DNA from: Candidatus Methanomethylophilaceae archaeon
Lineage (GTDB): Archaea > Thermoplasmatota > Thermoplasmata > Methanomassiliicoccales > Methanomethylophilaceae
DNA length: 42,296 bases
NCBI GenBank assembly: GCA_017519045.1
Contig: JAFWTC010000017.1
Span: 1 to 42,296, forward strand
Direction: 5' to 3'
Below the pieces are notes generated by a model. It saw only the letters and a program-made list of their open reading frames with translations, was not told the DNA's origin and searched no databases. The translations under genes were made by a program, and so were the position numbers. This document shows, piece after piece, positions 1-42,296 of the stretch; the stretch's first letter is position 1; every line of letters begins with the position of its first letter.

Positions 1-3000
1 ATAAGGTCCTCCGAGCTGGAGCAGGTGCTCCGCAAGTCCCTCAAGGACTCGGAGATCTTCAAGCTCAGGTTCAGGCACACCGCCGCCCGCAGCTTCATGA
101 TACTCAGGAACTACATGGGGAGGCCCATATCGGTCAACAGGCAGCAGGTCAGGTCCACCTACCTCCTGGAGATGCTGGGCGACATGGAGGGCGTCCCGGT
201 CATCGAGGAGACCTACAGGGAGGTCATGGAGGACGACATGGACATCAAGAACGCCGTGTACGTCCTGGACCTCCTGGACTCCGGCAAGATGGGGCTCAGG
301 ATAATCCCGTTCACCGGCACCCCGTCGCCGTTCGCCCATTCCGCCATCCTGTCCGGGTTCTCGGACATAGTGCTCATGGAGGACCGCTCCGCGCTGCTCA
401 GGGAGCTCCACAGGAAGGTCCTGTACAGGGCCCTCGGGGACTCGGTCAGCGAGTTCGAGTTCACAGAGGACCAGGTCATCCCGTATTATGCGCAGAAGCC
501 TCCGCGCGTCATGTGCAAGGACGACATCCCGAAGCTCCTTATGCGCACTGGACCGCTCCAGGCCCTCCGCGAGCGCGGAAGGAACGTGTACACGTACACG
601 GACGAGGACAAGAAGACCGTCGACGGCTGGGTCAGGGAGCTCCTGCACGACGGCGAGATAGGCACGGTGTACATGGACGACGTGCACATAATGACGATTT
701 CAGAGGTCCCGTACTACGCGGCCGCCACCAGGAAGGAGCGCTCCCTCGTGGGGATCGACGCCGACGTCCTGGAGAGGGTCGGCTCCGGCGCGTCCCTGCA
801 GGAGATAGCCGCCGACCTGGAGGCGAGCGAGGACGCCGTCCTCAGGTCCCTGAGGAAGCTGGAGTCCATGTACGAGGTCGCCAGGACCGACGTGGACGGC
901 CGCGGGAAGTGGACGTTCTCACGCGTATCCTATCCGGAGATCGACCGCAAGGCGGCCACGGACAGGATCATGCTCAGGTATCTGGAGTGCTTCGCGCCGG
1001 CGACCGTGCAGGAGGCGGCGTTCGCGCTGTCCCTGACGGAGGAGGAGGCCTTCACCTCCCTGGAATCCCTGACGGCGTCCGAGGAGGTGTCCAAGGGCCG
1101 CTTCCTGATCTCCGAGAACGACCAGTACATGCTCCGCCTGGACCACATGAGGCTCCGCTCCGGGAAGAAGAACGTGTTCGACTACGACACGGTGGAGCGC
1201 TACAGGCTCCGGAAGGGGAGCAGCTTCCCGGACATCCGCTCCTACTTCGAGTTCTATGGCTCCGCCGGGAGCGAGCTGGACGTCTACAACAGGGTGAAGG
1301 GCTTCGACCTCGAGGAGTGGTACTCCATGAGGGATTCAGGGGAGCTCCTCCTGGGAAGGTTCGTCCGCGGGAAGGTGAGGTTCGTCCTGAAGAAGGAGGG
1401 CGACAGGTACGCCGCCCTCAGGCGCGAGGAGATCCAGCCCGGCGACCTGAAGGTCCTGAACATGATAGAAGGGATGGAGAAGGCCACCATGAGGCAGCTC
1501 GTAGCCGCCATGGGAATGGACAAGGGCGCCCTCAAGGACGCCGTCTCCCGCCTGGACCGCTCCCTGCTGATAGTCCGCGACTTCATGGAGAGGGAGGACT
1601 GGGGGACCGAGAACACCTACTCCGTCTACAGGCCGTCCCCTCCCGAGGGGGACCCCGTGACCGAGCTCCTGAGGCGCGCGATAAGGGCGTACGGCCCCAT
1701 ACCGGCCAGCGCCCTGAGGTTCCTGGTGGACGTCCCGCTGGACGTCATCGAGTCCGTCGCCCGCGAGATAGGCGCGGAGGCCATAACGATCGGCGAGGGG
1801 CAGTCCCAGATGCTGATAATGTCGGACGAGATCCCGCTTCTGGAGAACGTCCCCGCCGCGGACTTCCCGCTGAAGGTCATAGCCCTGTCCGACCCGGACA
1901 TCGGGTCCAAGTGGGCGGAGATAGCGTCTCGCTACGGGGACAAGTGGATATTCCCGCTGGTGCGCGGAAACGTCGTGTGCGGGGCCCTGGAGATGTGGGA
2001 GATGTCCGGATGCATAGAGATCCGCGCCATGGACCTGAACTCCCCCGACCTGCTCCCGGACGCCTTGGACGCGATAGACCGCATGATGGGCTTCTACAGG
2101 ATGAAGGGGATCGACGTGGTCCGCATCAGGGAGGTCCTGGGGACCGACGCCGCCCAGCTGGACGACGGCCTCCGTTCGGCCATGGACGCCTCCGGGTACT
2201 CCTTCGTCAACGGGTTCTACGCCAAGGGGGAGTTCGTGCCGTGGACCATGACCATGGACGAGATGCTCAGCTACGTCTTCTCGAAGCAGAGGATATCCAA
2301 GGAGGAGAGGTTCTCCACCGTCGCCAAGGCCGTCTCGGATCGCGGATACGTGCGCGGGGACCAGGAGCTGATGCTCCGCGTGAAGGAGAAGACGAGCATG
2401 AAGAGGCAGGCGGAGAAGGACGTGGTCGTCAAGATGACGCTCTCGCCGCCTTACCAGGGGTACACGAGCCAGAAGCACGCCTGGCTGTTCAGGGCGGAGA
2501 AGGGTTACGTCCCCGACGAGGCCGCCAGGGACCTGATATCGATAATCAAGGACCGCCAGCCCGTGTCCAAGAAGGAGATCGTGGACCACTCCCCCTATTC
2601 CCTGGACAGGACCGTGGAGCTCCTCTCGGAGCTTTCCAAGGCCTCCGTCCTCTGCCAGGACGGGGAGTCCCAGTACCGCCTGGTCCAGCTCAAGGACGTG
2701 GACAGGATGGACGCCTCCAAGGAGGTCGCCAAGATGCACTTCGAGTACTTCGGCGTGTTCTCCGCCGAGGAGCTCTCCTACTTCCTGTCGGTCAGGATGC
2801 CCCAGGTCAGGAAGGTCCTGAGGACGCTGGAGGACGAGGGCTTCCTGAAGAAGGGCTTCTTCCTCGAGGGCGATTCCACCCTCAGATGGATGCTGGCCGA
2901 GGACGTCGGCAGGGAGCCGCCGAAGTTCAAGGAGAACTTCCTGCTGAACACCCAGGACAACCTCCACATCTATCTGAGGGGGCTTCTGAAGGAGCAGGTC

Positions 3001-3231
3001 CCGTCGGCCAGGTCCGTGATCTTCAGCGGGACCAGGGTGGTGGGCTCGTTCAAGGGCAAGGTGTGCCCCACCGGCGCCAAGGTCGAGGAGTTCGAGGGCT
3101 CCGACCGTGCCAGGCGCATAATGAAGGAGGCCGCCCAGTCCGTGGGCGTGAGCCTGGAGACGGAGAGGCAGCGCGAGGACGACGACTGGGACGTCTCCGA
3201 GTTCTACATAAAGGTCAATCCGGGCGCATGA
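1..3231 (+). CDS. Lhr-family ATP-dependent helicase, C-terminal part (5' end outside window)
   Basis: The frame is open from base 1 with no start codon in a plausible place, so the gene is cut by the window edge; about 1,076 residues are visible, ending at TGA. The first ~150 residues resemble the end of the Lhr helicase core: the SVNRQQV segment, a following EETYREVMEDDMD stretch, and a PSPFAHSAILSGFSD stretch leading to a VLMEDRSALLRELH helix. The ATPase motifs must lie upstream. The remaining ~900 residues hold several winged-helix-like units (LQEIAADLEASEDAVLRSL; AEELSYFLSVRMPQVRKVL near the C-terminus) as in the large C-terminal region of Lhr proteins. Lhr proteins are SF2 3'-5' helicases linked to DNA repair and recombination. 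The next gene begins 12 bases downstream. Family is fairly secure; the exact subtype is not. Confidence 0.72.
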   Translation: MRSSELEQVLRKSLKDSEIFKLRFRHTAARSFMILRNYMGRPISVNRQQVRSTYLLEMLGDMEGVPVIEETYREVMEDDMDIKNAVYVLDLLDSGKMGLRIIPFTGTPSPFAHSAILSGFSDIVLMEDRSALLRELHRKVLYRALGDSVSEFEFTEDQVIPYYAQKPPRVMCKDDIPKLLMRTGPLQALRERGRNVYTYTDEDKKTVDGWVRELLHDGEIGTVYMDDVHIMTISEVPYYAAATRKERSLVGIDADVLERVGSGASLQEIAADLEASEDAVLRSLRKLESMYEVARTDVDGRGKWTFSRVSYPEIDRKAATDRIMLRYLECFAPATVQEAAFALSLTEEEAFTSLESLTASEEVSKGRFLISENDQYMLRLDHMRLRSGKKNVFDYDTVERYRLRKGSSFPDIRSYFEFYGSAGSELDVYNRVKGFDLEEWYSMRDSGELLLGRFVRGKVRFVLKKEGDRYAALRREEIQPGDLKVLNMIEGMEKATMRQLVAAMGMDKGALKDAVSRLDRSLLIVRDFMEREDWGTENTYSVYRPSPPEGDPVTELLRRAIRAYGPIPASALRFLVDVPLDVIESVAREIGAEAITIGEGQSQMLIMSDEIPLLENVPAADFPLKVIALSDPDIGSKWAEIASRYGDKWIFPLVRGNVVCGALEMWEMSGCIEIRAMDLNSPDLLPDALDAIDRMMGFYRMKGIDVVRIREVLGTDAAQLDDGLRSAMDASGYSFVNGFYAKGEFVPWTMTMDEMLSYVFSKQRISKEERFSTVAKAVSDRGYVRGDQELMLRVKEKTSMKRQAEKDVVVKMTLSPPYQGYTSQKHAWLFRAEKGYVPDEAARDLISIIKDRQPVSKKEIVDHSPYSLDRTVELLSELSKASVLCQDGESQYRLVQLKDVDRMDASKEVAKMHFEYFGVFSAEELSYFLSVRMPQVRKVLRTLEDEGFLKKGFFLEGDSTLRWMLAEDVGREPPKFKENFLLNTQDNLHIYLRGLLKEQVPSARSVIFSGTRVVGSFKGKVCPTGAKVEEFEGSDRARRIMKEAAQSVGVSLETERQREDDDWDVSEFYIKVNPGA

Positions 3232-3243
3232 GGACTTGGTCGG

Positions 3244-3633
3244 ATGAAGATACCCTGCGAGATAATAGTCTGGAGCGTCCTGCCGATGATCCGGCGCGAG
3301 ATGGCGTCGGAGCTGGTCCTGAACCACGGCATGGCGCAGGCGGAGGTGGCCAGGAGGTTCGAGGTCACGGACGCCGCCGTGTCGCAGTACCTGAAGAGGA
3401 AGAGGGGAGGCGGCCCGGAGTTCGACGAGGATGATGAGGACTACGTCGCGTTCATGCGCTGTCTGAAGGAGTCCGCCCGCAGGATCGCTGAGAACGGCTC
3501 CGACCCCGCCGTGGAGATGTGCGGCCTGTGCGGCGCGTTCAAGAGGATGGGGCTGCTGGACAAGGTCTACATGTCGCAGACGGGATCCCTTCCTCCGAGG
3601 GATCTATGCGGGCTTCCGGGAAGGATCAGATGA
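3244..3633 (+). CDS. Small helix-turn-helix regulator, COG2522-like
   Basis: 129 residues. The N-terminus (MKIPCEIIVWSVLPMIRREMA) and the following helix-turn-helix (QAEVARRFEVTDAAVSQYLKRKRGG) match the archaeal XRE-like predicted regulators of the COG2522 type. After an acidic linker (EFDEDDEDY) the C-terminal half has a CGLCGAF pair and a later Cys in RDLCGL, which could bind a metal or sense redox; this is inference. It begins 12 bases after the helicase stop, so it may be co-transcribed with it. Its last 8 bases overlap the 3' end of the convergent glycosylase gene. Targets are unknown. Confidence 0.7.
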   Translation: MKIPCEIIVWSVLPMIRREMASELVLNHGMAQAEVARRFEVTDAAVSQYLKRKRGGGPEFDEDDEDYVAFMRCLKESARRIAENGSDPAVEMCGLCGAFKRMGLLDKVYMSQTGSLPPRDLCGLPGRIR

Positions 3634-4420
3634 ACTTCCCGTGATAGAGGAACTCCTGGGCGTATCCGGCGTACGGTCCGAAGATGCGCCTTCCTGCCTC
3701 TGCGACCGTCTTGTAGCTTCCGGAGACCCCGTAGACCTCCTCCATGACCTTCGATATGCGGGCGTCCACCGGGAACGCCTGAAGATGGCCGTAGGCGAAC
3801 AGCGCCACGCAGTCGGCCACCTTCGGGCCCACGCCGTTGATTCCGATCAGGGATTCGATGCAGTCCTCGTACCGGAGCTCCGCGATTGCGTCCACGTCTA
3901 TGTCTCCAGCTTCTACGCGTTCCGCCAGCTCGATCAGCCGGGGCTCCCTGAAGCCCAGCCTGCATGAGCACATCTCGTCCCTCTTGTCCAGGATCTGCTT
4001 CGGAGTCGGGAACGAGGACCTTCCGCCCAGGTCCTTCCCGGCCGTGTCGCACACCGACTCGACCATCTTCCCTATGCGCGCGACGTTGGCGTTGGTGGCG
4101 AGGAGGTACGTGGCCAGGCACTCCCAGCGGTCCTGCCGGAGTATGCGCATCCCGGGGCATCTGCGGGCCAGGTCCGCCACATAGGGGTCCCTGGAAGAGA
4201 AGTCTGCCACTATAGTCTTAATATCGTCGTCGGCCCTGAGGTAGTCCAAGAGGCGGCTTTTAGAGCATCCTTCGTAGGAGATTCCGTCATCCTCCTGTCT
4301 CAGAAGGACTATAGTCTCTCCGAGGACCCCCTCCCAGGCGCCGTCCTCCCTCTTCCTCCATCTGTGGGCCTGGCCGCACCCCAGGGTAGGGTCCAGCCGC
4401 ACGTCGATCTCCGCCTTCAT
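3626..4420 (-). CDS. ogg: 8-oxoguanine DNA glycosylase, Ogg1-like (HhH-GPD)
   Basis: 264 residues. The N-terminal ~90 residues resemble the OGG_N beta domain (TLGCGQAHRW near residue 12, like the LxxGQxFRW segment of Ogg1). The C-terminal part has a helix-hairpin-helix GPD motif, GINGVGPKVADC, with the likely catalytic Lys200, and FPVD with Asp219; in Ogg1 these are the Schiff-base lysine and the general-acid aspartate. It should excise 8-oxoguanine from DNA and nick the abasic site. Cys pairs (CSC near 151-153) lie before the HhH. The start ATG at 4420 follows an AAGGG-like ribosome site and is divergent from the GntR gene, sharing the region with the palindrome at 4490-4514. The 3' end overlaps the regulator gene by 8 bases. 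Confidence 0.85.
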   Translation of the reverse strand: MKAEIDVRLDPTLGCGQAHRWRKREDGAWEGVLGETIVLLRQEDDGISYEGCSKSRLLDYLRADDDIKTIVADFSSRDPYVADLARRCPGMRILRQDRWECLATYLLATNANVARIGKMVESVCDTAGKDLGGRSSFPTPKQILDKRDEMCSCRLGFREPRLIELAERVEAGDIDVDAIAELRYEDCIESLIGINGVGPKVADCVALFAYGHLQAFPVDARISKVMEEVYGVSGSYKTVAEAGRRIFGPYAGYAQEFLYHGKFI

Positions 4421-4489
4421 GACCCTTCATCTTCTCGGCGTACTTCATCTATGCGATGCGAGTTTTCCTACATCCGATCACCTAAATAT

Positions 4490-4514
4490 ACTGTATATAT
4501 TCAGTATATACAGT
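4490..4514. promoter_or_regulatory. Perfect 10-bp inverted repeat, likely operator of the GntR/YtrA regulator
   Basis: Arms ACTGTATATA (4490-4499) and TATATACAGT (4505-4514) are exact reverse complements around a 5-base spacer. The repeat runs from just after a TATA-like stretch (around 4484-4490) to the expected transcription start, about 20 bases before the GntR ATG. An operator bound by a dimeric winged-helix repressor, acting on its own operon, is the natural reading. It lies between divergent genes, so it could also touch the glycosylase promoter. Confidence 0.65.
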
Positions 4515-4531
4515 TATATACGGGAAAGACG

Positions 4532-4948
4532 ATGATGTCCAAGAGGTTCGAAATGGACATCGTGATCAGCAACTCGGATCCCAGGCCGATCTACGAGCAG
4601 ATCTCATCGCAGATCCGCTCCATGATAATCTCCGGGACGCTGTCGGAGGGCGACCCTCTTCCGAGCATGCGCATCCTGGCCAGGGATCTGAGGGTCAGCG
4701 TGATAACGACCAAGCGGGCGTACAACGACCTGGAGGCGGAGGGCCTGATAACCACCGTCGGAGGGAAGGGCTGCTACGTGTCCGCCGTGGAGCCCGACGT
4801 CATACGCGAAGGGCATCTCCTGTCCATTCAGGAGAACATCCGCAAGGCCGCAGACGAGGCGCGTGAAAGCGGAATAACGCTGGAGGAGCTGCACGAGATG
4901 GTGGACCTCATGTACGACGGTGATCGAGGTGGGCGATTTCATCATTAA
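4532..4948 (+). CDS. GntR-family regulator, YtrA subfamily
   Basis: 138 residues. A GntR winged helix fills the first ~85 residues (PIYEQISSQIRSMIISG, PLPSMRILARDLRVSVITT, KRAYNDLEAEGLI, GKGCYVS). The C-terminal tail is short and helical (residues ~90-138) with no room for a large effector domain. That is the YtrA layout, where the regulator sits in front of an ABC-2 transporter it represses. ATG codons at 4532, 4535 and 4553 are all in frame; 4532 is chosen as the first after the operator. Its 3' end overlaps the ATPase gene by 29 bases. Stop is TAA, one of only two in the window. Confidence 0.85.
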   Translation: MMSKRFEMDIVISNSDPRPIYEQISSQIRSMIISGTLSEGDPLPSMRILARDLRVSVITTKRAYNDLEAEGLITTVGGKGCYVSAVEPDVIREGHLLSIQENIRKAADEARESGITLEELHEMVDLMYDGDRGGRFHH

Positions 4949-5750
4949 AGGCCTGAGGAAGTCCTACGACGGCTTCCTCCTGGACATTCCGGAGCTCGTC
5001 TTCAGGCAAGGCTACGTCACAGGGATAATCGGCGACAACGGCGCCGGGAAGACCACCCTGATAGGGTGCATGACGGGCTCCGCCGTTCCTGACGCAGGAG
5101 AGATGGACTCGGGAGGGATGCTTCCGGCAGGCGTCGTCTTCGATGAATGCCCCTTCCCTCCGGATCTGAAGGCGAGGAAGCTATCGGCGGTCTTCGCGCA
5201 CATGTTCCCGGACTGGGACCCGAGGAGGTTCGACGACCTCCTGGAGGAATTCAGGATTGACAGGTCCAAGCACGTGAAGGAGTACTCCAGGGGCATGAGG
5301 ATGAAGGTCCAGGTCGCCGCCGCCCTGTCCCATCCCACCGGGATGCTGGTCCTGGACGAGCCCACGGCCGGGATGGACCCCGCCTCGAGGGAGGAGTTCC
5401 TGGACGTGATTCGGGAATACATGGTGGACGAGGGCCATACCGTCGTCATGTCCTCGCACATAACCACGGACGTGGAGAAGATAGCCGACTATGTGGTGCT
5501 GATAGAGGACGGGAAGGCGGTCCTGGAAGGAGAGAAGGACGCCATCATGTCCAGGTTCGGGATCCTGCACGGGCCCTCCGACGGCGGCCTCCGCGGTCAG
5601 GGGATAGTCAGGCGGCGCACGGAGCCGCACGGATGCTCGTACCTGATCGACGGCCGCGACGAGTTCCTCCGGAGCCATCCGGACATGGTCGTGGACCCGG
5701 CGTCGCTGGAGGACCTGATGATAATGATGTCCAGGGGGGAGGAGGCTTGA
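4920..5750 (+). CDS. ABC-2 type transporter ATPase (YtrB-like)
   Basis: 276 residues starting at GTG 4920, inside the end of the regulator gene. Walker A is GDNGAGKTT (residues ~37-45). The signature is degenerate, YSRGMRMKV where LSGGQ is usual, which is common in ABC-2 exporter ATPases of the CcmA type. Walker B is MLVLDEPTAGMD and the switch His is in SSHITTD. It should power the membrane protein encoded next, with which it shares a TTGA overlap. The exported substrate cannot be read from the sequence; YtrA-type systems are often tied to envelope or antimicrobial stress. Confidence 0.87.
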   Translation: MIEVGDFIIKGLRKSYDGFLLDIPELVFRQGYVTGIIGDNGAGKTTLIGCMTGSAVPDAGEMDSGGMLPAGVVFDECPFPPDLKARKLSAVFAHMFPDWDPRRFDDLLEEFRIDRSKHVKEYSRGMRMKVQVAAALSHPTGMLVLDEPTAGMDPASREEFLDVIREYMVDEGHTVVMSSHITTDVEKIADYVVLIEDGKAVLEGEKDAIMSRFGILHGPSDGGLRGQGIVRRRTEPHGCSYLIDGRDEFLRSHPDMVVDPASLEDLMIMMSRGEEA

Positions 5751-6358
5751 ACCCGTTGCTTTACAAGGAGATCGTCTGCGGACGGCCGGTCATGCTGGCG
5801 ATGCTCGTAGCCGTGCCCATGTACTCGATAATGGTCCAGGCCGGCCCGTACGTCCCGTTCCTGTTCGCGGCCTTCCTGGGGACGGCCGTCGCAGCCGTAT
5901 CCGCGGACTCCGACGAGAAGACCGGCTGGGCTAGGTACGCCCTGTCCTCCGGCATGTCCCGCCGTCATCTGGTGGACTCCAAGTTCATTATGATCCTGCT
6001 GAGCACCGCTTTCTGCCAGCTGGTGGCGGCATTGACCGCCGCGACGATCCTGGCGATATGGAACGGCTCGTTCGAGACGGACGTGTTCCTGCCTGTTCTG
6101 GCCATGTCCGTGGCGATGGGGGTCGGGACCGGGTCGGTGGCCGTGTTCGTCCAGTACAGGTTTAAGCGCGCGTCGGTGTTCGTGGCGCTCCTCATAGCCG
6201 GGTTCGTCGTGTACCTCCTCATGTTCGGGATCCAGGGGATATACGAGCGCATTTCCGACGGAAGCCTGTTCGTGGCGGCGGTGTGTGCGGCGTTCGTCGG
6301 CCTGGCCGGACTGATGTACGTCATGACGAGGAGGGCCGTGGACAGAAGGGACTTCCGA
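5747..6358 (+). CDS. ABC-2 type membrane permease; no stop codon at expected end
   Basis: Starts at TTG 5747, overlapping the ATPase stop (TTGA). About 203 residues with six hydrophobic segments and short charged loops (SADSDEKTGWARYALSSGMSRR), as in small ABC-2 permeases. The protein should end near RRAVDRRDF, before the TATA box of the next gene, but the codon there is CGA (6356-6358) and not a stop. The frame stays open through the whole next gene to 7249 with shadow-like sequence rich in Arg, Gly and Pro. No other CGA occurs in this gene. The end is set at the CGA, which would be TGA after one T-to-C change. Either a stop loss, a sequence error, or real readthrough. Confidence 0.7.
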
Positions 6359-6380
6359 GGGGGTTCTCCTCCGTCTTTCC

Positions 6381-6388
6381 TTTTATAC
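6381..6388 (+). promoter_or_regulatory. TATA box of the endonuclease IV-like gene
   Basis: TTTTATAC lies with its centre about 26 bases before the ATG at 6411, the archaeal spacing from TATA box to transcription start. The mRNA would therefore be leaderless or nearly so. It supports the end of the upstream permease gene lying before this point. Confidence 0.55.
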
Positions 6389-6410
6389 GCCCTAAGACAT
6401 AGCCGGAGGC

Positions 6411-7220
6411 ATGAGATTCGGTCCCGCAGGATACCCGTCGGAGGGCAAGACGCCGAAAGGCGCCCTGGAGTACACCAGGAGCCTGGGCCTGGACGCCCTG
6501 GAGGTGGAGTTCGTCCGCGGGGCGCGCATAAGCCCGGAGAAGGCCGCCGAGGTCGGGGCGAAGGCGAAGGAGCTCGACATAAGGCTGAGCTGCCACGCGC
6601 CGTATTTCATCAGCTTCAACTCCGATTCCGAGGAGACCAGGGCCAAGAGCGTGGACTGGGTCACCAGCACCGCCAGGGCTGCCCATCATCTGGGAGCGTA
6701 CCTCATCGTCATCCACGCCGCATCGTACGGGAAGCATCCCGAGACCGCCCTCCAATCGGTGGTCGACGGGCTGTCCAAGAGCAAGGACGTGCTGGACGAC
6801 GAGGGCATCAAGGACGTCATCCTCGGAGTGGAGACCATGGGGAAGCTGGGGCAGTTCGGCACCTTGGACGAGATCGAGATGGTCATGGACCAGGTCGACG
6901 GCGTCCATCCGGTCCTGGACGTCGCCCACGTCCACGCCAGGGGGCGCGGATGCCTCAAGACCGAGGAGGACATGAGGGGACTCGTCGACAAGTTCTTCTC
7001 CCTGTCCGGGAAGACGGCCCATTTCCACATAAGCTGCATAAAGTACGGCGACAAGGGCGAGATCTCGCATCTTCCGCTGGAGACGAAGGAGCCGGACCTC
7101 CAGATGCTCGCCGACATTCTCAACGACTCCGAGCAGGATTGCACCTTTATCTGCGAGTCGCCGCTCATAGAGAAGGACGCGGTCGTGTTCAGGGACATGT
7201 TCCCGAAGTTCAGAAAGTGA
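6411..7220 (+). CDS. Endonuclease IV-like AP endonuclease (TIM barrel)
   Basis: 269 residues, close to the ~280 of endonuclease IV. Metal-ligand motifs occur in the family order: CHAP (His62), VIHAASYG (His102), GVETMGK (Glu141), LDVAHVHARG (Asp170, His173), HFHIS (His204/His206), ISHLPLE (His220) and ICESP (Glu249). In endonuclease IV these residues hold three zinc ions and cut DNA 5' of abasic sites. The usual DxH pair near the end is altered to EISH, so substrate use may differ from the classical enzyme. The start ATG fits a TATA box about 26 bases upstream. It would act after the Ogg-like glycosylase 2 kb away in base excision repair, though the two are not in one operon. Confidence 0.8.
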   Translation: MRFGPAGYPSEGKTPKGALEYTRSLGLDALEVEFVRGARISPEKAAEVGAKAKELDIRLSCHAPYFISFNSDSEETRAKSVDWVTSTARAAHHLGAYLIVIHAASYGKHPETALQSVVDGLSKSKDVLDDEGIKDVILGVETMGKLGQFGTLDEIEMVMDQVDGVHPVLDVAHVHARGRGCLKTEEDMRGLVDKFFSLSGKTAHFHISCIKYGDKGEISHLPLETKEPDLQMLADILNDSEQDCTFICESPLIEKDAVVFRDMFPKFRK

Positions 7221-7316
7221 ACTTTCTAAGGCAATTTTCCAGTTTGTGACTCCATTCGGACTTCTTCGTCCTATGCTGCATATGTAAGTATTATTAGTGT
7301 TAACCTAAATCTGTAA

Positions 7317-7333
7317 TTGGACGTTAAATCCAA
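7317..7333. promoter_or_regulatory. TTGGA-N7-TCCAA palindrome before system 1
   Basis: TTGGA (7317-7321) and TCCAA (7329-7333) are perfect complements with a 7-base spacer. A weak TATA-like stretch lies near 7284-7297, so the palindrome sits at or just after the expected transcription start and 8 bases before the ATG. This is the perfect member of a motif repeated at five other operons of the island; a shared dimeric repressor is inferred. Confidence 0.6.
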
Positions 7334-7341
7334 GTGAAACT

Positions 7342-10300
7342 ATGGACAAAAAGATAATTGCGATAGTCTGTGCGATAGTGGCTATAGCCGCCATAGCGGC
7401 CGCGGCCATCTACCTCATGGGGAACAACGGCAACGGCGGAGGCGGCGACGACCCTCCCGCAGCCATAACAATCACGGATGCCGATGGCAAGACGTACACC
7501 TTCGACAAGCCCCTAGGCAAAGTCGTTCTAGGTTACAGCGGGTCCGGAGGGCCCTTCACCACCCTGGCCGCCATCCTCGGCGACGACCTGCCCAACCATC
7601 TCATCGGTATCGACAACTCGCTGTACAAGTTCCGCCAGGACGTCTACGACGTCTTCTGCGACCAGGTGCCCGGGTTCAAGGCGCTCCCCCAGGTGGGAGG
7701 AATCGGATCCGACTGGGACACCAAGAAGATCATCACGATGCAGCCCGAGGCGTTCATCACATCGATCCACCACAAGTCTACCGTCCAGGCCAACAACGTC
7801 GACGCCGACCTCGCCAAGGTAGGCATCCCCACGATCTACATCAGCTACGTCGACGAGGACGTCGGCAAGGCGAAGCAGTCGATCAACAACCTCGGAAAGC
7901 TGTTCGGGAAGGAGTCCCGCGCGTCATCCATCGCCGATTACTACGCCGGCAAGGTCAGCGCAGTGACCTCCAAGGTCGACTCCCTCCTCAGCAGCGGCCA
8001 GATAACCAGGAAGTCCGTGTACATCGAGCCCCTCCAGTACGGCTGGCAGAAGAACGGGACCTCTAGAGGAAACGACACCGAGCAGGGCAAGATCGTCTAC
8101 CTCTGCGGAGGCGACAGCATCAGCCCCAACGGGAACAACGTCCTCGACGACACCACCATCCTGGCCAAGGATCCTGAAGCCATCCTGTTCCTCGGCACGA
8201 AGTGGGCAAGCAACGACGACTTCCTCAAGCTAGGATTCGAAGGCTCTGAATCCGAGGCGGAGCGCGTCATCCAGTCCGTGTTCGACAACAGGAAGGGATA
8301 CGACCAGCTCCAGGCCTACAAGAACGGGGACGTCCACTCCGTCGGATTCATCCTCTCCCGCGACGTCTGGGACTTCGCGGCCTTCGAGTACGTCTCCTCG
8401 AGCCTCTTCCCCGGGAAGATCAGCTTCGACTACGAGAAGGACCTCAAGGAGTTCTTCACCAGGTTCATGCCCGTGAAGTACGACGGACTCTGGTTCTATG
8501 ACTTCAAAGAGGACTCCGCCGTGACCATTACCGATGCGGACGGAAAGACCTACGATTTCGACAAGCCCCTCGACAAGGTCGTGCTGGGATACAGCGGTTC
8601 CGGAGGGCCCTTCACCACCCTGGCCGCGATTCTGGGCGACGACCTCCCCAACCATCTGATAGGCATCGACAACTCCCTGTACAAGTTCCGCCAGGACGTA
8701 TACGACGCGTTCTGCGACCAGGTCCCCGGGTTCAAGGACCTGCCTCAGGTCGGTGGCATCGGATCCGACTGGGACACCAAGAAGATCATAACCATGCAGC
8801 CCCAGGCGTTCATCACCTCGATCCACCACAAGTCGACCGTCCAGGCCAACAACGTCGACGCCGATTTAGCCAAAGTGGGCATCCCCACGATCTACATCAG
8901 CTACGTGGACGAGGACGTGGAGAAGGCCAGGCAGTCCATAACCAACCTCGGGAAGCTGTTCGGAAAGGAGACCCGCGCCAACGAGATCGCCGACTATTAT
9001 GCGGATAAGATCGGAGCTGTCACCTCCAAGGTCGACTCCCTCCTGAGCACCGGCAAGATCACCAGGAAGTCCGTCTACCTGGAGCCCCTCCAGTACGGAT
9101 ATCAGAAGAACGGGACCTCCAGAGGGAACGACACCGAGCAGGGGAAGATCGTCTACCTCTGCGGAGGAGACAGCATCAGCCCCAACGGGAACAACACTCT
9201 AGACGACGTGACGATCCTATCCAAGGATCCCGAGGTCATTCTGTTCCTGGGCACCAAGTGGGCCAGCAACGACGACTTCCTCAAGCTGGGATTCGAAGGC
9301 TCTGAATCCGAGGCGAAGCGCGTGATCCAGTCCGTGTTCGACAACAGGAAGGGATACGACCAGCTCCAGGCCTATAAGAACGGAGAGGTCTACTCCGTCG
9401 GATTCACCCTCTCCCGCGACGTCTGGGACTTCGCGGCCTTCGAATACGTCTCCTCTAGCCTCTTCCCCGAGCAGATAAGCTTCGATTATGAGAAGGACCT
9501 CAAGGAGTTCTTCACCAGGTACATGCCCGTGAAATATGAGGGCCTCTGGTTCTACGACTTCGACGCCGATAGGAGCGTCACCATCACCGACGCTGACGGC
9601 AAGACCTACAACTTCGACAAGCCCCTCGACAAGGTGGTCTTGGGATACAGCGGATCCGGAGGGCCCTTCACCACCCTGGCCGCCATCCTCGGAGACGACC
9701 TGTCCAACCATCTCATCGGTATTGACAACTCCCTGTACAAGTTCCGCCAGGACGTATACGACGCGTTCTGCGACCAGGTCCCCGGGTTCAAGGACCTGCC
9801 TCAGGTCGGCGGCATCGGATCCGACTGGGACACCAAGAAGATCATAACCATGCAGCCCCAGGCGTTCATCACCTCGATCCATCACAAGTCGACCGTCCAG
9901 GCCAACAACGTGGATACGGACCTCGCGAAGGTCGGAATCCCCACGATCTACATCAGCTACGTCGACGAGGACATCGACAAGGCGAAGCAGTCCATAACCA
10001 ACCTCGGGAAGCTGTTCGGAAAGGAGGCCCGCGCGAATGAGATAGCCGACTTCTACGCCGAGAAGGTCGGAGCGGTCACCTCCGCCGTCAACGAGCAGCT
10101 CTCCTCCGGAAAGATCACCAGGAAGTCCGTCTATCTGGAGCCGCTCCAGTACGGATGGCAGAAGAACGGCACTTCCAGAGGAAACGACACCGAGCAGGGG
10201 AAGATCGTATACCTCTGCGGCGGCGACAGCATCAGCCCTCCCGGGAACAACGTCCTCGCCGACACGACCATCCTGGCCAACGACCCCGAGGTCATCCTGT

Positions 10301-10626
10301 TCCTGGGCACCAAGTGGGCCAGCAACGACGACTTCCTCAAGCTGGGATTCGAAGGTTCCGAATCAGAGGCTAAGCGCGTGATCCAGTCCGTCTTCGACAA
10401 CAGGAATGGATACAAGCAGCTCCATGCGTACAAGAGCGGGGAGGTCTACTCCGTCGGATTCACGCTCTCCCGCGATGTCTGGGATTTCGCCGCTTTCGAG
10501 TACGTGTCCTCCGTCCTCTTCCCCGACAAGTTCGACTTCGACTACGAGGGAGACCTGCAGGAGTTCTTCACCAGGTACATGCCCGTGAAGTACGAAGGGC
10601 TCTGGTTCTACGACTTCGAGGCGTGA
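7342..10626 (+). CDS. Triple-domain periplasmic-binding protein (FecB/BtuF-type), system 1
   Basis: 1,094 residues. A hydrophobic N-terminal anchor (residues ~4-27) and a Gly-rich linker are followed by three tandem copies of one ligand-binding domain, starting at residues 42, 394 and 746, period exactly 352. Each copy begins with VTITDADGKTY-like sequence, has GYSGSGGPFTTLAAILGDDL, SDWDTKKIITMQP and the WDFAAFEYVSS helix, and fits the siderophore/cobalamin-binding fold of FecB, FhuD and BtuF. The copies are almost identical. The protein should sit on the outer face of the membrane and deliver an iron chelate, corrinoid or similar ligand to the permease next door. Unlike the other binding proteins here it has no dockerin module. 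The permease gene starts 8 bases after its stop. Confidence 0.9.
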   Translation: MDKKIIAIVCAIVAIAAIAAAAIYLMGNNGNGGGGDDPPAAITITDADGKTYTFDKPLGKVVLGYSGSGGPFTTLAAILGDDLPNHLIGIDNSLYKFRQDVYDVFCDQVPGFKALPQVGGIGSDWDTKKIITMQPEAFITSIHHKSTVQANNVDADLAKVGIPTIYISYVDEDVGKAKQSINNLGKLFGKESRASSIADYYAGKVSAVTSKVDSLLSSGQITRKSVYIEPLQYGWQKNGTSRGNDTEQGKIVYLCGGDSISPNGNNVLDDTTILAKDPEAILFLGTKWASNDDFLKLGFEGSESEAERVIQSVFDNRKGYDQLQAYKNGDVHSVGFILSRDVWDFAAFEYVSSSLFPGKISFDYEKDLKEFFTRFMPVKYDGLWFYDFKEDSAVTITDADGKTYDFDKPLDKVVLGYSGSGGPFTTLAAILGDDLPNHLIGIDNSLYKFRQDVYDAFCDQVPGFKDLPQVGGIGSDWDTKKIITMQPQAFITSIHHKSTVQANNVDADLAKVGIPTIYISYVDEDVEKARQSITNLGKLFGKETRANEIADYYADKIGAVTSKVDSLLSTGKITRKSVYLEPLQYGYQKNGTSRGNDTEQGKIVYLCGGDSISPNGNNTLDDVTILSKDPEVILFLGTKWASNDDFLKLGFEGSESEAKRVIQSVFDNRKGYDQLQAYKNGEVYSVGFTLSRDVWDFAAFEYVSSSLFPEQISFDYEKDLKEFFTRYMPVKYEGLWFYDFDADRSVTITDADGKTYNFDKPLDKVVLGYSGSGGPFTTLAAILGDDLSNHLIGIDNSLYKFRQDVYDAFCDQVPGFKDLPQVGGIGSDWDTKKIITMQPQAFITSIHHKSTVQANNVDTDLAKVGIPTIYISYVDEDIDKAKQSITNLGKLFGKEARANEIADFYAEKVGAVTSAVNEQLSSGKITRKSVYLEPLQYGWQKNGTSRGNDTEQGKIVYLCGGDSISPPGNNVLADTTILANDPEVILFLGTKWASNDDFLKLGFEGSESEAKRVIQSVFDNRNGYKQLHAYKSGEVYSVGFTLSRDVWDFAAFEYVSSVLFPDKFDFDYEGDLQEFFTRYMPVKYEGLWFYDFEA
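7465..10623 (+). repeat. Three tandem 1,056-bp coding repeats
   Basis: Units at 7465-8520, 8521-9576 and 9577-10623 encode the three binding domains. Spacing is 1,056 bases each; the last lacks three codons at its end. Long stretches are identical at the DNA level (for example around GGAGGGCCCTTCACCAC), so the duplication is recent or is kept uniform by gene conversion. Differences cluster in helix surfaces such as VGKAKQSINN, VEKARQSITN and IDKAKQSITN. Such repeats can collapse in short-read assemblies, so the true copy number may be higher. Confidence 0.93.
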
Positions 10627-10634
10627 GGCATCCC

Positions 10635-11687
10635 ATGGCCGACGACGAGAAAGGCAAGGAAGGCTTCCAATACGGGCATTACGCCCATCGCAAGTACCTG
10701 ATAATAGCCGCAGGCGTCGCTCTGGCGGCGGCCGTGTACTTCATCGACCTGTTCTTCAGCATACCGTACATATCCCCGATCGAACTCTTCGACGAGTTCG
10801 TCCATCCGGGAGGCACCAGCGTCATGCACGTGATCCTCTGGGATCTCCAGATGCCTACGGTATGCGCGGGAATAGTCTGCGGAGCCGCCTTCGGGCTCGC
10901 CGGAGTCGTGATGCAGACCCTGCTGAACAATCCTCTGGCCAGCCCGTACACCCTCGGTATTTCCGCGGGGGCGGGGTTCGGAGCCTCCTTGACCATGGTC
11001 GTCGGCCTGGGGGGTCTGTCCGTGCTCGGGACCTATCTGGTCCCGGCCGGCGCCTTCATCTTCGCCATGCTGGCCACGGCGGGGATATTCTTGGTCGCCA
11101 GGGCCAAAGGGTTCTCGGCGGATGTCATGGTGCTGGCCGGAATTGGGCTGGTGTTCCTGTTCCAGGCGCTCCAGTCCATGATGCAGTACCTGGCGTCCCC
11201 CGACGCCCTTTCGGGGATAGTGTTCTGGACCTTCGGAAGCCTGAACGGCATCGAGTGGACGGAGGTCGGGATAATCTTCTTCCTATTCGTACTGGCGTTC
11301 TTCCTGATCTACCGGAAGTGCTGGGCCCTCACCGCCATGAGGCTGGGGGACCGGCGCGCCGAGGCCCTCGGGATAGACACCCAGGGCATGAGAAGGTGGA
11401 TGTTCGTCCTCGTGGCGCTTATGACCTCCACATGTGTGGCCTTCGTCGGCTGCATAGGGTTCATAGGGATAGTCGGACCCCATGTGGCGCGCATGATACT
11501 GGGAGAGGACCAGAGGTACCTCATCCCGATGTCCTGCGTCTGCGGGGCCATAATCTTGACCACCGCGGACATACTGTGCGGAACGATAACGCCCGGAAGG
11601 GAGTACCCGATAGGCATATTCACGTCGATCGTGGGAGTGCCCTTCTTCTTCTACCTCCTGATGAGGAAAAAGACGGTGAAGACATGA
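10635..11687 (+). CDS. FecCD-family permease, system 1
   Basis: 350 residues with about ten membrane segments. Family landmarks are LWDLQMPTVCAG, GVVMQTLLNNPLASPYTLGISAGAGFG and, near the end, GFIGIVGPHVARMILGEDQRYLIP. The ATG at 10635 is chosen over the in-frame GTG at 10623 because GTGAGG lies 6 bases ahead of it. It should form the transmembrane homodimer that takes ligand from the triple binding protein. It is more divergent than the permeases of systems 2-5 (NNPLASPYTLG in place of KNPLADPYTTG), pointing to an older separate lineage. Its last bases overlap the ATPase start (ATGA). Confidence 0.9.
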   Translation: MADDEKGKEGFQYGHYAHRKYLIIAAGVALAAAVYFIDLFFSIPYISPIELFDEFVHPGGTSVMHVILWDLQMPTVCAGIVCGAAFGLAGVVMQTLLNNPLASPYTLGISAGAGFGASLTMVVGLGGLSVLGTYLVPAGAFIFAMLATAGIFLVARAKGFSADVMVLAGIGLVFLFQALQSMMQYLASPDALSGIVFWTFGSLNGIEWTEVGIIFFLFVLAFFLIYRKCWALTAMRLGDRRAEALGIDTQGMRRWMFVLVALMTSTCVAFVGCIGFIGIVGPHVARMILGEDQRYLIPMSCVCGAIILTTADILCGTITPGREYPIGIFTSIVGVPFFFYLLMRKKTVKT

Positions 11688-12448
11688 TAGTCTCAGTCAG
11701 CGGCCTGTCGTTCTGCTACGGAAGCGCCAAGGTCCTGGAGGACCTGTCGTTCACCGCCAGCCCCGGGGAGATAACGACCATAATCGGCCCCAACGGCGCC
11801 GGGAAGACCACCTTGCTGAAGTGCGTGGCCGACTTGTTCAGGCACGACGGCGAGGTGACCTTCGACGGGAAGTCCTACGAGCGCATGGAGCTGTTCAAGT
11901 TCCTCAGCTACATGGAGCAGAACACCGACCTGGACGTCGACCTCAACGTGTTCGAGATAGTGCTGCTGGGGATGATACAGTCCCTCGGCTTCTACGTCTC
12001 GGAGGAGGACATCCAGGAGGTGTACAAGGTCCTGGACCTGTTGGGGATAAGGCAGTTCGCCGACCGCAAGATAGGCGAGCTGAGTGGCGGCCAGAGGCAG
12101 CTGGTGTTCATCGCGCAGGCTTTGGTGAAGAACCCGTCCGTGGTGATTCTCGATGAGCCGACCAGTGCGCTGGACCTGTTCCATCAGTACAACCTGATCA
12201 GCTTCATGAGCAGGATAACCAAGGAGCGCGGATGCACCACGCTCATGACCCTCCACCATCTCGATGTCGCGTACAAGTACTCTGACCGGATGGTGATCGT
12301 CAGCGACCATCACATCTACGCCGAGGGGCCTCCCAAGGAGGTCTTCACCAAACAGATGCTCAAGGACGTCTATCGTGTCGATTCGGCGGTCATGACGGAC
12401 GAGGCCGGGGAGGAGCACTTCGTGATCCTCGGCCCCTCGAGGGATTGA
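11684..12448 (+). CDS. FecE/BtuD-type ABC ATPase, system 1
   Basis: 254 residues. Walker A GPNGAGKTT (residues 35-43), signature LSGGQRQLV, Walker B VVILDEPTSALD, and LHHLD for the switch His. The start is the ATG of an ATGA overlap with the permease. It drives import by system 1. It is the only importer ATPase of the window with the standard LSGGQ; the other four have LSAGQ or ISAGQ, so systems 2-5 form one paralogous group and system 1 another. Confidence 0.92.
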   Translation: MIVSVSGLSFCYGSAKVLEDLSFTASPGEITTIIGPNGAGKTTLLKCVADLFRHDGEVTFDGKSYERMELFKFLSYMEQNTDLDVDLNVFEIVLLGMIQSLGFYVSEEDIQEVYKVLDLLGIRQFADRKIGELSGGQRQLVFIAQALVKNPSVVILDEPTSALDLFHQYNLISFMSRITKERGCTTLMTLHHLDVAYKYSDRMVIVSDHHIYAEGPPKEVFTKQMLKDVYRVDSAVMTDEAGEEHFVILGPSRD

Positions 12449-12456
12449 AACGGTTT

Positions 12457-12478
12457 CGCCGGGGGCGTCCCCGAGGCG
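12457..12478 (+). terminator. GC-rich stem-loop after system 1
   Basis: CGCC-GGGG pairs with CCCC-GA-GGCG around a small loop, starting 8 bases after the ATPase stop. There is no clear T-run, so this is a possible rather than certain termination or mRNA-stabilising structure. Confidence 0.35.
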
Positions 12479-12528
12479 CTTCCCGGCCGGCTTCTCATTC
12501 GTCAAACCGGATCCTAGTCTGGATGATT

Positions 12529-12544
12529 TGTTTAGAACTAAACA
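12529..12544. promoter_or_regulatory. TGTTTAG-AA-CTAAACA palindrome upstream of system 2
   Basis: Perfect 7-bp arms with a 2-base centre, about 60 bases before the TATA box of system 2. It differs from the TTGGA-N7-TCCAA element and could bind a second factor. Seen once in the window. Confidence 0.4.
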
Positions 12545-12603
12545 TATTTTATTCAATCATGTAATGAAGTAAAACTTTATTATCTGTCCATATTGATAGC
12601 AAA

Positions 12604-12636
12604 TTTATACTCACAATGTTTGGATGATTATGCCAA
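12604..12636 (+). promoter_or_regulatory. TATA box and TTGGA-N7-GCCAA palindrome, system 2 promoter
   Basis: TTTATAC at 12604-12610 is a TATA box. The 17-bp element at 12620-12636 matches TTGGA-N7-TCCAA with one mismatch and spans the expected start of transcription. The spacer TGATTAT is close to those of the other copies. Confidence 0.55.
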
Positions 12637-12660
12637 TCTATAGTGGTTATCATGCTCAAT

Positions 12661-15600
12661 ATGAAATTATTGATGTTCATAGTCGTCGCGATCGCGGCGA
12701 TTGGGCTCATCCTCGGATTGGGAATCCGCGGAGGCGGGGACGATCCCGACGAGCCGGACGACTTCACCGCGTCCGACGCGTCCGGGATCGCCGCTTCGCT
12801 CTCCCACGATTACAGCGGATTCTTCGGGAATGACCTGTATCTCGCCGACGGCGAGACGAAAGCCGAGGCCACCGACTTCTACCCCAACGGGTCGAGCCGT
12901 GGGTCTGAGGAGAACTACGTGACCTTCAAGGTCCTGAAGGACTCGAACGCGGCCAAGTCGCAGTTCAGCACCATCAGAGCGTCCTACGTCTCGCAGATAG
13001 GCAAGACCGTCATGGGCTCCGAGATAAAGGGCACCTACGCCAAGGGTTCCCTCGATGACGCTATCGGTTACTACAACAACCAGGCGTCCTTCTCCTACCT
13101 GTACTATGCCGGATATTATGGCAACGTCCTCTTTGAGAGCTACTTCATGCTCTACGACAAGGCTGTCAGCGACGCCGAGGTAAAGGATCTCGCCGACGCG
13201 ATATACAAGGCGATCAACAACCCGGTCGACGTCTCCCTGGCAAAGAAGTACGTCGAGCCTGTCCCGGAGCCCGCGGACGACGTGACCTGCAGGCTGCTCG
13301 TCTACGGCAACGCCAACCAAGACAACTACCTGAACCAGGACGACCTCGACCTCGTGCAGAGGATCGCGGCGGGAACCTGGGACTCCGCCAAGTACCCCTA
13401 CGCCGACGCCAACAACGACGGCAAGGTCGACTCCGCGGACGTGGAGGTCGTGAAGAGGTTCCTCAACGGCCAGTCCGCGACCATGTACTACACCGACTGG
13501 AACCTCGGCGTCAGCAGCATCCAGTACCCCCTGTCCGGGAGGATCGCGGGAACCTACGACTCCTCGCTCTGGTTCGCCCAGATCGTCGGCGTCTACGACG
13601 ACGTGAAGTACCTCTGCCGCACGCAGGCCTACATCGACGCGCTCAGGGAGGACATGTTCCCCGGCGCCGCCAAGAACATCGTCGCCCAGGGCTCCAACGG
13701 GAACTTCGACCCCGAGAAGCTCATCGCCAACAACATCAAGGTCGTCATAGGGGACCCCTTCGGCATCTCCGCCGAGTACCTCGAGAAGGTCTCCAGGTTC
13801 AAGTCGATCCAGACCATCCTCCTCCCCGAGAACAGGGAGATCAACGGCCTCAACTGGTCCAACTCCGTCGTGACCCTCGGCGTCATGTTCAACAAGCAGG
13901 ACAACACCAGGGAGTACGTCGAGTACATCGAGAAGGTCGAGAAGAAGATCGAGGACGCGGTCGCCAAGGCGACCGCCGACGAGAAGGACCTCACCTACCT
14001 CCTGATCTACGCCCAGCCCGGATCCACCGGCGTCGGGCTCGACGTCCGCAGCACCGGCACCACCCAGTACGGCGACGTCGCGAACGTGGAGAACCTCCCT
14101 CTCACCTGCGTCGTCAGGAACTCCTCCAGCAACTGGGTCGACTCCTCAGTCGAGGACGTCCTCGCCATGGACCCCGACGTGATCATCTTCACCGCCTGGG
14201 GCCCGTTCCAGAACAACTACACCCAGCAGCAGTACGCCGAGTTCATCAACGGCATGCTCCAGGACTACAAGACCAGCTCCGCCTACAAGAGCGGGCAGGT
14301 CTACTCGATATCCTACGAGGTCTACGGGACCCTGCCCGGAATCTCCGGCATACCCTACCTCGGGTCCCAGATATGGCCGAACCTGTTCGACGAGGACGAG
14401 GGCGTCGCCCTGCTCCAGGAGTACTTCGACAAGTTCACGTACATCTCCGGCAGGGACGTCAGGACCGTCCCGACCCTCCTTCCCCTCACCCTTGCGGAGA
14501 TCGAGGGAGCCGTTGTTAGCACCGATTACGGCGGAGTCCTTCAGGTCTACGGCAATGCCAATGTCGACAGCGTCATCGATGCGAATGACATCCTGTACGT
14601 CCAGAAGGTCATCGACAAGGAGCTTCCTTCCACCGACTTCTGCGACGCCAACCAGGACGGTGTCGTCGACAAGAAGGACCTCGCATATATCCAGAACCTC
14701 ATCGATTACAAGGACGGAACCGTCGTGTACTACGTAGGCGGAAGTGGAGCCGTCACGCAGGCGACTCTTCCCATCAAGAAGATCGTGGCTTACGGGTCCT
14801 CCTCTGCGCAACTCTTCTGCCTCGCGCTCGGACTTGACAGCAACACCGTCATTCAGTATGACACCTGGCCTAGCCAAACGGTAGAGGGAGTGGACTTGGT
14901 GTTTCAGAAGTTTGCTGGAGCAGGGACTGTCACTAGTGGATCTCTGGCGAATTTCAGTGACGTTGTAAAGGACGGGTTGCCGGACGCGGTCGTGATATCC
15001 CACCAGAGCGCCTCCGACCCCACTGTCCTCGCCCCTTACAGCAAGGCTGGGATAGATATCATACCGATCAAGGGATTCGAGGGCGCCGAGTCTGCGGACA
15101 CCGCCTTGACGCTTGGATTCCTTCTGAACCGCAACGACGCTGCCAGGACTTTCGCGACTTGGTGCGATGGCATCCTTACAGAGTTGAACTCCAAGCTGGC
15201 CACTCTCACCGAGGATCAGAAGCCCACCGCGCTCTATTGGTTTGGGGCTCAGGCTGTCGCAGGAAAGGATTCCGCATCCGATATCCTGCCCTACGTCGGA
15301 GCAATCAATATTGCCGATTGGACCGAGTGGTACATCACCATTACCGCCGATAACAAGGATTGGATTCTCAATTATCCGTCCGAGTATATCTTCAAGACCA
15401 TTTCCCAGGGTCTTGGCTATGGAGCCACCGATGAGATGCGCGCTATCCAGTTCAACAACTACGGGGCGCTTGTCACGCAACATCCCGCGTACAAGGCCGG
15501 CAAGTTCGTTCTCATCGACGGAAACATGCCTCAGATCATGAGGCTGGCCTACGTGGCCGAGTACCTGCACCCAGATCTTCTCGGAGTGGGATTCGCGGAC

Positions 15601-15693
15601 AAGTGGCACCAGCAGCTCGTCGACATGTACGGAATCGACTACGATGTCACCGAGCACATCTTCCTGACTACCACCGAGAATCTTCCGGCTTGA
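12661..15693 (+). CDS. Double binding protein with two dockerin modules, system 2
   Basis: About 1,010 residues from ATG 12661; in-frame GTG 12643 and ATG 12652 are alternatives. Order: membrane anchor (residues ~1-20); a ~185-residue domain I do not recognise (Tyr-rich, NNQASFSYLYYAGYYG); dockerin type I module at ~211-270 with paired Ca-binding loops (NANQDNYLNQDD, DANNDGKVDSAD); FecB-like binding domain at ~275-600; second dockerin at ~627-690 (NANVDSVIDAND, DANQDGVVDKKD); second binding domain at ~694-1010, only distantly like the first. Codon use changes near 14500: upstream is strongly GC-ending, downstream has many T/A-ending codons, so the gene looks like a join of two parts of different age or origin. 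The next genes encode two permeases, perhaps one per binding domain or a heterodimer. Confidence 0.85.
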   Translation: MKLLMFIVVAIAAIGLILGLGIRGGGDDPDEPDDFTASDASGIAASLSHDYSGFFGNDLYLADGETKAEATDFYPNGSSRGSEENYVTFKVLKDSNAAKSQFSTIRASYVSQIGKTVMGSEIKGTYAKGSLDDAIGYYNNQASFSYLYYAGYYGNVLFESYFMLYDKAVSDAEVKDLADAIYKAINNPVDVSLAKKYVEPVPEPADDVTCRLLVYGNANQDNYLNQDDLDLVQRIAAGTWDSAKYPYADANNDGKVDSADVEVVKRFLNGQSATMYYTDWNLGVSSIQYPLSGRIAGTYDSSLWFAQIVGVYDDVKYLCRTQAYIDALREDMFPGAAKNIVAQGSNGNFDPEKLIANNIKVVIGDPFGISAEYLEKVSRFKSIQTILLPENREINGLNWSNSVVTLGVMFNKQDNTREYVEYIEKVEKKIEDAVAKATADEKDLTYLLIYAQPGSTGVGLDVRSTGTTQYGDVANVENLPLTCVVRNSSSNWVDSSVEDVLAMDPDVIIFTAWGPFQNNYTQQQYAEFINGMLQDYKTSSAYKSGQVYSISYEVYGTLPGISGIPYLGSQIWPNLFDEDEGVALLQEYFDKFTYISGRDVRTVPTLLPLTLAEIEGAVVSTDYGGVLQVYGNANVDSVIDANDILYVQKVIDKELPSTDFCDANQDGVVDKKDLAYIQNLIDYKDGTVVYYVGGSGAVTQATLPIKKIVAYGSSSAQLFCLALGLDSNTVIQYDTWPSQTVEGVDLVFQKFAGAGTVTSGSLANFSDVVKDGLPDAVVISHQSASDPTVLAPYSKAGIDIIPIKGFEGAESADTALTLGFLLNRNDAARTFATWCDGILTELNSKLATLTEDQKPTALYWFGAQAVAGKDSASDILPYVGAINIADWTEWYITITADNKDWILNYPSEYIFKTISQGLGYGATDEMRAIQFNNYGALVTQHPAYKAGKFVLIDGNMPQIMRLAYVAEYLHPDLLGVGFADKWHQQLVDMYGIDYDVTEHIFLTTTENLPA

Positions 15694-15705
15694 TGTCGGA
15701 TCTAA

Positions 15706-15724
15706 CGGGGGGTTATTCCCCCCG
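15706..15724 (+). promoter_or_regulatory. Intercistronic hairpin between binding protein and permeases, system 2
   Basis: C-GGGGGG-TTATT-CCCCCC-G forms a perfect 7-bp stem with a 5-base loop, 12 bases after the binding-protein stop and before the permease ribosome site. A partial terminator or RNA-stability element that raises binding protein over permease output is inferred. A similar hairpin occupies the same junction in system 4. Confidence 0.55.
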
Positions 15725-15739
15725 CCTTTCCAGAGGGAT

Positions 15740-17026
15740 ATGATGAACAGCATTCGTTTGAGGATCGTGGCGGTTCTGGTCGTCTTCGCCATCACGGCGA
15801 TATTGGGATACGTTTCCCTGCCGAGGCTTGTGGACAGCGGCAACGCCGTCCTGTATTTCGAATCGTCCATCATCTCCCTCATGTGTATCGTGGTCGGATG
15901 CATGATCTACGCTGACCGCAACGATTGGAAGAGGAGGCTGTTCGCCCCCGAAGGCGACGGCACATCCGACGGGTTCATCCGCAGCTACCGTTCATATCGC
16001 AGGCGCAGCGTGCTCTTCATCGTCGCCATGGCCGTCCTCGCGTTGATTCTGGCGGGGGTCTCGGTCACCCTGGGGCAGAAGCTGGTGACTTTCGCACAGG
16101 TCTACCAGCTGATTTGTGACCATATCTGCGGCGTGACCTATGATCGCACTGACCCCCTGTTTCTGGCGGACATTCTCGTATGGGATGTCAACATACCCCG
16201 CGCCGTGGCCACGGCCGTCGCAGGATGCAGTCTGGCAATCGGGGGCGCTGCGATGCAGAGCGTCATCAAGAACCCGCTAGCGGATCCGTACACTACTGGG
16301 ATATCATCTGGCGCGGTTCTCGGAGTGTCTGTCTGCATGGTATTGGGAATCACGGTCCAGGCCGTCGGAGGCTATGGGCTCGTGTTCAACGCCTTTCTGT
16401 TCAGCCTCATTCCTGCATTCCTCATGATATTCATCGCCCGCATCTCCCACGGTTCAGTGGTCACGATAATCCTGGTCGGGACCGCCATCTCGTACATCTT
16501 CTCGTCCGTCACGACCATCCTCATGCTGCTCGCCGACGAGACTACAATGGACTCCATATTCGTCTGGGAGGTCGGGTCGCTAAACGGCATGACCTGGACC
16601 AACGTGCCGATAATGTTCGTGTTCACGGCGGTCTGCTCCGTCATTCTCTATCTGATGTCGAACAAGCTCAACCTCCTGATGATGGGGGACAATGACGCCA
16701 AGGCGCTTGGGCTCAACATCAACAACTTCCGCACGGTGTGCCTCGTCCTGATCGCGCTCATGACAGCGGCCGTCATCAGCTTCACTGGGATCATCGGGTT
16801 CCTAGGTCTTCTCTGTCCCCACATCGTCAGGATGATAGTGGGCAGCGATTCCCGTCTGGTGATTCCGAGCGCGGCCGCACTGGGCACGGTGATCCTGTTC
16901 CTGGCGGATATAGTGAGCCGCACAGCTGCCACCAAGGCCATGCCTGTCGGTGTGGTCATGTCCTTCATCGGGGGGCCGCTCTTCCTGCTCCTGGTTCTGA
17001 AGATGAGACGCGAGGTGATAGGTTGA
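15740..17026 (+). CDS. FecCD-family permease A with extra N-terminal helices, system 2
   Basis: 428 residues, longer than the usual ~340. Two extra hydrophobic segments (residues ~8-27 and ~40-58) precede a basic loop (RRLFAPEG, RSYRSYRRRS), then the normal permease follows. Landmarks: VWDVNIPRAVATAVAGCSLAIGG, AMQSVIKNPLADPYTTGISSGA, GFLGLLCPHIVRMIVGSDSRLVIP, and ends with GGPLFLLLVLKMRREVIG. The start ATG 15740 follows CAGAGGG. It probably pairs with permease B, whose TTG start overlaps its stop. Confidence 0.88.
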   Translation: MMNSIRLRIVAVLVVFAITAILGYVSLPRLVDSGNAVLYFESSIISLMCIVVGCMIYADRNDWKRRLFAPEGDGTSDGFIRSYRSYRRRSVLFIVAMAVLALILAGVSVTLGQKLVTFAQVYQLICDHICGVTYDRTDPLFLADILVWDVNIPRAVATAVAGCSLAIGGAAMQSVIKNPLADPYTTGISSGAVLGVSVCMVLGITVQAVGGYGLVFNAFLFSLIPAFLMIFIARISHGSVVTIILVGTAISYIFSSVTTILMLLADETTMDSIFVWEVGSLNGMTWTNVPIMFVFTAVCSVILYLMSNKLNLLMMGDNDAKALGLNINNFRTVCLVLIALMTAAVISFTGIIGFLGLLCPHIVRMIVGSDSRLVIPSAAALGTVILFLADIVSRTAATKAMPVGVVMSFIGGPLFLLLVLKMRREVIG

Positions 17027-18087
17027 TACCGTACGAGACGTTCCGCAAGGACTACCGGTCCGGCGTAAACAGGAAGCTGTTGATCCTCGTCGCGGTTTTC
17101 GCGTTGGCAATCGTCGCGTCCTTCCTGAGAATCGCGTTCGATCAATACAATATAGACTTCTTCGAGGCCTACGGCGTGCTCATAGACCATCTTACCGGGG
17201 TCCCGGTGGCGAACGAGACCGACGAGTACATAGTCTGGGAGCGCACGACCCCCCGCGCGATATCCGTGTTCCTGGTCGGCGCCGGCCTAGGGGTGTGCGG
17301 GGCGGCCATGCAGAGCACTCTCAAGAATCCTCTGGCGGATCCGTACATGACAGGGATAGCCTCGGGAGCCAACTTCGGGATATCCATGGCGATCGTCTAT
17401 GGCGTGTCGCTGGTTCCGTTCCTGAGCGGTCAGGCGGGCATGATATCCAACGCGTTCCTTCTTTCTCTGGTCCCGGCGCTCTTCATAGTCGGCGTTTCCA
17501 TAGTGAAGTCCATCAGTCCCGCCATGATGATATTGGTGGGCGTTTCCGTCATGTACGTATTCAGCGCGGCTACAACCATGCTGAACCTGATGGCTTCTCC
17601 CACCCAGTACGTCCAGATATACACATGGGCTCTGGGCACTTTGGGAAGCATAGAGTGGCAGCACCTGCCGTTCATACTGGCCGCAACCGTGCTTGGGGTG
17701 ACGTCCCTGACGTCCCTGAACGCCAGGCTGAACCTCCTCTCGTATACCGACAAGGAGTCCGTCTCTTTAGGGCTCAGTCCCAGGGGGACGCGCCTGCTCA
17801 TGATAATCATAGTGTCTCTGGTTACCGCCATACTGGTCTGCTTCTCTGGGACCATCGGGTTCGTCGGTCTCGTGGCGCCCCATGTCATGCGCATCATCAT
17901 AGGGTCCGACAACCGTTATCTGATTCCCGCGTCTGCGTTTGGCGGAGCGCTGATGCTCGCGATCGCCGATACGATCGCGGTCAAGATACTTCCTTCCGGG
18001 CTGCCGGTGGGAGTAATAACGTCCTTGATCGGAGGACCTCTGTTCATTTACATACTGATCAGGCAGCACAAGAAGATCTGGAGCTGA
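17023..18087 (+). CDS. FecCD-family permease B, system 2
   Basis: 354 residues. It starts at TTG 17023, which shares TTGA with the stop of permease A; GAGGTGAT ends 3 bases upstream and decides the start. Landmarks: VWERTTPRAISVFLVGAG, AMQSTLKNPLADPYMTGIASGANFG, GFVGLVAPHVMRIIIGSDNRYLIP. Two different permease genes with one ATPase imply a heterodimeric channel, or two alternative homodimers. The ATPase gene starts 4 bases after its stop. Confidence 0.9.
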   Translation: MIPYETFRKDYRSGVNRKLLILVAVFALAIVASFLRIAFDQYNIDFFEAYGVLIDHLTGVPVANETDEYIVWERTTPRAISVFLVGAGLGVCGAAMQSTLKNPLADPYMTGIASGANFGISMAIVYGVSLVPFLSGQAGMISNAFLLSLVPALFIVGVSIVKSISPAMMILVGVSVMYVFSAATTMLNLMASPTQYVQIYTWALGTLGSIEWQHLPFILAATVLGVTSLTSLNARLNLLSYTDKESVSLGLSPRGTRLLMIIIVSLVTAILVCFSGTIGFVGLVAPHVMRIIIGSDNRYLIPASAFGGALMLAIADTIAVKILPSGLPVGVITSLIGGPLFIYILIRQHKKIWS

Positions 18088-18091
18088 GACG

Positions 18092-18907
18092 ATGACGGAA
18101 TTGATTCTGGAAAAGGTCACGTTCGGATATAGCGACGAGCGCGAAATATTTACTGACATAGACCTCAGGATAGACAAGCCTCAGCTGCTGACGATTCTTG
18201 GGCCCAACGGGGTGGGGAAATCCACTCTGATACATTGCATAAATCGTATATTACATCCTAAATCCGGAAAGGTGGTTCTGGATGGCAAAGACGTCGCCGA
18301 TTATCCGACCAAGGAGCTGGCGAAGATGATCGGATACGTCCCCTGTTCTTCTGGGACCACGTTTCCCATGTCCGTGGCCGATACGGTCATGATGGGCCGC
18401 TATCCCCACAGCGGCTCCAGAAGGACCGAGAAGGATCTGCGCATTGTGTACAACTCTTTGTCCATGCTGGGAATCGAGGATCTCGCCATGAGGTCCTTCG
18501 CCGAGCTTTCGGCGGGTCAGCATCAGAAGGTCATGCTGGCGCGCGGGCTGGCCCAGGAGTCGGAGATACTTCTGCTGGACGAGCCCACGTCGAACCTGGA
18601 CATCAAGCACCAGATGAACGTGACCAGGCTTCTCAAAGAGCTGGCCGACAAGCGTGGAATGATAGTCATCATGATCTGCCACGACCTCAACATAGCCTCC
18701 CGCTATTCCGATCGCATCGTGATGCTGCACGAAGGGAGGATATTTGCGGACGGGACCCCGGACAAGGTGCTTACGGCTGAGAACATAAAATCGGTCTACG
18801 GCGTCTCCTGCCAGGTCGTCGAGTTCGAGGGCAGGCCCCATGTAATGCTCTGCGATAGCGGAGTGGACCAGCTGATGCTGTCGGACGAGGCGCCGGCATC
18901 TTCCTGA
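18092..18907 (+). CDS. FecE/BtuD-type ABC ATPase, system 2
   Basis: 271 residues. Walker A GPNGVGKST (residues 37-45), signature variant LSAGQHQKV, Walker B ILLLDEPTSNLD, switch His in ICHDLN. It energises the system 2 permeases. The C-terminal segment (VYGVSCQVVEFEGRPHVM) is a short regulatory tail also seen in the ATPases of systems 3-5. It ends 42 bases from the convergent nifK-like gene, with a strong hairpin between. Confidence 0.92.
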   Translation: MTELILEKVTFGYSDEREIFTDIDLRIDKPQLLTILGPNGVGKSTLIHCINRILHPKSGKVVLDGKDVADYPTKELAKMIGYVPCSSGTTFPMSVADTVMMGRYPHSGSRRTEKDLRIVYNSLSMLGIEDLAMRSFAELSAGQHQKVMLARGLAQESEILLLDEPTSNLDIKHQMNVTRLLKELADKRGMIVIMICHDLNIASRYSDRIVMLHEGRIFADGTPDKVLTAENIKSVYGVSCQVVEFEGRPHVMLCDSGVDQLMLSDEAPASS

Positions 18908-18914
18908 GGAGGTT

Positions 18915-18940
18915 CGGCCGCCCCGGAATCGAGGCGGCCG
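18915..18940. terminator. Hairpin between convergent system 2 and nifK-like genes
   Basis: CGGCCGCC (18915-18922) pairs perfectly with GGCGGCCG (18933-18940), an 8-bp stem with a 10-base loop in the 42-base gap between two convergent stops. It could act as a terminator for both strands. No long T-run follows on either side. Confidence 0.5.
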
Positions 18941-18949
18941 CGTGGCGGC

Positions 18950-20203
18950 TCATCTCGCGTTCAGGATTTCGTCCAGCATCTGATGCAGCCCCTCGAGTCC
19001 CATGATGGACTTCGGGGCTATGTCTATCTGGTCTCTGCTGGGCATGGATATGTCTATCCCAGCGGCACAGGAGCCTTGCTTCTCCAGGAGCTCCACGAAG
19101 GAGCCGGGGCCGAAAAGGATGTTCGTGTATCCGGCACCGAACTCCATCCCGAGGGCTTCCGGACAGCCGATCTTCTCCAGCATCTCCTCTATTCTCCTTT
19201 CAAAGTCCGGGTCGGACTCCGTCACCTTGATGCTTTTCGGGTACATCTTCAGGAATCTTATCAGGAAGTCCGCAAGAGGGTATATGACGGACGATTCCCC
19301 CTCTATGGAGAACGTCTTGTAGTTCAGGTAGTCGGCCTGCCCTACCGAGGACTCCATAGCCATGCGCACGTCCTCCTCGTCCTCTGAAAGCTCTTTCAGG
19401 GCTATTGACGGGTCGGCCCCGAAGCGCTCAGCTATTTTGGTCACGAAGGCCTTCATGGAGTAGTAGCCGATGGGCGCCCCCATGTCGCTGGTAATCGCGG
19501 GAATTCCGTGGACGTCCTCGTAATATCTCGACAGCATCCTGCAGTATTCTGGATGGATGCAGATGTTGTATTCGGCGGACGAGGACCGTCTGAACTCCTC
19601 CAAAGAGCACCCGGCGCCTATGGCGGCCACGACCTCTATTCCCATCGATGACAGCATGCGGCGAATCTCCTTGAGGAGCCTGGCGTATCCCCGGCTGGTG
19701 AACGGTAGGCCGATGATGTTCGCGGTCATCCTCTTCTTTTCGGAAGGCTCCGTCAGCTTCTCCGCGATCTTGGTCAGCACCGAATCGAATCCCAGGGAGA
19801 ACTTCTCGGACATGAACGACGAGTCGATTACCAGGGTCTTGCGGTCCAGGCCCTTGTCTAGGACCTCGTCCTTCAGCTTGTCGCCTATCAGCGCGGCGCC
19901 TGGAGACTGCACTATGGTGGCGAACTCTGTCTCGTCCTGCTCCAGGATGTCCAGGATCATGGCCACCTTCTTCGAGGCGCCGTATATGTAGTCGTCCTTG
20001 TCGGTAGAGGTGCAGGGAATCCTGCTGAAATGGAAGAAATAGTCGCCTTCACGGGTCTCGTATTTCCTCTTGATGTAGCGTTCGGAGGCCAAGGACATGA
20101 ACATCCTGCAGGCGAACGGCCCGTGCAGGATGGTGGTCGCATCCGTTATGCTTTCAGCGGCAAGGACGCATCCTATGAATCCATCCATCTCAGTTGAGCC
20201 CAT
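18950..20203 (-). CDS. NifK-like nitrogenase component 1 subunit
   Basis: 417 residues, shorter than NifK and like the BchB/NflK class. The start ATG 20203 lies inside the end of the preceding gene (14-base overlap) and is backed by GAGGTGA. Cys12 (FIGCVLAA) and Cys32 (HGPFACRMF) match the first two cluster-ligand positions of NifK. The third position is Ser-Pro (VQSPGAALIGDK, residues ~98-110), so one Cys is missing. FSRIPCTSTDKDDYIYGASKK resembles the NifK segment around the DED-G motif. It should pair with the NifD-like half of the neighbour to form a component 1 tetramer with a cluster at the interface. The substrate is not known; the adjacent chelatase suggests a tetrapyrrole. Confidence 0.82.
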   Translation of the reverse strand: MGSTEMDGFIGCVLAAESITDATTILHGPFACRMFMSLASERYIKRKYETREGDYFFHFSRIPCTSTDKDDYIYGASKKVAMILDILEQDETEFATIVQSPGAALIGDKLKDEVLDKGLDRKTLVIDSSFMSEKFSLGFDSVLTKIAEKLTEPSEKKRMTANIIGLPFTSRGYARLLKEIRRMLSSMGIEVVAAIGAGCSLEEFRRSSSAEYNICIHPEYCRMLSRYYEDVHGIPAITSDMGAPIGYYSMKAFVTKIAERFGADPSIALKELSEDEEDVRMAMESSVGQADYLNYKTFSIEGESSVIYPLADFLIRFLKMYPKSIKVTESDPDFERRIEEMLEKIGCPEALGMEFGAGYTNILFGPGSFVELLEKQGSCAAGIDISMPSRDQIDIAPKSIMGLEGLHQMLDEILNAR

Positions 20204-22292
20204 ATCTGTTCACCTCTATCATGCGCGCGATGCGCTTGGCGATCTCCATGCAGCCTTTGATTCCCGGCCGTGGAGGCTCCACTACCATATGCAGCGTCTT
20301 CAGGCTGCTCAGGGTGTAGTTGGTTCCGACAGTGAAGGTGGGTTTGAGGGATTCTATCTCCGCTTCGAGATCGCCGACGTTCTTGTCGTACAGCACCGGG
20401 ACGTCGCGGGATATGCTGAGGTCGCAGTCCGACATGTTCCACTTGCTGTTGGTGGGGCATAGGATCTCCAAGGTCTTCACGCCCATCGCCTCTAGGGTCT
20501 CCAGCAGCCATTCTATGTCCGACGAGGTGTCTATGTAGATGATGGACGTGGTCCCTTCGAACCTGGACTTCAGCGGTTCCATCCCTTCGAGGTATTCTTG
20601 CCTCATGTCCGAGATCAAGGACTCGGCAGGGCCTAGGCCGCGACCTTCGCGCTCCGCGAATCTCCTCAGCCACCCCTCGGTCTGCGCCAGGCCCCGCGGG
20701 AGCGGTTCCGGATAGAAATCGACGCCGGTGGATTTCTTGACGATGCCCGCCTGATGTTTAATGGTCATTCCGCTGGAGAACAGCACGTTCATTCTTCCTT
20801 TGCGGAAGCCGATAATCTCCTCCGACCTGTTGCGGTGGAGGAATCTGCAGTTGATCTTCAGTCCTGCAGCATCCAGTATTCTTTCCGTCTCGTCGCTCGC
20901 ATTGAGGACGCGGTCATCCGATTCCGCATAACCGATTATGTTGACGAGGTTCTCGTGAGGATCCACGTCGGGATCGGCCAGTCCGCATATGCGTTCTATC
21001 GCCATGTTCATGGCCTGTATCCCGCCTCCGCATAGTATCCCGTCCATCGGAATCGGGATTATCCTGGTCCCGGGGTGTCTCTTCTCTATGTCCAGGCATA
21101 TGTTCTCGGTGTCGTCGCCGATTATCCCGGGGACGCACGCGGTGATGACGAAGATCAGCTTGGTTCCGGCTTCCGCTCTCTTCTCGACTACGGCCGCCAG
21201 CATCTTTCCTCCGCCGAATATGGACGCATGGTCGTCCAGACAGGTGGGGAATGTGCGGTAGTTGACGCTTCTCAGGTCCGTCTTGCCCTCGTTGAGGATC
21301 CTGCGGTCGTATGCGGAGTTGTAATAGTGGGCGCAGCTCATGGGCCCGTGCACCACCAGGTCGGCGTCCAGTATCGACAGGCAGCAGTTGGAGACCACGC
21401 GGATTCCGCAACTTCTGAGGGCGGTCCTCTCCGTGGTCGCCAGGACTCGGGTGTTGTGGGAGAACTCCTTCGGACGTACCCTTATCCCTTTGGCCACCAG
21501 GTCCAGGTCGTCGTCGTTCAAGGGATTGGCGGGATGCAGGCGCGTCTCTCCTCTCAGCTCCTGCTCTATCGCCGCCACGATTGCCTTGTAGCTTTCCGTC
21601 TCCTTGGAATCAGGGAACATCTCCGCAACCGTCATTCCGTTGGATTCCGCAGTAGAGAATAATTTGGAGCGTGGAATCACCGCCACTATCGGGAGGCCGA
21701 CGGCGTCTGCGAAGTTCTTCACATATTCGTACTCGTTCTCGTTCCCCCTGGAGTTGAGTATCAGGCCGGCCAGCCTGCTGTCCCCGTTGTCGAAGTTGCG
21801 TATCCCCTTGAGGACGTTGTTCGCGGCATAGAGGGACATGAACTCCCCGGAGGTGACGATGAATACGACGTTGGCGTACTGCTTCCTCAGGGGGACCGCG
21901 AATCCTCCGCAGACCACGTCTCCCAGCACGTCGTAGATTATAACGTCGGTGTCCTTCGGGACTATCGACTTCTCCTTGATGAAGTCGAACGCGGTGAGGA
22001 TCCCCCTTCCGGCGCATCCCACTCCTGGTTCCGGGCCGCCCGTCTCCATGCAGATCACCCCGTTCTTTCCCTTGGCTATCACCTCGCTCCCGTCGCCTCC
22101 GGATTCGGATCCAAGGTAGTCTAGGATGGTGACCTGGGTCTTTCCGCCAAGGAGCAGCCTGGTGGAGTCATGCTTCGGATCGCATCCGATCTGGACCACG
22201 TTCAGCCCTTTCTTGGACAGGAGGTATGAGATGTTCGCCGATGCGGTGGACTTGCCTATTCCGCCTTTTCCATATATCGCCACTTGTTTCAT
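20190..22292 (-). CDS. NifH-NifD-like fusion (reductase plus component 1 subunit)
   Basis: 700 residues. Residues 1-265 are a full Fe protein: Walker A GKGGIGKST (8-16), switch I GCDPKHDSTR, 4Fe-4S ligands Cys93 (GVGCAGRG) and Cys128 (DVVCGGFA). After a ~25-residue linker, residues ~290-700 are NifD-like with three cluster-type cysteines: Cys294 (RSCGIRV), Cys320 (HGPMSCAHYY) and Cys386 (ITACVPGIIGDD). At the place of the FeMo-cofactor Cys the sequence is FSSGMTIKHQAG, with no Cys, so nitrogen fixation is not expected. No ATG lies in the linker, so a separate NifD start is unlikely. In dark-operative protochlorophyllide reductase, chlorophyllide reductase and CfbCD, such pairs reduce tetrapyrroles with ATP-driven electrons. 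Second gene of the operon, 16 bases after the chelatase. Confidence 0.88.
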   Translation of the reverse strand: MKQVAIYGKGGIGKSTASANISYLLSKKGLNVVQIGCDPKHDSTRLLLGGKTQVTILDYLGSESGGDGSEVIAKGKNGVICMETGGPEPGVGCAGRGILTAFDFIKEKSIVPKDTDVIIYDVLGDVVCGGFAVPLRKQYANVVFIVTSGEFMSLYAANNVLKGIRNFDNGDSRLAGLILNSRGNENEYEYVKNFADAVGLPIVAVIPRSKLFSTAESNGMTVAEMFPDSKETESYKAIVAAIEQELRGETRLHPANPLNDDDLDLVAKGIRVRPKEFSHNTRVLATTERTALRSCGIRVVSNCCLSILDADLVVHGPMSCAHYYNSAYDRRILNEGKTDLRSVNYRTFPTCLDDHASIFGGGKMLAAVVEKRAEAGTKLIFVITACVPGIIGDDTENICLDIEKRHPGTRIIPIPMDGILCGGGIQAMNMAIERICGLADPDVDPHENLVNIIGYAESDDRVLNASDETERILDAAGLKINCRFLHRNRSEEIIGFRKGRMNVLFSSGMTIKHQAGIVKKSTGVDFYPEPLPRGLAQTEGWLRRFAEREGRGLGPAESLISDMRQEYLEGMEPLKSRFEGTTSIIYIDTSSDIEWLLETLEAMGVKTLEILCPTNSKWNMSDCDLSISRDVPVLYDKNVGDLEAEIESLKPTFTVGTNYTLSSLKTLHMVVEPPRPGIKGCMEIAKRIARMIEVNRYGLN

Positions 22293-22308
22293 TCTATCGC
22301 CTAGTCCT

Positions 22309-25300
22309 TCAATAATTCCTGTCGGTCAGGTCCTCTATCTTCTCCTCGGCCTCCAGATAAGCGTTTTTCAGCACTTCCATCAGGTCTTCAGGGGCGTCCC
22401 ACAACCCGCGCTCTATAGTTTCCAGAAGGTCGTCCACCATGGATTTGAGGGCGTAGGGGTTGTTTTCAGAAATCCAGCGCCGGGATTCGTCGTCTTCTAT
22501 GAATCTCCTGGTCACGGATTCGAAAACCCAGGGCTCAACGGTGTCCGAGGTCGCCGACCATCCGAGGAGGGCGCCGGTGAGCTTAGAGAACTCCTGTGCC
22601 CCGCGGAACCCGTGCTTGCGCATGCCCTCGGCCCATTTGGGGTTCAAGACCCTGCTGTGCATCACGAACGACGTCTCCTCCTCGATCGAATGGAGCCTCG
22701 TGCGGTCGCGATCGGAGCTGTCGCCCATGAAGGACAGCGGTTTCCTCCCTCCGTAAGCGCGCACGGCGGCGTTCATCCCGCCAAGTATCTCGTAGTAGTC
22801 GTCCACGTCGAGAACGTCCATTTCGCGGTCCGGGGTGTTCTTCACGGTCACCTCGACCTTGGACATCCTCCTGGCGAAGGCGTCGGACATGTATTTCCCG
22901 CCCATCCCGCGGCTGTAGCTGAAGGCTCCGTAGCGCGTGTACACGTCCGCGATGTCTCCGACCTCCCTCCAGTCCGAGGATTCTATGACCTCGCCGGTCC
23001 CGCATCCATAGTCCCCGGGGGCATCCCCGAACAGCCTTACGGACGCCTTCATGCGGGCCTCGTCGTTCGGTATCCCCTCTAGGATGTCCCTGGTCACTTC
23101 TTCGGACACGTGTCTGCGTATCAGGTTGGATTCTTCGTCTTCGTCCAGCTCCATCACTATGCGGACGGCCTCGTCCAAAAGTTCTATCAGCGCAGGGAAG
23201 GAGTCGCGGAACATCCCCGTCATGCGCATGGTCACGTCTATGCGCGGTCTCCCAAGCTCTTCCAACGGGATGGCTTCCAGGCAGGACACCTTCCCGTTGG
23301 CCGAAGCCCATATCGGCCTCACTCCCAGAAGGTAAAGGATGTAGGCGATGTCGTCCCCGCCGGTCTTTATCGTGTCCGTGGCCCAGATGATGATTCCCAC
23401 CGTTTCCGGGTAATGTCCGAGCTCCTTCAGGCTCCTGGACAGCATCTCGTCGGCCATGCGCCTGCCTATCTCCCAGCTGGATTCCGACGGAATGGTTTCC
23501 GGATCCAGGGAGAAGAAGTTTCTACCGGTCGGGAGGATGTGGGAGTTGCCGCGTGTGGGAGAGCCGGAAGGGCCTTTGTCGACGTATTCGCCATCCATGC
23601 CCCTTATGAGGTTGTGGATCTCGTCCCCCATCATCCGGATGCGTGGGACCAGGTCGTCGCAGATGAATCCAAGGGTTTTCATGACTTCCGGGGAGGACCT
23701 GTATTTTTCATCCAGGCGTCTTTCGGCGTTTTTCAGATTGTAGTCCGATTCGGAGAGCACCCTTACCATTTTGAGGGATCTTGCATCGTATTCGTCAATC
23801 AGTGCCCCGTTGAGGGCCCCGCCCGTCATTTCGGAGGGGTTTTCCTTCAGAGTTCTGAAGTCTAGGCCGTCGGCGGCCGCCAGAGCGCCTCTGAGGGACT
23901 GTACTCCCCCGTTCCGGAGGCGGGTGAGGGCGTAGGCCATCTCCTGGAGATCGTCTCCTTCCGGGATGCGTCCCAGGACGTGCAGTCCGTTCTTGATGGG
24001 GGCCTCCTTGATGTCCGAAACGAGTTCGTAGAGTTCTTGGATCCCATCTTTCACCCCATTTTCGATGGACAGGTTGAGGATCTCGGCTAGATGCGATATC
24101 TCTTTCGCTTCTATGTCCATCTTGTCGGAGCGTCCCGTGGCGCGGGCGTACATGAATGCCTGCAGGCGGGCGTCCAGCTCTTCCAGGTCGTCGTAGGCGC
24201 CGGAGCGGGTCATGGGAGGAACCATGTAGTCCACTATGACGGAGCTAGTGCGCCGTTTGGCGCCAACTCCTTCGCCGGGGTCGTCCACTATGTACGAGTA
24301 GAGGTTGGGAACGGCGCCCTGGACTATGTCTGGCCAGCATTCCGACGACAGTCCGCTGTTCTTGCCAGGCAGCCATTCCAGCGACCCATGGGTACCGAAG
24401 TGGATCATGACGTCCGCCTTGAACGAATCCCTGATCCAGCGATAGTATGCGATGTAGTGGTGAGGCACAGGGAGATCGGCGCTATGGACCGATTCCTCGG
24501 AGTCGTCCTCCGGATTCCCTCTTGTTGGCTGGAATCCTATGAGCACGTTGCCGTTGACCACGCCCGGAATCGCGATCTTCCCACGGTCGACCATGAATTC
24601 TCCAGGGGGGTCCCCCCATCTGGAGACGACCTGTTCCCTGCGGGATTCCGGCAACTCTGAGAAAATGCTGTCATAGTCTGCCGCAGAGACCCATCCCGCA
24701 GCCGATTCCGAGAACCCCCTCATCGGAGCGCTTTCCAGGTCGTTCGTCAGGCCGGCCATCATGGAGCGGACGAAGTCCTCGGACGTCTCGGGGATGTGGT
24801 TTATGAAGTATCCGTTCTTTTTCATCTCCAGCAGCAGGAGGCGGAGGCTCTCGAACGTGTCCAGTCCTGCGGCGCCTCCCATGTTCCACGTCTCGGCGGA
24901 GTGCATGTTCAGCATGATTGCTACTTTCTTCTGCGTGTTGTTCTTTCTGCGGAGCTTCGCCCAGTTGACGGCCAGTTCCGCTATCCTATCCACCCTGTCT
25001 TGTACGAAGCGCGTGGCGTATCTTCCATTCTCGTCCAGGCTGAGGAACGCGAACGGCGATGATATGATCTGACCGTCGAATTCCGGCCATATCACCGTGG
25101 TTGCCAATTCGTTGGTGCTCAGTCCTTGCGAATCCGCCCATTCCTCCGGCGGGCGCAGCACGAACGGGGCTTGGATGACCGGGACGTTCAGGTCGGCGAA
25201 GAAGTTGTGCGATGACTTCCCGTCAGGACAGGACGCGGCCAGCTGAGAGAAGCGGAAGGACATGACCAGCGCGTCTATCATGGCCTTTCCATCTTTCTTG

Positions 25301-26064
25301 AAGTAGCGGTCTATGGTCGCCGGCATGCCTATGGATTCGGTCATGTCGCTTGGCGCCGATAGGCAGAAAACGGGTATGACGTATGCCCCTCTTGATTCCA
25401 ACGACCTGACGAGGGCGTCTATGTGGGAGTGATTGTGCGATATCCAATAGTGTTGGCGGAACAGTATCCCGATGACGGGGCGGTCATCAGGGATTCCGGA
25501 CAGGTATTCCTCCTCGTCTATCGGGTTTGGCCGGTCCGGGTGAAATATCCCTTGCGCACGGGGAATCATCGGGGCATCTACGGGGATATCGATGCCGGTG
25601 GCACGCCTGCAAAGCCATGAGATGGCGTTCCTGAAGTTCACATCCCCCGTTAGTCCCAGATATCTGCGCATGATGCGGAAACCCTCGTCGTCCATGTCGC
25701 ACGTCCCGCGGTATTCCGTCATCACGTCGTCCTCGTCGCAGTAGATGAACGTCGTGGTGCCGTTTTGACTGGCCTTTTCCATTATTCTTCCGAAAGTCCT
25801 CATGTACTTCGGGTCGCCATGGGTGCGCATCAGCAGAGCGTCTGCCGAGTCCAAGGCGCTCATGATTTGCGAGAGCGTGTATCCGGAGGAGTCCACGGAT
25901 TCCGAGTTGACGGATGTAACAAGGATGTTCGCTGGAACGTTCTCCATCCCGGTTACGACCGATCCGAAGTTCTCTGCGTCCATCATCCCGACGGACACGT
26001 ACACGATCTCGAAGTTTGGATCGTTTCCGTCCCTATGGTTTCTGAATGTGAACACAATGGACAT
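22309..26064 (-). CDS. CobN/ChlH-type metal chelatase large subunit
   Basis: 1,251 residues from ATG 26064, the usual size of CobN or BchH. Family stretches: HFGTHGSLEWLPGKNSGLS, PNLYSYIVDDPGEGVGAKRR, WATDTIKTGGDDIAYILYLLGVRPIW and ELGRPRIDVTMRMTGMFRDSFP. These proteins hold the porphyrin or corrin ring while the metal is inserted, powered by an AAA+ partner (CobST or ChlID). No AAA+ partner gene is in the window. The frame is open 54 codons further upstream, but a TATA box centred about 28 bases before 26064 places the start of transcription almost at this ATG, so the mRNA should be leaderless. First gene of the operon with the NifHD- and NifK-like genes, a pairing of chelatase and nitrogenase-like reductase that recalls chlorophyll synthesis. 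Metal and ring are unknown. Confidence 0.87.
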   Translation of the reverse strand: MSIVFTFRNHRDGNDPNFEIVYVSVGMMDAENFGSVVTGMENVPANILVTSVNSESVDSSGYTLSQIMSALDSADALLMRTHGDPKYMRTFGRIMEKASQNGTTTFIYCDEDDVMTEYRGTCDMDDEGFRIMRRYLGLTGDVNFRNAISWLCRRATGIDIPVDAPMIPRAQGIFHPDRPNPIDEEEYLSGIPDDRPVIGILFRQHYWISHNHSHIDALVRSLESRGAYVIPVFCLSAPSDMTESIGMPATIDRYFKKDGKAMIDALVMSFRFSQLAASCPDGKSSHNFFADLNVPVIQAPFVLRPPEEWADSQGLSTNELATTVIWPEFDGQIISSPFAFLSLDENGRYATRFVQDRVDRIAELAVNWAKLRRKNNTQKKVAIMLNMHSAETWNMGGAAGLDTFESLRLLLLEMKKNGYFINHIPETSEDFVRSMMAGLTNDLESAPMRGFSESAAGWVSAADYDSIFSELPESRREQVVSRWGDPPGEFMVDRGKIAIPGVVNGNVLIGFQPTRGNPEDDSEESVHSADLPVPHHYIAYYRWIRDSFKADVMIHFGTHGSLEWLPGKNSGLSSECWPDIVQGAVPNLYSYIVDDPGEGVGAKRRTSSVIVDYMVPPMTRSGAYDDLEELDARLQAFMYARATGRSDKMDIEAKEISHLAEILNLSIENGVKDGIQELYELVSDIKEAPIKNGLHVLGRIPEGDDLQEMAYALTRLRNGGVQSLRGALAAADGLDFRTLKENPSEMTGGALNGALIDEYDARSLKMVRVLSESDYNLKNAERRLDEKYRSSPEVMKTLGFICDDLVPRIRMMGDEIHNLIRGMDGEYVDKGPSGSPTRGNSHILPTGRNFFSLDPETIPSESSWEIGRRMADEMLSRSLKELGHYPETVGIIIWATDTIKTGGDDIAYILYLLGVRPIWASANGKVSCLEAIPLEELGRPRIDVTMRMTGMFRDSFPALIELLDEAVRIVMELDEDEESNLIRRHVSEEVTRDILEGIPNDEARMKASVRLFGDAPGDYGCGTGEVIESSDWREVGDIADVYTRYGAFSYSRGMGGKYMSDAFARRMSKVEVTVKNTPDREMDVLDVDDYYEILGGMNAAVRAYGGRKPLSFMGDSSDRDRTRLHSIEEETSFVMHSRVLNPKWAEGMRKHGFRGAQEFSKLTGALLGWSATSDTVEPWVFESVTRRFIEDDESRRWISENNPYALKSMVDDLLETIERGLWDAPEDLMEVLKNAYLEAEEKIEDLTDRNY

Positions 26065-26096
26065 ATATGCCAATCTGAAAACTAACTTATTTATAT
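26057..26096 (-). promoter_or_regulatory. Leaderless promoter of the chelatase/nitrogenase-like operon with palindrome
   Basis: On the minus strand a TATA box (ATATAAATAA, 26087-26096) stands about 28 bases before the ATG. The 17-bp element at 26057-26073 (plus strand ATGGA-N7-GCCAA) overlaps the start of transcription and the start codon. It fits TTGGA-N7-TCCAA with two mismatches and shares ATGCCAA with the system 2 copy. Confidence 0.5.
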
Positions 26097-26472
26097 CTAT
26101 GACGGTCGCCGACCGTTCCCGTGAATCTTGTTTTCCATTATTTTCTTCATGGAATGGGAGAAAGGTCGGATATCTACATATTGTAATATTATATATCCAA
26201 CCATTCGAAACATCCTTTATTAACATGTTAGTGCTCCGTAGAACTTAGCGGGATTCCGTTTCGTCGGTTGGAGCGGCAGTCCTTTTGATTTCGGCGCAGG
26301 CCTTGGAGGCGTCCGCCGGAGACAGGAAGTGGGCATTTGTCAAGGATAAGTCTCTTCTCAGCGCGGCTTCCGGAAGGGTGCGAGTATCGTCTCTCACGCA
26401 TGCGGGGGCGGTAATACGCAGGAGTTCGACATAAGCCAGGATCCCCTTCTGAGCAGATCGGTCAAGGAGTCC
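26065..26472. other. Divergent region between chelatase operon and system 3
   Basis: The first ~160 bases are AT-rich: minus-strand TATA box, a TCGGATAT / ATATCCAA pair (26166-26173, 26193-26200) and a TAACATGTTA palindrome (26221-26230). From ~26240 it is GC-rich with coding-like composition. A weak TTGGA-N7-TCCTT element is at 26268-26284. A minus-strand frame from GTG 26398 to TAA 26245 could encode ~50 residues (ending TAAPTDETESR); I do not recognise it and give it little weight. Bases 26431-26472 continue the reading frame of the system 3 permease and look like its true N-terminus behind a GGAG site and an ATA codon. Confidence 0.4.
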
Positions 26473-27561
26473 ATGGAGGAATGGGACCAGCCGGTGGATT
26501 CCGATGCGTCCCTGGAGAGCACGCTGTCGTACTATCTTCGCAACCGCCTCTGGAAGTTCGCCTTCATCGGCATATGCTTCGTCGCGATCTTCCTGGTCGC
26601 AGGATACACGATAACGATCGGGAGCATGAACATCTCCTTCGTCGAGACCTACGAGACCATATGGAACCATCTCACCGGGAACATCGTCAACGACGGCTTC
26701 GACTTCGTCGTCTGGGACCTCCGCATGCCCCGCGTCCTGGCCGGCATAATCGGAGGCGCGGGACTGGCGGTCTGCGGGGCGGTCATGCAGAACACCATGA
26801 AGAACCCCCTGGCCGACCCGTATACCACCGGGGTCTCGTCAGGGGCGTCCCTGGGGGCCACCATAGCCATGACCGTCGTCGGCGGCCTTATGGCGTCCAC
26901 CAACGTCACCGTCATCGGGGCGTTCCTGTTCTCGCTCATCCCCGTCGGGATGATGATAGCCATATCGAAGATGAAGGACGCGTCCCCGACCACGATGATC
27001 ATGGCCGGGATAGGCATAATGTACATCTTCAACGCGATCACGACCGTCCTGATGATCTGGTCGGACCCCCAGCAGATGCAGGCCGTCTACCGCTGGCAGG
27101 TGGGTACCCTGGACATCGTCAAGTGGGAGCACCTCCCGATAATGGGCCTGGTCACCCTGGCCGGCGTCGTCATAAGCATGCTGATCTCCGGGAGGCTCAA
27201 CGTCCTTTCCACCGGCGACGAGAGCGCCAAGGCGATGGGTATAGACGCGGACAGGATGCGCATCTGGTGCCTCGTCATGGTCGGGCTGGTGTCCGCGGTC
27301 ATCGTGAGCTTCACCGGCCTGATAGGGTTCGTCGGGCTCGTCGCCCCGCATATAACCAGGCTGTTTATAGGCTCGGACAACAAGTTCCTGATCCCGGCCT
27401 GCGCCGTGTTCGGCTCCATGCTCCTGATAGTCGCGGACGCCCTGGGAAGGACGATCCTGTCGCCGAACGTGATCCAGGTCGGAGTCGTGATGTCGTTCGT
27501 AGGAGGGCCGATATTCCTTCTGCTCCTCCTCGGCAGCAGGAAGAGGATGTGGTCGTCATGA
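26473..27561 (+). CDS. FecCD-family permease, system 3
   Basis: 362 residues from ATG 26473, the first standard start in frame. Landmarks: VWDLRMPRVLAGIIGGAGLAVCG, AVMQNTMKNPLADPYTTGVSSGASLG, GFVGLVAPHITRLFIGSDNKFLIP, GGPIFLLLLLGSRKRMW. The 14 codons upstream (QDPLLSRSVKESM) align with the N-terminus of the system 4 permease (EDPLLGSSVLESV), so the real protein probably begins at ATA 26431, 6 bases after GGAG. No binding-protein gene is in this operon; it may use a binding protein from another system. Its stop overlaps the ATPase start (ATGA). Confidence 0.88.
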   Translation: MEEWDQPVDSDASLESTLSYYLRNRLWKFAFIGICFVAIFLVAGYTITIGSMNISFVETYETIWNHLTGNIVNDGFDFVVWDLRMPRVLAGIIGGAGLAVCGAVMQNTMKNPLADPYTTGVSSGASLGATIAMTVVGGLMASTNVTVIGAFLFSLIPVGMMIAISKMKDASPTTMIMAGIGIMYIFNAITTVLMIWSDPQQMQAVYRWQVGTLDIVKWEHLPIMGLVTLAGVVISMLISGRLNVLSTGDESAKAMGIDADRMRIWCLVMVGLVSAVIVSFTGLIGFVGLVAPHITRLFIGSDNKFLIPACAVFGSMLLIVADALGRTILSPNVIQVGVVMSFVGGPIFLLLLLGSRKRMWSS

Positions 27562-28442
27562 CCCGCGTCGAGCTGAAGGACGTGACCTTCGGGTACAACC
27601 CGGGCCATCCGATAATCAAGGACATCAGCCTCGTGGTGGAGGAGCCCGGGCTCTATTGCATAATCGGTCCTAACGGAGTGGGGAAGTCCACCCTGGTGAA
27701 ATGCCTGAACAGGATTCTGGCCCCCACGTCGGGCACGGTGGAGATCGACGGCGTCGACGTCGCCACGATGCACCGCAAGGAGATCGCCAGGCATATAGGG
27801 TACGTTCCTGTGGCCAGCGACGACACCTTCGCCATGTCCGTCCTGGACACGATATTGATAGGAAGGTACAACCACCGCAGCTGGGGGTCCGAGGGCAGGG
27901 ACCTGGAGGCGGCGTACAGGGCGATGAAGCTGCTCCGCATCAGGAATCTGGCGAACAGGAACTTCAACGAGCTCTCCGCCGGACAGCATCAGAAGGTCGC
28001 GATCGCCAGAGGGATAGTCCAGGAGACGCCGGTGCTGATACTGGACGAGCCCACCGCCAACCTGGACGTCAAGTACCAGGTGTATGTGACGGAGCTTCTG
28101 AGGGCCTTCGCGGAGAAGAAGGGGATCGCGGTGCTGACCATCAGCCACGACCTCAACATCACGTCGAAGTACGCCCACAAGGTCATAATGCTGGCCCGCC
28201 CCGGCGTGGTCTACCGCGTGGGGACCCCCAGGGAGGTCATGACCAAGGAGAACATCGAGGCCGTGTACGGGATAGAATGCAGCGTGGAGGAGCACGACGG
28301 GTATCCGTACATAGTGCTCGGCGGGCCTCTGATGGACGACGACGACCGCGTGGACGACCTTGGAGGGTTCGAGAAGACCTCCCGCATAAGGGAGTTCGCG
28401 AGCGTCCTGAGAGGGGCGGTCCCGAAACGCAGGTCCAAGTGA
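27558..28442 (+). CDS. FecE/BtuD-type ABC ATPase, system 3
   Basis: 294 residues. Walker A GPNGVGKST (37-45), signature LSAGQHQKV, Walker B VLILDEPTANLD, switch His in SHDLN. Very close to the system 4 ATPase over the first ~250 residues. It has a longer tail than its paralogues (DDDDRVDDLGGFEKTSRI and a basic end KRRSK). Start is the ATG of the ATGA overlap with the permease. Confidence 0.92.
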   Translation: MTRVELKDVTFGYNPGHPIIKDISLVVEEPGLYCIIGPNGVGKSTLVKCLNRILAPTSGTVEIDGVDVATMHRKEIARHIGYVPVASDDTFAMSVLDTILIGRYNHRSWGSEGRDLEAAYRAMKLLRIRNLANRNFNELSAGQHQKVAIARGIVQETPVLILDEPTANLDVKYQVYVTELLRAFAEKKGIAVLTISHDLNITSKYAHKVIMLARPGVVYRVGTPREVMTKENIEAVYGIECSVEEHDGYPYIVLGGPLMDDDDRVDDLGGFEKTSRIREFASVLRGAVPKRRSK

Positions 28443-28602
28443 CCGGCCTGGGGCGCAGGAGCCTGTTTTTAGCCTATGGGCGCCTCCTGCCCCCGCATCG
28501 TCTTTTCCAGACGGATCATCGGCTCCTTTTCAGCCATCCGGCGAAACGTCGGCGCGTCACGGCGGTTCCGTCATAGGCCTGTGCGCCTTTTAATACGATG
28601 AT

Positions 28603-28637
28603 CATATAATCATTTGTAAGTTGGATATATAGTACAA
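28603..28637 (+). promoter_or_regulatory. Promoter and TTGGA-N7-TACAA palindrome of the exporter operon
   Basis: CATATAAT (28603-28610) is the TATA box; the 17-bp element at 28621-28637 has one mismatch to TTGGA-N7-TCCAA and covers the expected start. The leader to the GTG at 28703 is about 70 bases. Bases 28443-28602 upstream hold a possible hairpin (GGGGCGCAGGAG near 28451 with CTCCTGCCCC near 28486) followed by nothing recognisable. Confidence 0.5.
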
Positions 28638-28702
28638 TATTCGTAAGATGTTGGAAACGTCTGAGAGTATTATTCTGACACGGTTGCTCGGAGGTCGATC
28701 GC

Positions 28703-30445
28703 GTGATATTCGGATACATGACAAGGCGGGATCGCTTGATGCTGGTCCCTGTTGTCGTTCTTGTGATTTTCCAGGTTTACCTGGATCTGAAGATACCCGA
28801 GTACATGCAGAGCATCACCTACGCTTTGCAGGTGGGCACGACTTCCGCCCTCATAGTCGAGGACGGGTGGAAGATGATCCTCTGCGCCTTGGCAAGCTTC
28901 GCCGCCTCGTTGTGCGCCGGCGCGCTGATAGCGCTGATAGCCTCCTCCCTCAGCCGCACCTTGCGCAACGAGCTCTACTCCAAGGTCTGCGGATTCTCGT
29001 CCGAGGACGTGGCGCATTTCTCGGCCGCCTCCCTGATCACCCGTGTCACGGGGGACGTGAAGGAGGTCCAGACCTTCGTCAGCACGGCTCTGCAGACTCT
29101 GATCAAGTCGCCTATATTGGCGGTATGGGCCATCGCCAAGATATCCGGGGGAGGATGGGAATGGACGGCCGTCACGGCGGCTTCGGTGATCTTCCTGGTG
29201 TCTGCCATATCCTTGATAACGGCCCTCAGCGTCAAGTACTTCAGGAGGGCCCAGGTCCTCACGGATTCCCTGAACGATGAGACGCGGGAGAGCATACTGG
29301 GCTCCAAGGTGGTCAGGGCGTACAACGCGGAGGACTTCCAGGGGCACAAGTTCCAGAAGGCCTCGGAGGACATGCTGGACAACTACATGGGGCTGTTCCA
29401 TGTCCGGTTCGCCCTGTTCCTGCTGCCGCCGGTCGTCACGAACTTCCTCACGATGGCGATCTATTGGATAGGCGCCGTCCTGATAAGCGGCAGCGGGGCG
29501 GAAGACGTCCAGATGAGGCTGTTCTCCGATATGGTGGCGTTCTCGTCCTACGGATTGCAGGTCCTCGGCGCCTTCATGCTGATCGCCGACTTCATCAAGG
29601 ACTATCCGCACGTGGTCGTCAGCATCAGGCGTGTGGAGGATGTATTGCGCTGGGAGCCGACCGTCAAGTATCCGGATCCGGAAGGACCGGCCGGGCCTGG
29701 ATGCGGGCGTGTCGAGTTCAGGAACGTCACATTCAGGTATCCGGGAACCAAGAGGGATTCCCTGTCCGGCGTGAGCTTCTCGGTGGGCGAGGGGCAGACG
29801 TTGGGGATCATAGGCAGGACCGGGAGCGGCAAGATCACCGTCGCTAGGCTGCTGCTGAGAAACTACGACGTCGACGGAGGGGCCGTCCTCGTCGACGGGA
29901 TGGATGTGCGGAGCTACCCTCATGACGATTTAAGGGGCAGGATGGCGTGCGCCTTCCAGGAGCCGTTCATCTTCTCAGGGACGGTGAGGGAGAACGTGGA
30001 CTTCGGGAACCAGGAGGGGTCCCGCTCGGATTCGGACGTCTGGGCGTCGCTCGGCATCGCACAGGCGGAGGAATTCGTGAGGGCCATGCCGCAAGGCCTC
30101 GACTCGGTTCTGCTGTCAGGGGGAAAGAACCTCTCAGGCGGGCAGAGGCAGAGGCTGTCCATCGCCCGCGCGGTGTGCAAAGGCTCCAGGATCCTGATAC
30201 TGGACGACTCGTTCTCGGCATTGGATATGAGCACCGATGCGGCTCTCGGCAGGGCGCTGCGGGAGTCGCTTGCGGATCGGACCAAGATCATAATCAGCCA
30301 GCGTGTCAGGTCGATAATCGACGCTGACGAGATACTGGTCCTGGACGGGGGAAGAGTGGTCGGATTGGGCACGCACGAGGAGCTGTTGGGCTCCTGTCCC
30401 GTGTATGCGGAGATCGTGAGGACGCAGATGGAGGTCTGGAAGTGA
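28703..30445 (+). CDS. Heterodimeric ABC exporter subunit A (degenerate ATP site)
   Basis: 580 residues. Start GTG 28703 is set by GGAGGTCGATC ending 2 bases upstream. Six membrane segments (residues ~1-300), then a nucleotide-binding domain. Walker A reads GRTGSGKI: residue 378 is Ile where Ser or Thr should bind Mg. The signature LSGGQ is intact (~476). Walker B ends LILDDSF, with Asp502 at the catalytic Glu position, and the switch His is Gln533 (IISQRVRS). So its own ATP site is degenerate while its signature can complete the partner's good site, the usual asymmetry of heterodimeric exporters such as TM287/288. The Ile is unusual even so. Overlaps subunit B by GTGA. Located among importers, it may export a metallophore or tetrapyrrole; this is inference. 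Confidence 0.85.
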   Translation: MIFGYMTRRDRLMLVPVVVLVIFQVYLDLKIPEYMQSITYALQVGTTSALIVEDGWKMILCALASFAASLCAGALIALIASSLSRTLRNELYSKVCGFSSEDVAHFSAASLITRVTGDVKEVQTFVSTALQTLIKSPILAVWAIAKISGGGWEWTAVTAASVIFLVSAISLITALSVKYFRRAQVLTDSLNDETRESILGSKVVRAYNAEDFQGHKFQKASEDMLDNYMGLFHVRFALFLLPPVVTNFLTMAIYWIGAVLISGSGAEDVQMRLFSDMVAFSSYGLQVLGAFMLIADFIKDYPHVVVSIRRVEDVLRWEPTVKYPDPEGPAGPGCGRVEFRNVTFRYPGTKRDSLSGVSFSVGEGQTLGIIGRTGSGKITVARLLLRNYDVDGGAVLVDGMDVRSYPHDDLRGRMACAFQEPFIFSGTVRENVDFGNQEGSRSDSDVWASLGIAQAEEFVRAMPQGLDSVLLSGGKNLSGGQRQRLSIARAVCKGSRILILDDSFSALDMSTDAALGRALRESLADRTKIIISQRVRSIIDADEILVLDGGRVVGLGTHEELLGSCPVYAEIVRTQMEVWK

Positions 30446-32223
30446 GCCCGCCCGTCCGCATGGAGAAGGTCCAGAAGGCCAAGCGCTTTTGGCCCACCTT
30501 TTTCAGACTGTGCGGATACATAGGGAAGTACAAGTGGCGTATAGCGCTGGGCGTCATCGCCTCCGTGATCTCCTCGGTATTGGTCCTGTTGGCCCCTCAG
30601 TACATCAAGGAGGCGACGGACCTGATATCAGACGGCATCGGCGGCCGGATGGACATGGGCGCCATAACGGGATTGATGCTGACTACTGTGGCCGTCTACG
30701 CGGCATCGGCCGTGTTCCGCGCCATTACGCAGTATTACATCCCGACCTCCTCCGAGCTCAATGCGAACCTGGTGCGCGTGGACCTCATCTGGAAGATACA
30801 GCGCATCCCCCAGCGCATACTGGACCGCATGAGCGTAGGGGACATCATGAGCCGTTTCTCCAACGACTCCGACCAGATCCGCAGGCTGTCCGCGGAGAGC
30901 ATCAACGGGATCGTGACGTCGACGGTCATGGTGGCAGGGGCCTTCGGGATGATGCTGGCCATCGATTGGAAGCTGGCCGTGGTCGCGGCCGCCCCGGTTC
31001 TTCTGGGGATGGGGATGTCCGCCTTGGTCATAAGGGCGTCCCAGAGGTATTTCAAGGACCAGGCCAGGGAAATGGGCGCCCTCAACGGGGTCGTAGAGGA
31101 ATCCTTCTACGGCCTGGAGGTCATGGACGCATACAACGCCCTTCCGGGATACGGAAGGAAGTTCAGGGCTACCACCGACAGGCTGTACGTCAGCGCGTTC
31201 CGCTCCCGCTTCTTCTCGGAGGTCGTTCCGAGAATGATGGGCTTCGTGGGAAATCTCAGTTACGGTCTCGTCTGCATCGTCGGCTCCATGCTGATCCTCG
31301 GAGGGGAGGTTAGATACGGGGCGGTCGTGGCGGTCCTGATCTACGTCAGGGAGTTCTCTCAGCCTTTGGAGCGCCTCAGCAACACCATCTCCGGCATGCA
31401 GAGCATGGTGGCGTCCGCGGAGAGGCTGTTCGAGTTCTTCGACCTGGAGGAGCTGCCGGACGAGTCGTCGAAGCGTCTTGCTCCTTTGGAGGTCAGAGGT
31501 GAGGTGGAGTTCCGGGACGTCCACTTCTCGTATGTTCCGGGGACCGAATGCATCCATGGGATGAGCCTCCGCATAGATCCGGGCCAGACCGTCGCCATAG
31601 TGGGGCCGACGGGTGCCGGGAAGACCACCCTGGCCAATCTCCTCATGAGGTTCTACGAGGTGGATTCCGGATCCATCCTTGTGGACGGGATCGATCTGAG
31701 GGACATCAGGACGGACCAGGTGAGGGAGATGTTCTCCGTCGTCCTCCAGGACACATGGGTGTTCAAGGGGACCATCAGGGAGAACATAGCGTTCAACAGG
31801 ACGGACATATCGGACGGCGAGGTGCGCGAGGCCTGTGCAGCGGTCGGTCTGGATCCGTTCATAGAGGCGCTTCCGGACGGGTACGACACCGTGATCGGCG
31901 AAGGGCTGTCATTGTCCGTAGGCCAGAAGCAGCAGGTGAGCATAGCCCGCGCCTTGGTGAGGAGGTCTCCGCTGATCATCCTGGACGAGGCTACCAGCTC
32001 GGTGGACATCTTGACGGAGACCCTCATACAGGATTCCATGGACAGGCTCGTGGAGGGGAGGACCTCCTTCGTGATCGCCCATAGGCTGTCCACTATAAGG
32101 GGCGCGGACCTGATACTGGTGGTCGATTCCGGAGAAGTGGTGGAGGCCGGCACGCATCAGGAGCTCATGAGGCTAGGGGGACGTTACAGGAGCCTGTACG
32201 ACAACCAGTTCGAGACGGAATGA
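30442..32223 (+). CDS. Heterodimeric ABC exporter subunit B (catalytic ATP site)
   Basis: 593 residues from GTG 30442, with GGAGGT upstream; an ATG at 30460 is the alternative. Six membrane segments (~residues 25-310), with a long N-terminal cytosolic lead. Walker A GPTGAGKTT, Walker B LIILDEATSSVD with Glu, and switch His in AHRLSTI are all intact, but the signature is LSVGQ. This complements subunit A: the working site uses B's Walker motifs and A's LSGGQ. The operon ends in a strong hairpin. Confidence 0.88.
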   Translation: MSPPVRMEKVQKAKRFWPTFFRLCGYIGKYKWRIALGVIASVISSVLVLLAPQYIKEATDLISDGIGGRMDMGAITGLMLTTVAVYAASAVFRAITQYYIPTSSELNANLVRVDLIWKIQRIPQRILDRMSVGDIMSRFSNDSDQIRRLSAESINGIVTSTVMVAGAFGMMLAIDWKLAVVAAAPVLLGMGMSALVIRASQRYFKDQAREMGALNGVVEESFYGLEVMDAYNALPGYGRKFRATTDRLYVSAFRSRFFSEVVPRMMGFVGNLSYGLVCIVGSMLILGGEVRYGAVVAVLIYVREFSQPLERLSNTISGMQSMVASAERLFEFFDLEELPDESSKRLAPLEVRGEVEFRDVHFSYVPGTECIHGMSLRIDPGQTVAIVGPTGAGKTTLANLLMRFYEVDSGSILVDGIDLRDIRTDQVREMFSVVLQDTWVFKGTIRENIAFNRTDISDGEVREACAAVGLDPFIEALPDGYDTVIGEGLSLSVGQKQQVSIARALVRRSPLIILDEATSSVDILTETLIQDSMDRLVEGRTSFVIAHRLSTIRGADLILVVDSGEVVEAGTHQELMRLGGRYRSLYDNQFETE

Positions 32224-32227
32224 AGGG

Positions 32228-32244
32228 GGCCGGCATCGCCGGCC
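32228..32244. terminator. Terminator hairpin after the exporter operon
   Basis: GGCCGGC-ATC-GCCGGCC is a perfect 7-bp stem with a 3-base loop, 4 bases after the exporter stop and followed by TGTTTGT. It lies between convergent genes, 6 bases from the system 4 ATPase stop, and may serve both. Confidence 0.65.
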
Positions 32245-32250
32245 TGTTTG

Positions 32251-33087
32251 TCATTCGCCCTCTTCTATATCCAGCGCCTCGCCGAGAATTATGTGGGGCA
32301 CGGACAGGTTGCAGCTCCTGTCGATTTTGGGATTGGATATGCATTGGTCATCGTTTATGACCCTGCAGTTCACGCCGTAGACGTGGGTTATGTTCTCCTG
32401 TGTGAGGACCTCGTCAGGCGTACCGACGGCGTGGACGACACCGGGCTTGGCGAGCATGATCACCTGGTGCGCATACTTGGCGGTGATGTTGAGGTCGTGG
32501 CTGATGGTGAGGACGATCATGCCCTTCTTCTCGGATATGGCCCTCAGCATCTCCATGACGTAGACCTGGTACTTGACGTCCAGGTTCGCGGTGGGCTCGT
32601 CCAGTATCAGCACCGGGGTCTCCTGGACCAGGCCTCTCGCGATGGCGACCTTCTGATGCTGCCCCGCCGAGATGGCGTTGAACTTCTTGTAGGCCAGCCC
32701 CTCTATGTGCAGGAGGCGCATGGTCTCGTAGACCTTCCTCAGGTTCTCGCTGCGGGAGCAGGTCTTGGTGTGGTTGAACCTCCCGACAAGTATGGTGTCC
32801 ACCACGCTCATCGAGAAGGCGTCGTTGGAGAATACGGGTACATAGCCTATCTTGACGGCCAGGTCCTTGTATTTCAGATTCTTGATGTCCTCTCCGTCCA
32901 CCAATATCGTGCCTTTCTGGGGCTCTATGATCTTGTTGAGGCATTTGACGATGGTGGATTTCCCCACGCCGTTGGGTCCGATGATGCAATAGAACCCCGG
33001 CTTGTCGATGACGAGGCTCACGTCGTTCAGGACGATCCTGTCTTCCGTGTACCCGAAGGACACGTTCTTCAGCTCTATCGAGGTCAT
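32251..33087 (-). CDS. FecE/BtuD-type ABC ATPase, system 4
   Basis: 278 residues. Walker A GPNGVGKST (37-45), signature variant ISAGQHQKV, Walker B VLILDEPTANLD, switch His in SHDLN. The start ATG 33087 follows GGTGATC, which overlaps the permease stop. Nearly the same as the system 3 ATPase, showing recent duplication. The tail (CRVINDDQCISNPKIDRSCNLS) carries three Cys not found in its paralogues. Confidence 0.92.
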   Translation of the reverse strand: MTSIELKNVSFGYTEDRIVLNDVSLVIDKPGFYCIIGPNGVGKSTIVKCLNKIIEPQKGTILVDGEDIKNLKYKDLAVKIGYVPVFSNDAFSMSVVDTILVGRFNHTKTCSRSENLRKVYETMRLLHIEGLAYKKFNAISAGQHQKVAIARGLVQETPVLILDEPTANLDVKYQVYVMEMLRAISEKKGMIVLTISHDLNITAKYAHQVIMLAKPGVVHAVGTPDEVLTQENITHVYGVNCRVINDDQCISNPKIDRSCNLSVPHIILGEALDIEEGE

Positions 33088-33091
33088 CGGA

Positions 33092-34240
33092 TCACCACAC
33101 GTCCTTGCTCCGCCTCAGTATGAGCCAGAGGAACAGCGGTCCGCCCAGGAACGCCATCACCACTCCCACGGGAAGCGGCGTGGATAACGCGACCCTGCCT
33201 ATCTGGTCGGCGACGATCATCAGCATCCCTCCAAATATGGCGGATGCCGGTAGCAGGTACCTGTTGTCCGCTCCGATGAACATGCGCACGATGTGCGGGC
33301 TCACCAGACCGACGAACCCGACGATTCCGACGAAGCTCACGATGGCGGCGGCCAGAAGGCCGGATATCAGCAGCAGTATTATCCTGAGGTTGTCGGCGTC
33401 TATGCCCAGCGCCTTCGCGCTCTCGTCGCCGGTAGCCAGGACGTTGACCTTTCCGGACATGGCGCACATGAAAGCTATTCCGGCTATCGCGGTTACTACT
33501 ATGATCGGTATGTTCTTGAACAGGACGTTGGGGTTGGACAGGGATCCTACCTGCCATGAATAGATCGTGGACAGGGCCTGCGGATCGGACCACAGCATCA
33601 GCACGGTGGTGCCTGCGCTGAACACGTACATGACGCCGATCCCGGCCATGATCATGGTGGTGGGGGACGCCGAGGATATCTTGGACATCAGGACTATGAC
33701 CGCGGTGGGGATCAGGGAGAACAGGAACGCGAAGATGACCACGTTGGTCATCCCTCCGAGCGTGAATCCGGCGGCCATCGCCAGAGTCGCTCCGAACCCC
33801 GCCCCGGAGGACACTCCGGTGGTGTAGGAGTCAGCTAGCGGATTCTTCAGAATGCTCTGCATGACCGCCCCGGCCACGGCCAGGGACGCCCCTCCGAACA
33901 CGCCGAAGATGACGCGCGGAAGCCTGGTCTCCCATACGATGTAGTCCTTCGCCGTGTCTGGATACGCATTTCCGGTTATGTGGCTCCATAGGATCTCATA
34001 GGTCTCGGCGAATGATATGTTGAACGGGCCGAGGGTCATGGAAAACCCGGCCACTATCACTATTACGACGATGCAAACGGCGATGAAGACGTACCTGAAC
34101 TTGATCAGGCGCACGTACTGTCTGAGAGTGTCCGTAAACCTCCCATCGTCCTCGGCGACCCCCTCGTCCCAGTTGTTCACCGACTCGAGGACGGAACTGC
34201 CTAGAAGGGGGTCTTCTTCGGAATTGCTGTAGAACACCAT
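33092..34240 (-). CDS. FecCD-family permease, system 4
   Basis: 382 residues from ATG 34240, chosen over ATG 34270 because GGGAG lies 6 bases ahead and the upstream ATG is inside a hairpin. N-terminal cytosolic lead (EEDPLLGSSVLESVNNWDEG), then ten membrane segments. Landmarks: VWETRLPRVIFGVFGGASLAVAG, AVMQSILKNPLADSYTTGVSSGAGFG, GFVGLVSPHIVRMFIGADNRYLLP, end WLILRRSKDVW then TGA. That ending shows where the system 5 permease should also stop. Confidence 0.9.
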   Translation of the reverse strand: MVFYSNSEEDPLLGSSVLESVNNWDEGVAEDDGRFTDTLRQYVRLIKFRYVFIAVCIVVIVIVAGFSMTLGPFNISFAETYEILWSHITGNAYPDTAKDYIVWETRLPRVIFGVFGGASLAVAGAVMQSILKNPLADSYTTGVSSGAGFGATLAMAAGFTLGGMTNVVIFAFLFSLIPTAVIVLMSKISSASPTTMIMAGIGVMYVFSAGTTVLMLWSDPQALSTIYSWQVGSLSNPNVLFKNIPIIVVTAIAGIAFMCAMSGKVNVLATGDESAKALGIDADNLRIILLLISGLLAAAIVSFVGIVGFVGLVSPHIVRMFIGADNRYLLPASAIFGGMLMIVADQIGRVALSTPLPVGVVMAFLGGPLFLWLILRRSKDVW

Positions 34241-34262
34241 GATGCGCTCCCGGGAAGAGGTC

Positions 34263-34277
34263 GGGGGCATAGCCCCC
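34263..34277 (-). promoter_or_regulatory. Intercistronic hairpin between binding protein and permease, system 4
   Basis: GGGGG-CATAG-CCCCC (plus strand) forms a 5-bp GC stem 10 bases after the binding-protein stop. Same position and style as the hairpin of system 2, suggesting a common way to lower permease output relative to binding protein. Confidence 0.5.
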
Positions 34278-34286
34278 TGGGTTTGC

Positions 34287-35675
34287 TCATCCCATAGTTG
34301 CGCCGAACTGCTCCGGCCCGTATCCTCTGTTGTTCCTCATGTCGACGGTCTTTCCGAAGTTGGTGAACTTCTGATAGTACTCGTTGACATAGTCCCAGCC
34401 CTGCTTCTCGGTGAACAGGCCGTCGCCCCAGATGTAGTGTCCCATCAGAGGCAGGGTGGAGATCCCCGCCGCTCCTCCTATGACCTCGTAGGCGCAGGTG
34501 ATGATCATGTTGTTCCTGTAGGCTCTGGTCTCCTTGAAGTACTCCACCTTCTCCTTTATGATCCTGTCATACTCGTCGTTGGGGAGGTTCTGGGCGGCGA
34601 GGTTGTAGGTGTCCAGCACGATCACGTCGGGATCGATCTCCATTATCTTGGCGATCTCCTGTCCGCTCATGTATCCGCCGTTGTCCCTCTCCATACGCGG
34701 GAGGGGGATCGTCAGGGGGAGCTTCAGGACGTTGGTGACGTCGGTGTACTGGGACGCTCCGGTGGCCAGTATGTCGAGGTTGATGCTGTTGGGCCCGGAG
34801 GGGTTGTAGCATATCAGGACGGTCTTGTTGGCGGATTTGGACTCCGCGACCTTCTTGTTGATCTCCGACTCGACGTTCTCGATATACTTGACGTATTCGG
34901 CGGTGTTGGACTGCCTGTTCATCATCACGCCTAGGGACACTATCGTGTGCGAGTAGTAGATGCCGTTGACCACCCTGTTCACCGGAAGCTCCAGGACATT
35001 GCAGGTCGGGTCCATCTTGTGCATGGCGTCGGCCACTTCTGGAGTAGCGTCGTAAGGGTCTCCGATGACGAGCTTGGTTCCCAGGGAGTACATCTTCTCG
35101 GGATCCATCTTTCCCGCGTCGGTTCTTATGGACTGTATCCTGTTCTTGACGCCGGGGTAGACCTTGTCGTTGTACTTCTCTATCGTCGCGGGGGTGTCCC
35201 TGGTTCCGACGAGGTCGTCCAGGCATCCGAGGATGACCAGCATGTCATAGGCGGTGGTATAGTCGACGGAGACCTTGCCGGATACGGGGTAGTTAACGCT
35301 GGCCACGTCCTTGTACCAGTTCATGTAGTACATCTTGGCGGATTCGCCGTTGAGGAACTTCTTGACCAGGGCCACGTCCTTGGAATCGACGACTCCGTCG
35401 GTGTTGGCGTCGACCAGCGGGAATTTCACTTTGTCCCAGGCCAGCTTTCCGTTGACGATGTCCTGTATCATGTCGACGTCGGCCTGGTTCAGATAGTTGT
35501 CGTTGTTGGCGTTTCCGAAGACCAGGTTCTTCGTCGTGTTAACGTCGAATGACGAGTAGTCTCCTTTAGGTCCGTTGTCGCTATTGTTGAGCAGAAAGAC
35601 CGCAGCGGCGGCCGCCGCTATGATCACTGCCGCCAACACGGCGACGTATATTATTTTTTTTATCCATTTAATCAC
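34287..35675 (-). CDS. Dockerin-bearing binding protein, system 4
   Basis: 462 residues from GTG 35675. The frame is open 56 codons further up but that part overlaps the TATA box and operator, so GTG before IKWIKKIIYVAVLAAV is chosen. Membrane anchor ~8-28, then a dockerin type I module at ~50-112 (NANNDNYLNQAD, DANTDGVVDSKD), then a FecB/BtuF-type binding domain to the end. The anchor puts ligand binding and dockerin on the outer face. It is the first gene of the operon, with permease and ATPase following. Confidence 0.85.
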   Translation of the reverse strand: MIKWIKKIIYVAVLAAVIIAAAAAAVFLLNNSDNGPKGDYSSFDVNTTKNLVFGNANNDNYLNQADVDMIQDIVNGKLAWDKVKFPLVDANTDGVVDSKDVALVKKFLNGESAKMYYMNWYKDVASVNYPVSGKVSVDYTTAYDMLVILGCLDDLVGTRDTPATIEKYNDKVYPGVKNRIQSIRTDAGKMDPEKMYSLGTKLVIGDPYDATPEVADAMHKMDPTCNVLELPVNRVVNGIYYSHTIVSLGVMMNRQSNTAEYVKYIENVESEINKKVAESKSANKTVLICYNPSGPNSINLDILATGASQYTDVTNVLKLPLTIPLPRMERDNGGYMSGQEIAKIMEIDPDVIVLDTYNLAAQNLPNDEYDRIIKEKVEYFKETRAYRNNMIITCAYEVIGGAAGISTLPLMGHYIWGDGLFTEKQGWDYVNEYYQKFTNFGKTVDMRNNRGYGPEQFGATMG

Positions 35676-35718
35676 TTGGATATTACATCCACTAAAAGCA
35701 CGATATGTTTCTATAAAA
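35676..35718 (-). promoter_or_regulatory. Promoter and TTGGA-N7-TCCAC palindrome of system 4
   Basis: On the minus strand a TATA box (35712-35718) precedes the 17-bp element (35676-35692) that directly abuts the GTG start codon. One mismatch to TTGGA-N7-TCCAA. Transcription should begin near 35690, inside the element. Confidence 0.55.
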
Positions 35719-35964
35719 TGATTATTGAGGTTAGATAGCGAGTTGGATGTATTGGTCATTAATAGAAATAAGACATTATGTTCAATAACTGATGCCATGT
35801 CTTGATTTGTAATTGCGTTTTTGGATCTGCCGGAGGGGTTCAACCGGTTCCTAGGCAGAAGGAAGGGATTTTTTCGATGTTTTTGACGGGATGCTTTTAC
35901 GAGCGCTCTAGCATGTGGTCATAGGACAATTTATTTTATAGTACGAATCTTTCCTCGTCGTAGT

Positions 35965-36039
35965 GCCACTGTGGCTTAGGGGTATAGCGGCGGTTTCGTA
36001 AACCGCAGGCCGGGGGTTCGATCCCCTCCAGTGGCTCCA
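35965..36039 (+). tRNA. tRNA-Thr (anticodon CGT)
   Basis: Acceptor arm GCCACTG (35965-35971) pairs with CAGTGGC (36029-36035), then T and an encoded CCA. Anticodon stem GCGGT/ACCGC encloses loop TTCGTAA, with anticodon CGT at 35997-35999, reading ACG threonine codons. T arm GGGGG-TTCGATC-CCCTC is regular; no intron. A TATA-like ATTTTATAG lies about 28 bases upstream and T-runs follow the gene. It stands between two importer operons, the kind of spot where islands often insert. The AT-rich stretch from 36040 to the system 5 promoter holds nothing else I can name. Confidence 0.95.
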
Positions 36040-36223
36040 CTTCCTTTTTGTTTTGCATTAGGAATATTTTATCTGTTTTTCATCTGTAATGTCAGATAAA
36101 TCCATTTCACGCTTTATTTATAAATGATGCATTTTCGACATTAATTAATTAATGTAGAATCATTATTAATTAGATTAAATAATTAATTTTTATCAAGCAT
36201 ATTTAACAGTCTGTACTAGTTAG

Positions 36224-36262
36224 TATATAAAGACAATACTATATATCGGATGATTCTTCCAA
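36224..36262 (+). promoter_or_regulatory. Promoter and TCGGA-N7-TCCAA palindrome of system 5
   Basis: TATATAAA (36224-36231) is a clear TATA box. The 17-bp element at 36246-36262 has one mismatch to TTGGA-N7-TCCAA and spans the expected start of transcription, 27 bases downstream of the TATA centre. Its layout matches that of systems 2 and 4. Confidence 0.6.
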
Positions 36263-36273
36263 ATATCGATAAC

Positions 36274-37626
36274 ATGGCTGAGAAGAGCACATTGATAGTC
36301 GTCGTGGTCGCAGCTGTGGCGTTGATCGCCCTGATCTTCGCGGCAACCGTGTTTCTGAACGACGACGATAAGTCCAAGGACGTGACCCCCACCGGGAACG
36401 TCAAAGTCCTAGGCAACGCCAACAATGACGATTACATCAACAACGACGACGTCAAGCTTCTGGAGAGCATCGTGTCCTCAGGGATCTGGGAAGAGTCCAA
36501 GTACCCTTATGCGGACGCCAACAACGACGGCAGGGTGACTTCCGCAGACGTCGACCTGGTCCGTTCCATCATCCAGGGAAAGAGCTGCAAGGTCAGCTAC
36601 ATCGACATCTATGACAGGATAGCCACCGTGGACTACCCCGTCAGCCACAAGCGCATAGGCGTCTCCTACTGGCAGCAGGCCGAGCTGGCGACCCTCCTCG
36701 GATGCTGGAGCGACGTCGTCCTGGCCAGCGAGTCCACGACCTCGTCCAACTCCCACAGGTACGACACCAGCAACATACAGAAGTCCTTCAAGGGCAGCAA
36801 CATAACCACCGAGCTGATCCTCGAGTGCGACTGCGACCTCGTGATCGCGAGTCAGGGAAAGAGCAACGTCGTGGACGCCGCTGCGGCCGCCAGCGGCTCC
36901 GTCACCCCGTTCTACGTGGACGTCTCCAAGAGCAGCACCTACGTCAGCACGGTCCTGACCCTCGGCGTCCTCATCAATGAGAACCAGAAGGCCAAGGAGT
37001 ACGCCGATTACGTGAACGGCCTCATCGAGAAGCTGGACAAGGGCATGGCCAAGGTCGGCACCAAGGCGAAGTCGGTCATAACGCTCATGTATGCCAACCA
37101 GTCCACCCGCGCCGACATCATCGTCGAATGCGAGGGCACCGGGGCCGCGGACATGATCGGCCTGATCAGCGACGCCTATGACAGCCCCACCAAGTCGACC
37201 AGCAACTTCCGCATGAACGTGGAGAAGGACTGGTTCATCCAGAACTGCGGAAAGGAGTTCGAGTTCGTCATAATACAGCAGGAGGGGACGGACACCAAGA
37301 AGGTGGACGATACGTACTACACGCCTCAGATGTACAACGAGAGGTTCGAGGAGGCGGTCACCTACTACGAGATGACCGACGCCTACAAGACCGGGAAGCT
37401 CCTCGGGACGACCTTCTCCTACAACTCGTTCGGCGGGTTCGCCAACCTGATGTACCTCGCATACCTCCTCTACCCTGACGTGTTCAGCGAGGAGGACGGC
37501 TGGAAGGCGCTGCAGGAGTACTTCGACAACTTCACCACCGCAAAGATAGACGTGAAGAAGCAGGGCGGATGGTTCTACACTGGAACCGTCTACCACCAGT
37601 ACAACGACCGTCTGGCCAAGTATTGA
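36274..37626 (+). CDS. Dockerin-bearing binding protein, system 5
   Basis: 450 residues from ATG 36274; an in-frame ATG at 36250 lies inside the operator and at the expected transcription start, so it is less likely. Membrane anchor at ~6-28, dockerin type I module at ~44-102 (NANNDDYINNDD, DANNDGRVTSAD), then a FecB/BtuF-type binding domain (HKRIGVSYWQQAELATLLGC at its start, a WFIQNCGKEFEF stretch late). Codon use is strongly GC-ending, like the island's other binding proteins. Permease starts 16 bases later. Confidence 0.87.
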   Translation: MAEKSTLIVVVVAAVALIALIFAATVFLNDDDKSKDVTPTGNVKVLGNANNDDYINNDDVKLLESIVSSGIWEESKYPYADANNDGRVTSADVDLVRSIIQGKSCKVSYIDIYDRIATVDYPVSHKRIGVSYWQQAELATLLGCWSDVVLASESTTSSNSHRYDTSNIQKSFKGSNITTELILECDCDLVIASQGKSNVVDAAAAASGSVTPFYVDVSKSSTYVSTVLTLGVLINENQKAKEYADYVNGLIEKLDKGMAKVGTKAKSVITLMYANQSTRADIIVECEGTGAADMIGLISDAYDSPTKSTSNFRMNVEKDWFIQNCGKEFEFVIIQQEGTDTKKVDDTYYTPQMYNERFEEAVTYYEMTDAYKTGKLLGTTFSYNSFGGFANLMYLAYLLYPDVFSEEDGWKALQEYFDNFTTAKIDVKKQGGWFYTGTVYHQYNDRLAKY

Positions 37627-37642
37627 TCCGAGGGCGGGCTGC

Positions 37643-38752
37643 ATGGGCTCCGACGATCTTGTCGAGGACGCGGTGAGGTTCTGGCTCAGCAAGGAGCGGA
37701 CCGAGCGCGATGACGAGGACCTGTCGGAGTACCGCAGATTCGCCTTCTCCAAACTTCTTTTCATCGCCGCCTGCATCGTCGTGGCGGTGGTCGTCTCCGG
37801 ATACGCCATATCCATAGGCGAGTACACGATATCGTTCTTCGACACATACGTCCGGATTTGGGAGCACATAACCGGAAACGTGACGGACGTCACCGACGAC
37901 TACGTGGTGTGGGAGCTGCGCCTTCCCCGCGTGCTGGGAGGGCTTCTCGCCGGTTCGGCGCTCGCCGTCTGCGGGGTGGCGATGCAGAGCATGCTGAAGA
38001 ACCCCCTTGCGGACACCTACACGACCGGGATATCCTCCGGGGCGTCCTTGGGAGCCACACTCGCGGTCTGCGTAGGGTTCTCCTTCGCCAGCGGGCAGTA
38101 CGCCATCGTCGTCAACGCGTTCCTGTTCTCGCTGATCCCCATGATGCTCATCCTCTCCGTCTCCAGGATGAACGATTCGTCGGCGACGACCATCATCATG
38201 GCCGGGATCGCGGTCATGTATCTCTTCAACGCGTGCAACACCGTCCTCAAGCTATGGGCCACCGACGAGGCCCTGGCGAACGTGTATTCCTGGTCGGTAG
38301 GATCGCTCACAGGGCTGTCCTGGTCCGACGTCGCGGTCATGGCGGTCTTCGTGATCCCGGGAGGGCTGGTCATCCAGATGGTGTCGGACAGGATGAACAA
38401 GATGTCCATGGGGGACGAGAGCGCCCGCGCGCTGGGGGTGGACGTGGAGAAGTTCAGGATAACCTGCCTTCTCGTGACGTCGCTTGTTGCCGCGTCCGTG
38501 GTGTGCTTCACCGGCCTCATCGGGTTCATCGGCCTGGTATGTCCGCACATAGCGCGCATGTTCATCGGCTCGGACAACAGGCTTCTCATGCCCGCCTCCG
38601 CCGCCTGCGGGGCCGCCCTGCTGCTTGTATCGGACGTCATCGGGAGGGTGGTCATCGCCCCGAACACCCTTCAGGTGGGAGTCGTCACGGCATTCATCGG
38701 AGGCCCGATGTTCCTGTACCTGATCGTGAAGAACAAGCGGTCGAGGTGGCGA
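37643..38752 (+). CDS. FecCD-family permease, system 5; stop codon apparently lost
   Basis: About 369 residues. Landmarks: VWELRLPRVLGGLLAGSALAVCG, AMQSMLKNPLADTYTTGISSGASLG, GFIGLVCPHIARMFIGSDNRLLMP, GGPMFLYLIVKNKRSRW. By comparison with the system 4 permease (ending KDVW-stop) translation should end after this Trp, but the next codon is CGA (38750-38752). No stop follows in frame until 40609: the frame runs through the overlapping ATPase gene as shadow sequence and then into the methyltransferase in phase. CGA is not used elsewhere in this gene. The end is set at the CGA on homology. Confidence 0.8.
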
Positions 38753-38753
38753 G

Positions 38754-39533
38754 ATGCCGTCCATAGACGTCAGGGGGCTCTGCTTCGGGTACGGCCGGAC
38801 GCCCGTCCTTCACGACATAGACGTCCTCATAGAGGGAAAGGGGCTCACGTGCATAATCGGTCCGAACGGCGTCGGGAAGTCCACGCTGATAAAATGCATG
38901 AACGGGTTGCTCAAGCCGACGTCAGGAGAGGTCCTGGTGAACGGCCGCTCCGTATCGGATTACAGCATAGACGAGATCTCCCACGTCATGGGATACGTTC
39001 CCGCGGCCGCTCAGCCGGGCTTTCCGATGTCGGTGGTGGACTCCATCCTGATCGGCAGGGATTCCAAGAGCAAGTGGAGGCTGGATCCGGAGGACGTGGC
39101 GGCCGCATACCGTTCCCTGAGGACCATGAGGATGGAGGGCCTGGCTTTGCGTGGATGCAGCGAGCTGTCCGCCGGCCAGATGCAGAAGGTGAATCTTTGC
39201 AGAGGCCTGGTGAGGGAGTCCGAGATCCTGATACTGGACGAGCCCACGTCCAATCTGGATGTGAAGCACCAGCTGTTCGTCGCCAATTTCCTTCAAGTCC
39301 TCGCGCACGAGTCCGGGACGCAGGTGGTGATGATAAGCCACGACCTCAACATCGCCTCCAGGTTCGCCGATGCGGTCCTGGTCCTGAGGGAGCCGGGGGA
39401 GGTGGAGGCCTTCGGACATCCATGCGACGTCATAACCGAGGAGATGATCCGCAAGGTATACTCGGTCCGCTCGAAGGTGGTGGACATCGAAGGAAGGCCG
39501 CATGTGATACCGATGACGGCGGAGAGCTGGTAA
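38754..39533 (+). CDS. FecE/BtuD-type ABC ATPase, system 5
   Basis: 259 residues. Walker A GPNGVGKST (36-44), signature variant LSAGQMQKV, Walker B ILILDEPTSNLD, switch His in SHDLN. Start ATG 38754 follows GAGGTG at 38743-38748, which is still inside the permease frame. Ends in TAA. The methyltransferase gene starts 2 bases later. Confidence 0.92.
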   Translation: MPSIDVRGLCFGYGRTPVLHDIDVLIEGKGLTCIIGPNGVGKSTLIKCMNGLLKPTSGEVLVNGRSVSDYSIDEISHVMGYVPAAAQPGFPMSVVDSILIGRDSKSKWRLDPEDVAAAYRSLRTMRMEGLALRGCSELSAGQMQKVNLCRGLVRESEILILDEPTSNLDVKHQLFVANFLQVLAHESGTQVVMISHDLNIASRFADAVLVLREPGEVEAFGHPCDVITEEMIRKVYSVRSKVVDIEGRPHVIPMTAESW

Positions 39534-39535
39534 GG

Positions 39536-40360
39536 ATGAATTACGGGACCACGATGCCGGATTTCGGAGACATATGGCGGGAGCTCCAGCTGGGATGGGA
39601 CGGCAGGCCCGTGGAGCGCACTGTGGATGACGAGGTCGAGCTCCGGTTCTGGAAGCCGTTCATACGTGACAAGGGCCCGGAAGGGATGGACTTGTATAGC
39701 CGCCGTATCTGGAAGGCCGTGGAGGACATCCTGGGGGATCGGTTCTACCATTCTATCATCGAGATCGGCCCAGGATGGGGAAACTACACTCTTGATCTCG
39801 CGTCCAGATGCCAGCAGCTCACATGCGTCGACATGTCTGCGGACGTCTTGAAGCACATTTCCGGATTGGCGAGGCAGTCGGGTGCCAACATCAGGACGGT
39901 CAATTCCAAATGGGAGGACTATAGGGGCAAATCCGCCGACGTCGTCTTCGGATTCAACTGCTTCTATCGCATGTCCGAGATAGAGGTCTGCCTTTCGAAA
40001 ATAAACAGGCTAGGTTCCAAGAGGATCATAGGGATGACCAGCGGCCCCGAGAGGGAGTACTTCAAGGCTCTGGAGAAGGAGCTGGGACTGAAGATAAGGT
40101 ACACCCGCTTGGACTACATCGTCCTGGTGAACGTCCTGTATCAGCTCGGCCTGGACGTCAATGTGAGGATAGTGGATCTGGAGACGGACTACGCGTACGA
40201 GTCGGTATCCTCGGCGGCCGCCAAGGTATGCAGGCGCATCCTGTCGGAGGACTACTCCCCGGACGACGTCTCGCGTGTCGTCGGAAAATATCTCAAGAAG
40301 GGGGACGACGGCCTCTACCACTACGTCCATCGCTTCAAGGCCGCCATCATCCATTGGCGA
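39536..40360 (+). CDS. Class I SAM-dependent methyltransferase, system 5 operon
   Basis: About 274 residues. Motif I IIEIGPGWGNYTL (near residue 75) binds SAM; TCVDMSADVL is the acidic strand-2 motif; ADVVFGFNCFYRMSE fits motif II. Start ATG 39536 comes directly after TAAGG, coupling it to the ATPase. It may methylate the imported ligand or a tetrapyrrole intermediate; the target is not shown by the sequence. There is no stop where expected: the codon after AAIIHW is CGA (40358-40360), 4 bases before the end of the convergent thiC, and the frame continues antisense into thiC until 40609. No other CGA occurs in the gene. Confidence 0.75.
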
Positions 40361-40364
40361 GCGC

Positions 40365-41642
40365 TCAGTCCTTCTTCATGTAGGTGTCCACGATCTTTAT
40401 CGCGCAGATGTCCCCGCACATGGAGCAGCCCTCGCTCTCCTCGGTGCATCCGCGGCACCTGTACCTCCGGGCCTTCTCCTCGTCGATGCAGGTGTCGAAC
40501 ATGGTCTTCCAGTCCAAGGCCTTCCTGGCCCTGGCCATCCTGGTGTCGCGCTCCCTCCCGATTCCTCTGGAAAGGTCCCCCACATGGGCGGCGATCTTTG
40601 AGGCTATGACGCCCTCCTTCACGTCGTCCGCGTCCGGCAGCGACAGGTGCTCCGCGGGCGTGAGGTAGCACAGGAAGTCCGCTCCGTTCTGGGCGGCCAC
40701 GGCCCCTCCTATGGCCCCGACGATGTGGTCGTAGCCGGGGGCTATGTCGGTCACCAGCGGCCCCAGGACGTAGAACGGGGCGTCGTGGCAGAGGCGCTTC
40801 TCGAGGCGCATGTTCATCGGGACCTGGTCCAGCGGGACGTGCCCGGGGCCTTCCACCATACTCTGTACTCCAGCCTCTCTGGCCCTCTTCACGAGGTGCC
40901 CCAGGGTCATGAGCTCGGTCAGCTGAGCCTGGTCGGAGGCGTCGTCGATGCATCCCGGCCTGAACCCGTCTCCCAGGGACAGCGTGAACTCGTACTCCCT
41001 GGCGAGGTCCAGAAGGTAGTCGAAGTCCTTGTACAGCGGGTTCTCCTTCTCGTTGTGGAGGATCCACGCCGTGAGGAACGAGCCTCCCCTGGACACGACG
41101 TCGGTGATCCTGTCGGACTTCTTGAGCCAGGCGACGCTCTCCTTCGTTATGCCGCAGTGGACGGTCATGAAGTCCATCCCGTCCTTGGCGTGCTTCTCTA
41201 TGCCGCTGAAGATGTCGTCCTCCGTCATCTCGACTATGGCCTTGCGCCTGGCGGCGATCACGCCGGTCTGGTATATCGGGACGGAGCCCATCATGACGGG
41301 GCATTCCGAGATGAGCCTCCTCCTTATGGCGTCGATGTCCCCGCCGGTGCTGAGGTCCATGACGGCGTCCGCGCCGTATTTGATGGCGATTCTGAGCTTC
41401 TCCAGCTCGGAATCCAGGTCCGCCATGTCGCGGGAGGTGCCGAGGTTGACGTTCACCTTGATGGAGAGCCCTTCGCCTATGGCGGCCGGTTTCGCGTCGT
41501 GTATCGGGTTGTGCGGGGCGCAGATGCGTCCTGACGCTATCCCGTTCCTTATGAATTCGGCGCTGACCCTTTCGTTCTCCGCGATCTTCCTCATCAAGGG
41601 CGTGATCTCGCCCTTGCGGGCCTCTTCCATGACGGTGCTCAT
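40365..41642 (-). CDS. thiC: Phosphomethylpyrimidine synthase ThiC
   Basis: 425 residues, the shorter form usual in archaea. It turns aminoimidazole ribotide into hydroxymethylpyrimidine phosphate for thiamine, by radical SAM chemistry. The C-terminal cluster motif is CRGC then CSMCGDICAIK, giving CX2C-type ligands for the 4Fe-4S centre. Other conserved stretches: DLSTGGDI, VPIYQT, TVHCGIT, VEGPGHVPLDQVP and GPLVTDIAPGYDHI. A TATA-like stretch (around 41668-41674) lies close to the start, so a leaderless mRNA is likely, and no TPP riboswitch is seen. Not clearly linked to the transport island. Confidence 0.95.
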   Translation of the reverse strand: MSTVMEEARKGEITPLMRKIAENERVSAEFIRNGIASGRICAPHNPIHDAKPAAIGEGLSIKVNVNLGTSRDMADLDSELEKLRIAIKYGADAVMDLSTGGDIDAIRRRLISECPVMMGSVPIYQTGVIAARRKAIVEMTEDDIFSGIEKHAKDGMDFMTVHCGITKESVAWLKKSDRITDVVSRGGSFLTAWILHNEKENPLYKDFDYLLDLAREYEFTLSLGDGFRPGCIDDASDQAQLTELMTLGHLVKRAREAGVQSMVEGPGHVPLDQVPMNMRLEKRLCHDAPFYVLGPLVTDIAPGYDHIVGAIGGAVAAQNGADFLCYLTPAEHLSLPDADDVKEGVIASKIAAHVGDLSRGIGRERDTRMARARKALDWKTMFDTCIDEEKARRYRCRGCTEESEGCSMCGDICAIKIVDTYMKKD

Positions 41643-41729
41643 CGGCTGGAGAATTATCTCGCTGTCTTAATAGGTGATGGTCGGACGCACGTGACCGTAC
41701 GCCGTCTCGTTCAAGTCGTTTTGCGCTGA

Positions 41730-42296
41730 ATGGGCGGGGCGATGGGAAGGAACGACGGGAGGGCGATCAGGCGCAATGCGAAGGATTCGGTGTTCGTGAG
41801 CTTCCTCAGGCACGAGGAGAACGTCCTCGACCTGTACAGGGAGTTGCACCCGGAGGACCTCTCGGCGACCGTGGAGGACGTCAGGATACGCACGGCCAAG
41901 CGCGTCATGGCCAAGGGGTTCACCAACGACCTCGGCTTCTCGGTCGGAGACAGGCGGATATGCCTCGTTGAGGCCCAGAGCTACGAGCTCAGACCCATGC
42001 AGCTTAGGACGGTCTTCTATCTAGCCGAGACGTTTCAGGATTACATGGAGGAGAGGGGGCTGACGCTTTACGATGTGAAATCCGTTCCGAAATGGGAAGT
42101 CTTCGTGGTCAGCACCGGACGTGGCCGCAAGGGCCTGTTCAGGCTGGGCGCGATTACGGACGATCTGATGGATGGCGGCACTCTCGAGCCAGTCTCCACG
42201 ACGGACGGCGGCTTCATCAGGAGCTACATGGAGGCATGTCGCATAATCGACACGGTGATATCGAGGAAACGGGATGTCGAGGGCAAGGCGGCGGTG
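41730..42296 (+). CDS. Rpn/PD-(D/E)XK nuclease family protein, partial at window end
   Basis: 189 codons are visible and the gene runs off the window. KDSVFVSFLRHEENVLDLYRE near the start and FTNDLGFSVGDRRICLVEAQS with a following LRTVFYLAETFQDYM match the Rpn recombination-promoting nuclease / transposase-31-like family, whose catalytic core is the D...E-A-Q arrangement seen here. Such proteins cut DNA and often occur in many copies near mobile regions. ATG 41742 is an alternative start after GGGCGGGG. No inverted repeats of an insertion sequence were seen. Confidence 0.72.
   Translation, partial: MGGAMGRNDGRAIRRNAKDSVFVSFLRHEENVLDLYRELHPEDLSATVEDVRIRTAKRVMAKGFTNDLGFSVGDRRICLVEAQSYELRPMQLRTVFYLAETFQDYMEERGLTLYDVKSVPKWEVFVVSTGRGRKGLFRLGAITDDLMDGGTLEPVSTTDGGFIRSYMEACRIIDTVISRKRDVEGKAAV

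Follow-up and report, generated by a model that had tools for sequence, protein, structure and literature searches.

Reduction of tetrapyrroles by nitrogenase-like enzymes is carried out by DPOR and COR (BchLNB and BchXYZ), in which an Fe protein serves a two-subunit catalytic component, and whose genes occur alongside a gene for the Mg chelatase BchHID. Chlorophyllide reductase (COR) holds a catalytic [4Fe-4S] cluster on three cysteines of one subunit and one of the other, these lying on the N/Y and B/Z sides, respectively. The archaeal nitrogenase-like CfbCD, the Ni-sirohydrochlorin a,c-diamide reductive cyclase of F430 biosynthesis, has one kind of catalytic subunit. Large chelatase subunits of the CobN type belong to the cobaltochelatase CobNST, while in the anaerobic corrin pathway cobalt is inserted early. 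A relative of CobN, HmuS, frees iron from heme, and the role of archaeal CobN/ChlH homologues is called unclear (PMC12583661).

The window, a stretch of 42,296 nucleotides from a Candidatus Methanomethylophilaceae archaeon, encodes a chelatase subunit and a nitrogenase-like reductase in one operon flanked by importer genes:

7342 to 12448, plus strand: importer set of a large binding protein (7342-10626), a FecCD permease (10635-11687) and an ATPase (11684-12448)
12643 to 18907, plus strand: importer set converging on the operon, with a dockerin-bearing binding protein (12643-15693), two FecCD permeases (15740-17026 and 17023-18087) and an ATPase (18092-18907), assigned by Pfam, FecCD search and homology
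18950 to 20188, minus strand: NifK-like partner subunit of 412 aa, assigned by PF00148, alignment and dN/dS
20190 to 22292, minus strand: NifH-type Fe protein (about residues 1-265) fused to a NifD-like catalytic subunit (about residues 290-700), 700 aa, assigned by PF00142 and PF00148 in one chain, cysteines and trees
22309 to 26064, minus strand: predicted CobN/ChlH-type class I chelatase large subunit of 1251 aa, assigned by PF02514, TIGR02257, motif alignment and tree
26473 to 28442, plus strand: importer FecCD permease and ATPase, divergent from the CobN gene, assigned by FecCD search and homology
28703 to 32223, plus strand: pair of MsbA-type ABC exporter half-transporters, assigned by NCBIfam and homology
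32251 to 35675, minus strand: importer set of an ATPase (32251-33087), a FecCD permease (33092-34240) and a binding protein (34287-35675)
36274 to 39533, plus strand: importer set of a binding protein (36274-37626), a FecCD permease (about 37787-38731) and an ATPase (38754-39533)

Gene calls and Pfam domains bear out the three packed, co-directional genes described in an earlier note on this DNA. The CobN gene, whose start is uncertain and whose frame is open as far as 26226, is separated by 16 nt from the fusion gene, and the latter by 1 nt from the NifK-like gene, or overlaps it by 14 nt where an alternative NifK start extends that gene to 20203 (417-aa form). Compared with a 92%-identical gene of a congener, the NifK-like gene has a dN of 0.043 and a dS of 0.463 (dN/dS about 0.09), which, together with a family-wide linkage beyond that of random stretches, suggests that the operon is more than a chance arrangement. 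The papers searched contained a single passing reference to a "fused nifH/nifE" gene. The five importer sets counted in the earlier note are present, one without a binding protein, and comprise six FecCD genes; the congener locus L081 shows the same convergent arrangement of an importer next to NifK. MsbA-type exporter pairs also occur near the related loci L085, L092, L101, L120 and L126, their membership in the system being uncertain. As to the substrate, the binding proteins gave PDB matches that either were too weak (best E 0.0095) or fell on dockerins and proteases, and a search for cobalamin riboswitches in six sources returned one tRNA as its sole match. No CbiZ, ChlI or ChlD gene was found in the window.

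The chelatase subunit contains a full-length CobN-Mg_chel domain (PF02514, 1170.6 bits, positions 2-1088 of 1090) and, in its longer frame, exceeds the equivalog cut-off of the CobN model TIGR02257 (888 against 822 bits); it stays below the cut-offs of the other listed CobN equivalog models. With HFGTHG, which fits HxGxHG, at residue 555 and a CobN-type DVDDYYEILGG at 1086, the protein is by its sequence a class I chelatase large subunit of the CobN/ChlH superfamily. It contains 53 Met in total. The ChlI/ChlD partners for which the earlier note proposed a genome search are represented by ChlI/ChlD-like pairs on three other contigs of the genome, best matched by TIGR02442 (putative cobaltochelatase) at scores under its cut-off. 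Despite these likenesses to CobNST, no cob gene cluster surrounds the window CobN, and the genome encodes CbiD of the anaerobic pathway, suggesting that the organism may make corrin itself.

HmuS likewise belongs to the CobN superfamily and is linked to uptake genes, and the operon might accordingly strip metal from imported heme or another metallo-porphyrin, the NifHDK-like enzyme supplying reduction. The motif and tree results make this idea a rival rather than the leading one. It has a precedent in the CobN superfamily (PMC12583661), and importers adjoin the operon, but the window CobN is a poorer match to HmuS (415 bits) than to CobN (689) or ChlH (502), and the tree places it on the side of CobN (SH-aLRT 92, in a quick search with long branches). 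Aligned with an Aureibacter gene annotated as CobN and adjoining HmuY, which served as the HmuS reference, it lacks the His of the LDHxxEFMGG motif (DVDDYYEILGG instead) and the neck HGR motif (SFRF at that column), and it is without any strongly hydrophobic stretch that could correspond to the C-terminal membrane segment of HmuS. The CbiZ, CbiK and CobB-like partners of related loci, moreover, have no recognised role in the use of heme, and heme de-chelation is considered improbable.

The single chain of the fusion matches both Fer4_NifH (PF00142, 290.7 bits) and Oxidored_nitro (PF00148, 148 bits), the latter domain being found also in the NifK-like protein (132.1 bits). Cysteines 93 and 128 of the NifH part and 295, 320 and 386 of the D part are invariant in 18 of 18 aligned fusions; the earlier note had these right except for the first D cysteine, which it placed at 294. 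The D half labelled C21 is without the first D cysteine, and that labelled C84, from the same genome as the window, is incomplete in the gene call and does not cover the first cysteine position. The three D cysteines align with three cysteines of Rhizobium NifD that are presumably P-cluster ligands. In the NifK-like protein, the pair invariant in 20 aligned proteins is Cys27 and Cys59 (Cys32 and Cys64 of the 417-aa form), so that the Cys12 singled out previously is not conserved, while the Ser-Pro reported at the third site is present. Cys59, which is missing in the proteins C15 and L123, is without a counterpart in the reference rows, and Cys27 aligns with a cysteine of NifK and of BchZ. The nearest PDB match of the NifK-like protein is DPOR subunit B, at a weak 36 bits. 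By alignment columns, the DPOR/COR ligand pattern is thus reproduced by Cys295, Cys320 and Cys386 of D and, at the BchZ position, Cys27 of K, a [4Fe-4S] cluster being predicted. The FeMo-cofactor ligands of NifHDK were not found: as the earlier note stated, the cysteine is missing, Ser occupying its column in the window (Ser, Asp or Val in the D rows of this genome), and the column nearest to the FeMo-cofactor His is a gap in the window D.

In trees built with Nif, Bch and Cfb rows, Mar rows being left out, the D and K proteins form clades of their own (support 99/99 and 100/99, respectively) that exclude the Nif and Bch rows used, the order among clades being weak; neither BchN/B nor BchY/Z joins them. 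Largely the same subgroups recur in both clades, as expected for the subunits of one complex. Both are also separate from CfbD, of which the single row is a long branch placed weakly beside K. A union of CfbC with the Fe-protein half of the window and the two relatives closest to it is rejected by the AU test (p 4e-6 with three CfbC rows, 0.003 with two), this triplet being the constraint because holding the window half alone also tears it from its sisters and says little. The three CfbC rows do not form one clade in the best tree, and their monophyly is not rejected (AU p 0.08); a union of all fused Fe-protein halves on one side is neither rejected (p 0.40) nor demonstrated. An additional CfbC row looked for in L082 was not found. 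The placement inside the CfbCD clade that the earlier note had set against its own reading is not borne out. PDB chains that we take to be Mar scored below NifE and BchB.

The genome also contains the separate cfb genes for which the earlier note had suggested a search, in an F430 operon of CfbA, CfbC, CfbD, CfbE and CfbB-like genes. Like CfbCD, the window reductase is archaeal and nitrogenase-like, and some of its relatives have CbiX/CbiK- and CobB-type genes nearby; unlike CfbCD, it has two kinds of catalytic subunit. It is very improbable that an ordinary enzyme, whether CfbCD, a nitrogenase or a methylthio-alkane reductase, has been misread here. The NifH part has its best NCBIfam match in the CfbC model, at 318.7 against a cut-off of 402 that the CfbC of the same genome also misses (331.4), but the separate cfb operon, the AU results, the D and K clades in these Mar-free trees and the lack of FeMo-cofactor ligands all speak against an ordinary enzyme.

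The 1.9 Mb draft genome contains seven sets of this reductase, so that the one in the window is no isolated oddity, together with ten CobN genes, three ChlI/ChlD pairs, 43 FecCD permeases and three CbiZ rows at two CobN loci. Of 147 genomes in the order, 78 encode CobN together with the NifK-like protein, six and ten encode just one of the two, and 53 lack both, a patchy presence even within the genus, some genomes being incomplete. Linkage within the order was assessed in 41 of the 59 loci L081-L139, those of at least 17 kb, all with NifK and picked by hand among matches of the window NifK, not randomly. They were compared with 40 random stretches from sixteen contigs, the NifK loci spanning more genomes and one random stretch with a NifK set being kept. 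Chelatase genes (CobN, ChlI or ChlD) turn up in 15 of the 41 NifK loci but in only 2 of the 40 random ones, and FecCD in 23 against six; taken singly, the links to CbiZ (7/41 against 1/40, p 0.057) and ChlD (eight against two, p 0.09) are not significant. The lack of chelatase linkage among homologues, which the earlier note would have counted against its reading, is therefore not borne out, although 52 of 82 NifK stretches of at least 11 kb, seven of them from this genome, showed no chelatase gene. In one batch, 27 of 64 loci were dropped from neighbourhood counts as duplicates of others.

Six Methanomicrobiales loci (L176, L182, L184, L192, L194 and L197) share the order CbiZ-ChlI-ChlD-gap-FecCD-ATPase-NifHD-NifK, the gap containing a binding protein in L184, and CobN lies nearby in four, the other two stretches ending within 1.6 kb of NifK. 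NifK is followed by CbiK in five loci, in three of them with Pfam confirmation. A CobB-like a,c-diamide synthase comes after NifK in two loci and is divergent from NifHD in one. Six further loci carry window-type sets. In L085, whose K protein is 45% identical, the operon starts with a CobN of a different subgroup from the window CobN, and no more than 10 kb separates NifK from two CbiZ frames and importer genes; it is the only one of the six with CobN in the operon, L084 and L086 having opposite-strand CobN frames, L082 and L083 none, and the L081 stretch being cut short. De novo clustering of neighbour families yielded CbiZ as the useful family, some top families looking like out-of-frame shadows and being left unused. 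The CbiZ-like proteins score at best 82 against the CbiS cut-off of 250, suggesting that their substrate may differ from cobinamide; they extend about 135 residues past the Pfam domain, and one of them, compared with the PDB, had no match there. NCBIfam models identified CfbB/CobB-like proteins and a CfbA-CfbE fusion among the cfb-type genes of these loci and the genome. The partners found are cobalamin/F430-type genes.

Release of metal from a chelate other than a tetrapyrrole, such as a metallophore, by the chelatase and reductase appears quite unlikely. The 43 FecCD permeases and the numerous paralogous sets point to a variety of chelates, MsbA-type and ABC-2 exporters occur near some sets, and some nitrogenase-like enzymes handle small sulfur compounds; Mar reportedly does so, as may a nitrogenase-like enzyme said to be tied to isethionate assimilation (PMC12552129 and PMC11423573). 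The cobalamin/F430-type partners argue against such a substrate, however, and the characterised chelatase relatives known to us work on tetrapyrroles. The tetrapyrrole substrate proposed in the earlier note is likely, given that the NifH part does not group with CfbC, that D and K form their own clades, that the cfb operon is separate and that chelatase genes are linked.

The ring might be made internally, as a new modified metallo-tetrapyrrole cofactor for which the importers bring metal, and two phototroph plasmids follow the same gene logic, with bchN-bchB-bchH-bchL in one run. HemD, behind a binding-protein gene, lies 1.4 kb from another CobN of the genome, and the CbiK and CobB-like synthase of the relatives are biosynthetic. 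Such de novo synthesis is nevertheless rather unlikely: CbiZ is named for a hydrolase, the importers lie inside the conserved cluster, which fits uptake better, and the patchy occurrence is unusual for a core cofactor. From the Bch systems the reductase itself differs in the fusion of H and D, in its separate D and K clades and in the CbiZ, CbiK, CobB-like and importer partners of its relatives; among the neighbours identified there was no bch gene.

The wholly new biosynthetic product entertained in the earlier note is less favoured than salvage or remodelling on account of the recurring CbiZ, CbiK, CobB-like, ChlI/ChlD and BtuFCD-type partners. We tentatively prefer a reading, itself somewhat short of probable, in which the chelatase and reductase together salvage or remodel an imported, amidated, sirohydrochlorin-derived metallo-tetrapyrrole, a corrinoid or F430-like. 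The flanking BtuFCD-like importers would take up the ring; CobN, driven by AAA+ partners of the ChlI/ChlD type whose genes lie on other contigs, would insert or remove its metal; and a NifH-NifD/NifK complex would reduce double bonds of the ring, using ATP and low-potential electrons passed through the predicted cluster, perhaps with metal exchange as part of the remodelling. Cobinamide salvage through CbiZ and BtuFCD offers a parallel in the relatives' importers and CbiZ-like proteins, from which the present system differs in its added class I chelatase and nitrogenase-like reductase and in the longer CbiZ-like proteins. Against salvage or remodelling counts that the importer linkage is partly a matter of FecCD abundance, for which the control allows in other genomes. 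The lack of CbiZ, ChlI and ChlD in the window, the many NifK stretches in which no chelatase gene was found and the possibility that the organism, having CbiD, makes its own corrin also count against it. To our knowledge, biology offers no established case of cobalt being taken out of a corrinoid.

More speculatively, and on balance unlikely as a whole, methanogens of at least three orders may possess an unrecognised, often multiplied system of metal exchange and ring repair for B12/F430-type cofactors. Amidated sirohydrochlorin-type rings, either corrinoids or spent F430, would be imported, the class I chelatase would change the metal and the fused nitrogenase-like enzyme would re-reduce the ring, paralogous sets serving different rings. 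The analysis connects many archaeal CobN/ChlH homologues with a single conserved gene set, which occurs in named methanogen strains, and points to a likely substrate class. The Fe proteins known to us are separate proteins that dock and leave, and one fused to its catalytic subunit would bear on electron transfer of the nitrogenase type. In rumen and gut methanogens, the system could reveal how cofactors with a cobalt- or nickel-containing ring are acquired and shared.

The chelatase and nitrogenase-like genes of the window occupy a single compact locus:

18950-26064, minus strand: operon of three genes placed back to back, with no space for others

According to Pfam, these genes code for a full-length CobN/ChlH-type chelatase subunit (22309-26064), a NifH-type Fe protein fused to a NifD-like subunit (NifHD; 20190-22292) and a NifK-like subunit (18950-20188), so that the packed operon of this composition read from the sequence in an earlier note is borne out by gene calls and domain matches. 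The chelatase exceeds the NCBIfam cut-off of the CobN equivalog (888 vs 822) and, among solved structures, matches CobN best (689 bits), followed by ChlH (502) and HmuS (415). CfbC is the best NCBIfam model for the Fe-protein part of the fusion, with a score under its cut-off, and no NCBIfam model reaches its cut-off for either the D-like or the K-like catalytic half. The top structural matches of the fusion are Fe proteins, followed by NifE, and the K-like protein matches DPOR subunit B best, at 36 bits. The NifK gene and its copy in a congener differ with a dN of 0.043 and a dS of 0.463, indicating purifying selection.

In a 65-row tree, the D-like (99/99) and K-like (100/99) subunits each form one clade, separate from Nif D, K, E and N and from Bch N, B, Y and Z, with weak deeper branching; the only CfbD row, on a long branch, has a weak placement next to the K clade. 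The subgroups of the two clades largely match, as expected of partners in one complex. Of the NifD-type frames at the loci studied, 113 in all, 94 include a NifH part. The Fe-protein tree (34 rows) has a group made up of two NifH and three CfbC rows, with no fused half inside (95/99). AU tests reject a union of the window Fe-protein half and its two nearest relatives with all three CfbC rows (p 4e-6) and likewise with two of them (p 0.003). Placement of the proteins inside the CfbCD clade, the alternative named in the earlier note, is thus contradicted by both tests and by the separate D and K clades. The chelatase tree (29 rows) places the window CobN with the CobNs of reductase-bearing loci, that of Methanospirillum included (97% SH-aLRT, 12 rows, quick search), and further CobNs near NifK, such as that of L085, a locus of the same order, fall in a second group.

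Cysteines 93 and 128 of the Fe protein, already picked out from the sequence, are invariant among 18 aligned fusions, as are C295, C320 and C386 of the D part; the D ligands were initially given as 294, 320 and 386, of which the latter two stand and the first is corrected to C295. Cys12, listed earlier for the NifK-like subunit, is not conserved, the invariant pair among 20 aligned K-like proteins being C27 and C59. The former aligns with a Cys of NifK and a Cys of BchZ, and the latter has no equivalent in the reference rows of the alignment. Alignment with these references agrees with the reported Ser-Pro at the third NifK site of the window protein and the missing FeMo-cofactor Cys, with no FeMo-cofactor ligands found in the D part. 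Exceptions beyond these alignments are the set on contig C21, which lacks the first D Cys, and the K proteins of contig C15 and of L123, a locus of the same order, which lack C59. The cluster of chlorophyllide reductase is bound by three Cys from the D-type and one from the K-type subunit. Because of the D/K Cys pattern and the absence of FeMo-cofactor ligands, a predicted cluster of this type, with three Cys of D and one of K, would be expected here.

The draft genome from which the window derives (1.906 Mb, 86 contigs, 91% complete) encodes PylS and an F430 operon, and the source is therefore taken for a methanogen. Pfam searches return nine NifH rows, including a weak one at 29.8 bits, fifteen Oxidored_nitro rows, ten CobN genes (twelve rows), three CbiZ rows, one CbiD row and 43 FecCD permeases, a very large siderophore/B12/heme-type importer set for a 1.9 Mb archaeal draft. 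One NifH row, CfbC-like (331 bits, cut-off 402), belongs to a cfb operon on contig C4, together with CfbD (382 bits, cut-off 268), a CfbA-CfbE fusion with both parts over cut-off and a CfbB-like synthase. The separate cfb genes that the earlier note suggested looking for are thus present, and the genome is provided for in F430 synthesis. The remaining seven strong NifH rows represent seven reductase sets of the window's kind. Six are H-D fusions in a single frame, that on C23 with an in-frame TAG, and the set on C84 is split. The NifHD paralog of this genome at L043:8227-10335 (minus strand) has a single in-frame TAG, at residue 570; among the matches listed, nine of ten CobN rows with internal stops contain TAG only and one contains TAA. 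Given PylS, pyrrolysine or read-through at the in-frame TAG is possible. FecCD genes lie near six of the seven sets, with none within the 20 kb fetched around the C21 set. The search for ChlI/ChlD partners, likewise suggested earlier, yielded three pairs (C84, C62 and C39), for which a putative cobaltochelatase is the best model, every gene scoring under its cut-off.

To assess linkage, 41 fetched NifK stretches of at least 17 kb were compared with a control of 40 stretches, each of 20 kb, chosen at random on sixteen long contigs from the same order (Table).

Genes in NifK stretches and random stretches (Fisher p)
CobN: 14/41, 1/40 (3e-4)
CobN/ChlI/ChlD: 15/41, 2/40 (7e-4)
FecCD: 23/41, 6/40 (2e-4)
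CbiZ: 7/41, 1/40 (0.057)
ChlI: 8/41, 1/40 (0.029)
ChlD: 8/41, 2/40 (0.09)

The chelatase link therefore extends to homologues elsewhere. When every NifK locus is counted whatever its length (103, of which seven come from the draft genome itself), FecCD is found in 52, CobN in 30, CbiZ in 20 and ChlI in 18. Six Methanomicrobiales loci share the order CbiZ-ChlI-ChlD-gap-FecCD-ATPase-NifHD-NifK, with a binding protein inside the gap in L184 (Methanospirillum stamsii); four of them have CobN next, on the opposite strand, and the remaining two stretches extend no further than 1.6 kb beyond NifK. M. stamsii has an ABC-2 type exporter pair between NifK and CobN (L184:11376-13054), and export may be part of the system. 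Methanococcoides vulcani carries ChlI, ChlD, FecCD, ATPase, NifHD, NifK, CbiK and CobN (two frames) on a single strand. In two Methanococcoides species (L177:12470-16228 and L191:7451-8044), the CobN beside the cluster is in two frames or partly seen, a split or broken chelatase. CbiK comes after NifK in five loci. A CobB-like a,c-diamide synthase does so in two (at ~20 nt in L130), and one more locus has it divergent from NifHD. At L082, the locus with the closest relative from outside the genus, the window-type set has a CbiX-type chelatase gene ~2 kb away. L085 is the bridge between the window-type set and CbiZ: a CobN gene precedes its window-type NifHD-NifK pair, and no more than 10 kb from NifK are two FecCD genes, two CbiZ frames and a binding protein.

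Among 147 genomes of the order, CobN occurs in 84 and the NifK-like protein in 88 (both in 78, CobN alone in six, NifK alone in ten, neither in 53), as raw counts that ignore kinship and incompleteness. A named-genome scan adds Methanospirillum stamsii, Methanococcoides vulcani and seepicolus, Methanoculleus, Methanoregula and Methanomethylovorans, as well as a few anaerobic bacteria. NifD/NifK relatives are also encoded in bacterial MAGs (L205-L209 and L212; Eubacteriales, Coriobacteriales, Lachnospiraceae, Propionibacteriaceae and one further bacterium), with no chelatase within the 3.6-19 kb fetched.

The tetrapyrrole substrate proposed in the earlier note is strengthened by the family-wide chelatase linkage and the cobalamin/F430-type partners. 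As none of the recurring partner genes comes from chlorophyll or heme synthesis, an amidated sirohydrochlorin-derived ring is the likeliest predicted substrate. The importers would take up such a ring, corrinoid or F430-like, and the chelatase and reductase would remodel it, with metal inserted or removed. Oxidised (spent) F430 has one ring double bond in excess and, by analogy, would be an attractive substrate, since a DPOR-type enzyme could mend this bond.

HmuS is a CobN relative able to take metal out of a ring (PMC12583661; see also PMC13227078), and its authors consider the role of archaeal homologues unclear (PMC12583661). Two motifs of HmuS are missing from the window CobN. The CobN paralog L048:8074-11607 contains a DLDHYYEFFGG motif (HmuS/ChlH-type His), groups weakly with BchH and HmuS and adjoins importer genes, with HemD 1.4 kb away; it is a better archaeal de-chelatase candidate than the window CobN. 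The HxGxHG motif is altered in the CobN paralogs L040:10945-14520 (HMGSRG), L049:6925-10509 (GMGSHG) and L087:5704-9252 (HMGTRG), which are perhaps no longer catalytic. Pfam dockerin type I domains occur in the window binding protein at 12643-15693 and in L041:9769-10698, near another CobN, with a weak match (E 0.0065) in the window binding protein at 34287-35675, suggesting possible surface anchoring.

A 2011 survey relayed a guess that CobNS-like chelatases and NifHD-like proteins act in F430 synthesis (PMC3087415), for which the Cfb pathway has since been established (PMC7242693), and a table on replication origin boxes in Borrel et al. (2014) mentions a "fused nifH/nifE" gene for Ca. M. 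intestinalis (PMC4153887). No description of the CobN/NifHD-NifK gene set was found in the titles, abstract openings and passages covered by searches of open-licence papers; further accounts may exist in subscription papers about group IV nitrogenases. The system joins two known kinds, a nitrogenase-like reductase, here with a fusion that is unusual, and a chelatase system, and what appeared to be a single odd operon is a widespread and multiplied gene set.
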